Source of the DNA: Bacteroidales bacterium | GTDB taxonomy: Bacteria; Bacteroidota; Bacteroidia; Bacteroidales; UBA10428 | Assembly: GCA_016936215.1 (NCBI GenBank) | Contig: JAFGPL010000072.1 | Coordinates: 1 to 36,439 of the forward strand | Length of the DNA: 36,439 nt | Direction of reading: 5' to 3' | Shown here: positions 1 to 36,439 of the stretch, piece after piece | How positions within the stretch are numbered: the first letter of the stretch is position 1 | Layout: each line of letters opens with the position of its first letter | Program-made: the position numbers and the translations under genes | Notes under the pieces: model-generated | Database searches by the model: none | Told to the model about the DNA's origin: nothing | What the model saw: only the letters and a program-made list of their open reading frames with translations

Positions 1-180
1 TGTCCGATTAAATTTAATAATGTTTATATTTCGTGCCTACGGCACTGTGAAATAAATATACAATTGCCTGTTCTATAAATATTTTGTGCCTACGGTACTT
101 ATTTTCAGCCTCGTTAGAGGCGAAATATTTATAGCATAATTTCATGATGATAATTTGAGCCCCGTAGGTGGCGTAATATC
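1..180. repeat. Cluster of REP-like palindromic modules
   Basis: Four short hairpins occur in 180 bases. Two share the core GTGCCTACGG (about 33-46 and 86-98; the first is a perfect GTGCC-TAC-GGCAC stem). A third is CCTC-GTTA-GAGG (109-120) and a fourth is GCCCCGTAGGTGGC (about 159-172). Hairpins two and three are enclosed by an outer inverted repeat, CTATAAATATTT at 73-84 and AAATATTTATAG at 123-134, so the pair could fold as a branched structure. This is seen directly. That it belongs to a family repeated through the genome and moved by a REP-associated transposase is inferred from its form. Confidence 0.6.
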
Positions 181-469
181 ATTAAACCTTTTTATTTCAG
201 AGGATTTATAATTTGAAAAATATTTTAGTCGGTCAGTAGTGATTGTTTTTAAGGACCGGGGGGACCCTCACCACGATAGAATTTTTATGCTTATTAATGA
301 TTGGTATTTCGCTGGTTTGAAAAAAACTTACATTTTACAATTGAAACTTTATGCATTTGTACTGGTTCTTAACAGGTTTGCAATTGCAAAAATGTTTAGA
401 ACCAGTTATACGCGGAAGAACCAGGTTTAAATTTTTTACAAACCTGAGTTCTTTCGGTATAAAAACCGG
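181..469. other. Non-coding stretch with nested inverted repeat
   Basis: No credible gene is seen. It holds a nested palindrome at 361-406: outer arms ACTGGTTCT (361-369) and AGAACCAGT (398-406) around the perfect 14-base palindrome TTTGCAATTGCAAA (377-390). A second hairpin has arms CAGGTTT (422-428) and AAACCTG (440-446). Both lie just past the stop of the minus-strand gene ending at 470, so they may form its 3' end structure. No clear T-run follows on the minus strand, so termination is only a possibility. Confidence 0.4.
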
Positions 470-3034
470 TTATTTTACAGTAAATGTAATGTTTTTGGTA
501 AACCGGTTTCCCTTGCTGTCCATTACCGTAAATGTGCAAATGTAACTGCCTTGTATATCGGAAGTGTAAAAAGAAATATTTTCTGTTGAATTTGATGCAA
601 GATTGAGTTCCGGTTTCCAGAGTAACGTTGTCCTGCTGTCAAAACCGGGAATATTATCAATGGAATAATCGGGGCTGTAAAATTCATGATCGAGCATGAG
701 AATATCTTTCTGAATTTCGTGCATAGTCCCAAGGCTTGTGCTTTCATCGCTCCTTAAAGTAAAGAGCTCAATAACGCCCATACTGTTACGCGCAGAATAA
801 CGCTGAATATCAGCGGGTGATGTTGAAATAGAAATATCCCTTATATCTTTCGGTGAAATGCTGTTGAGAATATCTGCACTGGTACCGAGTGCAATACCGT
901 CAACAACTATCAGCGCACCATGCTGGGTGCCGGCAGAATTTTCATGACCGATGAAAACAATTTCGCCGTTTACCAGCTTGTAACTTTTCATTTCAGATAT
1001 AATATCTGCAACACTTTGATAGAGCGAATATTTTTTATAATTATAGCCTTTTCCTGTATACGCTTTTTTTCTCTTTTCTTTACCGTGACTATATTTACCT
1101 GAATATAAGAGCAATGGATTTTTGTACTTTATAAGGTCCAGTAATTGTTCAAATTGCCATTCTTCTTTGTTTGTATATGAGTTAGTAGTAATATTCTCTG
1201 AATAAAGATCATAGATGCTGTAGTTTTCAATTGACCTGCCGGTTTCATCAGCAATGGCAACATTGAGCAGGTCGTAATTGATTATCCTGTTATCGAATTT
1301 TACATTGAAAATGCCCCTTACATCTGAGGATGCCTGAAATATGCGCAGATCAGGGGTATGAATGATTTTCACTTTTGCATTTTCCAGTGGGTTGTTCTTC
1401 TTGTCAACAACCTGGCCGGTGATGCCATCCTGGTTGTAATAGGGCAGTGAATATTTATAGCCGTAATTGTATAATCCAGACAGGGGAAGAGATTTCACGG
1501 TATGTGTGAGCATAATCAGGTCTAAATTTTCATCGGTTAAAGATTGACTGAAATATGCGGGTTTCGCCTCTTTTAGCCAGATATAATAATGAAGATAATC
1601 TTGCAACGAAATCTCCGAACTGCTGATCCGATTGCTTTTGCATACAGATATTGTTGTGGAAATATTTAATGCTGAAGGGTTTTTCAGTTCAATAAATACC
1701 TTTTCTTTTTTCCCATAGGTGTCTTTCAGAAGATTAACCTCTAATGTTTTTTCAGGTTTTTGTGCTGGTGCAGCAATATTCCTTGAAGCAATAATATTTG
1801 CCGAATCATCAAGAAGGGTGCATTTTATGATGCCTTCTGTAAATAATCCCAAAGGTGCCTTGATGCGCTGAGAACCTGAAAATTCGGTACCAGCAGCCCA
1901 AACGATTTTGCCGTTTTGCTCAAGCACAATGGTTGCTTTGGTTAAGTTTTTATCATCGGCAGTTTGTAATAAAAATGAGATATCTTCCTTATTATTTCCG
2001 GAATAATTCAAAAGAATTTCACCTGAAGATACTTCAGGCAGGGGATAGAATACATTTTCGGTTACCGGTTTAATGATCCGGAACCTGTAACGATGATTCC
2101 CGGGCTTGAATGTGAACACTCCCAGGCCCAAATAGCTGCTGCGAACCCTGTTAATCTGCTTACCGGTCTCATCCATCAGGAAACCTTCGATATCTACCGG
2201 GAAGCCATAACTGTCTATTGCTTTGAAGGCTACCTTGTTCTCATATCCTGCAATGAGTTTTCCGCCTTCGGGGAGAAACTGAATTTCAATATTTTTTCTT
2301 CTAACCGGCAGGAGTTCAACAAATGTTTCTGATTTCTTTTTATGTTTTACAGTAAACTCTATCCATAACAGATCGGAATCTGTTTCAGGGGGAAGTTCAA
2401 AACTTATACTGCAATTACCGTTTTCATCGGTTTGAGATCGCCCGTGATAAATAATCCTTTTTTGTGAACGGCATATAAATGAAAATTTTGTATTGGGCAA
2501 AGGATTTTTGTCAGGAGATGAGAGTTTTACACTGGCCATTATATCGCTTCCGGGGTAGTAAAGATACTCGGGAAACGATACAGAAAGGTTAAAATGTCGG
2601 TCAATATTTTTGCTGATAATAATTTCCCGGCAGAATGCACTGTTCACTGGCAGGTTTTTCATCCAGCCCGTGTAACCAATCAGCCGGTATTTTCCCTCGG
2701 TAAGGTATGCCGGCAGCATCAGGTAGCCTTTCGATTCATTATCAATCAAAGGGTAACGCAGGTTTAGCACTTGTTTGCCAAAAACATCCAAAAGTTTAAT
2801 GTTCAGGTCGCTGCCTAATTCTTTGCCGTTGAGCGTATTTTCGGCTATTGCCCTGAACCAGAGCTCTTCGCCCGGCTTATAAAATGTTTTGTCGGTAATT
2901 AGGTATACATGTTCCGAAGGGAAAGCCCTGTTATATTTTTCTGCATTTTCAACGAGCACTTCCGGTAAGCCGGTCTCATTTTTTTGACCTGATATGAGTA
3001 TAACCAGCAGAAATGTTGAAATAAAATATTTCAT
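470..3034 (-). CDS. Exported macroglobulin-like (MG2) protein with TonB plug-like segment, no beta-barrel
   Basis: This is an 854-residue exported protein with a hydrophobic signal sequence at about 2-16. Residues 42-140 read as an MG2-type macroglobulin domain (VYLITDKTFYKPGEELWFRA). Residues 250-300 carry the FLPEGGKLIAGYENKVAFKA block typical of Bacteroidota MG2/TonB-plug proteins. Residues 537-585 form a carboxypeptidase-regulatory beta-sandwich (GITGQVVDKKNNPLENAKVK). Residues 704-760 resemble the TonB receptor plug (LIVVDGIALG, then MGVIELFT). The plug is followed by only about 95 residues, ending in a beta-rich block (LLWKPELNL onward) shared with the 582-residue protein at 9082-10830. 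There is therefore no room for a 22-strand barrel. It is the last gene of the sigma/anti-sigma operon, 11 bases after its neighbour. A role in surface sensing or envelope assembly is inferred; the ligand is unknown. Confidence 0.75.
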   Translation of the reverse strand: MKYFISTFLLVILISGQKNETGLPEVLVENAEKYNRAFPSEHVYLITDKTFYKPGEELWFRAIAENTLNGKELGSDLNIKLLDVFGKQVLNLRYPLIDNESKGYLMLPAYLTEGKYRLIGYTGWMKNLPVNSAFCREIIISKNIDRHFNLSVSFPEYLYYPGSDIMASVKLSSPDKNPLPNTKFSFICRSQKRIIYHGRSQTDENGNCSISFELPPETDSDLLWIEFTVKHKKKSETFVELLPVRRKNIEIQFLPEGGKLIAGYENKVAFKAIDSYGFPVDIEGFLMDETGKQINRVRSSYLGLGVFTFKPGNHRYRFRIIKPVTENVFYPLPEVSSGEILLNYSGNNKEDISFLLQTADDKNLTKATIVLEQNGKIVWAAGTEFSGSQRIKAPLGLFTEGIIKCTLLDDSANIIASRNIAAPAQKPEKTLEVNLLKDTYGKKEKVFIELKNPSALNISTTISVCKSNRISSSEISLQDYLHYYIWLKEAKPAYFSQSLTDENLDLIMLTHTVKSLPLSGLYNYGYKYSLPYYNQDGITGQVVDKKNNPLENAKVKIIHTPDLRIFQASSDVRGIFNVKFDNRIINYDLLNVAIADETGRSIENYSIYDLYSENITTNSYTNKEEWQFEQLLDLIKYKNPLLLYSGKYSHGKEKRKKAYTGKGYNYKKYSLYQSVADIISEMKSYKLVNGEIVFIGHENSAGTQHGALIVVDGIALGTSADILNSISPKDIRDISISTSPADIQRYSARNSMGVIELFTLRSDESTSLGTMHEIQKDILMLDHEFYSPDYSIDNIPGFDSRTTLLWKPELNLASNSTENISFYTSDIQGSYICTFTVMDSKGNRFTKNITFTVK

Positions 3035-3045
3035 GAAATTGAAAA

Positions 3046-4599
3046 TTACTGTTCCTGGGTCCTTGCCACAGGAGCAACAGGTATGATATCGGGCCCCGGC
3101 TTTTTATTAAGCTTCAGTATGGTTTCAAGTAAAGGTTCATCGGGCAGGATGATATTCTCCTCGCCCCAAAAGTTTTCATCTGTATCTGCAAGTTGTTTCA
3201 CGAGGATATCATTGGGTTTGGATATTTCATCTGCCTTAAACCGCTGTACCGGGTGGCTGACTTTCTCTGTGATTACAAATTCAGATACCGACGTGAAGGT
3301 GGCTGAAAGGTCACGCCTGTTTTTGCGTTTGTTGATATTACGTTTCACAAAAATTCCCACTTCGCTGCGAACATAGTCAAGGTTCCATTTTTCGTTAATC
3401 TTGCGATAGTTTACATAGTATTTTGCAAACAATGTTTTAACTTTCAGGTCAAGCGGGCTTTTTACCACGTACATATTATGCGCATAACCAATGCCTTTGG
3501 GACTTATCTCGAATTCTGCCTTAACGATTGCATACGATTCTTTATCAATAAATAGGCTGCCTTTATACATCGGAAACTGAACGCCGTCCCGCTGGTCGAA
3601 CCTGATAATATAAACCGGTGTGCCACGGTATTTTGATATGGCATCGAGGTGATAGTCATAAAACTCAAAATTTTCTTTATCAAGAAAACTCACACCGTTT
3701 TTTATTACATCCAGTTTGAAATTGTTATACAATCCTCCCTGTACGATGTAATTGATGTATTCCTGCGACTTAACATTTGAGCCTTTCCGGCCCTTTTCTA
3801 TTTTAACCTGATCGGCACGCGGGGAAAGGTAAGATTCCTTATAGACTTTAACCATCGCTTCAGACAATGCAATATAACGGTTATCCTGACGGGTTGATTC
3901 CCTGAAAAAAGCCGTTAGGAGCGAAGGTGTAACATCGTAGTTATGTGAAATGTTTTCCAGGGCTTTTTCTATTATTTCCAAAGGTTTCACGGGTTTTACC
4001 CATACTTCTTTGATTTCATGTTCCTCTGGCTTAAGGGCAATATCAATACCAAACGAATCTGCCAGTGCGATCGGAATTTTTTCTGCCTGGTAACCAATAA
4101 ATGTAATACAAATTGTATCGGTGGAATGTATCTTTTTAAGGTTGAGTGCAAAATTTCCTTCAGCATTTGAGATGGTGCCAACACTACGGTCCATTAAAAA
4201 AATATTGGCAAACTGCACGGGTTCTCTCGATTGTGCGTCAATAATCTTTCCTCTGATGCGGTAGTTTTTTTGATTGCCCTGGAAAGTGGACGGGATGAGA
4301 AGCACCTTATCGTTTTTGGCATAATACTTTACATTTTCATCTGCAAACATCTGGTCGAGGTAATCCCTAACAGTAAGTTTGTTGCCGGTGAGTGTGACTT
4401 TTTTCGAGAGATGTATCCTGGAACTGTATGTAAAAGTAAAACCGCCACGGGAACTTAGCTCGTTGAGCAGGGTTTCCACAGTACCCGATTTTTGCGAAAT
4501 CTTAACCTTTTTATCGAGAAGTGTTTTTTGGGCTGATGTAAGGCATGGTGGCAATAAGAACACCAGTAAAAGCAGATATCTTGCAAAGATTTGCCCCAT
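3046..4599 (-). CDS. Exported STN-domain and carboxypeptidase-regulatory-domain protein
   Basis: This is a 517-residue protein with a signal peptide ending near SAQ (residues 1-24). Residues 30-102 form an STN domain (KKVKISQKSGTVETLLNELS), the module by which TonB-dependent transducers contact FecR. Residues about 112-190 form a carboxypeptidase-regulatory-like domain (RIRGKIIDAQSREPVQFANI, with IGYQAEKIPI). The remaining 300 residues include a beta-rich segment (VYIIRFDQRD, then GSLFIDKESYAIVKAEFE) reminiscent of DUF5686 or LolA-like folds. No plug and no barrel are present. It follows FecR by 46 bases and precedes the plug-bearing protein by 11 bases, so it is probably cotranscribed. I infer that it supplies the STN signalling domain to the FecR at 4646-5644. 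The function of the C-terminal part is not recognised. Confidence 0.75.
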   Translation of the reverse strand: MGQIFARYLLLLVFLLPPCLTSAQKTLLDKKVKISQKSGTVETLLNELSSRGGFTFTYSSRIHLSKKVTLTGNKLTVRDYLDQMFADENVKYYAKNDKVLLIPSTFQGNQKNYRIRGKIIDAQSREPVQFANIFLMDRSVGTISNAEGNFALNLKKIHSTDTICITFIGYQAEKIPIALADSFGIDIALKPEEHEIKEVWVKPVKPLEIIEKALENISHNYDVTPSLLTAFFRESTRQDNRYIALSEAMVKVYKESYLSPRADQVKIEKGRKGSNVKSQEYINYIVQGGLYNNFKLDVIKNGVSFLDKENFEFYDYHLDAISKYRGTPVYIIRFDQRDGVQFPMYKGSLFIDKESYAIVKAEFEISPKGIGYAHNMYVVKSPLDLKVKTLFAKYYVNYRKINEKWNLDYVRSEVGIFVKRNINKRKNRRDLSATFTSVSEFVITEKVSHPVQRFKADEISKPNDILVKQLADTDENFWGEENIILPDEPLLETILKLNKKPGPDIIPVAPVARTQEQ

Positions 4600-4645
4600 G
4601 AGTTAAGGTTTTCGGTTTAGTTAAGCAGAGAGAACACTAATTTAG

Positions 4646-5644
4646 TTATTTTCTTACAATTATATAGTCTTGTCCATGCTCAATTTTTATCGCTGTTGTC
4701 ATTTCTATTTCTTTCAGGATTTCATTCAGGGGTTGGTTCTCAAATACCCCTGTAATGCTGTCCTTCAGGTTGATATTCAGAATAAGTTTTTTATCAAAAT
4801 AATTTGCCAGGGTGCTTAAAACATCCGCTGTGGGTGTTTTAAAGAACTCGAACCGTCCTGTTTTCCAGGAAAGAAAATTCAGGTCGCTGTTTTCACCATA
4901 AATTATTTTTTTGGTTGCATACTCGAAAGAAGCAGTCTGGTTTCTGATAAGCTGTACCTGGTTTTTCCTGTTTTTTGTTTCATAGACCGAAACCCTGCCC
5001 GAAACCACTGTAACCTTTAGTGCACATGTGTCTTCTTTTACATTGAAACTGGTACCCAGAACCTGGATGGTGGTATTGCCTGTTCTGATGACAAAAGGCA
5101 GGCTGGCGTTTTTTGATACATCAAAAAAAGCTTCCCCGCTGAAAAACAGTTCACGGTTGTTCTTATTGAACCTGTTATTGTAACGTAATGCAGAGTTTTT
5201 ATTTAAGGTAATCAAAGATCCGTCAGGCAGCGTTACTTCACGACTGTTGGCATCGGTGGTTACTACTATGGATTCGTGCCCTGACATCAAAGAGGTGACC
5301 TTATGCAATCCAAATGCCAGTCCTGCAGCAATAATAATGATTATTGCCGCACGATAAAGCATGGTTGTGAGCGGCAGTTTTCTGGTACGTTGTTTAAGCC
5401 GGGGTTTAAGCCGTGAACTTACTGTTGCCCAGTCGGCAACGGTATCCAGCATTTTATATTTTTTGAGTGCTGAAGAGGTTTCCCATATTTTTCTTACCTG
5501 CTCAAATTCTCTCCCGGTAACATTTCCCGATTCTTCATCGGATAGAAAATCATCTTTCTCTTTATCACTTAACTCGTTGGAAAGAAATCTTACAATTTTT
5601 TCAAAATCCATTTGAGAAGTTTTTGATGTTCGTTTATAAGACAT
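4646..5644 (-). CDS. FecR-family anti-sigma factor
   Basis: This is a 332-residue inner-membrane anti-sigma regulator. The N-terminal 90 residues are cytoplasmic and charged. One membrane segment lies at about 93-113 (YRAAIIIIIAAGLAFGLH). The periplasmic FecR domain starts around 130 with VTTDANSREVTLPDGSLITL and continues through FSGEAFFDVSKN and the VLGTSFNV motif. A C-terminal DUF4974-like region (about 265-332, TPTADVLSTLANYFDKKL) resembles an STN fold and is the usual contact site for the receptor's signalling domain. It sits 23 bases after the sigma gene, the standard sigma/anti-sigma pairing. Known family role: it holds or activates its sigma factor according to a signal relayed from the outer membrane. 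Confidence 0.93.
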   Translation of the reverse strand: MSYKRTSKTSQMDFEKIVRFLSNELSDKEKDDFLSDEESGNVTGREFEQVRKIWETSSALKKYKMLDTVADWATVSSRLKPRLKQRTRKLPLTTMLYRAAIIIIIAAGLAFGLHKVTSLMSGHESIVVTTDANSREVTLPDGSLITLNKNSALRYNNRFNKNNRELFFSGEAFFDVSKNASLPFVIRTGNTTIQVLGTSFNVKEDTCALKVTVVSGRVSVYETKNRKNQVQLIRNQTASFEYATKKIIYGENSDLNFLSWKTGRFEFFKTPTADVLSTLANYFDKKLILNINLKDSITGVFENQPLNEILKEIEMTTAIKIEHGQDYIIVRK

Positions 5645-5667
5645 TTAAGTAGATTTAAACACGTATT

Positions 5668-6240
5668 TTATAAAGCCATTAAAAAACAAGCCAAAACAAG
5701 CATCTTTGGATAAATATTACCGCGCAATATCTTCAGCGCTTTGCTAATCTGGGTTTCGACTGTTCTTTTCGAGAGGTTTAGCGTTTCTGCAATGTCGCTG
5801 TTGGTCATGCCATCAAACCTGTTCATTTTAAAAATTTTCCTGCATTGCCCTGGTAATTTTTCAATTTCGGTATAAATTTTATGTTCCAGTTCAGAAACGT
5901 TCATTTCCTCTTCAGAAAAGGTATATTGTTCTTCACTCTGGTTTTTTATCACCTGGTGATGGTGTTCCCTCACGGCAACCTGGTTAATATGATTAATACA
6001 ACTATTATACACCGACCGGTAAAGGTAAGATTTGAAATTGGTTTCAATATGAAGGTTAAACCTGCGTTCGTAAAGCTTGACAAATAAATCCTGTACTATT
6101 TCCCTTGCAATTTCAAGATCGTGTACATATTTGTTTGCAAAAAAGGTCAGCCTTGCATAATAATCGTAAAATACTGATTTATAAAAATTTTCGTCTCCTG
6201 ACTGAAGCTTTCTGATGATTATGTCGAGTTCTCCGGACAA
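5668..6240 (-). CDS. ECF-type RNA polymerase sigma-70 factor (FecI-like)
   Basis: This 190-residue sigma factor has region 2 at about 20-90 (FYDYYARLTFFANKYVHD, then EIVQDLFVKLYERR) and region 4 at about 125-178 (IEKLPGQCRKIFKMNRFDG, then the helix-turn-helix NSDIAETLNLSKRTVETQIS). These are the two regions that bind the -10 and -35 elements. The open frame has no ATG near its start: the first usable codon is TTG at 6240-6238, an in-frame stop lies 15 bases further upstream, and region 2 leaves no room for a later start. TTG is therefore the likely start. It leads a four-gene operon with FecR, and its likely targets are this operon and possibly the TonB receptor operon at 9-15 kb. Confidence 0.92.
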   Translation of the reverse strand: MSGELDIIIRKLQSGDENFYKSVFYDYYARLTFFANKYVHDLEIAREIVQDLFVKLYERRFNLHIETNFKSYLYRSVYNSCINHINQVAVREHHHQVIKNQSEEQYTFSEEEMNVSELEHKIYTEIEKLPGQCRKIFKMNRFDGMTNSDIAETLNLSKRTVETQISKALKILRGNIYPKMLVLACFLMAL

Positions 6241-6344
6241 TGTGCTGGGTTTTTATGAAAAGTGTTAAAATTAGTAATTTTATCTGTTTAAGGCAAAAAA
6301 GTAGGGCGGTTCTGTTACCGGTTCATTTTTTATTAAAAAGGTTT

Positions 6345-6375
6345 TTTGGATAATACATTGAATAGCTTAACTTAG
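6345..6375 (+). promoter_or_regulatory. Possible Bacteroidota promoter for glucuronokinase operon
   Basis: TTTG at 6345-6348 is followed, after 19 bases, by TAACTTAG at 6368-6375. That is seven of eight positions' agreement with TAnnTTTG when the two free bases are counted. It lies 23 bases before the ATG at 6399. Support is moderate, by pattern only. Confidence 0.4.
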
Positions 6376-6398
6376 CGACAAAAGTTTTTTTAACTGAT

Positions 6399-7394
6399 AT
6401 GATAATTGAATCGAGGGCCTATGCCCGTGCAGGACTGTTAGGTAATCCGTCTGACGGTTATTATGGGAAGACCATATCCATCATTATAAGAAATTTCGGC
6501 ACTATCGTTACCCTTTACGAAACACCCGAACTGGTTATTGAACAGCAAGATGAGGACCGGAACCGTTTCAGGAATATTCATCAGTTGGTTGAAACAGTGA
6601 ACTTAACCGGATATTACGGGGGCGACCGTTTGATTAAAGCCACTATTAAAAAGTTTTACGAGTATTGCGGTGCCAACGGCATAAAGCTTAACAATAAAAA
6701 CTTCACTATTCGTTTTCAGTCATCCATACCACGGCAGGTGGGGCTGGCCGGTTCAAGCGCGATTGTTACCGCTACAATCAGGTCTTTGATGAAGTTTAAC
6801 AATGTAGAGATTCCATTGGAAATCCTGCCTTCGCTAATCCTTTCGGTCGAGACCGAAGAACTGGGCATTAATGCGGGATTACAGGACCGCGTAATCCAGG
6901 TATATGAAGGTTGTGTTTACATGGATTTCAATAAATCTTACCTTGAGAAAAACCAGCATGGAATATACGAAAGACTGGATGCCCATAAATTGCCAAAGCT
7001 TTACCTCGCCTATAAAACACAACTCGGAAAGGTATCGGGTAAGGTACTGAATACGATCAGGCAGCGGTACGATGCCGGCGACCAGGAGGTACACGATACC
7101 CTCGCCGAAATTGCCGGTCTCGCGGAGCAGGGCAAAAAAGCCATTGCAAATAAAGATTATGAATTGTTACATACCCTTATTGACCGTAATTTCGACCTCA
7201 GGTGTAAAATCATGAATATTTCCGAAAGTAATATCCAGATGGTGCAGGCAGCAAGAAGCTGCGGGGCCTCTGCCAAATTTTCGGGCTCGGGCGGCGCAAT
7301 TATCGGCATGTACAACGATGATGAAATGCTGCGCAAACTCATCGTTACACTAAATAAAATTAATGCAAGAGTAATCAAACCATACATACTGTAA
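6399..7394 (+). CDS. GHMP-family sugar kinase, probable glucuronokinase
   Basis: This 331-residue kinase would convert glucuronate plus ATP to glucuronate 1-phosphate. Residues 7-28 (AYARAGLLGNPSDGYYGKTI) match the N-terminal signature of plant glucuronokinases as I remember it. The GHMP phosphate-binding motif PRQVGLAGSSAIV is at 111-123. The block ELGINAGLQDRVIQVYEG lies near 153-170, and the third GHMP motif (AKFSGSGGAIIG) near 293-304. Similarity to the Arabidopsis enzyme extends through GYYGG and the RQRYDAGD-like segment, which makes it a better fit than mevalonate, galacto- or heptose kinases. Its stop is two bases before galU, whose product could uridylylate the sugar 1-phosphate. The substrate is inferred from sequence and context and has not been shown. 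Galacturonate or another uronic acid remains possible. Confidence 0.78.
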   Translation: MIIESRAYARAGLLGNPSDGYYGKTISIIIRNFGTIVTLYETPELVIEQQDEDRNRFRNIHQLVETVNLTGYYGGDRLIKATIKKFYEYCGANGIKLNNKNFTIRFQSSIPRQVGLAGSSAIVTATIRSLMKFNNVEIPLEILPSLILSVETEELGINAGLQDRVIQVYEGCVYMDFNKSYLEKNQHGIYERLDAHKLPKLYLAYKTQLGKVSGKVLNTIRQRYDAGDQEVHDTLAEIAGLAEQGKKAIANKDYELLHTLIDRNFDLRCKIMNISESNIQMVQAARSCGASAKFSGSGGAIIGMYNDDEMLRKLIVTLNKINARVIKPYIL

Positions 7395-7396
7395 AA

Positions 7397-8269
7397 ATGA
7401 TCAAGAAAGCTGTTATTCCCGCTGCAGGCCTTGGCACAAGGTTTCTGCCCGCAACCAAGGCACAACCCAAAGAGATGCTTCCGATTATTGACACCCCGGT
7501 GATACAATATGTTGTACAGGAGTGTGTTGACTCAGGAATCGAAGACATACTTATAATTTCGGGAAAAGGTAAAAGGTCTATTGAAGACCATTTCGACCGT
7601 AATATAGAACTTGAATCTAAAATCCAGGAGAAGGAGGATGAAGAGATATACATGCACATGAAGCATATCGAAAACATGGCCAATATTCATTTTATCAGGC
7701 AAAAAGAATTGAATGGCCTTGGTGACGCGATCTATCATGCCCGTTTTCACTGCGGTTCGGAACCTTTTGCCGTGTTGCTCGGCGACACCATTATTGACTC
7801 GGTTATTCCGGTCACCCAACAGCTTATTGATACCTTCGAGCAATATAAACAAACAGTGATTGCCGTTGAAACGGTGCCAAAAGATAAAGTCTCGAGATAT
7901 GGCATAGTGGGCGGTGATAAAATAAGCGATAAGCTTATGCAGTTGAATGAACTGATTGAAAAACCCGAGGCAAGCAAGGCCCCTTCTAACCTGGCTATTG
8001 CCGGCAGGTACATACTTACACCCGAGATTTTCCAGGCCCTTGAGAATACACCGAGGGGCAAGGGGAACGAAATTCAGCTTACAGACGCCCTGAAGTTGTT
8101 GCTGAAAAGGGAAAACATGATAGCCCAGACCATTGAAGGCAAAAGGCACGATATTGGAAATAAGCTCGATTTTCTAAAAACCACCATCGAATTTGCCCTT
8201 AAAAGAAAGGAATTTTCTTCACCTTTACGAAAATTTTTGGAAGACATCCTGAAAAACGGTAAAAAGTGA
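7397..8269 (+). CDS. galU: UTP--glucose-1-phosphate uridylyltransferase
   Basis: This 290-residue nucleotidyltransferase makes UDP-glucose and pyrophosphate from glucose 1-phosphate and UTP in the cytoplasm. The nucleotide-binding signature AAGLGTRFLPATKAQPKEML is at residues 8-27. It is followed by IDTPVIQYVVQE, the central LLGDTIID (near 127-134), VPKDKVSRYGIVGG, and the sugar-binding region LIEKPEASKAPSNLAIAGRY. Length and order of motifs are normal for bacterial GalU. It starts two bases after the glucuronokinase stop, so the two are almost certainly translated from one message. This suggests it may also accept glucuronate 1-phosphate, which is an inference. Confidence 0.95.
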   Translation: MIKKAVIPAAGLGTRFLPATKAQPKEMLPIIDTPVIQYVVQECVDSGIEDILIISGKGKRSIEDHFDRNIELESKIQEKEDEEIYMHMKHIENMANIHFIRQKELNGLGDAIYHARFHCGSEPFAVLLGDTIIDSVIPVTQQLIDTFEQYKQTVIAVETVPKDKVSRYGIVGGDKISDKLMQLNELIEKPEASKAPSNLAIAGRYILTPEIFQALENTPRGKGNEIQLTDALKLLLKRENMIAQTIEGKRHDIGNKLDFLKTTIEFALKRKEFSSPLRKFLEDILKNGKK

Positions 8270-8281
8270 GTTTGAAAGTCT

Positions 8282-8923
8282 ATGAAAAGGTTTGGATTTA
8301 TCATTACCATATTTATAATTCTTACCCTTGTCTATTTCCTGCTTGTAAGGGATAAGTCAAAGCGCTGGACGCGCGAGTGGGAAGAGAGTTTTGAAAGTTT
8401 TCAGCCTTCATCACACATCATGGACCTTATCGGTATAGGGAAGAACATGTATGTAGGTGAGATAGGCGGCGGAAACGGCCGGTTTGCAGTGCGCGTTGCC
8501 AGACGTGTTGGCGACTCAGGCAGGGTTTATGCCAATGATATTGACCTGAAAGCTGTGAGGTTTATGAACCAGCGATGTGAACGCGAAAATATTGAAAATA
8601 TGCAGGTAATATTAAGCAAGGCTACATACCCCAATTTTCCCAGAAATAAACTCGACCTGGTGTATGTAATTAACACCTATGAACATTTTTCAGACCCTGT
8701 GCGGTTGCTTGCCAACACAAAGTATTCCCTTAAACCCGATGGTAAACTTGCCATTATTGCAACCGATCCTGAAAGAAATGCCGGAAAAAAGAAAAAAGGG
8801 GTACCAAGAAAGACAATTCTTCAAAATGTTAGCGAAGCAGGATATAAACTCCTCAACCTTGACACTGTATCTTTGCCCTACGACAATATCTACATTTTTG
8901 AAAAAACATTACCTGCAAATTAA
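8282..8923 (+). CDS. Membrane-anchored class I SAM-dependent methyltransferase
   Basis: This 213-residue protein has an N-terminal membrane anchor (about 5-23, FGFIITIFIILTLVYFLLV) followed by a Rossmann methyltransferase domain. Motif I is YVGEIGGGNGRFAVRVA (about 56-72), the acidic residue binding the SAM ribose lies in VYANDIDLKAV, and motif IV is DLVYVINTYEHF (about 124-135). The PDGKLAIIATDP segment is the usual post-motif strand. It begins 12 bases after galU and is probably the third gene of that operon. The substrate is not recognisable; a lipid, quinone or sugar nucleotide near the membrane is possible. The sequence KKKKGVPRK near residue 170 is strongly basic. Confidence 0.8.
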   Translation: MKRFGFIITIFIILTLVYFLLVRDKSKRWTREWEESFESFQPSSHIMDLIGIGKNMYVGEIGGGNGRFAVRVARRVGDSGRVYANDIDLKAVRFMNQRCERENIENMQVILSKATYPNFPRNKLDLVYVINTYEHFSDPVRLLANTKYSLKPDGKLAIIATDPERNAGKKKKGVPRKTILQNVSEAGYKLLNLDTVSLPYDNIYIFEKTLPAN

Positions 8924-8963
8924 CCTTCGGCTATCTATTTAGTTTTTGTCCATAAAGCCGTGT

Positions 8964-9083
8964 AGCTGTTCTTTAAAAATCGCAGACGAGGCGCGTGAAG
9001 TCCGAAAAAAGGGAGTTTACCATGCGTAAATGACTTTTTGAAGACGAGTGCAACGAAGTATGCGGACTTTAAAGACAGAAGCT
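8964..9083. repeat. Palindromic intergenic repeat element
   Basis: Outer arms AGCTGTTCTTTAAA (8964-8977) and TTTAAAGACAGAAGCT (9068-9083) are imperfect inverted repeats. Inside, a short hairpin TTTAC-CATGC-GTAAA lies near 9015-9030. GAAGTCCG near 8997 pairs with CGGACTT near 9063, and GACGAG occurs twice (about 8985 and 9043). The right arm touches the stop codon of the minus-strand gene at 9082. I recognise the general form from other Bacteroidota intergenic regions, from memory only. It may end the two convergent transcripts that meet here. Confidence 0.55.
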
Positions 9084-10830
9084 ATTTAACTTTAATGGTA
9101 CAACTTCCTTCGAGTATTGTGCCATCAGCAGTAACACCTCTTACCAGTACCTTAAAATCGCCTTTTAAGTCGGAGGTCTTAAAGCTGAATTCCGATGTAT
9201 TATCAACTTTCACAACTGCAGAAGGGTTCCAGTAAAGACAGTTTCTGAAATCGGGGATACGGTCTTCTTTTTCGGTATTGTCATCGGCAACCGGGACTGG
9301 TTCACATGCGCTTTGCTGATAACCGTCATAATTAAAGAAATAGGCGTTTTCGGGGAGTGTTATTCCCCCGAAGTCTTTTTTCCGCGAAATGAAGTTTAGC
9401 ACCCCACCGTACAGATAATCACCTTTTGCATATATCCTGTCAATAATATCAATGCGTTCAAGTTTGTCTGGTGAAGTTTTTAAGAATGATTCAAAATCAT
9501 CAATAGGGATATTGTCAATCAGGATTAGTGGTTTAAATATTTCAATATCTGTGTAAAAGCCGTTTGTTTTAAAATAAAAAGCATCTTTTCTTTTTACCAC
9601 TGCAATTTCATGTACAAGTTCGAACAGCACCTCTTCTATGGTCGGCAGGTCAATATACTGGTCAATATAGATAATGTTCGCCGGTTTACCATAGAAATAT
9701 CCGGCCTTTTGATGGTTGCTGTTAAGGGTGTCTTCTTTGGTTGGGTTCCTGTAGGCCATTTTTACCTGTGAATTGAATACAATTTCCTGTGCAGTTTTTT
9801 TGTCTATGGCTGATAACGAAAAAGGCTGCAGGTTATTTAGGTGACCGTTGCCGGCATACTCTTCATCCACGCGTATTTCGTAGTTTTCATCAAGTCCCGG
9901 GGCAAGCGTGATGTACATTTCTGTTTCACCGTTAAACGGTTTCAGGTCGAAGACAAATCCTCCATCAGGCCGGGTTACATAACTGTAAAAATCAGAAAAA
10001 CCACCAAACACCGAAAGCATCATCTGGAGATTTGCAACACCTGTTCCTGTGGCTTTTTCAACAATGCTTCCCGAGAGGGACAATCCCCTCATATCGGGAA
10101 TATACCTGAGGGGGTATGCATTAGCCGGTCGTCGGGTAGGGCAGGGCAGTAAGCCGTAATTTACCGAATCGGTTAGGCCTGGCCTTATCACAGTAATACA
10201 ATAATTATCCGGCAGCCCGTATGCTTTCTTGTTTATACCAATTGTAAGATTAACCTTTTGCCTTGTGCCCGGATTTGCATTATCTGCTTTAACGCTAATT
10301 ATATCTTTCTTCACTACAAGTCCATTTCCTGTTACCGGTTTTGTATCAGTATTTGTTGCTAATACTGAAGCTTGTAATGCTGTCTCTTTAGGATTAAAAA
10401 TTTGTAGTCTTATTACCGGAAAATTTTCTTCACCAAAATTACGCATCCACCTGGTATATGCCCTTAAATAGTAGTAGCCTGTGAGCAGGTTTCCGGGAAT
10501 CTCAATATTACCCCCAACGGCATTTTCGGTAACCGGAAATTTTGTTTGCAATACCGGCATTCCATCTGGTTTTAGCAATTCTACGTAAAGCGTTTTGCTC
10601 CATGTGGAAAGCTGATTACGGTTTTCGCCGGTTCTGAATGCAGCAAACAAGCAGTTTTCACCTGCTGCATAAAAGGTACGGTCAGTAAATAAAACGAACT
10701 GTTCCTGCAAACCCGGGCCTGCCTTAATGGTTGTGTCAATAATTGTTGACAAAGGCCTGGCGTAAATGTTACTGCCTGACAGTATAACATTAACTATTGT
10801 TAAGGATAATATTTTAAAAATGCTCTTCAT
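9082..10830 (-). CDS. Exported macroglobulin-like protein with TonB plug-like segment, no beta-barrel (second copy)
   Basis: This 582-residue protein has a signal sequence at about 5-25 (cleavage near YAR). An MG2-like domain lies at about 45-150 (FVLFTDRTFYAAGENCLFAA, then LLTGYYYLRAYTRWMRN). A carboxypeptidase-regulatory-like repeat is near 245-300 (LSGSIVEKATGTGVANL). A plug-like segment is near 436-484 (ILIDNIPIDDFESFLK, then YGGVLNFISRK), and the final beta-rich block starts near 530 (LYWNPSAVVKVDN). The same end block and domain order occur in the 854-residue protein at 470-3034, so the two are paralogues; this one lacks the central repeats. It is the last gene of the TonB-receptor operon, nine bases after DUF4249. 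Function is unknown; an accessory role in receptor assembly or cargo capture is inferred. Confidence 0.75.
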   Translation of the reverse strand: MKSIFKILSLTIVNVILSGSNIYARPLSTIIDTTIKAGPGLQEQFVLFTDRTFYAAGENCLFAAFRTGENRNQLSTWSKTLYVELLKPDGMPVLQTKFPVTENAVGGNIEIPGNLLTGYYYLRAYTRWMRNFGEENFPVIRLQIFNPKETALQASVLATNTDTKPVTGNGLVVKKDIISVKADNANPGTRQKVNLTIGINKKAYGLPDNYCITVIRPGLTDSVNYGLLPCPTRRPANAYPLRYIPDMRGLSLSGSIVEKATGTGVANLQMMLSVFGGFSDFYSYVTRPDGGFVFDLKPFNGETEMYITLAPGLDENYEIRVDEEYAGNGHLNNLQPFSLSAIDKKTAQEIVFNSQVKMAYRNPTKEDTLNSNHQKAGYFYGKPANIIYIDQYIDLPTIEEVLFELVHEIAVVKRKDAFYFKTNGFYTDIEIFKPLILIDNIPIDDFESFLKTSPDKLERIDIIDRIYAKGDYLYGGVLNFISRKKDFGGITLPENAYFFNYDGYQQSACEPVPVADDNTEKEDRIPDFRNCLYWNPSAVVKVDNTSEFSFKTSDLKGDFKVLVRGVTADGTILEGSCTIKVK

Positions 10831-10839
10831 TTCATTTTC

Positions 10840-12012
10840 TTATTGCCAGAATTCAGGCCGTTCCAGTGTCCCCCCTCCCTTTGTACAATCAAAACATTCC
10901 TGGTCTGTAAGGTCCCATGGGCCTTCAGCAAGTCCAGACTCGTTAATAAGGTATATCGGGTATTCATCTTCTGTAAAAGTCCTTAAGTGCTCTTCGAGCT
11001 GCTCAGGAGTATAATCGTATGGCTGGCACTTGTAAAAGTCGAAAGGTATTTCACCTGTATTTCTGAAAAAGAACCTTTTCTCCTTTATTTCTGTAGCCCA
11101 GAAATATCCGAGTACACGCTCTTCAGGGTCGCTTACACATCGGATATTCCCGATAATCCTTATAGGTTGGGCATCATACAGTCCGCCTGCATCCTGAAGG
11201 TTTTGCTGCATTTTGTTCCAGAATTCGAATGCCGAATCGCTTAAAGAAAACTGCCTGACAAGGGCGCTGTATTTTATCTGCAGTTTTTCTTTATTATCGG
11301 CAACAAAAGTCAACGGTCCTTTATTGATTTTGTTCGACGCATAATTTCTTGTTGACATCGTCATCATATCTTTCACCCTTCCGTTTTTAAAACATACAAA
11401 CAGGGAATCGGACATCATTCCTTCCATAAAATTAATTGTTCCGTCGAAATAGTCGCTTATAAGATATGAAGCATGGTATTCCCATGTCTCATCAATCTCC
11501 CATTTCAGGTTGGTGACATCATCTTCAGAGGCCTCCGTGTAAATGTAAAGCTGAATTCCATTAACACAATTCATAAAAGGGTCGTCTGACTCTATTGTTT
11601 TTGCCTCATATGTAATGTTTTCAATGCCCGGGCAGGGTTTCATTTCATCAAATCCCGAAGCATATGTTTTACCCTCTTTTGTTACCACTTCTACCCTGAA
11701 ACGGTTCCCAACCGACAGGTATTCCTGTGCAAACCAGCAACGGTAGAATCCCGGTAAATACTCCTGGTATTGGAACACATTTCCCTTGTCATCATAAACG
11801 CTTACGCTACAGTTTTTTTCACGAACAATAACCGGATTGTCGTATGATGTAGACCACGAAATTTCAAGATAATGATATCCTTCAAGGTTAGTGATCTTAC
11901 CGCTTATCACCAGCAACTCCTTCGATTCTTCAATATCGGGATTGAAAGGCTCGATGCACCCTGTAAGAAGCGCAACCGGAAGCCAGTATTTCAGTAATCT
12001 AATCACTTGCAT
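10840..12012 (-). CDS. DUF4249 family lipoprotein
   Basis: This 390-residue protein has a lipoprotein signal peptide with lipobox LLTGC (Cys 19), so it is probably lipid-anchored in the outer membrane or on the surface. The following segment, SKELLVISGKITNLEGYHYL, then NCSVSVYDDKGNVF and FRVEVVTKEGKTY, is the two-beta-sandwich pattern of DUF4249. The C-terminal half is less conserved and contains the Cys-bearing CFDCTKGG near the end. Its start overlaps the end of the TonB-dependent receptor gene by 14 bases, so translation is probably coupled. DUF4249 proteins are commonly encoded beside such receptors. A role as surface partner, comparable with SusD but of a different fold, is inference. 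Confidence 0.85.
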   Translation of the reverse strand: MQVIRLLKYWLPVALLTGCIEPFNPDIEESKELLVISGKITNLEGYHYLEISWSTSYDNPVIVREKNCSVSVYDDKGNVFQYQEYLPGFYRCWFAQEYLSVGNRFRVEVVTKEGKTYASGFDEMKPCPGIENITYEAKTIESDDPFMNCVNGIQLYIYTEASEDDVTNLKWEIDETWEYHASYLISDYFDGTINFMEGMMSDSLFVCFKNGRVKDMMTMSTRNYASNKINKGPLTFVADNKEKLQIKYSALVRQFSLSDSAFEFWNKMQQNLQDAGGLYDAQPIRIIGNIRCVSDPEERVLGYFWATEIKEKRFFFRNTGEIPFDFYKCQPYDYTPEQLEEHLRTFTEDEYPIYLINESGLAEGPWDLTDQECFDCTKGGGTLERPEFWQ

Positions 12013-14782
12013 AATTTCCTAACTTTATGTTCCACGATAAGGTCACGATGGGTGTCCCGAAAATAGACATCTTGTAACCGTTTATCCTGCCGTTTTCCGA
12101 AACGAAATATACAGAGTAAGCGTTTTTCCTTCCGGTAATATTATAAAAATTCAGCATCCAGTAAGAGTGTGCAAATTTTTTCGCTTTCAGGTTCCCTTCA
12201 ATATTTATCGAGAGGTCTGCCCTGAAGTAATCTGGTATACGGTATTCGTTTCTTGCAGAGTAATGCATGTATTCTATCCCTTCGATGTTGTAAATTGAAA
12301 TGGGAAAGGTGGCAGGCCGGCCGGTATTGTACACGATATTGGCTGCAAGGCTCAACTGGCGGTTCAGCCGCAGGTTCATCACGCCGTTCACGGCATGTGG
12401 TTTATCATAGTTTGATGGGTATTTCAGACCATCGTTGATCCTGCCCCAGAAATACGGGCTGTTTACCAGAATTTCCGACCTTGAATAACAATATGACAAC
12501 CAGCCTGTAAGCTTGCCGGAGTTTTTCCTCAGCATCAGTTCAAGGCCATAGGCCGACTGTTCTCCCTGCAGGGCGAGTGATTCAATTTTATCGGCTGAAA
12601 GAAAATCTGCCCCGTCTTTATATTCAACAAGGTTTAAAGTCTTTTTATAATAAATTTCAGAAGAAAAATTCATCCCCGATTTGGGCATATCTTTATAATA
12701 ACCCAGTGAAACCTGGTCTGCCAGAGGTGGTTCCATATGGTAATCGCAGAGTTTCCACTGGTCGGTGGGCGAAAGCGCGATGGTATTACTAAGCATAAAC
12801 AGGTATTGCCTCGTGCGGTTGTATGAAAGCTTCACAGAGCTGTTGTTGCCTGTGCGGTAGTTGGCCGCTAACCTGAACTCGGGCCCTGAATAAAATTTTA
12901 CGAGCTGGTTGTCAGAAAAACTTTTGGTACCGGTTACATAATTTTCGGTTTTGGGGCTTCCCGGGTTATAATCATATACATCGGCAGCGCCCAGATAGCC
13001 ATACATACTGTACCGCAAACCCAGGTATATCGTGAACCTGTTCGACAACTGGTATTCATCGGAGAAATAAAGCGCCGATTCCACTCCTTTTTCAGCACCG
13101 AGCGCTTCAGGCGTCCTTTCCGATTCGCTGCCGGCAGGAATAACACTGCCCCGGTCGAGGCCATAGCGTATGATATTGGCCCCGAAGTTAAAAAGATGTT
13201 TCTCCATCGGCACCCAGGTATAATCAGATTTCAGCTCGTAATGATCAATCTGGTAATTATGAGAAAGGCCCGACCTGGCAATGGTGGTATCGGTGTTGGA
13301 AAAGCCATAGCGGGCAACAATTGCAGTGGTGTTAGCGGATAGCTTTGAAGAAAACTGGTGGTTCCAGTCAACTGAGGCCCCGGTATTAAAATAACCATAC
13401 CTGTTAGTCCCGGCAAGGTTGAAATCGTCGTCGCTGTAATAGCCAAAAATCCTGATGAAGTTACGGGAATCCAATTCAATTGAAATGTTTCCGGCAATGT
13501 CATAAAATGAGGCGTTGCTCTTTCTCAGATCTGCATCGTGGAGCTTCGACAGTATCCAGTCTGAATAGGTGGTACGTGCAGAAATAATAAACGAACTTTT
13601 GTCTTTAACGATCGGGCCTTCAGCTGCTAAATGACCGGTTATAGGGCTCAGCCCGCCCCTGGCCGTGTATCTTTTCATATTTCCCTGGCGCGAGGTAATA
13701 TCGAAAAAAGATGCCAGCCTGCCGCCATATTTCGCCGGGATATTGCATTTGTATAGCGAGAAATCATTCACGATCTCTGAATTAAACGCAGAAAAGAAAC
13801 CAAAAAGGTGAGAGGTATTGTACACCGGAACTTTATTGATAAAAAACATATTCTGGTCGGCAGCGCTGCCGCGGATATTAAACCCTGACGACCCTTCGCC
13901 GACATTCTGCACGCCGGGCAGCATCTGGGCAACCTTAAGCAAATCACGCTCTCCCATTACAGCTGGGATCTCTTTAATCGTTTTAAATGAGAGGCGGTCG
14001 TAGCCCATCTGTAAACCCCGAACATTGTCGAATTTGTTTGCTTTGATCGTTACCTCGTTTATGGCGATCAGTTTTCTTCCCATTTCAACCTCAAAACTGC
14101 CGGCTGCATTTACATCCAGCTTATAATGCAGTTCTTCCATACCCATGCAATTGATTACAGCGTTGTATGTGCCCGGGGACAACGACATGATAAAATGCCC
14201 GTTGAGGTCGGTGGCATATCCCTTTTCAAGCTCTTCGATATAAATGGTCGCGCCAATAAGGGCTTCCCCGGTTTCTTTATCAGTAACCTTTCCGTTTACA
14301 ACAGCGGTTCTGCCTGATGTATGGGCACCGGGGATTCCAATGGTAATGGTTTCGCTGGTGCCGTTTCTCCTTCCTTCTTTATAATTCAGCTCTGCATTTG
14401 TCAGTCCTTCCTGACTGCCGTTATTCGGGTCATCTTTTCCGGCAGTATGGTCAATATATTCAGGTAAGGTTGCTGAAAGCTGTATTCCTTTGGTTATAAA
14501 TACATTGTTGTTTTCATCAATATAAAAATAGAGGCCGGTACCTGCCAAAACCTGTTCAAGTAGATCGTTTAGGCTTATTTTTTCCCCGACAGCAGTTACC
14601 CTGATGCCTTCGACCCATAAGGGCTTAAACCAGAACTTTACATTACCATGCTGTTCGAGGCCGAAGGCAAAATCCTCGAAAGACACATCGCGATAGTTGC
14701 CGTTGAAATATATAATAGTATCGTTTGCCGAAACAGACAAATACAGGAAAAGCGCCGTGAGAAACAGAATAATTTTATTCAT
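11999..14782 (-). CDS. TonB-dependent receptor with STN and carboxypeptidase-regulatory domains
   Basis: This is an outer-membrane receptor of 927 residues, starting at the ATG at 14782, where MNKIILFLTALFLYLSVSA gives a good signal peptide. The frame stays open 20 codons further upstream but without signal-peptide character. Order: STN domain (about 25-100), carboxypeptidase-regulatory domain (VVNGKVTDKETGEALIGATI), plug domain (IPAVMGERDLLKVAQMLPGV, GFNIRGSAADQNMFFINKV), then a barrel of about 600 residues ending in a beta-strand with VTLSWNIKL. Its start overlaps the upstream gene by eight bases and its end overlaps DUF4249 by 14. An STN domain normally marks a transducer that signals to a FecR; none is in this operon, so the FecI/FecR pair at 4.6-6.2 kb is a candidate partner. 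The substrate is unknown. Confidence 0.9.
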   Translation of the reverse strand: MNKIILFLTALFLYLSVSANDTIIYFNGNYRDVSFEDFAFGLEQHGNVKFWFKPLWVEGIRVTAVGEKISLNDLLEQVLAGTGLYFYIDENNNVFITKGIQLSATLPEYIDHTAGKDDPNNGSQEGLTNAELNYKEGRRNGTSETITIGIPGAHTSGRTAVVNGKVTDKETGEALIGATIYIEELEKGYATDLNGHFIMSLSPGTYNAVINCMGMEELHYKLDVNAAGSFEVEMGRKLIAINEVTIKANKFDNVRGLQMGYDRLSFKTIKEIPAVMGERDLLKVAQMLPGVQNVGEGSSGFNIRGSAADQNMFFINKVPVYNTSHLFGFFSAFNSEIVNDFSLYKCNIPAKYGGRLASFFDITSRQGNMKRYTARGGLSPITGHLAAEGPIVKDKSSFIISARTTYSDWILSKLHDADLRKSNASFYDIAGNISIELDSRNFIRIFGYYSDDDFNLAGTNRYGYFNTGASVDWNHQFSSKLSANTTAIVARYGFSNTDTTIARSGLSHNYQIDHYELKSDYTWVPMEKHLFNFGANIIRYGLDRGSVIPAGSESERTPEALGAEKGVESALYFSDEYQLSNRFTIYLGLRYSMYGYLGAADVYDYNPGSPKTENYVTGTKSFSDNQLVKFYSGPEFRLAANYRTGNNSSVKLSYNRTRQYLFMLSNTIALSPTDQWKLCDYHMEPPLADQVSLGYYKDMPKSGMNFSSEIYYKKTLNLVEYKDGADFLSADKIESLALQGEQSAYGLELMLRKNSGKLTGWLSYCYSRSEILVNSPYFWGRINDGLKYPSNYDKPHAVNGVMNLRLNRQLSLAANIVYNTGRPATFPISIYNIEGIEYMHYSARNEYRIPDYFRADLSINIEGNLKAKKFAHSYWMLNFYNITGRKNAYSVYFVSENGRINGYKMSIFGTPIVTLSWNIKLGNYASD

Positions 14783-15533
14783 CTGAGGCTTCCTGTTTAG
14801 GCTTTTCAAAAAACTGTGAACAATAGCCAAGCAGTTCACCAAGAACTGTATCGCCCGCAGTTTTAAGTTTTACCTGGTTTTGTTTCATGTATTTTCTTAT
14901 TGCAGCTTCATTACCCGGAAATAGTTTCAGGAAGGAACCGTTGCCTTTTAAAGGTAAAGGCAGGCTGTCTTTCAGAAGGTACATTTTTTTCTTCTCTCTG
15001 GAATATTCGTAAGCAATATTTGAAAATGAGCCGGCAGGCAACAGGTCTTTTTTCCATTCAATAAGAAGGGTGAGGCTCCCTGAGGTTATTACCTGGAAAT
15101 ATTTTTCTCCTGTTAGGGAGAAATGGTATTTTTTGAAACGTTTACCCAGTAGTTCAAATTCAGAGATAAACTCATTGCTTAGCACCACCTGGTTCATACC
15201 CCCGTGTGAATAGGTGTATTCAAGGATCACCTGCTGGTTGCAAATATCATATTTTAAAAGTATGTCGCGATATTCAACGCCGTTGAGGTTTATCCATCCC
15301 TCCGATGATTTTTCGCTTATGAGAAAAGGGTTGCCTGTGGCCGAATAGTGCAAATTGTAGTACTTCATTCCGTTTACCAGGTTCTGATCTTGCTTATACA
15401 ACCGGGCAAAATATTTTTCCAGTGCATAAGGCGACCAGGTATCCTGGCCCTGGCCGGCTAACTTACCTGGCGGGCTGCTAAAAAACAGGACAGCGGCAAT
15501 GAACTTTATTAAGAAACTGAAATACCCCCTCAT
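14775..15533 (-). CDS. Exported protein of unknown function, first gene of TonB-receptor operon
   Basis: This 252-residue protein has an N-terminal hydrophobic segment (about 5-20, FSFLIKFIAAVLFFSS) and is probably secreted into the periplasm. The rest is rich in aromatic and charged residues with alternating beta-type patterns (GWINLNGVEYRDILLKYDI, VILEYTYSHGG), with a helical, lysine-rich C-terminal third (AAIRKYMKQNQVKLK). I do not recognise a family. Its TAA stop overlaps the start of the TonB-dependent receptor gene by eight bases, so translational coupling is likely. Its product may act with that receptor, which is inferred from position only. Confidence 0.7.
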   Translation of the reverse strand: MRGYFSFLIKFIAAVLFFSSPPGKLAGQGQDTWSPYALEKYFARLYKQDQNLVNGMKYYNLHYSATGNPFLISEKSSEGWINLNGVEYRDILLKYDICNQQVILEYTYSHGGMNQVVLSNEFISEFELLGKRFKKYHFSLTGEKYFQVITSGSLTLLIEWKKDLLPAGSFSNIAYEYSREKKKMYLLKDSLPLPLKGNGSFLKLFPGNEAAIRKYMKQNQVKLKTAGDTVLGELLGYCSQFFEKPKQEASDE

Positions 15534-15908
15534 CTAAATTTTGCAATAGCAGATTTTGATTGAAATAATACTTATAAACAAAGCATTTGCCATATTCCGG
15601 GCTTCATTAAAGAAGCTGTGAAATTTGTTACAAGTATAACAATAATGATTGAAAAAACAGAAAGGTATAGGCAAAATATTACCCGCAATGGACATAACGG
15701 CAGATTAAAAAGGTAAAATAGCAAATTTTACCGATGAAATGTTTAACTAAATTATGACATGATCAAAACCATGACTTTTCAGACAGATCAACCAGGTTGG
15801 GAACATAAAGGAAGATATTAATAAAAGAGCAGGCTTAAAAATTGAAATTATTTGAAAAAGAAATTGTTATATAAAATTATTTTTTATAAATTTAGAAAAA
15901 AGAAAACA
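15534..15908. other. Divergent intergenic region without a recognised gene
   Basis: About 375 bases separate the minus-strand operon starting at 15533 from the OmpA-like gene. It is AT-rich and must hold both promoters, but I found no convincing TAnnTTTG element with a correctly spaced TTTG on either strand. The plus-strand frame is open from an ATG at 15852, but those 19 codons are lysine-rich and precede a much better signal sequence at 15909. Confidence 0.5.
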
Positions 15909-16469
15909 ATGAGAACTGCAATCATCTTGTTATCTGCCTTGTTATTCTTTTGGATAGCAGGCTCATCTTATCATTATGTTTGTAAAATAAGGAAAGACTG
16001 CCGGAAAGATACCTCTGCTGTAATTATTGAAATAGATAAATCTGCATCAAGCGCCGAAGCTGCAGCTGGCGAAAAAATAACAGAAACAACAGATTCGCTT
16101 CAGTCGGTAACAGAAACTCCGGTAATACCCAAACCTCCTGCCTATTCCTTCTATTTTGAATTCAACAGTACTGTTTGCGGAATAACTGCTGAAAGCATCA
16201 GCCATTTTGCACTGGTAAAGAATTATTTATCTGCTAATGCAAGCAGTAAAGTTATGGTTGCCGGACATTCTGATGCCATCGGGCCAGAATGGGCAAAGAA
16301 AAAGATAAGCGGACTACGGGCCGATTTTATCAAGCAAAAACTAGAAGAGGCCGGTATTAACCCCGAAATTATTATAACTTCTGGAGAGAGTGACCTGAAA
16401 CCGGCATCTGATAATACAACCTCCGAAGGACGTGCCAGGAACAGAAGAACTGAAATTGTAATACAATAA
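15909..16469 (+). CDS. OmpA-domain envelope protein
   Basis: This 186-residue protein starts at the ATG at 15909, which places a hydrophobic export or anchor segment right at the N-terminus (AIILLSALLFFWIAGSS). A linker rich in Ser, Thr and Glu follows (about 40-75). The C-terminal OmpA domain spans about 80-186: YSFYFEFNSTVCG, then MVAGHSDAIGPEWAKKKISG with LRADFIKQKL, and the closing EGRARNRRTEIVI. The Asp in GHSDAIG and the Arg in LRADF are the pair that binds peptidoglycan diaminopimelate in this family. It lacks an outer-membrane barrel, so it probably ties the envelope to the cell wall from a membrane anchor. The next gene follows after 11 bases. Confidence 0.88.
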   Translation: MRTAIILLSALLFFWIAGSSYHYVCKIRKDCRKDTSAVIIEIDKSASSAEAAAGEKITETTDSLQSVTETPVIPKPPAYSFYFEFNSTVCGITAESISHFALVKNYLSANASSKVMVAGHSDAIGPEWAKKKISGLRADFIKQKLEEAGINPEIIITSGESDLKPASDNTTSEGRARNRRTEIVIQ

Positions 16470-16480
16470 AACCATACATC

Positions 16481-16996
16481 ATGAGCGAACGATTTGCCTC
16501 CGACCTGCTATTTATATTGATAGTATTAATAGTTGCAGCATTGCTGGGTTTTTTGATCGGTTACCTGCTTAAAAGGTACAAACATAAAAAACGCACCGAG
16601 CTTGAAGAAGAAATCGCGAAACTTAAATCGTCCCTGGAAGAATGCGGGCGTGAAAAACAAAACCTTATTTCTGAACTTGCTGCCAAAGCAGGGGCCTCGT
16701 TTGACGCAGAAGCTGCAGCCAGCGCTTTCGGGCATAAAATAAAACAAGATGACCTGAAAATTGTTGAAGGTATTGGTGAAAAAATAGAATCCATCCTGAA
16801 AGGTAAAGGTATTGATACCTGGCAAAAGCTTTCTGCCACCGATGCCGACAATATTAAGCAAATACTTCTTGAATCCGGTGGCAGCCAGTATGCTATGCAC
16901 GAGACCAGAACATGGCCCCAGCAGGCCTTGCTTGCATTCGAAAACAAATGGGCCGAATTAAAAAAGCTTCAGGACGAGCTCAAGGGTGGAAGGTAG
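16481..16996 (+). CDS. Membrane-anchored coiled-coil protein with helix-hairpin-helix domain
   Basis: This 171-residue protein has a membrane segment at about 9-29 (LLFILIVLIVAALLGFLIGY). A charged coiled coil follows at 32-70 (ELEEEIAKLKSSLEECGREK). A helix-hairpin-helix domain lies at about 88-128 (DDLKIVEGIGEKIESILKGK, then GIDTWQKLSATDADNIKQIL). The VEGIGEKIE turn is the hairpin that contacts the DNA backbone in HhH proteins such as the Rad51/ComEA group. A short tail with WPQQALLAFENKWAELKKLQ follows. It probably shares a transcript with the OmpA-domain gene 11 bases upstream. Linking a nucleic-acid-binding fold to the membrane next to a peptidoglycan-binding protein is the interesting part; the function is unknown. 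Confidence 0.82.
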   Translation: MSERFASDLLFILIVLIVAALLGFLIGYLLKRYKHKKRTELEEEIAKLKSSLEECGREKQNLISELAAKAGASFDAEAAASAFGHKIKQDDLKIVEGIGEKIESILKGKGIDTWQKLSATDADNIKQILLESGGSQYAMHETRTWPQQALLAFENKWAELKKLQDELKGGR

Positions 16997-17016
16997 CAGC
17001 TATGATCTGGGGATAG

Positions 17017-17058
17017 TTTTAAACTTTCCAAAAGTTTTGAACTTTTGGAAAGTTAAAC
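17017..17058. repeat. Perfect 15-bp inverted repeat with 3-base loop
   Basis: AACTTTCCAAAAGTT (17022-17036) and AACTTTTGGAAAGTT (17040-17054) are exact reverse complements around TTG, with GTTT/AAAC flanks extending the symmetry to 17017-17058. No T-run follows on either strand, so it looks more like a repeated extragenic palindrome or protein-binding site than a normal terminator. It lies between the converging HhH and T9SS-cargo genes. The rest of 16997-17219 shows nothing else. Confidence 0.65.
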
Positions 17059-17219
17059 AGAGGCAGTTGCCAGACAATTAAGAGGATAATAGAAAATTAC
17101 AATAATATAGCAATTTACGGTCAGTAGTTTGCATTAATATATTTGTTTAAGGCGGCATCCTTGGCCAAACAATGAAATGTTAATAAATAGCCTCGGTCAT
17201 TGAAGGGGGCATCGAAAAA

Positions 17220-18383
17220 CTATTTCTTTATTACTTTTTTCACTTCACCGTTACTGAAAGATACCAAATATATCCCCTTTGGCAGTTTTACAATGTCAAT
17301 ATTGCTGCTGCCATTAACAGTTTCTCTTATCAATACATCGCCTTTCATATCATTAATGGTCACTATACCTTTATAATCCCGGATAAACAGCAATCCTGTT
17401 GAAGGGTTCGGATATATGTTTACCATGTCTTTTGCAACCGGTAAATGAGCAATATTGGTTTTTGCCGGGTAGTATAAGTTAAAAGCCCCGTCAAATTCCC
17501 ATTCAGTCTGACCTTGCTGTTTGTCCCAAAAATATGTCGAAATCCTGCGATGTTCGCTATCATAGCGGTGTTCGTACAAATAATTGTAAACACCATCACT
17601 GCCTTTGTATTCAAATACAAGCAATCCGTTTTCGTCATACACCAACGAATCTGTTGTGGTGTATCCATGTGAGCTTTTGATAATTAGTACGGGCTGGTTT
17701 CCTGTGTTATAACGGTACACATACAGGTAATCCAACAGGGTGTCCGATTCATCCGGCAAATACATGGTAAGAAACAGTGAATCGGAACTGCCTTCAATGT
17801 ATCTTTGTTTTACCTGATTGTTCATAAACATGCTGCCGGCATCAGCATCCCGGGCATATGTTATTGCCAGGGTATCTATTCCTGTTTCGGAAAAATAGTG
17901 TTTTGTCATAGATTGCTCTGTCCACTTTTTTAAGTCCCCGTCCCATGTATATTTAATAGAAAGGGTATCTCCTATTGAGCTTTCGTAAGTATACATGTAT
18001 TCGTTTATTTCTCCGGAACTGCCTCCCAGAATGGGTTCAAATTTCATTTCAGACAGATTTTCATCAAGATAATACTCGATCTTCAGTTCGTTTATCCATT
18101 GGTTATTTTCAGGATATTTGCGAATGCATGTAATTGTATGGCCTGTATATTCATTTACAAAAGAATAGGTAGCTTCAAGTTCGAGTGAATCTGAGTAGAA
18201 TAACATTGAATCGGGATAATTAATAAAATAGTTTAGTGATGAACCTTTTAATGGCGGACTTTTTTGTGTTGCTGATGATTTTAATATTTGTGCATTTATG
18301 ATTTTAAGGTTTTGCAAAGTATTTTGTGCACGGCTGCCAATAAATATTCCTGATAACAGGATAGTTGTAAATAAGACTTTCAT
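17220..18383 (-). CDS. Secreted protein with type IX secretion sorting domain
   Basis: This 387-residue protein starts at the ATG at 18383, which gives the signal peptide KVLFTTILLSGIFIGSRAQ. The frame is open 24 codons further, but those lack a signal. The body consists of short beta-rich repeats with Tyr/Asp patterns (YTYESSIGDTLSIKYTWDGD, LYVYRYNTGNQPVLII), resembling YD/RHS-like hairpin repeats. The C-terminal 75 residues are a type A T9SS sorting domain: VNIYPNPSTGLLFI, then GIVTINDMKGDVLI and LPKGIYLVSFSNGEVKKVIK. It should be exported by Sec, carried across the outer membrane by T9SS and anchored or released. The lipoprotein gene 17 bases upstream is on the same strand. Confidence 0.85.
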   Translation of the reverse strand: MKVLFTTILLSGIFIGSRAQNTLQNLKIINAQILKSSATQKSPPLKGSSLNYFINYPDSMLFYSDSLELEATYSFVNEYTGHTITCIRKYPENNQWINELKIEYYLDENLSEMKFEPILGGSSGEINEYMYTYESSIGDTLSIKYTWDGDLKKWTEQSMTKHYFSETGIDTLAITYARDADAGSMFMNNQVKQRYIEGSSDSLFLTMYLPDESDTLLDYLYVYRYNTGNQPVLIIKSSHGYTTTDSLVYDENGLLVFEYKGSDGVYNYLYEHRYDSEHRRISTYFWDKQQGQTEWEFDGAFNLYYPAKTNIAHLPVAKDMVNIYPNPSTGLLFIRDYKGIVTINDMKGDVLIRETVNGSSNIDIVKLPKGIYLVSFSNGEVKKVIKK

Positions 18384-18399
18384 GGTTTTTGTTTTCTGG

Positions 18400-19113
18400 T
18401 TAAATATTATTGATGTTTGCAATGGTGGAATCTGTTTTCCATATATTGTTTTCAAGTTTTCTTAGAGTTTTTTTTATTTGCGAATCGTTAATCATTCCCG
18501 ATTCCTCCTCGCGAATGAGGATTAGTGAATCATCACAAAAAAAATAGGTAGAAGTTGAATAGTCATAAGCGCTCATATGCCATCCTGTTGAGATGGTATT
18601 CTTTTTTTTATCTATGTCCCATACTGGCATCTCTGAAAAAAACTGATGGAATATGAACGTATCTCCTTTATTTATCCATGTATCATAAGTAACATTATGG
18701 CCAAGACAGCAACTTGCTTCACCCGGAAACCTGAGATCAATAAACCCGTCGAAATTGATATCAATCAGTTCAAAGCCCGACACATTGTTTTGAGTGTTGA
18801 AATCAAGCCTGATAATTGTGTCCCTGATGCCATCAAGCCCATAACACGAAGCGCAGTTGCGATACGATGTATTTATTGCTTCAAGCAATTGTAAAGGTAT
18901 TTTAAGGTTGTTTGACTGCTGGAGGGATAAATCTGCCTGTACTTCATGATCCCCGAAATGTTGAAACTTTAGCAATACAACATTCTTTTCCTTAGCTGTA
19001 ACATCAATACTATCAGGTTGTATGGTTGTTTTTGATAGCGTTTTTCTGCCTGTTTTATCGGTGCATGCTAATAAAAGTGAAATAATTATTAAGAATGACA
19101 GATATTTTGGCAT
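18400..19113 (-). CDS. Lipoprotein, possibly XAC2610-like
   Basis: This 237-residue lipoprotein has lipobox LLAC (Cys 17). A central region contains GFELIDINFDGFIDLRF, whose DINFDGFID portion fits a calcium-binding Dx[DN]xDG loop as found in XAC2610-like and FG-GAP proteins. Cysteines are unusually frequent for an exported protein of this group: the NCASC pair and the adjacent EASCCLG pair lie either side of the loop, so disulfides are plausible. It lies between the PLP decarboxylase (31 bases upstream) and the T9SS cargo gene (17 bases downstream) on the same strand. An operon is possible, but the functional link is not clear. Confidence 0.65.
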   Translation of the reverse strand: MPKYLSFLIIISLLLACTDKTGRKTLSKTTIQPDSIDVTAKEKNVVLLKFQHFGDHEVQADLSLQQSNNLKIPLQLLEAINTSYRNCASCYGLDGIRDTIIRLDFNTQNNVSGFELIDINFDGFIDLRFPGEASCCLGHNVTYDTWINKGDTFIFHQFFSEMPVWDIDKKKNTISTGWHMSAYDYSTSTYFFCDDSLILIREEESGMINDSQIKKTLRKLENNIWKTDSTIANINNI

Positions 19114-19144
19114 AGTTCCTTTTTATTATATGGCGAATAATTTT

Positions 19145-20566
19145 TTATTGAGCAATTCCCCCTGCCAATTCCATGATCAGTTTCAGGGCTTCTTCAACAT
19201 GCTTTAACTGCACGTTGGTCTGGCCTGCCTGGAGCCTTAATGTAAATTTTCCTTTAAGCCTTGTATGCGAGAGGTATATTTTGCCGGAACTGTTTATTTG
19301 CTGCAGGAGTTTTTCATTTATTGCATTGAGTTCATCATCGCTCATAGATTTATCGGGGACATAACGAAAACACACCAATGCAAATTTTACAGGGGCCATC
19401 AATTCGAACTTACCGGTTTTCTGAACCTCACCGGCAAAGAAATTAGCATAACTGATGTGGTTCCTGAGCATCTGCTGCAGGTTTTCCACTCCGAAACATC
19501 TTAATACAAACCATAACTTGAGTGCACGAAACCGCCTGCCAAGCTGCACGCCCCAGTCGGAATAGTCATTCACCAATCCATCGGTGCCCGTTTTCAGATA
19601 TTCGGGAAGAATCTGAAAGGTCTTCACCAGTTTATCGTGGTCTTTAACAAAATATGCAGAGCAGTCAAAATTGGTAAACATCCATTTATGGGGATTAAAT
19701 ACGATGCTGTCGGCCATTTCAATACCTTGTATCATCCAGCGGTATTCGGGAAGGATCAAAACATTGCCGGCATAGGCAGCGTCAACATGCAGCCATATGT
19801 TGTACTTTGATGTAATTTCTGCAATTTTTGCAAGCGGATCGACGGCTGTAGAGCTGGTGGTGCCAAGCGCAGCCACAACGCATAGCGGCAAATATCCCTC
19901 TTTTATATCTTTTTGAATGGCCTTGTCAAGTTCTTCGGGTAATAACGCAAACTCATCATCGGTGCCAAGCTTCACAAGGTTTTTACTTCCAATACCGGCA
20001 ATCTTTACCGCTTTTTCAACCGACGAATGTGCCTCGGTAGAGCAATATACCCTGAATTTCTGGTTGACATACCCGTTTTGGTTTACCTGGAAATTTGTGG
20101 CATTTTCCCTTGCGGATAATATGGCACAAAGCGTGGAAGAAGAAGCTGAATCTTGTATCACGCCCTGGAATGATGCTGGCAATCCGGTCATTTGTTTTAA
20201 CCAGTTCATCATGGCCTCTTCAAGTTCTGCGGCGGCCGGGGAAGTCTCCCACTTCATGCATTGCGCGCCCAAAGCAGCAGTAAGCATTTCACCCAGGATT
20301 GAAGGGAAACTTGTGTTGGCAGGAAAATAAGCAAAAAAACCGGGATGCTGCCAGTGGGTAATCCCTGGCATAATGATTTTGCGGAAATCCTTCATCAATT
20401 CATCAAACTCTTCACTTTTCAACGGCGGACCTGCCGGAAGTTGATTGTAGATTTCTTTTGGTTTAACACGCGATTTTACCGGGTAGTCCCCTATGTTTTC
20501 GTAATAACCGGCAATCCAGTCTATCAGTTCATAAGCGTTTTTTTTAAACTCCGAAATGTTTGTCAT
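19145..20566 (-). CDS. PLP-dependent group II decarboxylase (aromatic-L-amino-acid decarboxylase type)
   Basis: This 473-residue cytoplasmic enzyme would release CO2 from an aromatic amino acid to give the matching amine. The substrate-pocket block THWQHPGFFAYFPANTSFPS is at 70-89 and ETSPAAAELE at 107-116. The PLP-stacking and Asp signature HVDAAYAG is at 260-267, and the Schiff-base lysine is K294 in NPHKWMF. The catalytic-loop tyrosine is present (EYLKT, Y323), where aromatic aldehyde synthases carry Phe, so decarboxylation is favoured. The GRRFRALKLWFVLRCFG block and the C-terminal KFTLRLQAG region also match animal and plant AADC. Which amino acid is used (Phe, Tyr, Trp or DOPA) cannot be read from the sequence. 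Such enzymes are known from some bacteria. Confidence 0.9.
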   Translation of the reverse strand: MTNISEFKKNAYELIDWIAGYYENIGDYPVKSRVKPKEIYNQLPAGPPLKSEEFDELMKDFRKIIMPGITHWQHPGFFAYFPANTSFPSILGEMLTAALGAQCMKWETSPAAAELEEAMMNWLKQMTGLPASFQGVIQDSASSSTLCAILSARENATNFQVNQNGYVNQKFRVYCSTEAHSSVEKAVKIAGIGSKNLVKLGTDDEFALLPEELDKAIQKDIKEGYLPLCVVAALGTTSSTAVDPLAKIAEITSKYNIWLHVDAAYAGNVLILPEYRWMIQGIEMADSIVFNPHKWMFTNFDCSAYFVKDHDKLVKTFQILPEYLKTGTDGLVNDYSDWGVQLGRRFRALKLWFVLRCFGVENLQQMLRNHISYANFFAGEVQKTGKFELMAPVKFALVCFRYVPDKSMSDDELNAINEKLLQQINSSGKIYLSHTRLKGKFTLRLQAGQTNVQLKHVEEALKLIMELAGGIAQ

Positions 20567-20601
20567 GATGAGATTTTGTCTAAGATTTTTTCATAAAAGT
20601 T

Positions 20602-20609
20602 CAAAAATA
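20602..20609 (-). promoter_or_regulatory. Possible -7 element for PLP decarboxylase
   Basis: Read on the minus strand, the sequence is TATTTTTG, an exact TAnnTTTG match 36 bases before the decarboxylase ATG. The expected upstream TTTG is weak (GTTA at about 19 bases). Pattern evidence only. Confidence 0.35.
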
Positions 20610-20653
20610 ATATAAAATATCCGGCGTTTAACTTTTATTTTGCATTTTGAATT

Positions 20654-20661
20654 TATATTTG
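20654..20661 (+). promoter_or_regulatory. -7 element for the small gene at 20694
   Basis: TATATTTG matches TAnnTTTG exactly and lies 33 bases before the ATG at 20694. Because it sits downstream of the earlier in-frame ATG at 20640, it supports 20694 as the true start. The upstream half is poor (TTTA at 20627-20630, 23-base spacing). Confidence 0.45.
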
Positions 20662-20693
20662 ATACCTTTATTCAAACAGAAACACTTACACGT

Positions 20694-21149
20694 ATGAAGC
20701 TTGAAATTTATGGTTCGCAAAACCTCAATTTCGTTGAATTAAATACAACAGGAAGTAACGACACTTACATAAGGTGTGATCCTGAATCACAATTTCTTGA
20801 CAGCATCGTGTTCAATATTTTTGTACCCTGTTTTGAAAACGCCAACAAACTTTTCGATTTCTTCGGGTCAACCAAATACAACTCCCGCAAGTTAATTCCT
20901 CTGCGTAATGAGTTGATCAGTAATCTTCAGATGTTTGAAAATGTAAAGACAATTGATGATTTTGAGGTAACCGTTTCACGAAAATTTCTCGGAAAAGATT
21001 TTCTGGAGGAACTTGCCAAGGAGGATAAAAACTGGGGAAACGACTGGAAAGGTTACCTGGGTAAGCTGATAGAAATAAACAAAACCCTTATTCAGCTTGC
21101 CGAAAAATGCGCCGACGAAGAACGTATTTTATGGGTGATCGGGTATTAA
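20694..21149 (+). CDS. Conserved-looking small protein of unknown function
   Basis: This 151-residue soluble protein has no signal peptide or membrane segment. The start at 20694 is chosen over 20640 because MKLEIYGSQNLNFVELN is a normal N-terminus and a promoter element lies between the two. The sequence is acidic and mixed alpha/beta, with KLFDFFGSTKYNSRK and a helical C-terminal half (DFLEELAKEDKNWGNDWKGY). I do not recognise a family. Its last 21 bases overlap the 3' end of the converging aat gene. Confidence 0.65.
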   Translation: MKLEIYGSQNLNFVELNTTGSNDTYIRCDPESQFLDSIVFNIFVPCFENANKLFDFFGSTKYNSRKLIPLRNELISNLQMFENVKTIDDFEVTVSRKFLGKDFLEELAKEDKNWGNDWKGYLGKLIEINKTLIQLAEKCADEERILWVIGY

Positions 21150-21815
21150 GCTGTTGTGCCATATTCCTTCAATTCCTTTCAGGTTAACAGCTTTCTCCAG
21201 AATTTTTAAAAATTGTGCACGTGTAATTTCGCATGCCCCGAGACTTTTGAGGTGCCGGGTAGATTGCTGCACGTCAATTATAAGGTAGTCGTTATTTTTC
21301 AGGACCTTTACAAGATAATAGAGTGCCACCTTAGAGGCGTCGGAGACCAGGCGGAACATAGATTCGCCGAAAAATGCCTTACCAATGGAAACGCCATACA
21401 AACCTCCTGCAAGCGATCCGTTATAATAAGTTTCAACAGAGTGTGCATATCCTGCTTTATGCAGGTTGATATATGCCTGTTTCATATCTTCTGTGATCCA
21501 CGTCCCTTGTTGACCTTTGCGTTCCAATGTTGCACAATAATTGATTACTTTTTCAAAATTTGCATCAAGCTTAACTTCAAACACCTTTTTCCTTATTTTC
21601 TGCCCCAGGCTGGAAGATACTTTTAATTTACCTGGAAATAACACCATCCTCGGGTCGGGCGACCACCAAAGGATGGGCGAATCATCATTATACCAGGGGA
21701 ATATCCCCTGAGAATAGGCTGCGAGTAATGTATTCACTTCGAGGTTACCCCCGATTGCAAGCAACCCGTCAGGATCGGCAGTGGAGGGGTGCGGGAAGAT
21801 GATATGACCAGGCAT
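21129..21815 (-). CDS. aat: Leucyl/phenylalanyl-tRNA--protein transferase
   Basis: This 228-residue cytoplasmic enzyme transfers Leu or Phe from aminoacyl-tRNA to N-terminal Arg or Lys of proteins, marking them for ClpS/ClpAP degradation under the N-end rule. Family blocks in order: FPHPSTADPDGLLAIGG (7-23), YSQGIFPWYNDDSPILWWSP (34-53) with DPRMVLFP, then GTWITEDMKQAYINLHKAGY, HSVETYYNGSLAGGLYGVSI, GKAFFGESMF and DVQQSTRHLKSLGACEITR. It is full length. Two tRNA-Leu genes lie directly upstream on the same strand, with a terminator between them and aat, so a functional link is suggestive only. Confidence 0.96.
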   Translation of the reverse strand: MPGHIIFPHPSTADPDGLLAIGGNLEVNTLLAAYSQGIFPWYNDDSPILWWSPDPRMVLFPGKLKVSSSLGQKIRKKVFEVKLDANFEKVINYCATLERKGQQGTWITEDMKQAYINLHKAGYAHSVETYYNGSLAGGLYGVSIGKAFFGESMFRLVSDASKVALYYLVKVLKNNDYLIIDVQQSTRHLKSLGACEITRAQFLKILEKAVNLKGIEGIWHNSLIPDHP

Positions 21816-21855
21816 GACAAGGTTGGGTATGTCAGTTAAAAACCACCATAAAACA

Positions 21856-21889
21856 AAAAAGAAGATAAACCTGCATTCATCTTCTTTTT
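21856..21889 (-). terminator. Intrinsic terminator after tRNA-Leu pair
   Basis: On the minus strand, an 11-bp stem (AAAAAGAAGAT with ATCTTCTTTTT) around a 12-base loop is followed by a T-rich run. It lies seven bases after the tRNA-Leu(GAG) 3' end, separating the tRNA transcript from aat. Confidence 0.65.
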
Positions 21890-21895
21890 ATAAAG

Positions 21896-21981
21896 TGCCC
21901 AGGACAAGACTCGAACTTGCACACCCTTTAACAGGCGCCAGCCCCTCAAGCTGGTGTGTCTACCAATTCCACCACCTGGGC
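21896..21981 (-). tRNA. tRNA-Leu (GAG)
   Basis: This is an 86-base type II tRNA. The acceptor GCCCAGG pairs with CCTGGGC, with discriminator A. The anticodon stem CCAGC/GCTGG encloses loop TTGAGGG, giving anticodon GAG. A long variable arm and the GTTCGAGTC T-loop are present. CCA is not encoded. Confidence 0.95.
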
Positions 21982-22091
21982 AGGGTTGTTATTGTGAGTT
22001 GTGAGTTTCGGATTCCAGGTTTCGTGTTAATGGCCTGGTCTTTTATGGTTATAATGTAAAATACCCAATCTGTAACTCTCAACTCTTCCAG

Positions 22092-22175
22092 TGCCCAGAA
22101 CAGGACTCGAACCTGCACAACCTTGCGATCACTAGTCCCTGAAACTAGCGCGTCTACCAATTCCGCCATCTGGGC
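22092..22175 (-). tRNA. tRNA-Leu (CAG)
   Basis: This is an 84-base type II tRNA. The acceptor GCCCAGA pairs with TCTGGGC. The anticodon stem CTAGT/ACTAG encloses TTCAGGG, giving anticodon CAG. It is probably transcribed with the tRNA-Leu(GAG) 110 bases downstream. CCA is not encoded. Confidence 0.95.
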
Positions 22176-22186
22176 ATTTGGGAGTG

Positions 22187-22216
22187 CAAATATATAAATT
22201 TATTGGCGAATACAAT
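22187..22216 (-). promoter_or_regulatory. Promoter for the tRNA-Leu pair
   Basis: On the minus strand, ATTG and then TATATTTG (22194-22187) are spaced 18 bases apart and end 12 bases before the tRNA-Leu(CAG) 5' end. The -7 box is an exact match to TAnnTTTG; the -33 box is three of four. Confidence 0.5.
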
Positions 22217-22237
22217 AACCTGAATAAAAAAAATATA

Positions 22238-22269
22238 AAAGGCCGGAACACCCTGCCGTTCCGGCCTTT
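22238..22269 (-). terminator. Intrinsic terminator of PKD lipoprotein gene
   Basis: AAAGGCCGGAAC (22238-22249) and GTTCCGGCCTTT (22258-22269) form a perfect 12-bp stem with an 8-base loop. On the minus strand it is followed by a T-rich tract. It lies 40 bases after the stop of the gene at 22309. Confidence 0.85.
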
Positions 22270-22308
22270 CAATTTATTACACATAACACAAACCCTACTT
22301 AACAAACC

Positions 22309-23025
22309 CTATTTGCTTTCAGTTTTTTCTTTGTATACCCTTTCTAATTTAACAATTTTAAATTTGCTTATTTCCCTTCCTTCTTGTTTGCTTTTACTCT
22401 CAATATAATCCACATAAGCAATAAAGGTGTTGATCATATTGGGTTCTAACGGAAGAGTTCTTATAAAATCTTCATCATCCTCTGCCAATGCATAGTTATT
22501 ATAGTAATCATGCCAAACATCCACCCAGTATGAAACCGGGTTTAAACCGGTAAAAGTAGCGATTCCCTGGCTGTTTGTAAAGGCTTCAAGAACTTCACCA
22601 TCACCATTTTCTATAGGATTTGTCATATGGTCCCAGTCATACAGGCTTGGGTAGAGGATTATGCTTGCATCTTCGACAGGATACTCATTATAATATTCAA
22701 GTACAGTAATTTCAAGGGTCGTTTGTCTTAATACTTCAATGGTTATGGAACTATAATCCGTGTGTCCGTTGTGGCCTATTACCGTAAGTGTAACAGTATA
22801 AATACCCGGATGACTGTAATGATGAGAGGGGTTTGCCAGGGTGGAATAACTCCCGTCTCCGAATGACCATTCTACATTGTCATAATAATTGGAGTTGTTA
22901 TTAAAATGTATTATCTGGTAGGTTTCCACGAGTACATCCGATGCATAAAAATCAGCGTATGGATACTTAACACAACTGCTCACGAGCAGGGTGATCAGGA
23001 TTGTTATGGGTATTAACTTTTTCAT
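22309..23025 (-). CDS. PKD-domain lipoprotein
   Basis: This 238-residue lipoprotein has signal peptide KKLIPITILITLLVSSC (Cys 18). A single PKD domain spans about 28-100, shown by VEWSFGDGSYSTLANPSHHY followed by SHPGIYTVTLTVIGHNG. A second beta-sandwich follows (LEITVLEYYNEYPVEDASII, then GIATFTGLNPVSYWVDVWHD), resembling a carboxypeptidase-regulatory or prealbumin-like fold. A lysine-rich tail ends the protein. PKD domains usually mediate surface protein or carbohydrate contacts. It stands alone with its own terminator; the partner is unknown. Confidence 0.82.
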   Translation of the reverse strand: MKKLIPITILITLLVSSCVKYPYADFYASDVLVETYQIIHFNNNSNYYDNVEWSFGDGSYSTLANPSHHYSHPGIYTVTLTVIGHNGHTDYSSITIEVLRQTTLEITVLEYYNEYPVEDASIILYPSLYDWDHMTNPIENGDGEVLEAFTNSQGIATFTGLNPVSYWVDVWHDYYNNYALAEDDEDFIRTLPLEPNMINTFIAYVDYIESKSKQEGREISKFKIVKLERVYKEKTESK

Positions 23026-23239
23026 GGCTGTATGTTTTTTATTGTTTAATCCAAATATTGTGCCAAAATGGAAATTCTTTGATCCTTCTATCGTAAAGAA
23101 TAATAAATCAATTATATATACTTCCTATTAGGCATAAATTCCCTGTTCAGTTTTATACTTTGTACTGTTATTCGGTATTTTACATTTTTTAAACGTATCA
23201 TTTACCGTTTTTGTTAACAAAGGTGATGAATATTATTGG

Positions 23240-23271
23240 TTTAAAATTATTATAATATATTCGTACCTTTA
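23240..23271 (+). promoter_or_regulatory. Probable promoter for larE
   Basis: TTTA at 23240-23243 and TACCTTTA at 23264-23271 are 20 bases apart. The -7 box agrees with TAnnTTTG except for the last base. It ends 24 bases before the larE ATG. The remaining part of 23026-23263 is AT-rich and shows nothing else. Confidence 0.4.
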
Positions 23272-23295
23272 TATCCTTAATTTAAAGTTTTAGAT

Positions 23296-24141
23296 ATGGA
23301 TTTACATGAAAAATATTTCAGGCTTCAGGAAATACTCAGGCAGATGGGGCAGATTGTGGTAGCTTATTCCGGAGGTGTTGACAGCGCCTTTCTTTTAAAA
23401 GTAGCCACTGACACATTGGGTTCAAACGCACTGGGTATATTGGCAATATCTCCCACTTATCCCTCAAGGGAATATGAGAAAGCCAAAAACCTGGCACATA
23501 AAATGGGTGCAAGATTACAAATAATTCAAACCCATGAAATGGACAAAGAGGAGTTTATAAAAAATCCGGTAAACCGTTGTTATTTCTGCAAAAGTGAACT
23601 ATTCGACTGCATTCTTGAATTAGCCGGTCCGGACAGATATACCAACCTGGCCGACGGCTCGAATATGGATGACCTCGACGATCACCGTCCCGGTCGAAAA
23701 GCGCTTAAAGAAAGGGGGGTGCGAAGTCCGTTGCAGGAAGCAGGCCTCACCAAAGCAGAAATCAGGGAGTTGTCGAAACAGTTGGGATTAACAACTTGGG
23801 ACAAGGAAGCCCTGGCATGCCTTTCTTCAAGGTTTCCTTACGGCGAACGTATTAACCTGAAAAATTTAAAAATGGTAGACAATATTGAAAATTATCTCAG
23901 GGACCTGGGATTTACAAATATAAGGGCACGGCATCAAAATAAAACATTGAAAATTGAAGTTGACGAGACTGAAATAAAACGCTTTTTCTCAGACGATTTG
24001 AGAAAGAAGATCATAAGAAAGGCAAAGGAAACAGGGTACAGGTATGTTACCATTGACCTTGAAGGATACAGGCAAGGCAGCCTGAACAAAGTTTTGGAGA
24101 ATTCTCCAGACCCCGGCCAGATTACAATGCGCGGTGCCTGA
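23296..24141 (+). CDS. larE: ATP-dependent sulfur transferase LarE, three-cysteine type
   Basis: This 281-residue PP-loop enzyme supplies sulfur to the pyridinium biscarboxylate precursor of the nickel-pincer cofactor of lactate racemase. The PP-loop is VVAYSGGVDSAFLLK (21-35). The DGSNMDDLDDHRPGRKAL block (120-137) and LLxE-type RSPLQEAGLTKAEIREL (143-159) are family-typical. Cysteines lie at 95 and 98 (NRCYFCKSEL) and 175 (ALACLSSRFPYG). In Lactobacillus LarE only the last is present and is sacrificed; forms with all three bind an iron-sulfur cluster and can turn over. This one is therefore predicted to be cluster-dependent. No larA, larB or larC lies in the window. Its 3' end overlaps the converging RNA methyltransferase gene by 20 bases. 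Confidence 0.9.
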   Translation: MDLHEKYFRLQEILRQMGQIVVAYSGGVDSAFLLKVATDTLGSNALGILAISPTYPSREYEKAKNLAHKMGARLQIIQTHEMDKEEFIKNPVNRCYFCKSELFDCILELAGPDRYTNLADGSNMDDLDDHRPGRKALKERGVRSPLQEAGLTKAEIRELSKQLGLTTWDKEALACLSSRFPYGERINLKNLKMVDNIENYLRDLGFTNIRARHQNKTLKIEVDETEIKRFFSDDLRKKIIRKAKETGYRYVTIDLEGYRQGSLNKVLENSPDPGQITMRGA

Positions 24142-24895
24142 ACTCAGAACAGACAATGGCGGCAGCGGCTGCAACATTTAAAGATTCAACAGTCTCTGTT
24201 CTTCTTCCAAATGAAGGAATGCACAACTTAGTTTTTATATAAGGCAGAATGAAATTGCTTATTCCTTTCGACTCATTTCCCAATACGATAGCCCCTTGTT
24301 TTGCAAGCACGGTTTCATAGATGCTGTCGCCCTCAGGAAAAGTACCGTAAATCTTATAATTCTGAATTTCCAACATGTTTCTAAGCAAAATCCCCAAATC
24401 AGCATAATGAACCTTTACGCGTGTAATAGCCCCCATAGATGCCTGTACCACTTTGGGATTGTAACAGTCGGCACAATCGGGCGAACACACAATATGCCTT
24501 ATCCCAAACCAATCTGCTATGCGTATAATATTTCCAAGGTTTCCGGGGTCCTGCACCGTATCAAGTACCAGGGATATTTCCATTGCAAGCTCCTCTATGT
24601 TCAGAACATGCTGCTCTATGTGCAATACGGCTATAACTTCAGGAACTGTTTTGAAAGAACTTATTTTTTTTATCTCAGCCATTTCTGACTCAACGATAAA
24701 TGTTTTCGGAGGAATGCCGGCACTGTTTTTTTTCAGCCAGCCTGAAGTGGCGTAAATCTGTTTTACCAGATCAGGATTATTTTTCAATGTATCAAGCACT
24801 ATTTTGGGTCCTTCGGCAACATAGCAATTATTTATTTGCCTGTATTTCTTTTCTTTAAGGGAACTGATAAATTTTATTTTTTCTTTTCCTATCAA
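24122..24895 (-). CDS. SpoU/TrmH-family RNA 2'-O-methyltransferase
   Basis: This 257-residue enzyme should methylate ribose 2'-OH in rRNA or tRNA using SAM. An N-terminal substrate-binding part (NNCYVAEGPKIVLDTLKNN) precedes the knotted SPOUT domain: motif 1 VLDTVQDPGNLGNIIRIADW (about 109-128), motif 2 GAIVLGNESKGIS (about 205-217) and motif 3 CIPSFGRRTETVESLNVAAA (about 228-247). Length and motifs fit RlmB/TrmH relatives; the exact target is not readable. No ATG is available: the best start is TTG at 24895-24893, with an in-frame stop about 50 bases upstream. Confidence 0.9.
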   Translation of the reverse strand: MIGKEKIKFISSLKEKKYRQINNCYVAEGPKIVLDTLKNNPDLVKQIYATSGWLKKNSAGIPPKTFIVESEMAEIKKISSFKTVPEVIAVLHIEQHVLNIEELAMEISLVLDTVQDPGNLGNIIRIADWFGIRHIVCSPDCADCYNPKVVQASMGAITRVKVHYADLGILLRNMLEIQNYKIYGTFPEGDSIYETVLAKQGAIVLGNESKGISNFILPYIKTKLCIPSFGRRTETVESLNVAAAAAIVCSEFRHRAL

Positions 24896-24945
24896 TTTGT
24901 TCCTGGTTTGGCCTTTTTTTTGAGGGCTATGGTTAATTACTATTC

Positions 24946-24975
24946 TTTATCAATCAGATAAAACAATTATATTTG
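24946..24975 (+). promoter_or_regulatory. Probable promoter for BamA/TamA-like gene
   Basis: TATATTTG at 24968-24975 matches TAnnTTTG exactly. TTTA at 24946-24949 lies 18 bases upstream as a weak -33. Transcription would begin near 24982, leaving a leader of only about ten bases before the TTG start at 24992. Confidence 0.45.
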
Positions 24976-24991
24976 CCCGAAGGTAGAAATT

Positions 24992-27316
24992 TTGCATAAA
25001 ATATTGAAAGTAGTCCCAAAAATATTGTCTAAGGTTTTCCCGCTCGTTATTGCAGTGCCCTTTTTTGTTTTTTTGTTTTCATGTTCCCCTTCAAAATATG
25101 TTGCCGAAGGTTCTTTTCTTCTCAAAAAAAATGTGATAGAAACTGAAAATAGGGATATCTCAAAATCTGAGTTGAAAAACTATATCCTGCAAAAACCTAA
25201 TAAAAGGATTATGGGAATCAGGCTCAACCTTTTCTATTACAACCTGTCAAACCTAAATAAAGAAGGCTGGCCGCATGGCTGGCTGAGAAGAATCGGCGAA
25301 GAACCTGTGGTTTTCGATGCCTTTTTAACAGACCGTACTAAGCACCAACTGAAAACTTACATGCAAAACAAGGGGTATTATTTTGCCGAGGTAAACGATT
25401 CGGTTAGGCACAGGGGTAGCAATGCAATTGTGGTGTATAATGTTATTCCCAACAAACCTTACCGCATAAGGAACATCACATATTTGTTTGAAGATACAGG
25501 TATTGTTTCTTTTATTCTGAAAGATACCGTTAACTCTTTAATTAACAAAGGAATGTTGTTTGACAAAGAGATATTGCAAAAGGAACGCATACGTATTGAA
25601 GAACTTATGAAGCGCAATGGCTATTATAAATTTTCAAAGGAATATATCTATTTTGATGCACTGGCCGTGAAAGATGAACTTTTGGTTGATCTTACCCTTG
25701 TGATTAAAGAGAACGTGGAAGGAAGGCTTGACCGGTTAACTATGACAAGGCCCCATTACAGGTATAAAATTAACGATGTTACATTTTATCCAGACTTCAA
25801 CGCGCTAAACATATTAACAAATCCGCAAATTTCACCGGGCGATACATTGCATTATCTTAACTCTGGTTTTGTTTATAGTGGCAGGCAAAACATAAGGCCC
25901 CAGGTGATATATAACCATAATTATATTATGCCCGGAAGAATTTTTGATATCAGAAACACAGACAGGTCCTACCGCAATTTATCCTCGCTTGGAATATTCA
26001 AATTTATCAATATAAATTTTGTTGAACCCAAAGAACTCATCTCCGACAGTTCTGGATTTATACCCCTTAACTGTACCATTGAGCTTACACAGAAGAAAAC
26101 GCAGTCTTATCAACAGGAAATTGTAGGCACCAATTCAAATGGAGATTTAGGAGTGCGCTATAACCTGCTTTATCAAAACCTCAATCTTTTAAGGGGCGCC
26201 GAGACTTTTAACTTCAAACTCACTGCAGCTTTTGAGGCATTGAAATACTCAGGTATCACCGACCTGTCCAATACGCTTGAACTTGGAACAGAATTGAAAC
26301 TTGAAATTCCAAAATTTTTTCTTCCGCTCAGATCAACCGAGTTTGTGAAAAGGTACAGTCCGAAAACACTGTTTACCTTTGCGGTTAACCACCGCATAGA
26401 AAAACAATATGTCAGAACTTATGCAAACACTTCTTTCGGTTATACCTGGAAAGGAAATAATTATCTGAGACACAGCATTTATCCCTTTGAGCTGAATTTT
26501 GTTCAGGTTGACGAAGACCGTTCCAAAGAATTCCTGGCAAATATAGACTCCACTTATCTTGAATACAGTTTTACCGACCACCTGGTAAGTGTGTCGAGGT
26601 ACACCATTGAATATAACACGCAGGAGATAGGGCGAGAGAAAGATTTTGTTTATGTAAAATTTAACCTTGAGTCGGCCGGAAACCTGTTGTATGCTGCAAA
26701 CAGGGCAACCGAAAGTAAAATGGAAGAAGATGGTTACCAGTTGTTTAACGTACGCTTCTCGCAGTACCTTAAGTCAGATCTTGAATTTAAATATTTTTGG
26801 GTATATAATGCCCGTAACACGATGGTATTCAGGGCATTTACAGGGATTGGTTACCCGTATGGCAATTCGGCAACGATGCCGTTTGAAAAGAAATACTTTG
26901 CCGGCGGACCAAACAGCATCAGGGCATGGAATGCATACAGCCTGGGGCCTAATTCATCGCAATGGTATGAAAACACGGGGGATATTAAACTTGAATTCAA
27001 TTTTGAATACAGGTTTAAACTTTTCTGGAAACTCGAAGGGGCGCTCTTTGCTGATGCCGGCAATATTTGGGACATTTATTACCAGGAAACCAGACCGGAC
27101 GCTGTTTTTAAAATTGATCGTTTTTACAGGGATATTGCCGTTGGTACCGGATTTGGTACCAGGTTCGATTTCTCGATATTCCTCTTAAGGTTCGATTTTG
27201 CCATGAAAACCAGGAACCCCATGTCGCCACCGGGTGAAAAATTTATTATTTTCCAGCGAAAACCATCAATCAGGAGCGATTTTACCATCCAGTTCGGTAT
27301 AGGCTATCCTTTCTGA
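24992..27316 (+). CDS. BamA/TamA-family outer-membrane protein
   Basis: This 774-residue protein has an export signal with lipobox-like end (IAVPFFVFLFSCSPSKYV, Cys near 31), so it is possibly a lipidated precursor. The N-terminal half holds POTRA-like repeats, for example YRIRNITYLFEDTGIV and YKINDVTFYPDFNALN with GRIFDIRNTDRSYRNLSSLG. The C-terminal half is a 16-strand Omp85 barrel, recognisable from FAGGPNSIRAWNAYSLGP and the ending FTIQFGIGYPF, whose last residue is the aromatic assembly signal. It probably helps insert outer-membrane proteins or exports a substrate. Start choice: no ATG is near, and TTG at 24992 begins the hydrophobic segment just after the promoter. Confidence 0.9.
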   Translation: MHKILKVVPKILSKVFPLVIAVPFFVFLFSCSPSKYVAEGSFLLKKNVIETENRDISKSELKNYILQKPNKRIMGIRLNLFYYNLSNLNKEGWPHGWLRRIGEEPVVFDAFLTDRTKHQLKTYMQNKGYYFAEVNDSVRHRGSNAIVVYNVIPNKPYRIRNITYLFEDTGIVSFILKDTVNSLINKGMLFDKEILQKERIRIEELMKRNGYYKFSKEYIYFDALAVKDELLVDLTLVIKENVEGRLDRLTMTRPHYRYKINDVTFYPDFNALNILTNPQISPGDTLHYLNSGFVYSGRQNIRPQVIYNHNYIMPGRIFDIRNTDRSYRNLSSLGIFKFININFVEPKELISDSSGFIPLNCTIELTQKKTQSYQQEIVGTNSNGDLGVRYNLLYQNLNLLRGAETFNFKLTAAFEALKYSGITDLSNTLELGTELKLEIPKFFLPLRSTEFVKRYSPKTLFTFAVNHRIEKQYVRTYANTSFGYTWKGNNYLRHSIYPFELNFVQVDEDRSKEFLANIDSTYLEYSFTDHLVSVSRYTIEYNTQEIGREKDFVYVKFNLESAGNLLYAANRATESKMEEDGYQLFNVRFSQYLKSDLEFKYFWVYNARNTMVFRAFTGIGYPYGNSATMPFEKKYFAGGPNSIRAWNAYSLGPNSSQWYENTGDIKLEFNFEYRFKLFWKLEGALFADAGNIWDIYYQETRPDAVFKIDRFYRDIAVGTGFGTRFDFSIFLLRFDFAMKTRNPMSPPGEKFIIFQRKPSIRSDFTIQFGIGYPF

Positions 27317-27436
27317 TTGGGGAAAGCTATAAATCTTACCGGGTTCTCTTCTCACAAGGTTACCCTTCATTTAGGCTTTGGGTTAATCTATAATTTTTTT
27401 TCAGAGGCTGTGTAAAAAAACCTACCTATTGTCTCC

Positions 27437-27540
27437 CAACTAGTCAAGGATTGTTAAGATGATTAATAAAAACAAAAAAATGGTTCAAATGCCTGCCCTC
27501 CGGCTAAGGCAGGTCCGCCTGGACCTTTTTTATTTTTTCA
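27437..27540. repeat. Copy 1 of CCTGCC-type palindromic repeat, with terminator-like hairpin
   Basis: It begins with ACTAGTCAAG and contains AAAAAAATGGTTCAAATG plus GCCTGCC (27474-27497), shared exactly with the copy at 28683-28706. CCTGCC (27492-27497) can pair with GGCAGG (27508-27513). AGGTCC (27511-27516) can instead pair with GGACCT (27521-27526), followed by T-runs, which is a terminator shape on the plus strand. The two stems overlap and exclude each other. Confidence 0.6.
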
Positions 27541-27959
27541 GTATGTCCAAAGGTTTTCTGCCGGTGTATGCAATATGACACTGCACGTAATATCCTATAG
27601 TCTAATACCCCCTTATCCCTCCTCTTGCACAATACCCAAACTCCAAACTGTTTTATGCCATCCCTGAAGGGACGGAATATGGAGGGTGCTATGCATAAAT
27701 TCAGAAAGAAAATAGTCTGGTACTGAAAAAACGCTGAGCCATGAAGTAATTATCATTGCCCCGGACTTTATGCCGGGGGATTTGAAATCAATTAAAACAT
27801 CAGGGTTTTAGCCCTTTTATAGAAAACATTCAAATATCAGTTATTCCCAAACCAAGAAAATTCATTATATTTCCGGTGGCGATGGCCTTGCAGCAGTTTA
27901 CATCATAAGATATTATAGAGGGTATTGCAAACGAAACCTGGTTTTCATATATTGCAAAC

Positions 27960-28010
27960 ATGAGCAGGAAATATAATTTTCATCATCCAGAAGTGGATTG
28001 TATTTTATAA
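27960..28010 (+). pseudogene. Relic of IS200-like / REP-associated transposase start
   Basis: An ATG opens a 16-codon frame, MSRKYNFHHPEVDCIL then stop. The first dozen residues resemble the common N-terminus of Bacteroidota IS200-like (REP-associated tyrosine) transposases, MSRKYKFxxPE, as I remember it. The catalytic HUH region is absent, so only a stub remains. It lies amid palindromic repeats of the kind such enzymes mobilise. The match is short, so confidence is limited. Confidence 0.4.
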
Positions 28011-28033
28011 GTTTTGCAACAGATTACCGGATT

Positions 28034-28076
28034 GATGCCTGCCTGCTGGCAAAGGCAGGATCGGCGTAGGCAGGGA
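28034..28076. repeat. Copy 2 of CCTGCC-type palindromic repeat
   Basis: CCTGCC (28038-28043) and GGCAGG (28054-28059) pair around TGCTGGCAAA, followed by a second AGGCAGG at about 28068. It shares the GATGCCTGCCTG/GGCAAAGGCAGG form with the copies at 27437 and 28664 but lacks their TGGTTCAAATG leader. Confidence 0.5.
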
Positions 28077-28172
28077 TTTTGGTTAGCCTGCCCCGATTTT
28101 TTCGGTAAATTTTTAACCTGTTCATCTTACAGTATTTCCTTTGAACCGGAACTTAAAATGAGTAAAAAACGT

Positions 28173-28180
28173 TAAATTTG
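28173..28180 (+). promoter_or_regulatory. -7 element for toxin-antitoxin operon
   Basis: TAAATTTG is an exact TAnnTTTG match ending 23 bases before the antitoxin ATG. No well-spaced TTTG lies upstream, as may be expected for a repressor-controlled promoter. Confidence 0.4.
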
Positions 28181-28203
28181 TAAAGGATAAAACAATAAAA
28201 ATC

Positions 28204-28392
28204 ATGAAAGGCATAAATTATTTAACCAATGATAATAATGAAAAAATTGCTGTACAGATAGATTTAAAGAAGTACGGTGATTTATGGGAAGATTTTTATG
28301 ACTGTCTGATTGCAGAGCAAAGAAAAGACGAAGAAACCATACCCTGGGAAGCTGCCAAAAGGACACTAAAGGAAGATAGCAAACTTGATTAA
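28204..28392 (+). CDS. Putative type II antitoxin
   Basis: This 62-residue acidic protein begins MKGINYLTNDNNEKIAVQID, a beta-hairpin pattern seen in many small Phd-like antitoxins paired with RelE toxins. A charged helical C-terminus follows (DEETIPWEAAKRTLKEDSK) that could wrap the toxin. Its stop is three bases before the toxin start, giving a typical antitoxin-first operon. Assignment rests mainly on the neighbour; the DNA-binding region is not clear. Confidence 0.65.
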   Translation: MKGINYLTNDNNEKIAVQIDLKKYGDLWEDFYDCLIAEQRKDEETIPWEAAKRTLKEDSKLD

Positions 28393-28395
28393 TTC

Positions 28396-28653
28396 ATGTA
28401 TAAACTAACTATTAAAAAATCTGCATTTAAGGAAATTAACAGCTTACCAAAGAAAGTACTTAGCAATGTGGTCGAAGTTATTGACAATTTAGCGGAAAAT
28501 CCACGCCCGGAAGGTTGTACAAAACTAAAAGGAAAAGAAAAACTATGGAGAGTAAGGACTGGTGATTACAGGATTGTTTACTCTATTGATGATAAAATAG
28601 AAATCGTTGAAATCAACCGGGTACGTCACAGGAAAGATGTAGACAGCTTGTAG
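28396..28653 (+). CDS. RelE/ParE-family type II toxin
   Basis: This 85-residue protein has the compact RelE fold: YKLTIKKSAFKEINSLPKKV (2-21), the loop ENPRPEGCTKLKGKEKLWRV (34-53), and RTGDYRIVYSIDDKIEIVEI (54-73) with the final NRVRHRKDVD. The arginines in WRVRTGDYR and the His-Arg near the end are positions used by RelE-type mRNA interferases on the ribosome. RelE cleavage activity is more likely than ParE gyrase poisoning, but the sequence cannot settle it. It is expected to be neutralised by the 62-residue protein three bases upstream. Confidence 0.85.
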   Translation: MYKLTIKKSAFKEINSLPKKVLSNVVEVIDNLAENPRPEGCTKLKGKEKLWRVRTGDYRIVYSIDDKIEIVEINRVRHRKDVDSL

Positions 28654-28663
28654 CCCTACCCTC

Positions 28664-28730
28664 ACCACTAGTCCAAGCTTGTAAAAAAATGGTTCAAATG
28701 CCTGCCTGCCGGCAAAGGAGGGGTTTTTTA
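28664..28730. repeat. Copy 3 of CCTGCC-type palindromic repeat
   Basis: It starts ACTAGTCCAAG, contains the 24 bases at 28683-28706 identical to 27474-27497, and continues with CCGGCAAAGGAGGGG and a T-run. Compared with copy 1 it lacks about 20 bases between the two blocks. With copy 1 it brackets the toxin-antitoxin genes in direct orientation. Confidence 0.6.
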
Positions 28731-28753
28731 GAGTGGCTTCTGAAAGGAAAACC

Positions 28754-28785
28754 AAAAAAAAGGCGCCTCCATCGGCGCCCCTTTT
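28754..28785 (-). terminator. Intrinsic terminator of fba
   Basis: On the minus strand, AAAAGGGGCGCC and GGCGCCTTTTTT pair through a GGCGCC core extended by G-T and A-T pairs, with a six-base loop and an eight-T tail. It lies just after the fba stop. Confidence 0.85.
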
Positions 28786-28800
28786 CAATTATTTAGGTTC

Positions 28801-29796
28801 TTATGCCTGTCCGGCCGAACCAAGAACATGAATGTTTTTATGTTTGTACAGTTCTTTCAGCACATCGCGGGCAGGGCCGAGGTATTTCCTGGGGTCAAAC
28901 TCACCCGGTTTTTCAGCCAGGACTTTACGGATCATTGCTGTCATTGCCAGGCGGCCGTCTGAATCAATATTTATTTTGCATACTGCAGATTTGGCAGCCT
29001 TCCTGAGCCATTCTTCAGGAATACCAATGGTGTCTTTCAATGCACCGCCATATTTGTTGATCATGTCAACATGCTCGGGCGGAACAGATGATGAACCGTG
29101 GAGTACAATAGGGAAACCGGGTATGCGTTTTTCAACCTCTTCGAGAATATCGAAACGAAGCATTGGCGGTATCAGTACACCTTTTTCATTTCTGGTACAT
29201 TGTTGGGGTGTGAATTTGTTGGCGCCGTGCGAGGTTCCTATTGAAATAGCCAGTGAATCAACACCGGTTCTTGATACAAAATCCTCCACCTCCGATGGTT
29301 TGGTGTAGGATGAATGTTCTGCAACCACATCGTCCTCAACACCTGCCAACACTCCAAGTTCACCCTCAACTGTTACATCGTATTTATGTGCATATTCCAC
29401 AACTTTTCTGGTAAGGGCAATATTCTCTTCGTAGGGGTGGTGCGATCCATCAATCATTACCGAAGAAAATCCATTTTCAATACAATCTTTGCAAAGTTCA
29501 AAAGTATCGCCATGATCAAGGTGCAGAACAATGGGTACATCATAACCAAGTTCTTTAACATATTCAGTGGCACCGCGCGCCATATTCCGTAGAAGGGTGG
29601 CATTGGCGTATTTCCTTGCCCCAGATGAAACCTGCAGTATAACAGGTGATTTTGTTTCAACACATGCCTGCAGTATTGCCTGTAATTGCTCAAGGTTATT
29701 GAAATTGTATGCAGGTATGGCATACCCTCCTGCTACAGCCTTGCGAAATAGTTCCTTACTATTTACCAGTCCTAATTCTTTATAACTTATAGCCAT
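28801..29796 (-). CDS. fba: Class II fructose-1,6-bisphosphate aldolase
   Basis: This 331-residue zinc enzyme of glycolysis and gluconeogenesis interconverts fructose 1,6-bisphosphate with dihydroxyacetone phosphate and glyceraldehyde 3-phosphate. The start at 29796 gives MAISYKELGLVNSKELFRKA; the frame stays open 19 codons further but runs through the promoter's transcript start. Class II signatures are YGYAIPAYNFNN-type (AIPAYNFNNLEQ), PIVLHLDHGDTFELCKDCIE (Asp and His for catalysis and zinc), SVMIDGSHHPYEENIALT, EGELGVLAGVEDDV, SIGTSHGANKF and FPIVLHGSSSVPPEHV. It is transcribed alone with its own promoter and terminator. Confidence 0.95.
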   Translation of the reverse strand: MAISYKELGLVNSKELFRKAVAGGYAIPAYNFNNLEQLQAILQACVETKSPVILQVSSGARKYANATLLRNMARGATEYVKELGYDVPIVLHLDHGDTFELCKDCIENGFSSVMIDGSHHPYEENIALTRKVVEYAHKYDVTVEGELGVLAGVEDDVVAEHSSYTKPSEVEDFVSRTGVDSLAISIGTSHGANKFTPQQCTRNEKGVLIPPMLRFDILEEVEKRIPGFPIVLHGSSSVPPEHVDMINKYGGALKDTIGIPEEWLRKAAKSAVCKINIDSDGRLAMTAMIRKVLAEKPGEFDPRKYLGPARDVLKELYKHKNIHVLGSAGQA

Positions 29797-29850
29797 TTTT
29801 ATTTGATTTAATATTACAAAATTTAGTTGCTTTACTTTCAAAGTGGAAGG

Positions 29851-29882
29851 CAAAGCTACAAAAACATGCCAATTAAAACAAA
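29851..29882 (-). promoter_or_regulatory. Promoter of fba
   Basis: On the minus strand, TTTG (29882-29879) and TAGCTTTG (29858-29851) are separated by 20 bases, a full match to the Bacteroidota consensus. The start of transcription is expected near 29844, with a leader of about 48 bases. Confidence 0.75.
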
Positions 29883-29967
29883 AAACTTATATTTATTTAA
29901 CATTGCACGGCTGCATGTTCACCCTAACCCAATATAATACCTTGCAGAGGTTTTATAAATTGAACCT

Positions 29968-29997
29968 TTTTTTATAATATTGACGGCATATTTTTGC
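29968..29997 (+). promoter_or_regulatory. Possible promoter for sodium symporter gene
   Basis: TATTTTTG at 29990-29997 matches TAnnTTTG and ends 19 bases before the ATG. The -33 half is weak (TTTT, 18-base spacing). Confidence 0.35.
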
Positions 29998-30016
29998 AAT
30001 CAATTTTTTTTCAACT

Positions 30017-31423
30017 ATGTCACAAAGTAATTTGTCTGCAAGAGGGATTTTTACATCCAAATTCGGGATAATCGCGGCTGCAACAGGCTCTGCCATTGGG
30101 CTTGGTAATATATGGAGGTTTCCATATGTTTTGGGTGAAAGCGGTGGTGGCGCGTTTCTGCTTGTTTACCTTTTGTTTATTATTGGCATTGGGCTACCGG
30201 TAATGCTTTCAGAGTTTATTATCGGAAGGGCAACGCGTATGAACCCGTTTGGAGCATTCAGAAAACTGGCGCCGGGCCGGCCATGGTTTATTGTTGGTAT
30301 TATGGGCACAATAGCTGCTTTTATGATCCTTGCATTTTATGGTGCCGTGGGAGGATGGACCCTCGAATACCTTTATAAATCTGTCACCAACCAGTTTGCC
30401 GGAAAATCTGCAGATGAAATGGTGCAGATGTTCGAGTCTTTCAGGGGGGCATCTTACAGGCCATTATTATGGCAGATTGCATTTATGCTGCTTACATTTC
30501 TTATTGTTATTGCCGGTATTGAGAAAGGTATTGAAAAATACAGCAAAATACTTATGCCAATACTTTTTATTACTTTAATAGTAATTGCTGTCCGCTCACT
30601 TACTTTGCCATCCCTAAGCGACAAGGCTAGTCCGATGGCCGGGCTAAAGTTTCTTTTCCGCCCCGATTTCTCTAAACTAAATGCCAATGTTTTATTCGAT
30701 GCCCTGGGGCAATCCTTTTTTTCGTTAAGCATTGGTATGGGTGCATTGATAACCTATGGGTCTTATATTAAAAAATCTGACAATATGGGCAGCACAGCCC
30801 TCATCGTTTCATTATCAGATACCTTTGCCGCTGTTCTGGCCGGAGTGGCAATTTTCCCTGCTGTTTTTGCCTTTGGCCTTAACCCGCAGGCTGGTGAAGG
30901 ACTGGTTTTTAACGTTTTGCCTTCAATTTTTAACAGCATGCAGGGGGGCTACGTTATCTCAATATTGTTTTTTATATGCCTCACGGTTGCTGCACTTACT
31001 TCTGCCATTTCTCTTCTGGAGGTTGTTGTTGCCACTTTTTCTGAAGAACTTGGTATGAGCAGAAGAAAGGCTTCGGTAATATCAACGCTGTTAATAACAC
31101 TTCTGGGTGCGGTTGCAGCATTATCGTGGTATGTCTTCAAAGATTTTTCCGTTAAAAATATTAACGATGTTACAGGTGAAATATCTGCCTTTAATTTTTT
31201 CATGATTCTTGATTACATTTCGTTAAAGTACCTGTTACCGCTGGGAGGTTTATTAATTGTTATTTATCTAGGTTGGTTCAGTCCACGTGATAAGGTATTG
31301 AAAGAATTATCAAACGAAGGCAAACTGAAAGTAAACTATTTCAAGGTGCTCATGTTCCTTGTTAGGTTTGTAGTGCCAATAGCCATAATAATAGTCTTTC
31401 TGAACGAAGTAGGAGTTTTCTGA
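30017..31423 (+). CDS. Sodium-dependent symporter, neurotransmitter:sodium symporter (SNF) family
   Basis: This 468-residue inner-membrane transporter of the LeuT fold couples Na+ entry to uptake of an amino acid or related solute. TM1 has the unwound sodium/substrate site AATGSAIGLGNIWRFPYVLG (19-38), followed by GGGAFLLVYLLFIIGIGLPV. Further signatures are FDALGQSFFSLSIGMGALIT near TM6 and the TM8 region with LTSAISLLEVVVA. About 11 to 12 membrane segments can be counted, normal for bacterial members. The substrate is not determined. The following HhH gene begins 25 bases after the stop. Confidence 0.93.
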   Translation: MSQSNLSARGIFTSKFGIIAAATGSAIGLGNIWRFPYVLGESGGGAFLLVYLLFIIGIGLPVMLSEFIIGRATRMNPFGAFRKLAPGRPWFIVGIMGTIAAFMILAFYGAVGGWTLEYLYKSVTNQFAGKSADEMVQMFESFRGASYRPLLWQIAFMLLTFLIVIAGIEKGIEKYSKILMPILFITLIVIAVRSLTLPSLSDKASPMAGLKFLFRPDFSKLNANVLFDALGQSFFSLSIGMGALITYGSYIKKSDNMGSTALIVSLSDTFAAVLAGVAIFPAVFAFGLNPQAGEGLVFNVLPSIFNSMQGGYVISILFFICLTVAALTSAISLLEVVVATFSEELGMSRRKASVISTLLITLLGAVAALSWYVFKDFSVKNINDVTGEISAFNFFMILDYISLKYLLPLGGLLIVIYLGWFSPRDKVLKELSNEGKLKVNYFKVLMFLVRFVVPIAIIIVFLNEVGVF

Positions 31424-31448
31424 ATCACAAACTAAAAATTCAGAGGGC

Positions 31449-32351
31449 ATGTTCCGTCAACACCTGAAAGATTATTTTACTTTTTCGCATGCCGAACGGC
31501 GGGGTATTATCTTTTTGCTTGTTTTAACAGGTATTGTGCTGGCAATACGTATTTTATATCCGCATTACAGAAGGGCACAACCCGCAGACTCTGATCAGTT
31601 TATTGCAGCTGTTGAGGATTGGTTGAAAGATAGTTCTGTAATTGATGCCGGTGTTTCACTACACAAACGCTATCTGCACAGCACAAAAACCTCTGAAAAA
31701 GTTGCTTTATTTGACCCGAATACAATTGATATCAAATTAATTAACGCACTTGAAATTAGTGAAAAGGCTAAAAAATCATGGATTAAATATTTGCAGGCAG
31801 GGGGAAGGTTTTATAAAAAAGATGACCTTAAAAAGATTTATGGGTTCGATTCTGCTTCGTATTACAAACTTGAGCCATACATCAGCATTAAGCAGTTGCA
31901 GAATGAAAAAAGCATTCCTCCGATAGAATTTGCTTTTGAAGAATCCAATACCATCGAGGTTAACAGCGCTACCCGGTCTGATTTTGAAAGTCTTTATGGT
32001 GTAGGTCCGGTGCTCTCAGACCGAATTATAAAGTACAGAAAACTTCTGGGGGGATTTGTAAATACCGGACAGCTTAGGGAAGTATACGGATTGAGTGACA
32101 GTGTCTTAATCCTCAATGAAGAAAGAATTACCGTAAACAAACAACTGGTTAGTAAGATCGAAATCAATAAAGCGGTCTATAACGATATTGCAAAGCATCC
32201 ATACTTTACAGGCTATCATGCCAGTTCAATACTTACATACCGTAAACTGCACGGCAATTTGTTATCGGCTGAACAGTTAAGGGAAAACAACCTGGTACCC
32301 GATTCTGTTTTGAAAAAAGTCCTTGAATACCTAAGTTTCAGTTCTCAGTAA
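31449..32351 (+). CDS. Membrane-anchored protein with three helix-hairpin-helix (ComEA-like) modules
   Basis: This 300-residue protein has one membrane segment near 20-37 (GIIFLLVLTGIVLAIRIL), then three ComEA-like modules. The first is near 89-150 (FDPNTIDIKLINALEISEKA, GRFYKKDDLKKIYGF). The second is near 173-230 and best conserved (IEVNSATRSDFESLYGVGPV, then GGFVNTGQLREVYGL). The third is near 236-296 (IEINKAVYNDIAKHPYFTGY). Each has the N-A/T-x-x-D/E-L start and G-x-hydrophobic hairpin of DNA-binding HhH domains, although the first and third hairpins are degenerate. A role in DNA uptake or envelope-associated DNA binding is possible. It shares an apparent transcript with a sodium symporter, which does not clarify the function. 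Confidence 0.82.
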   Translation: MFRQHLKDYFTFSHAERRGIIFLLVLTGIVLAIRILYPHYRRAQPADSDQFIAAVEDWLKDSSVIDAGVSLHKRYLHSTKTSEKVALFDPNTIDIKLINALEISEKAKKSWIKYLQAGGRFYKKDDLKKIYGFDSASYYKLEPYISIKQLQNEKSIPPIEFAFEESNTIEVNSATRSDFESLYGVGPVLSDRIIKYRKLLGGFVNTGQLREVYGLSDSVLILNEERITVNKQLVSKIEINKAVYNDIAKHPYFTGYHASSILTYRKLHGNLLSAEQLRENNLVPDSVLKKVLEYLSFSSQ

Positions 32352-32494
32352 AAATACTTTAATATCTTTTTCTTTCAGATTTATTTTAACTATTTTTATT
32401 CAATATTAAATATTACCAAATATCCGTGCCGGTGTCAAATAAAGGTTTTGGATAGCATTGGGGGATTGATTTTTACAATATTTTTTTTAAAAAT

Positions 32495-32525
32495 TTTGTA
32501 AATTGTTTATTAAGTAATAAATTTG
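32495..32525 (+). promoter_or_regulatory. Consensus promoter of rpsU
   Basis: TTTG at 32495-32498 and TAAATTTG at 32518-32525 are 19 bases apart, a full match to TTTG-N19-TAnnTTTG. The leader to the rpsU ATG would be about 17 bases. Confidence 0.8.
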
Positions 32526-32548
32526 CGGCTCATTTAAAAAAAATCATT

Positions 32549-32740
32549 ATGATCGTAGTTCCGGTTAAAGAAGGTGAAAATATTGAAAGAGCATTAAAAA
32601 AATTCAAAAGAAAATTTGAAAAAACAGGTGTTATTAAAGAACTGAGATCAAGACAGGCTTTCAGGAAACCCTCTGAAGAAAGGCGCGAGGAAATAAAGAA
32701 AGCGATATATGTACAAAAAATGCAGCAGGTAGAAGAATAA
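32549..32740 (+). CDS. rpsU: 30S ribosomal protein S21
   Basis: This 63-residue basic protein of the small subunit platform lies near the 16S rRNA 3' end. The family pattern is plain: MIVVPVKEGENIERALKKFK, then KFEKTGVIKELRSRQAFRKP and SEERREEIKKAIYVQKMQ. It has a consensus promoter and begins the cluster continuing with xerC and raiA. Confidence 0.96.
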   Translation: MIVVPVKEGENIERALKKFKRKFEKTGVIKELRSRQAFRKPSEERREEIKKAIYVQKMQQVEE

Positions 32741-32807
32741 CCTTGTGCCATTAGGGATTATCCAAAAAAGTTGATTTGGCACCGGCTTGGTAAAATATCC
32801 CTAAATT

Positions 32808-33692
32808 ATGGAGCATAAAGGTTTGTTTCTGCAATATTTAAAAAACCAGAAAAGATACTCACCACATACCCTCAGGGCATACTCAGATGACCTTGGGCAG
32901 TTTTTTCTTTTTATCAATCATCAGGCAACAGGCAGTGACTTTTTAACAGCAGGGCATAAATTAATCCGTCAATGGATTGCACATTTGATTGACAATGGTG
33001 TGTCAGCACGGTCGGCAAGAAGAAAAATCTCAGCGCTTCAATCTTTTTATAAGTATCTTCTCAAAGAAGGATTGGTAAAGACCAACCCTGTAAAGAGTGT
33101 AATACTCCCCAAAACAGAAAAAAAACTTCCGGCATTTGTAAACGCTGAAAAAATGGACCTGCTTTTCGACCATGAATACTTTGGAAATGATTTTTCGGGT
33201 CTTCGTAACCGGCTTATCATAGATATGTTTTATCAGACCGGTATCAGGCTTAGTGAATTGATAAATTTGGAAATTACAAATATAGATTTTTACAACCACC
33301 AGATAAAGGTACTGGGCAAAAGAAACAAGGAACGGATAATACCGATTACCACCAACCTTGAACATCTCATTAATATGTATGCTGTCGAAAGGTCAAAAAT
33401 AGATGCAACGGACAATCTTTATTTATTTATTACCGAAAGGGGGGGGAAATTATATCCAAAGCTTGTTTACAGGGTAGTTACAAGCAGTCTCGCGATGATC
33501 ACCACGAGTGACAAAAAAAATCCGCATGTTCTGCGCCATACTTTTGCCACCCAGATGTTGAACGCGGGTGCCGACCTCAATGCCATTAAAGAGATACTTG
33601 GCCACAGTAACCTTTCTGCTACCGAAGTATATACACATAATACATTTAAAAAGTTGAAATCAATATACAAACAAGCCCATCCCAGGGCATAA
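32808..33692 (+). CDS. xerC: Tyrosine recombinase XerC-type
   Basis: This 294-residue site-specific recombinase presumably acts at the chromosome dimer-resolution site dif with a second Xer protein. The N-terminal SAM-like core-binding domain (SPHTLRAYSDDLGQFFLFI) is followed by the catalytic domain with the full set: R147 (TGIRLSE), K171 (LGKRNKE), H240 and R243 (HVLRHTFA), H266 (LGHSNLS) and Y275 (EVYTHN). It has no accessory domains and normal Xer length, so it is housekeeping rather than an element integrase. It is located between rpsU and raiA, 67 bases after the former, in the arrangement common for this phylum. Confidence 0.92.
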   Translation: MEHKGLFLQYLKNQKRYSPHTLRAYSDDLGQFFLFINHQATGSDFLTAGHKLIRQWIAHLIDNGVSARSARRKISALQSFYKYLLKEGLVKTNPVKSVILPKTEKKLPAFVNAEKMDLLFDHEYFGNDFSGLRNRLIIDMFYQTGIRLSELINLEITNIDFYNHQIKVLGKRNKERIIPITTNLEHLINMYAVERSKIDATDNLYLFITERGGKLYPKLVYRVVTSSLAMITTSDKKNPHVLRHTFATQMLNAGADLNAIKEILGHSNLSATEVYTHNTFKKLKSIYKQAHPRA

Positions 33693-33710
33693 ATCAATGG
33701 AGGACTTATT

Positions 33711-34010
33711 ATGAACATAAAAATTAATGCCGTTAAGTTTACGGCCGACAAAAAACTGGAAAAGTTTATCGAGAGCAAGGTAAAAAAACTTGTACAGTTT
33801 TACGATAATATAATAGGTGTTGAAGTGTTTTTAAAATTAGTGAATACCCAAAAACTGGAAAACAAACTGGTTGAAATTCGCATTGAAATACCTGGGAATG
33901 ATATGTTTGCAAAAAAACAGGGAAAGACTTTCGAAGAAGGTACCGATAATGCCATTGATGCACTTAAAAAGCAGATCACCAAACATAAGGAAAAATTAAG
34001 GGGGGTATAA
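33711..34010 (+). CDS. raiA: Short ribosome hibernation / translation inhibitor factor RaiA (HPF)
   Basis: This 99-residue protein binds the decoding region of resting 30S subunits. It has the short HPF beta-alpha-beta pattern: MNIKINAVKFTADKKLEKFI, then KVKKLVQFYDNIIGVEVFLK and a basic C-terminal helix DNAIDALKKQITKHKEKLR. It lacks the C-terminal dimerisation domain of long HPF. A GGAGG motif lies seven bases upstream of the ATG, which is unusual in this window and may raise its translation. It begins 18 bases after xerC. Confidence 0.93.
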   Translation: MNIKINAVKFTADKKLEKFIESKVKKLVQFYDNIIGVEVFLKLVNTQKLENKLVEIRIEIPGNDMFAKKQGKTFEEGTDNAIDALKKQITKHKEKLRGV

Positions 34011-34036
34011 CATCAGGGCAAAAAAAATTAAAATAT

Positions 34037-34068
34037 TTTGGGATATTAATAATATTGTTATACATTTG
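34037..34068 (+). promoter_or_regulatory. Consensus promoter of the tRNA/tuf cluster
   Basis: TTTG at 34037-34040 and TACATTTG at 34061-34068 are 20 bases apart, a full match. Transcription should start near 34075, directly before the hairpin at 34081. Confidence 0.75.
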
Positions 34069-34080
34069 CAAACCGAATTT

Positions 34081-34112
34081 TGAGGGTAATTTTGTTACCC
34101 TCAGTTCTTTTT
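34081..34112 (+). terminator. Terminator- or attenuator-shaped hairpin before tRNA-Thr
   Basis: TGAGGGTAA (34081-34089) and TTACCCTCA (34095-34103) form a perfect 9-bp stem with loop TTTTG, followed by GTTCTTTTT. It starts about six bases after the predicted transcription start and ends before tRNA-Thr at 34118. It may end the raiA transcript, act on the tRNA/tuf transcript, or be a processing signal. Confidence 0.7.
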
Positions 34113-34117
34113 AAAAC

Positions 34118-34191
34118 GCCGATGTAGCTCAGCCGGTCAGAGCAGCTGATTTGTAATCAGCAGGTCGGGGGTTCGAATCCGTCCATCGGCT
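34118..34191 (+). tRNA. tRNA-Thr (TGT)
   Basis: This is 74 bases. The acceptor GCCGATG pairs with CATCGGC, with discriminator T. The anticodon stem GCTGA/TCAGC encloses TTTGTAA, giving anticodon TGT. The T-loop is GTTCGAATC. CCA is not encoded. Confidence 0.96.
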
Positions 34192-34338
34192 CAGTAAAAA
34201 GAAATCCGGGGTTCTGGTGTATTTTGCAAGTAAAGTCTGCAGCAGGATCAGAATTTTTTGCGACAAAAATCCTATGTTCTTTATTTTTTTCGATTTTGGA
34301 TTGTAAGTCTGCTAAGGATATCAAAAGACTAAAATTCA

Positions 34339-34421
34339 GGGGAGATACCAAAGTGGCCAACTGGGGCAGACTGTAAATCTGCTGGCTGATGCCTTCGTAG
34401 GTTCGAATCCTGCTCTCCCCA
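34339..34421 (+). tRNA. tRNA-Tyr (GTA)
   Basis: This is an 83-base type II tRNA. The acceptor GGGGAGA pairs with TCTCCCC, with discriminator A. The anticodon stem GCAGA/TCTGC encloses CTGTAAA, giving anticodon GTA, and a long variable arm is present. The 147 bases before it hold nothing recognisable. Confidence 0.96.
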
Positions 34422-34564
34422 CGTTCTTTATTTATTGATTTGCAGGTTTAACGATAGGTTGGTGAAAAGGTATTGCGTTTTGGAAATTGCATCCTAAAAG
34501 AATGAAAAGCTAATTTGAACATTGCCTTTCAGCCCAACAAATCAGTAAATCAGCAGATACATAC

Positions 34565-34637
34565 GCGGGAGTAGCTCAGTTGGCAGAGCATAACCCTTCC
34601 AAGGTTAGGGCCGCGGGTTCGAGTCCCGTTTCCCGCT
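34565..34637 (+). tRNA. tRNA-Gly (TCC)
   Basis: This is 73 bases. The acceptor GCGGGAG pairs with TTCCCGC (one G-T), with discriminator T. The anticodon stem TAACC/GGTTA encloses CTTCCAA, giving anticodon TCC. Confidence 0.95.
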
Positions 34638-34639
34638 CT

Positions 34640-34669
34640 TATCCGCCTTTGCTAAAGCTTCGGCGGATA
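34640..34669 (+). repeat. Hairpin between tRNA-Gly and tRNA-Thr
   Basis: TATCCGCC (34640-34647) and GGCGGATA (34662-34669) form a perfect 8-bp stem around TTTGCTAAAGCTTC. It fills the gap between two tRNAs and may be a processing signal or a member of a palindromic repeat family. It has no T-run. Confidence 0.6.
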
Positions 34670-34672
34670 TAA

Positions 34673-34745
34673 GCCGATGTAGCTCAGTTGGTAGAGCGTT
34701 TCCTTGGTAAGGAAGAGGTCACGGGTTCAATTCCCGTCATTGGCT
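34673..34745 (+). tRNA. tRNA-Thr (GGT)
   Basis: This is 73 bases. The acceptor GCCGATG pairs with CATTGGC (one G-T), with discriminator T. The anticodon stem TTTCC/GGAAG (one T-G) encloses TTGGTAA, giving anticodon GGT. The tuf ATG follows 53 bases later. Confidence 0.95.
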
Positions 34746-34798
34746 CAAATACTATTTCTGAAATTAATATTGTTAATAAATTTACTAATATTCTAATT

Positions 34799-35986
34799 AT
34801 GGCTAAAGAAAAATTTGATAGGTCGAAGCCTCACGTAAACATCGGGACCATTGGTCACGTTGACCATGGCAAAACCACATTGACTGCTGCTATTACGATG
34901 GTGCTGGCAAAAAAAGGATTGTCTGAAGTCAGGTCCTTTGATTCAATTGACAATGCCCCGGAAGAAAAAGAAAGGGGTATTACCATTAATACCGCGCATA
35001 TTGAGTACCAGACTGCATCACGTCACTATGCACACGTTGACTGTCCTGGTCACGCCGACTATGTTAAGAACATGGTTACCGGTGCCGCACAGATGGACGG
35101 CGCGATTATCGTGGTTGCCGCTACCGACGGCCCCATGCCACAGACCCGTGAGCACATTCTGCTTGCACGCCAGGTGAATGTTCCGAAAATTGTTGTTTTT
35201 ATGAATAAAGTTGACATGGTTGAAGACGAAGAGTTGTTAGACCTTGTTGAAATGGAAATCCGTGAGCTGCTAAGCTTTTACAAATATGACGGCGATAATG
35301 CTCCTGTTATCAGGGGTTCAGCACTTGGTGCGCTTAACGGCGACCCTAAATGGGAAGACAAAGTGATGGAACTGATGGAAGCTGTTGACTCATTCATTCC
35401 AATTCCGCCGCGCGACCGTGATAAACCTTTTCTGATGCCTGTTGAAGACGTATTTTCAATTACAGGACGTGGTACTGTTGCAACGGGAAGAATCGAACTT
35501 GGTGTTGTTCATACCGGCGATGAGCTCGAAATGATCGGACTGGGTGCAGAGAAAAGAAAAACCGTTTGTACAGGTGTTGAAATGTTCAGGAAAATTCTTG
35601 ATATAGGTGAAGCCGGAGATAACGTAGGTTTATTGCTTCGCGGTGTTGACAAGAAAGAAATAAAAAGAGGTATGGTACTGGCAAAACCGGGATCAATTAC
35701 CCCTCACACCAAATTTAAAGCAGAAGTTTACGTACTTAAAAAAGAAGAAGGCGGTCGCCATACCCCGTTCCACAATAAATACAGGCCTCAGTTCTACCTC
35801 AGGACCCTTGATGTTACTGGAGAAATCCAGCTTCCTGAAGGAACAGAAATGGTTATGCCTGGCGATAATGTAACCATCACAGTTGAACTCATCTACCCTG
35901 TTGCTATTAACCAGGGATTGCAGTTTGCAATTCGTGAAGGCGGCAGAACAGTTGGTGCAGGCCAGGTAATTGAGATTGTTGAATAA
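34799..35986 (+). CDS. tuf: Translation elongation factor Tu
   Basis: This 395-residue GTPase delivers aminoacyl-tRNA to the ribosome. The start at 34799 gives [20 protein letters not shown]; a longer frame upstream only runs through the tRNA-Thr gene. G1 is GHVDHGKT, the switch region is [19 protein letters not shown]3 is [13 protein letters not shown]4 is NKVDM and G5 is GSALG. Domains 2 and 3 follow with [15 protein letters not shown] and the end [15 protein letters not shown]. It is full length. It lies after four tRNA genes and before tRNA-Trp, secE and nusG, and is probably read from the promoter at 34037. Confidence 0.98.
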
Positions 35987-36011
35987 TACAGACACTGAAT
36001 AATATCATAGG

Positions 36012-36057
36012 TACATTCGTTCCTGTTATAAAAAAGAAGGAACGAATGTATCTTTTT
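36012..36057 (+). terminator. Terminator-shaped hairpin between tuf and tRNA-Trp
   Basis: TACATTCGTTCCT (36012-36024) and AGGAACGAATGTA (36038-36050) form a perfect 13-bp stem with a 13-base loop, followed by TCTTTTTCT. The tRNA-Trp 5' end is only 11 bases past the stem, leaving no room for another promoter between them. It is either a partial terminator or a processing structure. Confidence 0.75.
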
Positions 36058-36061
36058 CTAC

Positions 36062-36134
36062 ACGGGTGTAGCTCAGTTGGTAGAGCACTGGTCTCCAAAA
36101 CCAGGTGTCGGGCGTTCGAGTCGCTCCTCCCGTG
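36062..36134 (+). tRNA. tRNA-Trp (CCA)
   Basis: This is 73 bases. The anticodon stem CTGGT/ACCAG encloses CTCCAAA, giving anticodon CCA. The acceptor ACGGGTG pairs with CTCCCGT except for a T-T mismatch at positions 6-67; discriminator G. It lies between tuf and secE, as is usual. Confidence 0.95.
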
Positions 36135-36151
36135 CGAAATAAAATTAGATT

Positions 36152-36343
36152 ATGAAAGTAGTTAACTATATTAAGGAATCTTATAACGAGCTGATCCATA
36201 AAGTTACCTGGCCAAGTTGGGAGGAGCTTCAAAGCAGCGCTATTATCGTAATGGTTTCCACACTTATTATAGCGCTCATCATCGCCTTTATGGATTGGGG
36301 ATTTAAAAACATCATGGAGAATATATACTCTTGGTTTATTTAA
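36152..36343 (+). CDS. secE: Preprotein translocase subunit SecE
   Basis: This 63-residue small subunit of the SecYEG channel has the amphipathic segment SYNELIHKVTWPSWEELQSS (10-29), whose KVTWPSWEE is the SecE signature. A single membrane span follows (IIVMVSTLIIALIIAFMDWG). It is the one-span form typical of most bacteria. It starts 17 bases after tRNA-Trp, and nusG follows after 17 bases. Confidence 0.95.
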   Translation: MKVVNYIKESYNELIHKVTWPSWEELQSSAIIVMVSTLIIALIIAFMDWGFKNIMENIYSWFI

Positions 36344-36360
36344 AACAGAACAGTTATAAG

Positions 36361-36439
36361 ATGGAAAGCCTCAGCAAAAAATGGTATGTCCTCAGGGCGA
36401 TAGGGGGAAAAGAGAAAAAGGTAAAGGAATATATCGAAA
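36361..36439 (+). CDS. nusG: Transcription termination/antitermination factor NusG, N-terminal fragment
   Basis: The first 26 codons are present before the window ends. KKWYVLRAIGGKEKKVKEYI is the start of the NusG NGN domain, which binds the RNA polymerase clamp. Position directly after secE agrees. The gene is cut by the window edge and shows no sign of damage. Confidence 0.9.
   Translation, partial: MESLSKKWYVLRAIGGKEKKVKEYIE

Follow-up and report, generated by a model that had tools for sequence, protein, structure and literature searches.

An operon of a Bacteroidales bacterium joins an ECF sigma factor and a FecR-type anti-sigma factor to a predicted periplasmic protein that has a signalling (STN) domain and, in the place of the receptor barrel, a predicted LolA-like half-barrel. 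We give roughly even odds to the following reading: the STN domain of this relay, free of any barrel, guards FecR, and the binding of a ligand in the half-barrel lifts the guard, so that the ECF sigma/FecR switch would work with a barrel-less input. FecR-type anti-sigma factors are usually seen as partners of nutrient receptors. With a recurrent class in which a half-barrel replaces the receptor, the FecR switch could also watch the interior of the envelope; if the reading is true, two separately known mechanisms for guarding anti-sigma factors are joined in one protein. The relay would then be a definite candidate for a lipid or lipoprotein sensor of Bacteroidota, and the proposal can be tested directly through a promoter element and two families of output genes, described below.

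The window, that is, the whole stretch of 36,439 nucleotides that was analysed, is contig JAFGPL010000072.1 (GCA_016936215.1) of the UBA10428 lineage. The operon consists of four minus-strand genes, listed in Table 1, with gaps of 23, 46 and 11 bases between them. The sequence-only reading of this DNA had described a FecI/FecR operon with an STN plus carboxypeptidase-regulatory-like (CTL) protein and a macroglobulin-plug protein, both barrel-less. Domain matches, models and profile comparisons bear out this description, and the AlphaFold2 models of the 517-aa and 854-aa proteins contain no 22-strand barrel. The half-barrel, which is the main feature of the 517-aa protein, had been missed.

Table 1. 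Features of the operon, with positions in the window.
Feature	Position	Strand	Evidence
ECF sigma factor, FecI type, 190 aa, TTG start	5668..6240	-	TIGR02985 168.6 bits (cut-off 126.4); Sigma70_r2 and r4_2
FecR-type anti-sigma factor, 332 aa	4646..5644	-	PF04773 78.1 bits and PF16344 32.9 bits, both above cut-off
FecR C-terminal STN-like domain	4658..4852	-	PF16344
Barrel-free relay, 517 aa: signal-peptide-like N terminus, STN, CTL, LolA-like half-barrel	3046..4599	-	AlphaFold2, fold searches
STN signalling domain, residues 29-109	4273..4515	-	predicted fold aligned to solved signalling domains
CTL domain (carboxypeptidase-regulatory-like, as in SusC N-terminal extension), residues 111-196	4012..4269	-	fold and PF13715
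LolA/LolB/RseB-type half-barrel, residues 204-459	3223..3990	-	predicted fold (Foldseek, VIA)
Macroglobulin protein with inserted CTL-like and plug-like segments, 854 aa	470..3034	-	AlphaFold2, fold searches
MG2 domain, residues 43-117	2684..2908	-	PF01835 33.8 bits (cut-off 32.8)
CTL-like segment, residues 538-579	1298..1423	-	PF13620 23.2 bits, below cut-off 32.3
Plug-like segment, residues 664-765	740..1045	-	profile comparisons; Plug matches in relatives

The model of the relay has a mean pLDDT of 82.0 and a pTM of 0.57. The STN fold that had been claimed for it is present in this model: VIA fold alignment places the region on the solved signalling domains 6ovk_B (Z 8.6), 6i97_B of FoxA (Z 8.6) and 2o5p_B of FpvA (Z 8.2). 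The Pfam STN model gives 14.8 bits in the copy of the window, below the cut-off of 28.4, and 40.6 bits, above it, in the relative L063; searched against the PDB, the STN profile has its best match in an unrelated chain, 1ivz (E 0.0047), with PupA 2a02 just behind (E 0.0051). The CTL domain is clear both in sequence (CarbopepD_reg_2, 57.4 bits) and in the VIA alignment to 9hfj (Z 13.0, rmsd 1.9 over 80 residues).

For the half-barrel, Foldseek returns 6in9_A, which is MucB (E 1.5e-7), 3buu_A of the LolA family (1.9e-6), 3m4w_D, which is RseB (7.8e-6), and 2p4b_B (3.4e-5). VIA aligns it to LolA3 (9tp6_A, Z 9.5, rmsd 4.2 over 185 residues), 3bk5 (Z 9.1) and LolB (9tpm, Z 8.5); MucB and RseB are absent among the 50 VIA matches listed for the relay. 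Neither LolA nor RseB comes up when the PDB is searched with a sequence profile of the half-barrel, so the link to these proteins is one of predicted fold, and PF17131 matches one of the 35 aligned members of the family weakly (E 0.015). The reading frames of these 35 members are intact, long and conserved. Mean column identity is 51% in the half-barrel (A4) and 41% in the STN domain (A5).

The unit formed by sigma, FecR and the STN-CTL-LolA protein is conserved among relatives. A neighbourhood survey of 69 named loci covered 41 STN-bearing copies and 56 STN-less genes, the latter coding for paralogues with the same CTL domain and half-barrel. The STN-bearing gene lies immediately 3' of FecR in 39 of its 41 copies; none of the 56 STN-less genes follows FecR, and 28 of them are directly upstream of a sigma gene. 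The two kinds are separated by one change on a tree of 87 rows, where shuffled labels need about 29 on average and none of 500 shuffles is as low: one old split divides the STN-bearing from the STN-less lineage. No TonB-dependent receptor was recognised at a distance of up to two same-strand genes from any of the 41 STN-bearing copies. This agrees with the proposal that the separation of relay and transport is a conserved design, and speaks against the case, raised as its refutation, that related operons always hold a barrel gene which was lost here. The four-gene order without a receptor, for which conservation had been asked, holds in part: the sigma-FecR-STN unit is kept receptor-free, but the macroglobulin gene is not an obligatory member of the operon: where the gene after the STN gene can be seen (35 copies), it is the macroglobulin gene in just 8.

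The 854-aa protein is predicted to have the fold of C3, C5 and alpha-2-macroglobulin over residues 22-854, with Z up to about 15 and the ring of macroglobulin domains present in its model (mean pLDDT 83.7, pTM 0.76); searching the PDB by sequence gave no match to this protein. Contrary to complement C3/C5 and the alpha-2-macroglobulins, it stops there, lacks the CGEQ thioester motif, and carries CTL-like and plug-like insertions. On one side of these is the part that aligns with the end of the C3c beta chain, on the other the part that aligns with residues about 811-830 of C3/C5-type chains; we take this to be the position of the anaphylatoxin or bait segment in the anatomy of C3 and alpha-2-macroglobulin. 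Pfam Plug has no match in the copy of the window and matches 8 of 22 aligned relatives (E up to 0.05; best 1.8e-17). A direct profile comparison of the plug-like part of the operon copies with receptor plugs fails, at 1.2%; however, 10 operon copies match 11 homologues outside the operon with a probability of 99.7%, and the non-operon homologues match true receptor plugs with 90.8%. By this chain of profile comparisons, the segment appears to be a diverged plug. The idea that a single transducer had been divided between an STN protein and a plug protein finds no support in these models, since a LolA-like half-barrel forms the last domain of the STN protein and its partner has a macroglobulin fold.

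The operon shares with FecI-FecR-FecA, and with FoxI-FoxR-FoxA and PupI-PupR-PupB, a FecI-type ECF sigma factor, a FecR with an STN-like C-terminal domain and, next to it, an STN-bearing periplasmic partner, recognised mainly by its predicted fold. It differs from them in that neither the two models nor the neighbourhoods of the 41 relatives reveal a TonB-dependent barrel transducer, and in that STN is joined to CTL and a half-barrel. The available part of PMC11637429 describes the free signalling domain of FoxA as shielding FoxR from proteolysis; by analogy with this FoxR/FoxA pair, the C-terminal domain of FecR would be the expected docking site for the STN domain of the relay. With RseA-RseB and MucA-MucB, which act on sigma-E and AlgU, the operon shares a soluble periplasmic LolA-like half-barrel protein encoded behind the anti-sigma factor, but here the anti-sigma factor is of FecR type, not of RseA/MucA type, and the contact would be made through the STN domain. 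According to the accessible portion of PMC7400510, MucA is protected by MucB, which is an RseB, as long as no lipid has entered the half-barrel of MucB. Among titles and the first lines of abstracts, mostly outside subscription journals, we found no barrel-less STN protein with a LolA-like domain.

Given the computed gene order, predicted folds, barrel-free conservation, lineage split and promoter-like element of the sister circuit, we propose an ECF sigma/FecR switch that would take its periplasmic input from a free signalling protein. In the resting state, the STN domain of the relay would dock on the STN-like domain of FecR and shield FecR from proteolysis. The half-barrel would be the sensor, binding a lipid, the acyl chain of a lipoprotein or a similar ligand that accumulates in the periplasm; once it is occupied, STN would let go, and the cleavage of FecR would release the sigma factor. 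The sister circuits would count among their outputs the STN-less paralogue, which likely carries or binds the same ligand, and, in part of the genomes, the macroglobulin-plug protein; the lineage of the window has the gene for the latter built into the operon. A LolA-like fold and no barrel suggest, as far as predicted models go, that what the relay senses is a lipid or lipoprotein within the envelope, and not a nutrient outside the cell. More tentatively, and with somewhat less than even confidence, we conjecture a circuit of envelope homeostasis that fuses STN contact with RseB-like lipid sensing: the STN-bearing copy would sense, the STN-less sister and the plug-macroglobulin would respond, and the signal would be periplasmic lipid or lipoprotein in transit.

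The sister circuits carry a promoter-like element, ATAGGGTA...TCWT. With STN-bearing and STN-less labels assigned by profile, and with the 18 STN-less upstream sites on which the model was trained counted as in-sample, it scores at least 9.5 before 23 of the 25 STN-less genes that adjoin a sigma gene downstream; at the same threshold it precedes none of 43 sigma genes and none of 41 STN-bearing genes. We infer that it is read by the neighbouring sigma factor. These counts, the positions of the two kinds of gene and the split of the tree support the reading of one as sensor and the other as output. Among 21 macroglobulin-plug genes outside the operon, picked by a length of 775-895 aa after longer macroglobulins, short ones of 582-594 aa and cut or 912-937-aa copies (G022, G041, G045) had been dropped following the first scans, 4 have the element, against a background of 3 in 538 genes (p 4.8e-5); when the threshold is relaxed to 9.5 with any of three spacings, the counts become 10/21 and 16/538. 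The element thus ties the fourth gene of the operon to such circuits.

Nineteen searched genomes have a free-standing STN-less gene. In five of them this gene has the element, and all five also possess an STN-bearing sensor of the sister type at another place; among the other 14, in which it has none, 13 are without a sister-type sensor and one (L123) has a sensor of ambiguous type. The source genome has a single instance of the strict pattern, at the sister locus, and the element is absent from the operon of the window (score -4.7). For the promoter of the window-type circuit, the best dyad in 11 sigma upstream regions, made of A/T runs, is found in 5, against shuffled maxima of 3-4 in five shuffles, an excess too small to accept it as a promoter. 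A dyad TGGGG-N16-AAACC, seen before 20 of 37 sigma genes, was rejected: it turned out to be the end of the coding sequence of the STN-less gene in front.

Assuming that the relay is instead an effector, it would be a periplasmic carrier of lipid or lipoprotein that simply binds to FecR, or to a related domain of STN type. The STN-less paralogue does stand alone in gut Bacteroides, Phocaeicola and Parabacteroides (L156-L162, L164, L167); yet the lineage with STN is exactly the one found behind FecR (39/41 versus 0/56), and the single change between the lineages makes this account unlikely. The 517-aa protein could also be an adaptor between FecR and a TonB-dependent receptor encoded elsewhere, which would supply the outer-membrane signal. 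The receptor at 11999-14842 is one candidate: it has an STN of its own (18.9 bits, below the cut-off) with weak CTL and Plug matches, no FecR gene other than that of the operon was found on the contig, and CTL domains are common to the relay and SusC-type receptors. However, none of the 41 STN-bearing copies has a recognised receptor within two same-strand genes, and the relay brings an STN domain of its own together with a large and well conserved half-barrel; we consider such an adaptor improbable. This particular receptor is not favoured as the partner of the relay: among the relatives mapped, it lies beside the operon in G001 alone, a contig that keeps a receptor-DUF4249-MG2 set resembling that of the window.

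A sensing role could be moved to the macroglobulin-plug protein, which would then report protease attack or envelope damage, and the place of its insertions in the macroglobulin fold fits such a role. The gene's scarcity behind STN genes, the sister element borne by homologues elsewhere, as outputs would, and the missing CGEQ motif leave this quite unlikely. Finally, the operon might be a decayed FecIRA system, the remnant of a lost barrel, since a barrel-length STN receptor is the usual next gene at FecR loci (50 of the 87 surveyed). Conservation already contradicts this: the frames are intact, the gene order recurs in many records, and a half-barrel of a different fold occupies the place of the barrel, so that we hold decay to be very improbable. 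The free STN guard, with the half-barrel as its sensor, remains our preferred reading.

LolA, LolB and LolA3 of Bacteroidota are, in the parts of PMC11885536 and PMC13103446 that were available, single-domain carriers; the relay shares their half-barrel fold with no match at the level of sequence, but here the half-barrel is one domain of a protein in a sigma-factor operon. DUF5686 (PF18939) shares the CTL domain and part of the half-barrel: residues 241-373 of the relative L020 align to positions 54-184 of that family (1.4e-9). Two of the 35 members match it, neither above the cut-off, and the copy of the window has no match. The A1 profile matches several frames of about 800-840 aa over about residues 109-367.

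The window is contig C132 of a draft genome of 5.3 Mb, and its minus-strand operon encodes, in order, a sigma factor of the FecI type, FecR, and two proteins of 517 and 854 aa; gaps of 23, 46 and 11 bases separate the genes. The sequence-only reading, which had described these genes and the absence of a barrel, was correct on both counts, and the observation is confirmed. Its interpretation, a periplasmic relay separated from transport or a macroglobulin reporting on envelope or protease stress, is half right: in its place we put a probable STN relay that lacks a barrel, has a sensor domain predicted to be LolA/RseB-like and is conserved as a system.

Features of the window and of related loci
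Locus	Positions	Strand	Feature
Window	470-6240	-	Operon
Window	3046-4599	-	517-aa protein: STN, CTL (carboxypeptidase-regulatory-like), predicted LolA-like half-barrel
Window	470-3034	-	854-aa protein: macroglobulin (MG2) with CTL-like and plug-like segments
Window	9082-14842		582-aa short macroglobulin, DUF4249 protein and STN-CTL-plug receptor in a row
L141 (uncultured Draconibacterium)	6409-7977		522-aa protein between FecR and STN-CTL-LolA gene
L018 (this genome, C218)	5003-12001		Sigma, FecR, 404-aa STN/CTL protein, GldM-like 341-aa protein, gene of at least 989 aa
L183 (this genome, C177)	204-1004		266-aa protein after FecR, TonB C-terminal domain (70.9 bits)
L129	2132-3172		346-aa gene just upstream of sigma-FecR-STN operon, preceded by promoter-like element (score 19.8)
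L049	5584-7629		M49 peptidase (DPP3-like) gene following the operon

AlphaFold2, given 35 relatives, predicts the 517-aa protein with a mean pLDDT of 82.0 and a pTM of 0.57, the latter a low value that fits flexible linkers between domains. Residues 29-109 resemble the signalling domain in the PupB/PupR complex (6ovk_B, Z 8.6), and those of FoxA (Z 8.6) and FpvA (Z 8.2). The match for residues 111-196 is the N-terminal extension of SusC (Z 13.0). Structure alignment pairs residues 204-459 with two P. gingivalis proteins, LolA3 (Z 9.5, 185 residues, rmsd 4.2) and LolB (Z 8.5), with a member of the LolA family from Vibrio (Z 9.1) and with a DUF1329 protein (Z 8.9). For the full-length model, the top PDB match in Foldseek is MucB, an RseB (E 1.5e-7), followed by two RseB entries and more LolA-family entries; MucB is absent from the best 50 matches of a second aligner, with which apoB and lipovitellin likewise score near Z 8. 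The sequence profile of the half-barrel domain finds no LolA in the PDB; PF17131 (LolA_like) matches one of 35 family members, at E 0.015, and DUF5686 matches two.

According to PMC11637429, FoxA's signalling domain is bound to the C-terminal domain of FoxR as long as the signal is absent, shields it from proteolysis and is apparently cut off the barrel; the authors also raise the possibility of contacts between STN domains and PDZ proteases. In PMC7400510, MucA is described as protected by MucB up to the point at which lipid occupies the cavity of the half-barrel. A naturally occurring STN protein that has a half-barrel but no barrel brings these two forms of guarding together: the STN domain of the 517-aa protein would shield FecR, and its half-barrel would decide the moment of letting go. 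The docking, ligand and release steps of this relay we infer.

The 522-aa protein of L141 combines an STN/FecR_C-like N terminus (21.7 bits, below the cut-off) with an aspartyl protease of the retropepsin type and a PDZ domain. At E 1e-40, 48 of 198 genomes have homologues; their alignments mostly start near query residue 125-146, and thus mostly lack the STN part.

Searching 60 genomes for relatives of the 517-aa protein (E 1e-30 or better) gave 28 that have one, including every one of the 23 genomes of the same family. Among 69 named loci, FecR lies directly 5' of the STN-bearing gene in 39 of 41 cases; one exception is at a contig edge, and the other is L141, whose intervening gene encodes the STN-retropepsin-PDZ protein. 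For none of the 41 STN-bearing genes did phmmer, run with two receptor queries, recognise a TonB-dependent receptor up to two same-strand genes away; Pfam shows no receptor domain in the sole unlabelled barrel-sized next gene (L137, 1145 aa). The gene that follows is a macroglobulin-plug gene in 8 cases, an M49 peptidase in 3 and another gene in 7; in 17 it is encoded on the other strand, and in 6 it would lie past the end of the contig. As for STN-less relatives, none of 56 follows FecR, and 28 directly precede a sigma gene. The split between STN-bearing (40) and STN-less (47) members requires a single change, with support 93 (SH-aLRT, short search), on a tree of 87 CTL-plus-half-barrel segments with the STN columns left out and several rows on long branches, flagged by the tool; shuffled labels require about 29 changes on average, and none of 500 shuffles is as low as one.

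Such an arrangement has to be set against FecR loci in general. This genome has 15 FecR places: a SusC-like STN receptor follows directly in 8, and after a second FecR in one; the next gene is a receptor with no STN detected in one, and 5, one of them cut by a contig end, have no following receptor. The order-wide sample comprises 87 FecR loci from 25 other genomes, taking all listed places with a FecR-sized frame and dropping barrel-sized or fragment frames. There the next gene has STN and barrel length in 50; in 4 loci, each in a different genome, it has STN, CTL and half-barrel; in 9 it is a complete STN gene shorter than 750 aa, two of these resembling broken receptors. The remainder are STN cut by an edge (8), no STN (12), receptor without STN (2) and edge (2). 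The L018 order is another receptor-less FecR start; a similar one in L278 ends in a SusC-like gene with CTL. Short STN proteins also occur in FecR operons of L263, L274 and L276: the L274 operon shows a weak match to a small outer-membrane barrel, and the next gene carries a type IX secretion tail in L263 and RCC1 repeats in L276.

Upstream of STN-less genes lies a promoter-like element, [AG]TAGGGTAW-N15-TC[AT]T, with fixed spacing. One scoring was used throughout, leaving out four family genes whose upstream sequence was too short; the model was trained on 18 of the sites, so that counts are partly in-sample. Among STN-less genes, a score of at least 9.5 is reached by 23 of the 25 that sigma follows (18 of them at 16 or more) and by 5 of the other 27. 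None of 41 STN-bearing and none of 43 sigma genes reaches it, and of 538 background genes 7 do at the same spacing (3 at 16 or more). The strict pattern occurs 37 times in 2.4 Mb of sampled loci and its reversed control twice, a sample enriched for the family, so that only this contrast counts; 32 sites precede family genes, 2 macroglobulin-plug genes and 1 a FecR gene (in L231), with 2 elsewhere. Eight whole genomes give 15 occurrences, of which 5 precede STN-less family genes and 1 a macroglobulin-plug gene; the control occurs 5 times. Among 19 genomes with a free-standing STN-less gene, 5 carry the element, and each of these has an STN-bearing gene of the sister type; among the 14 lacking it, 13 have no STN-bearing gene or the window type alone, and one has an STN-bearing gene of unclear type. 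No copy of the element precedes the window's own operon, nor did a search for a substitute bring up a clear one, and the promoter evidence thus belongs to the sister circuit, in which an STN-less gene lies upstream of sigma; that circuit is also present in this genome (C22).

The model of the 854-aa protein (pLDDT 83.7, pTM 0.76) is matched across residues 22-854 by complement C3/C5 and alpha-2-macroglobulins. C3c-beta-only chains align as far as residue 531. With whole C3/C5 chains the match resumes near chain positions 811-830 and runs on to residue 854, so that the CTL-like and plug-like stretch lies in between as an insertion; from the anatomy of C3 and the macroglobulins, we take its site to be that of the anaphylatoxin or bait segment. 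Its plug-like part is probably a diverged plug; a search of the protein for the CGEQ motif found none. Outside the operon, 4 of 21 macroglobulin-plug homologues have the element at 16 or more, versus 3 of 538 background genes (p 4.8e-5), and 10 of 21 versus 16 of 538 at 9.5 with any of three spacings. Since the gene sits within the operon in the window's lineage and some copies elsewhere carry the element, either its position or its promoter links it to circuits of this kind.

The M49 peptidase gene also follows the operon in L106, L107 and L165; it lies behind the macroglobulin gene in the relative G001, and directly behind the STN gene in genus g4. G001 keeps the short macroglobulin-DUF4249-receptor set adjoining the operon.
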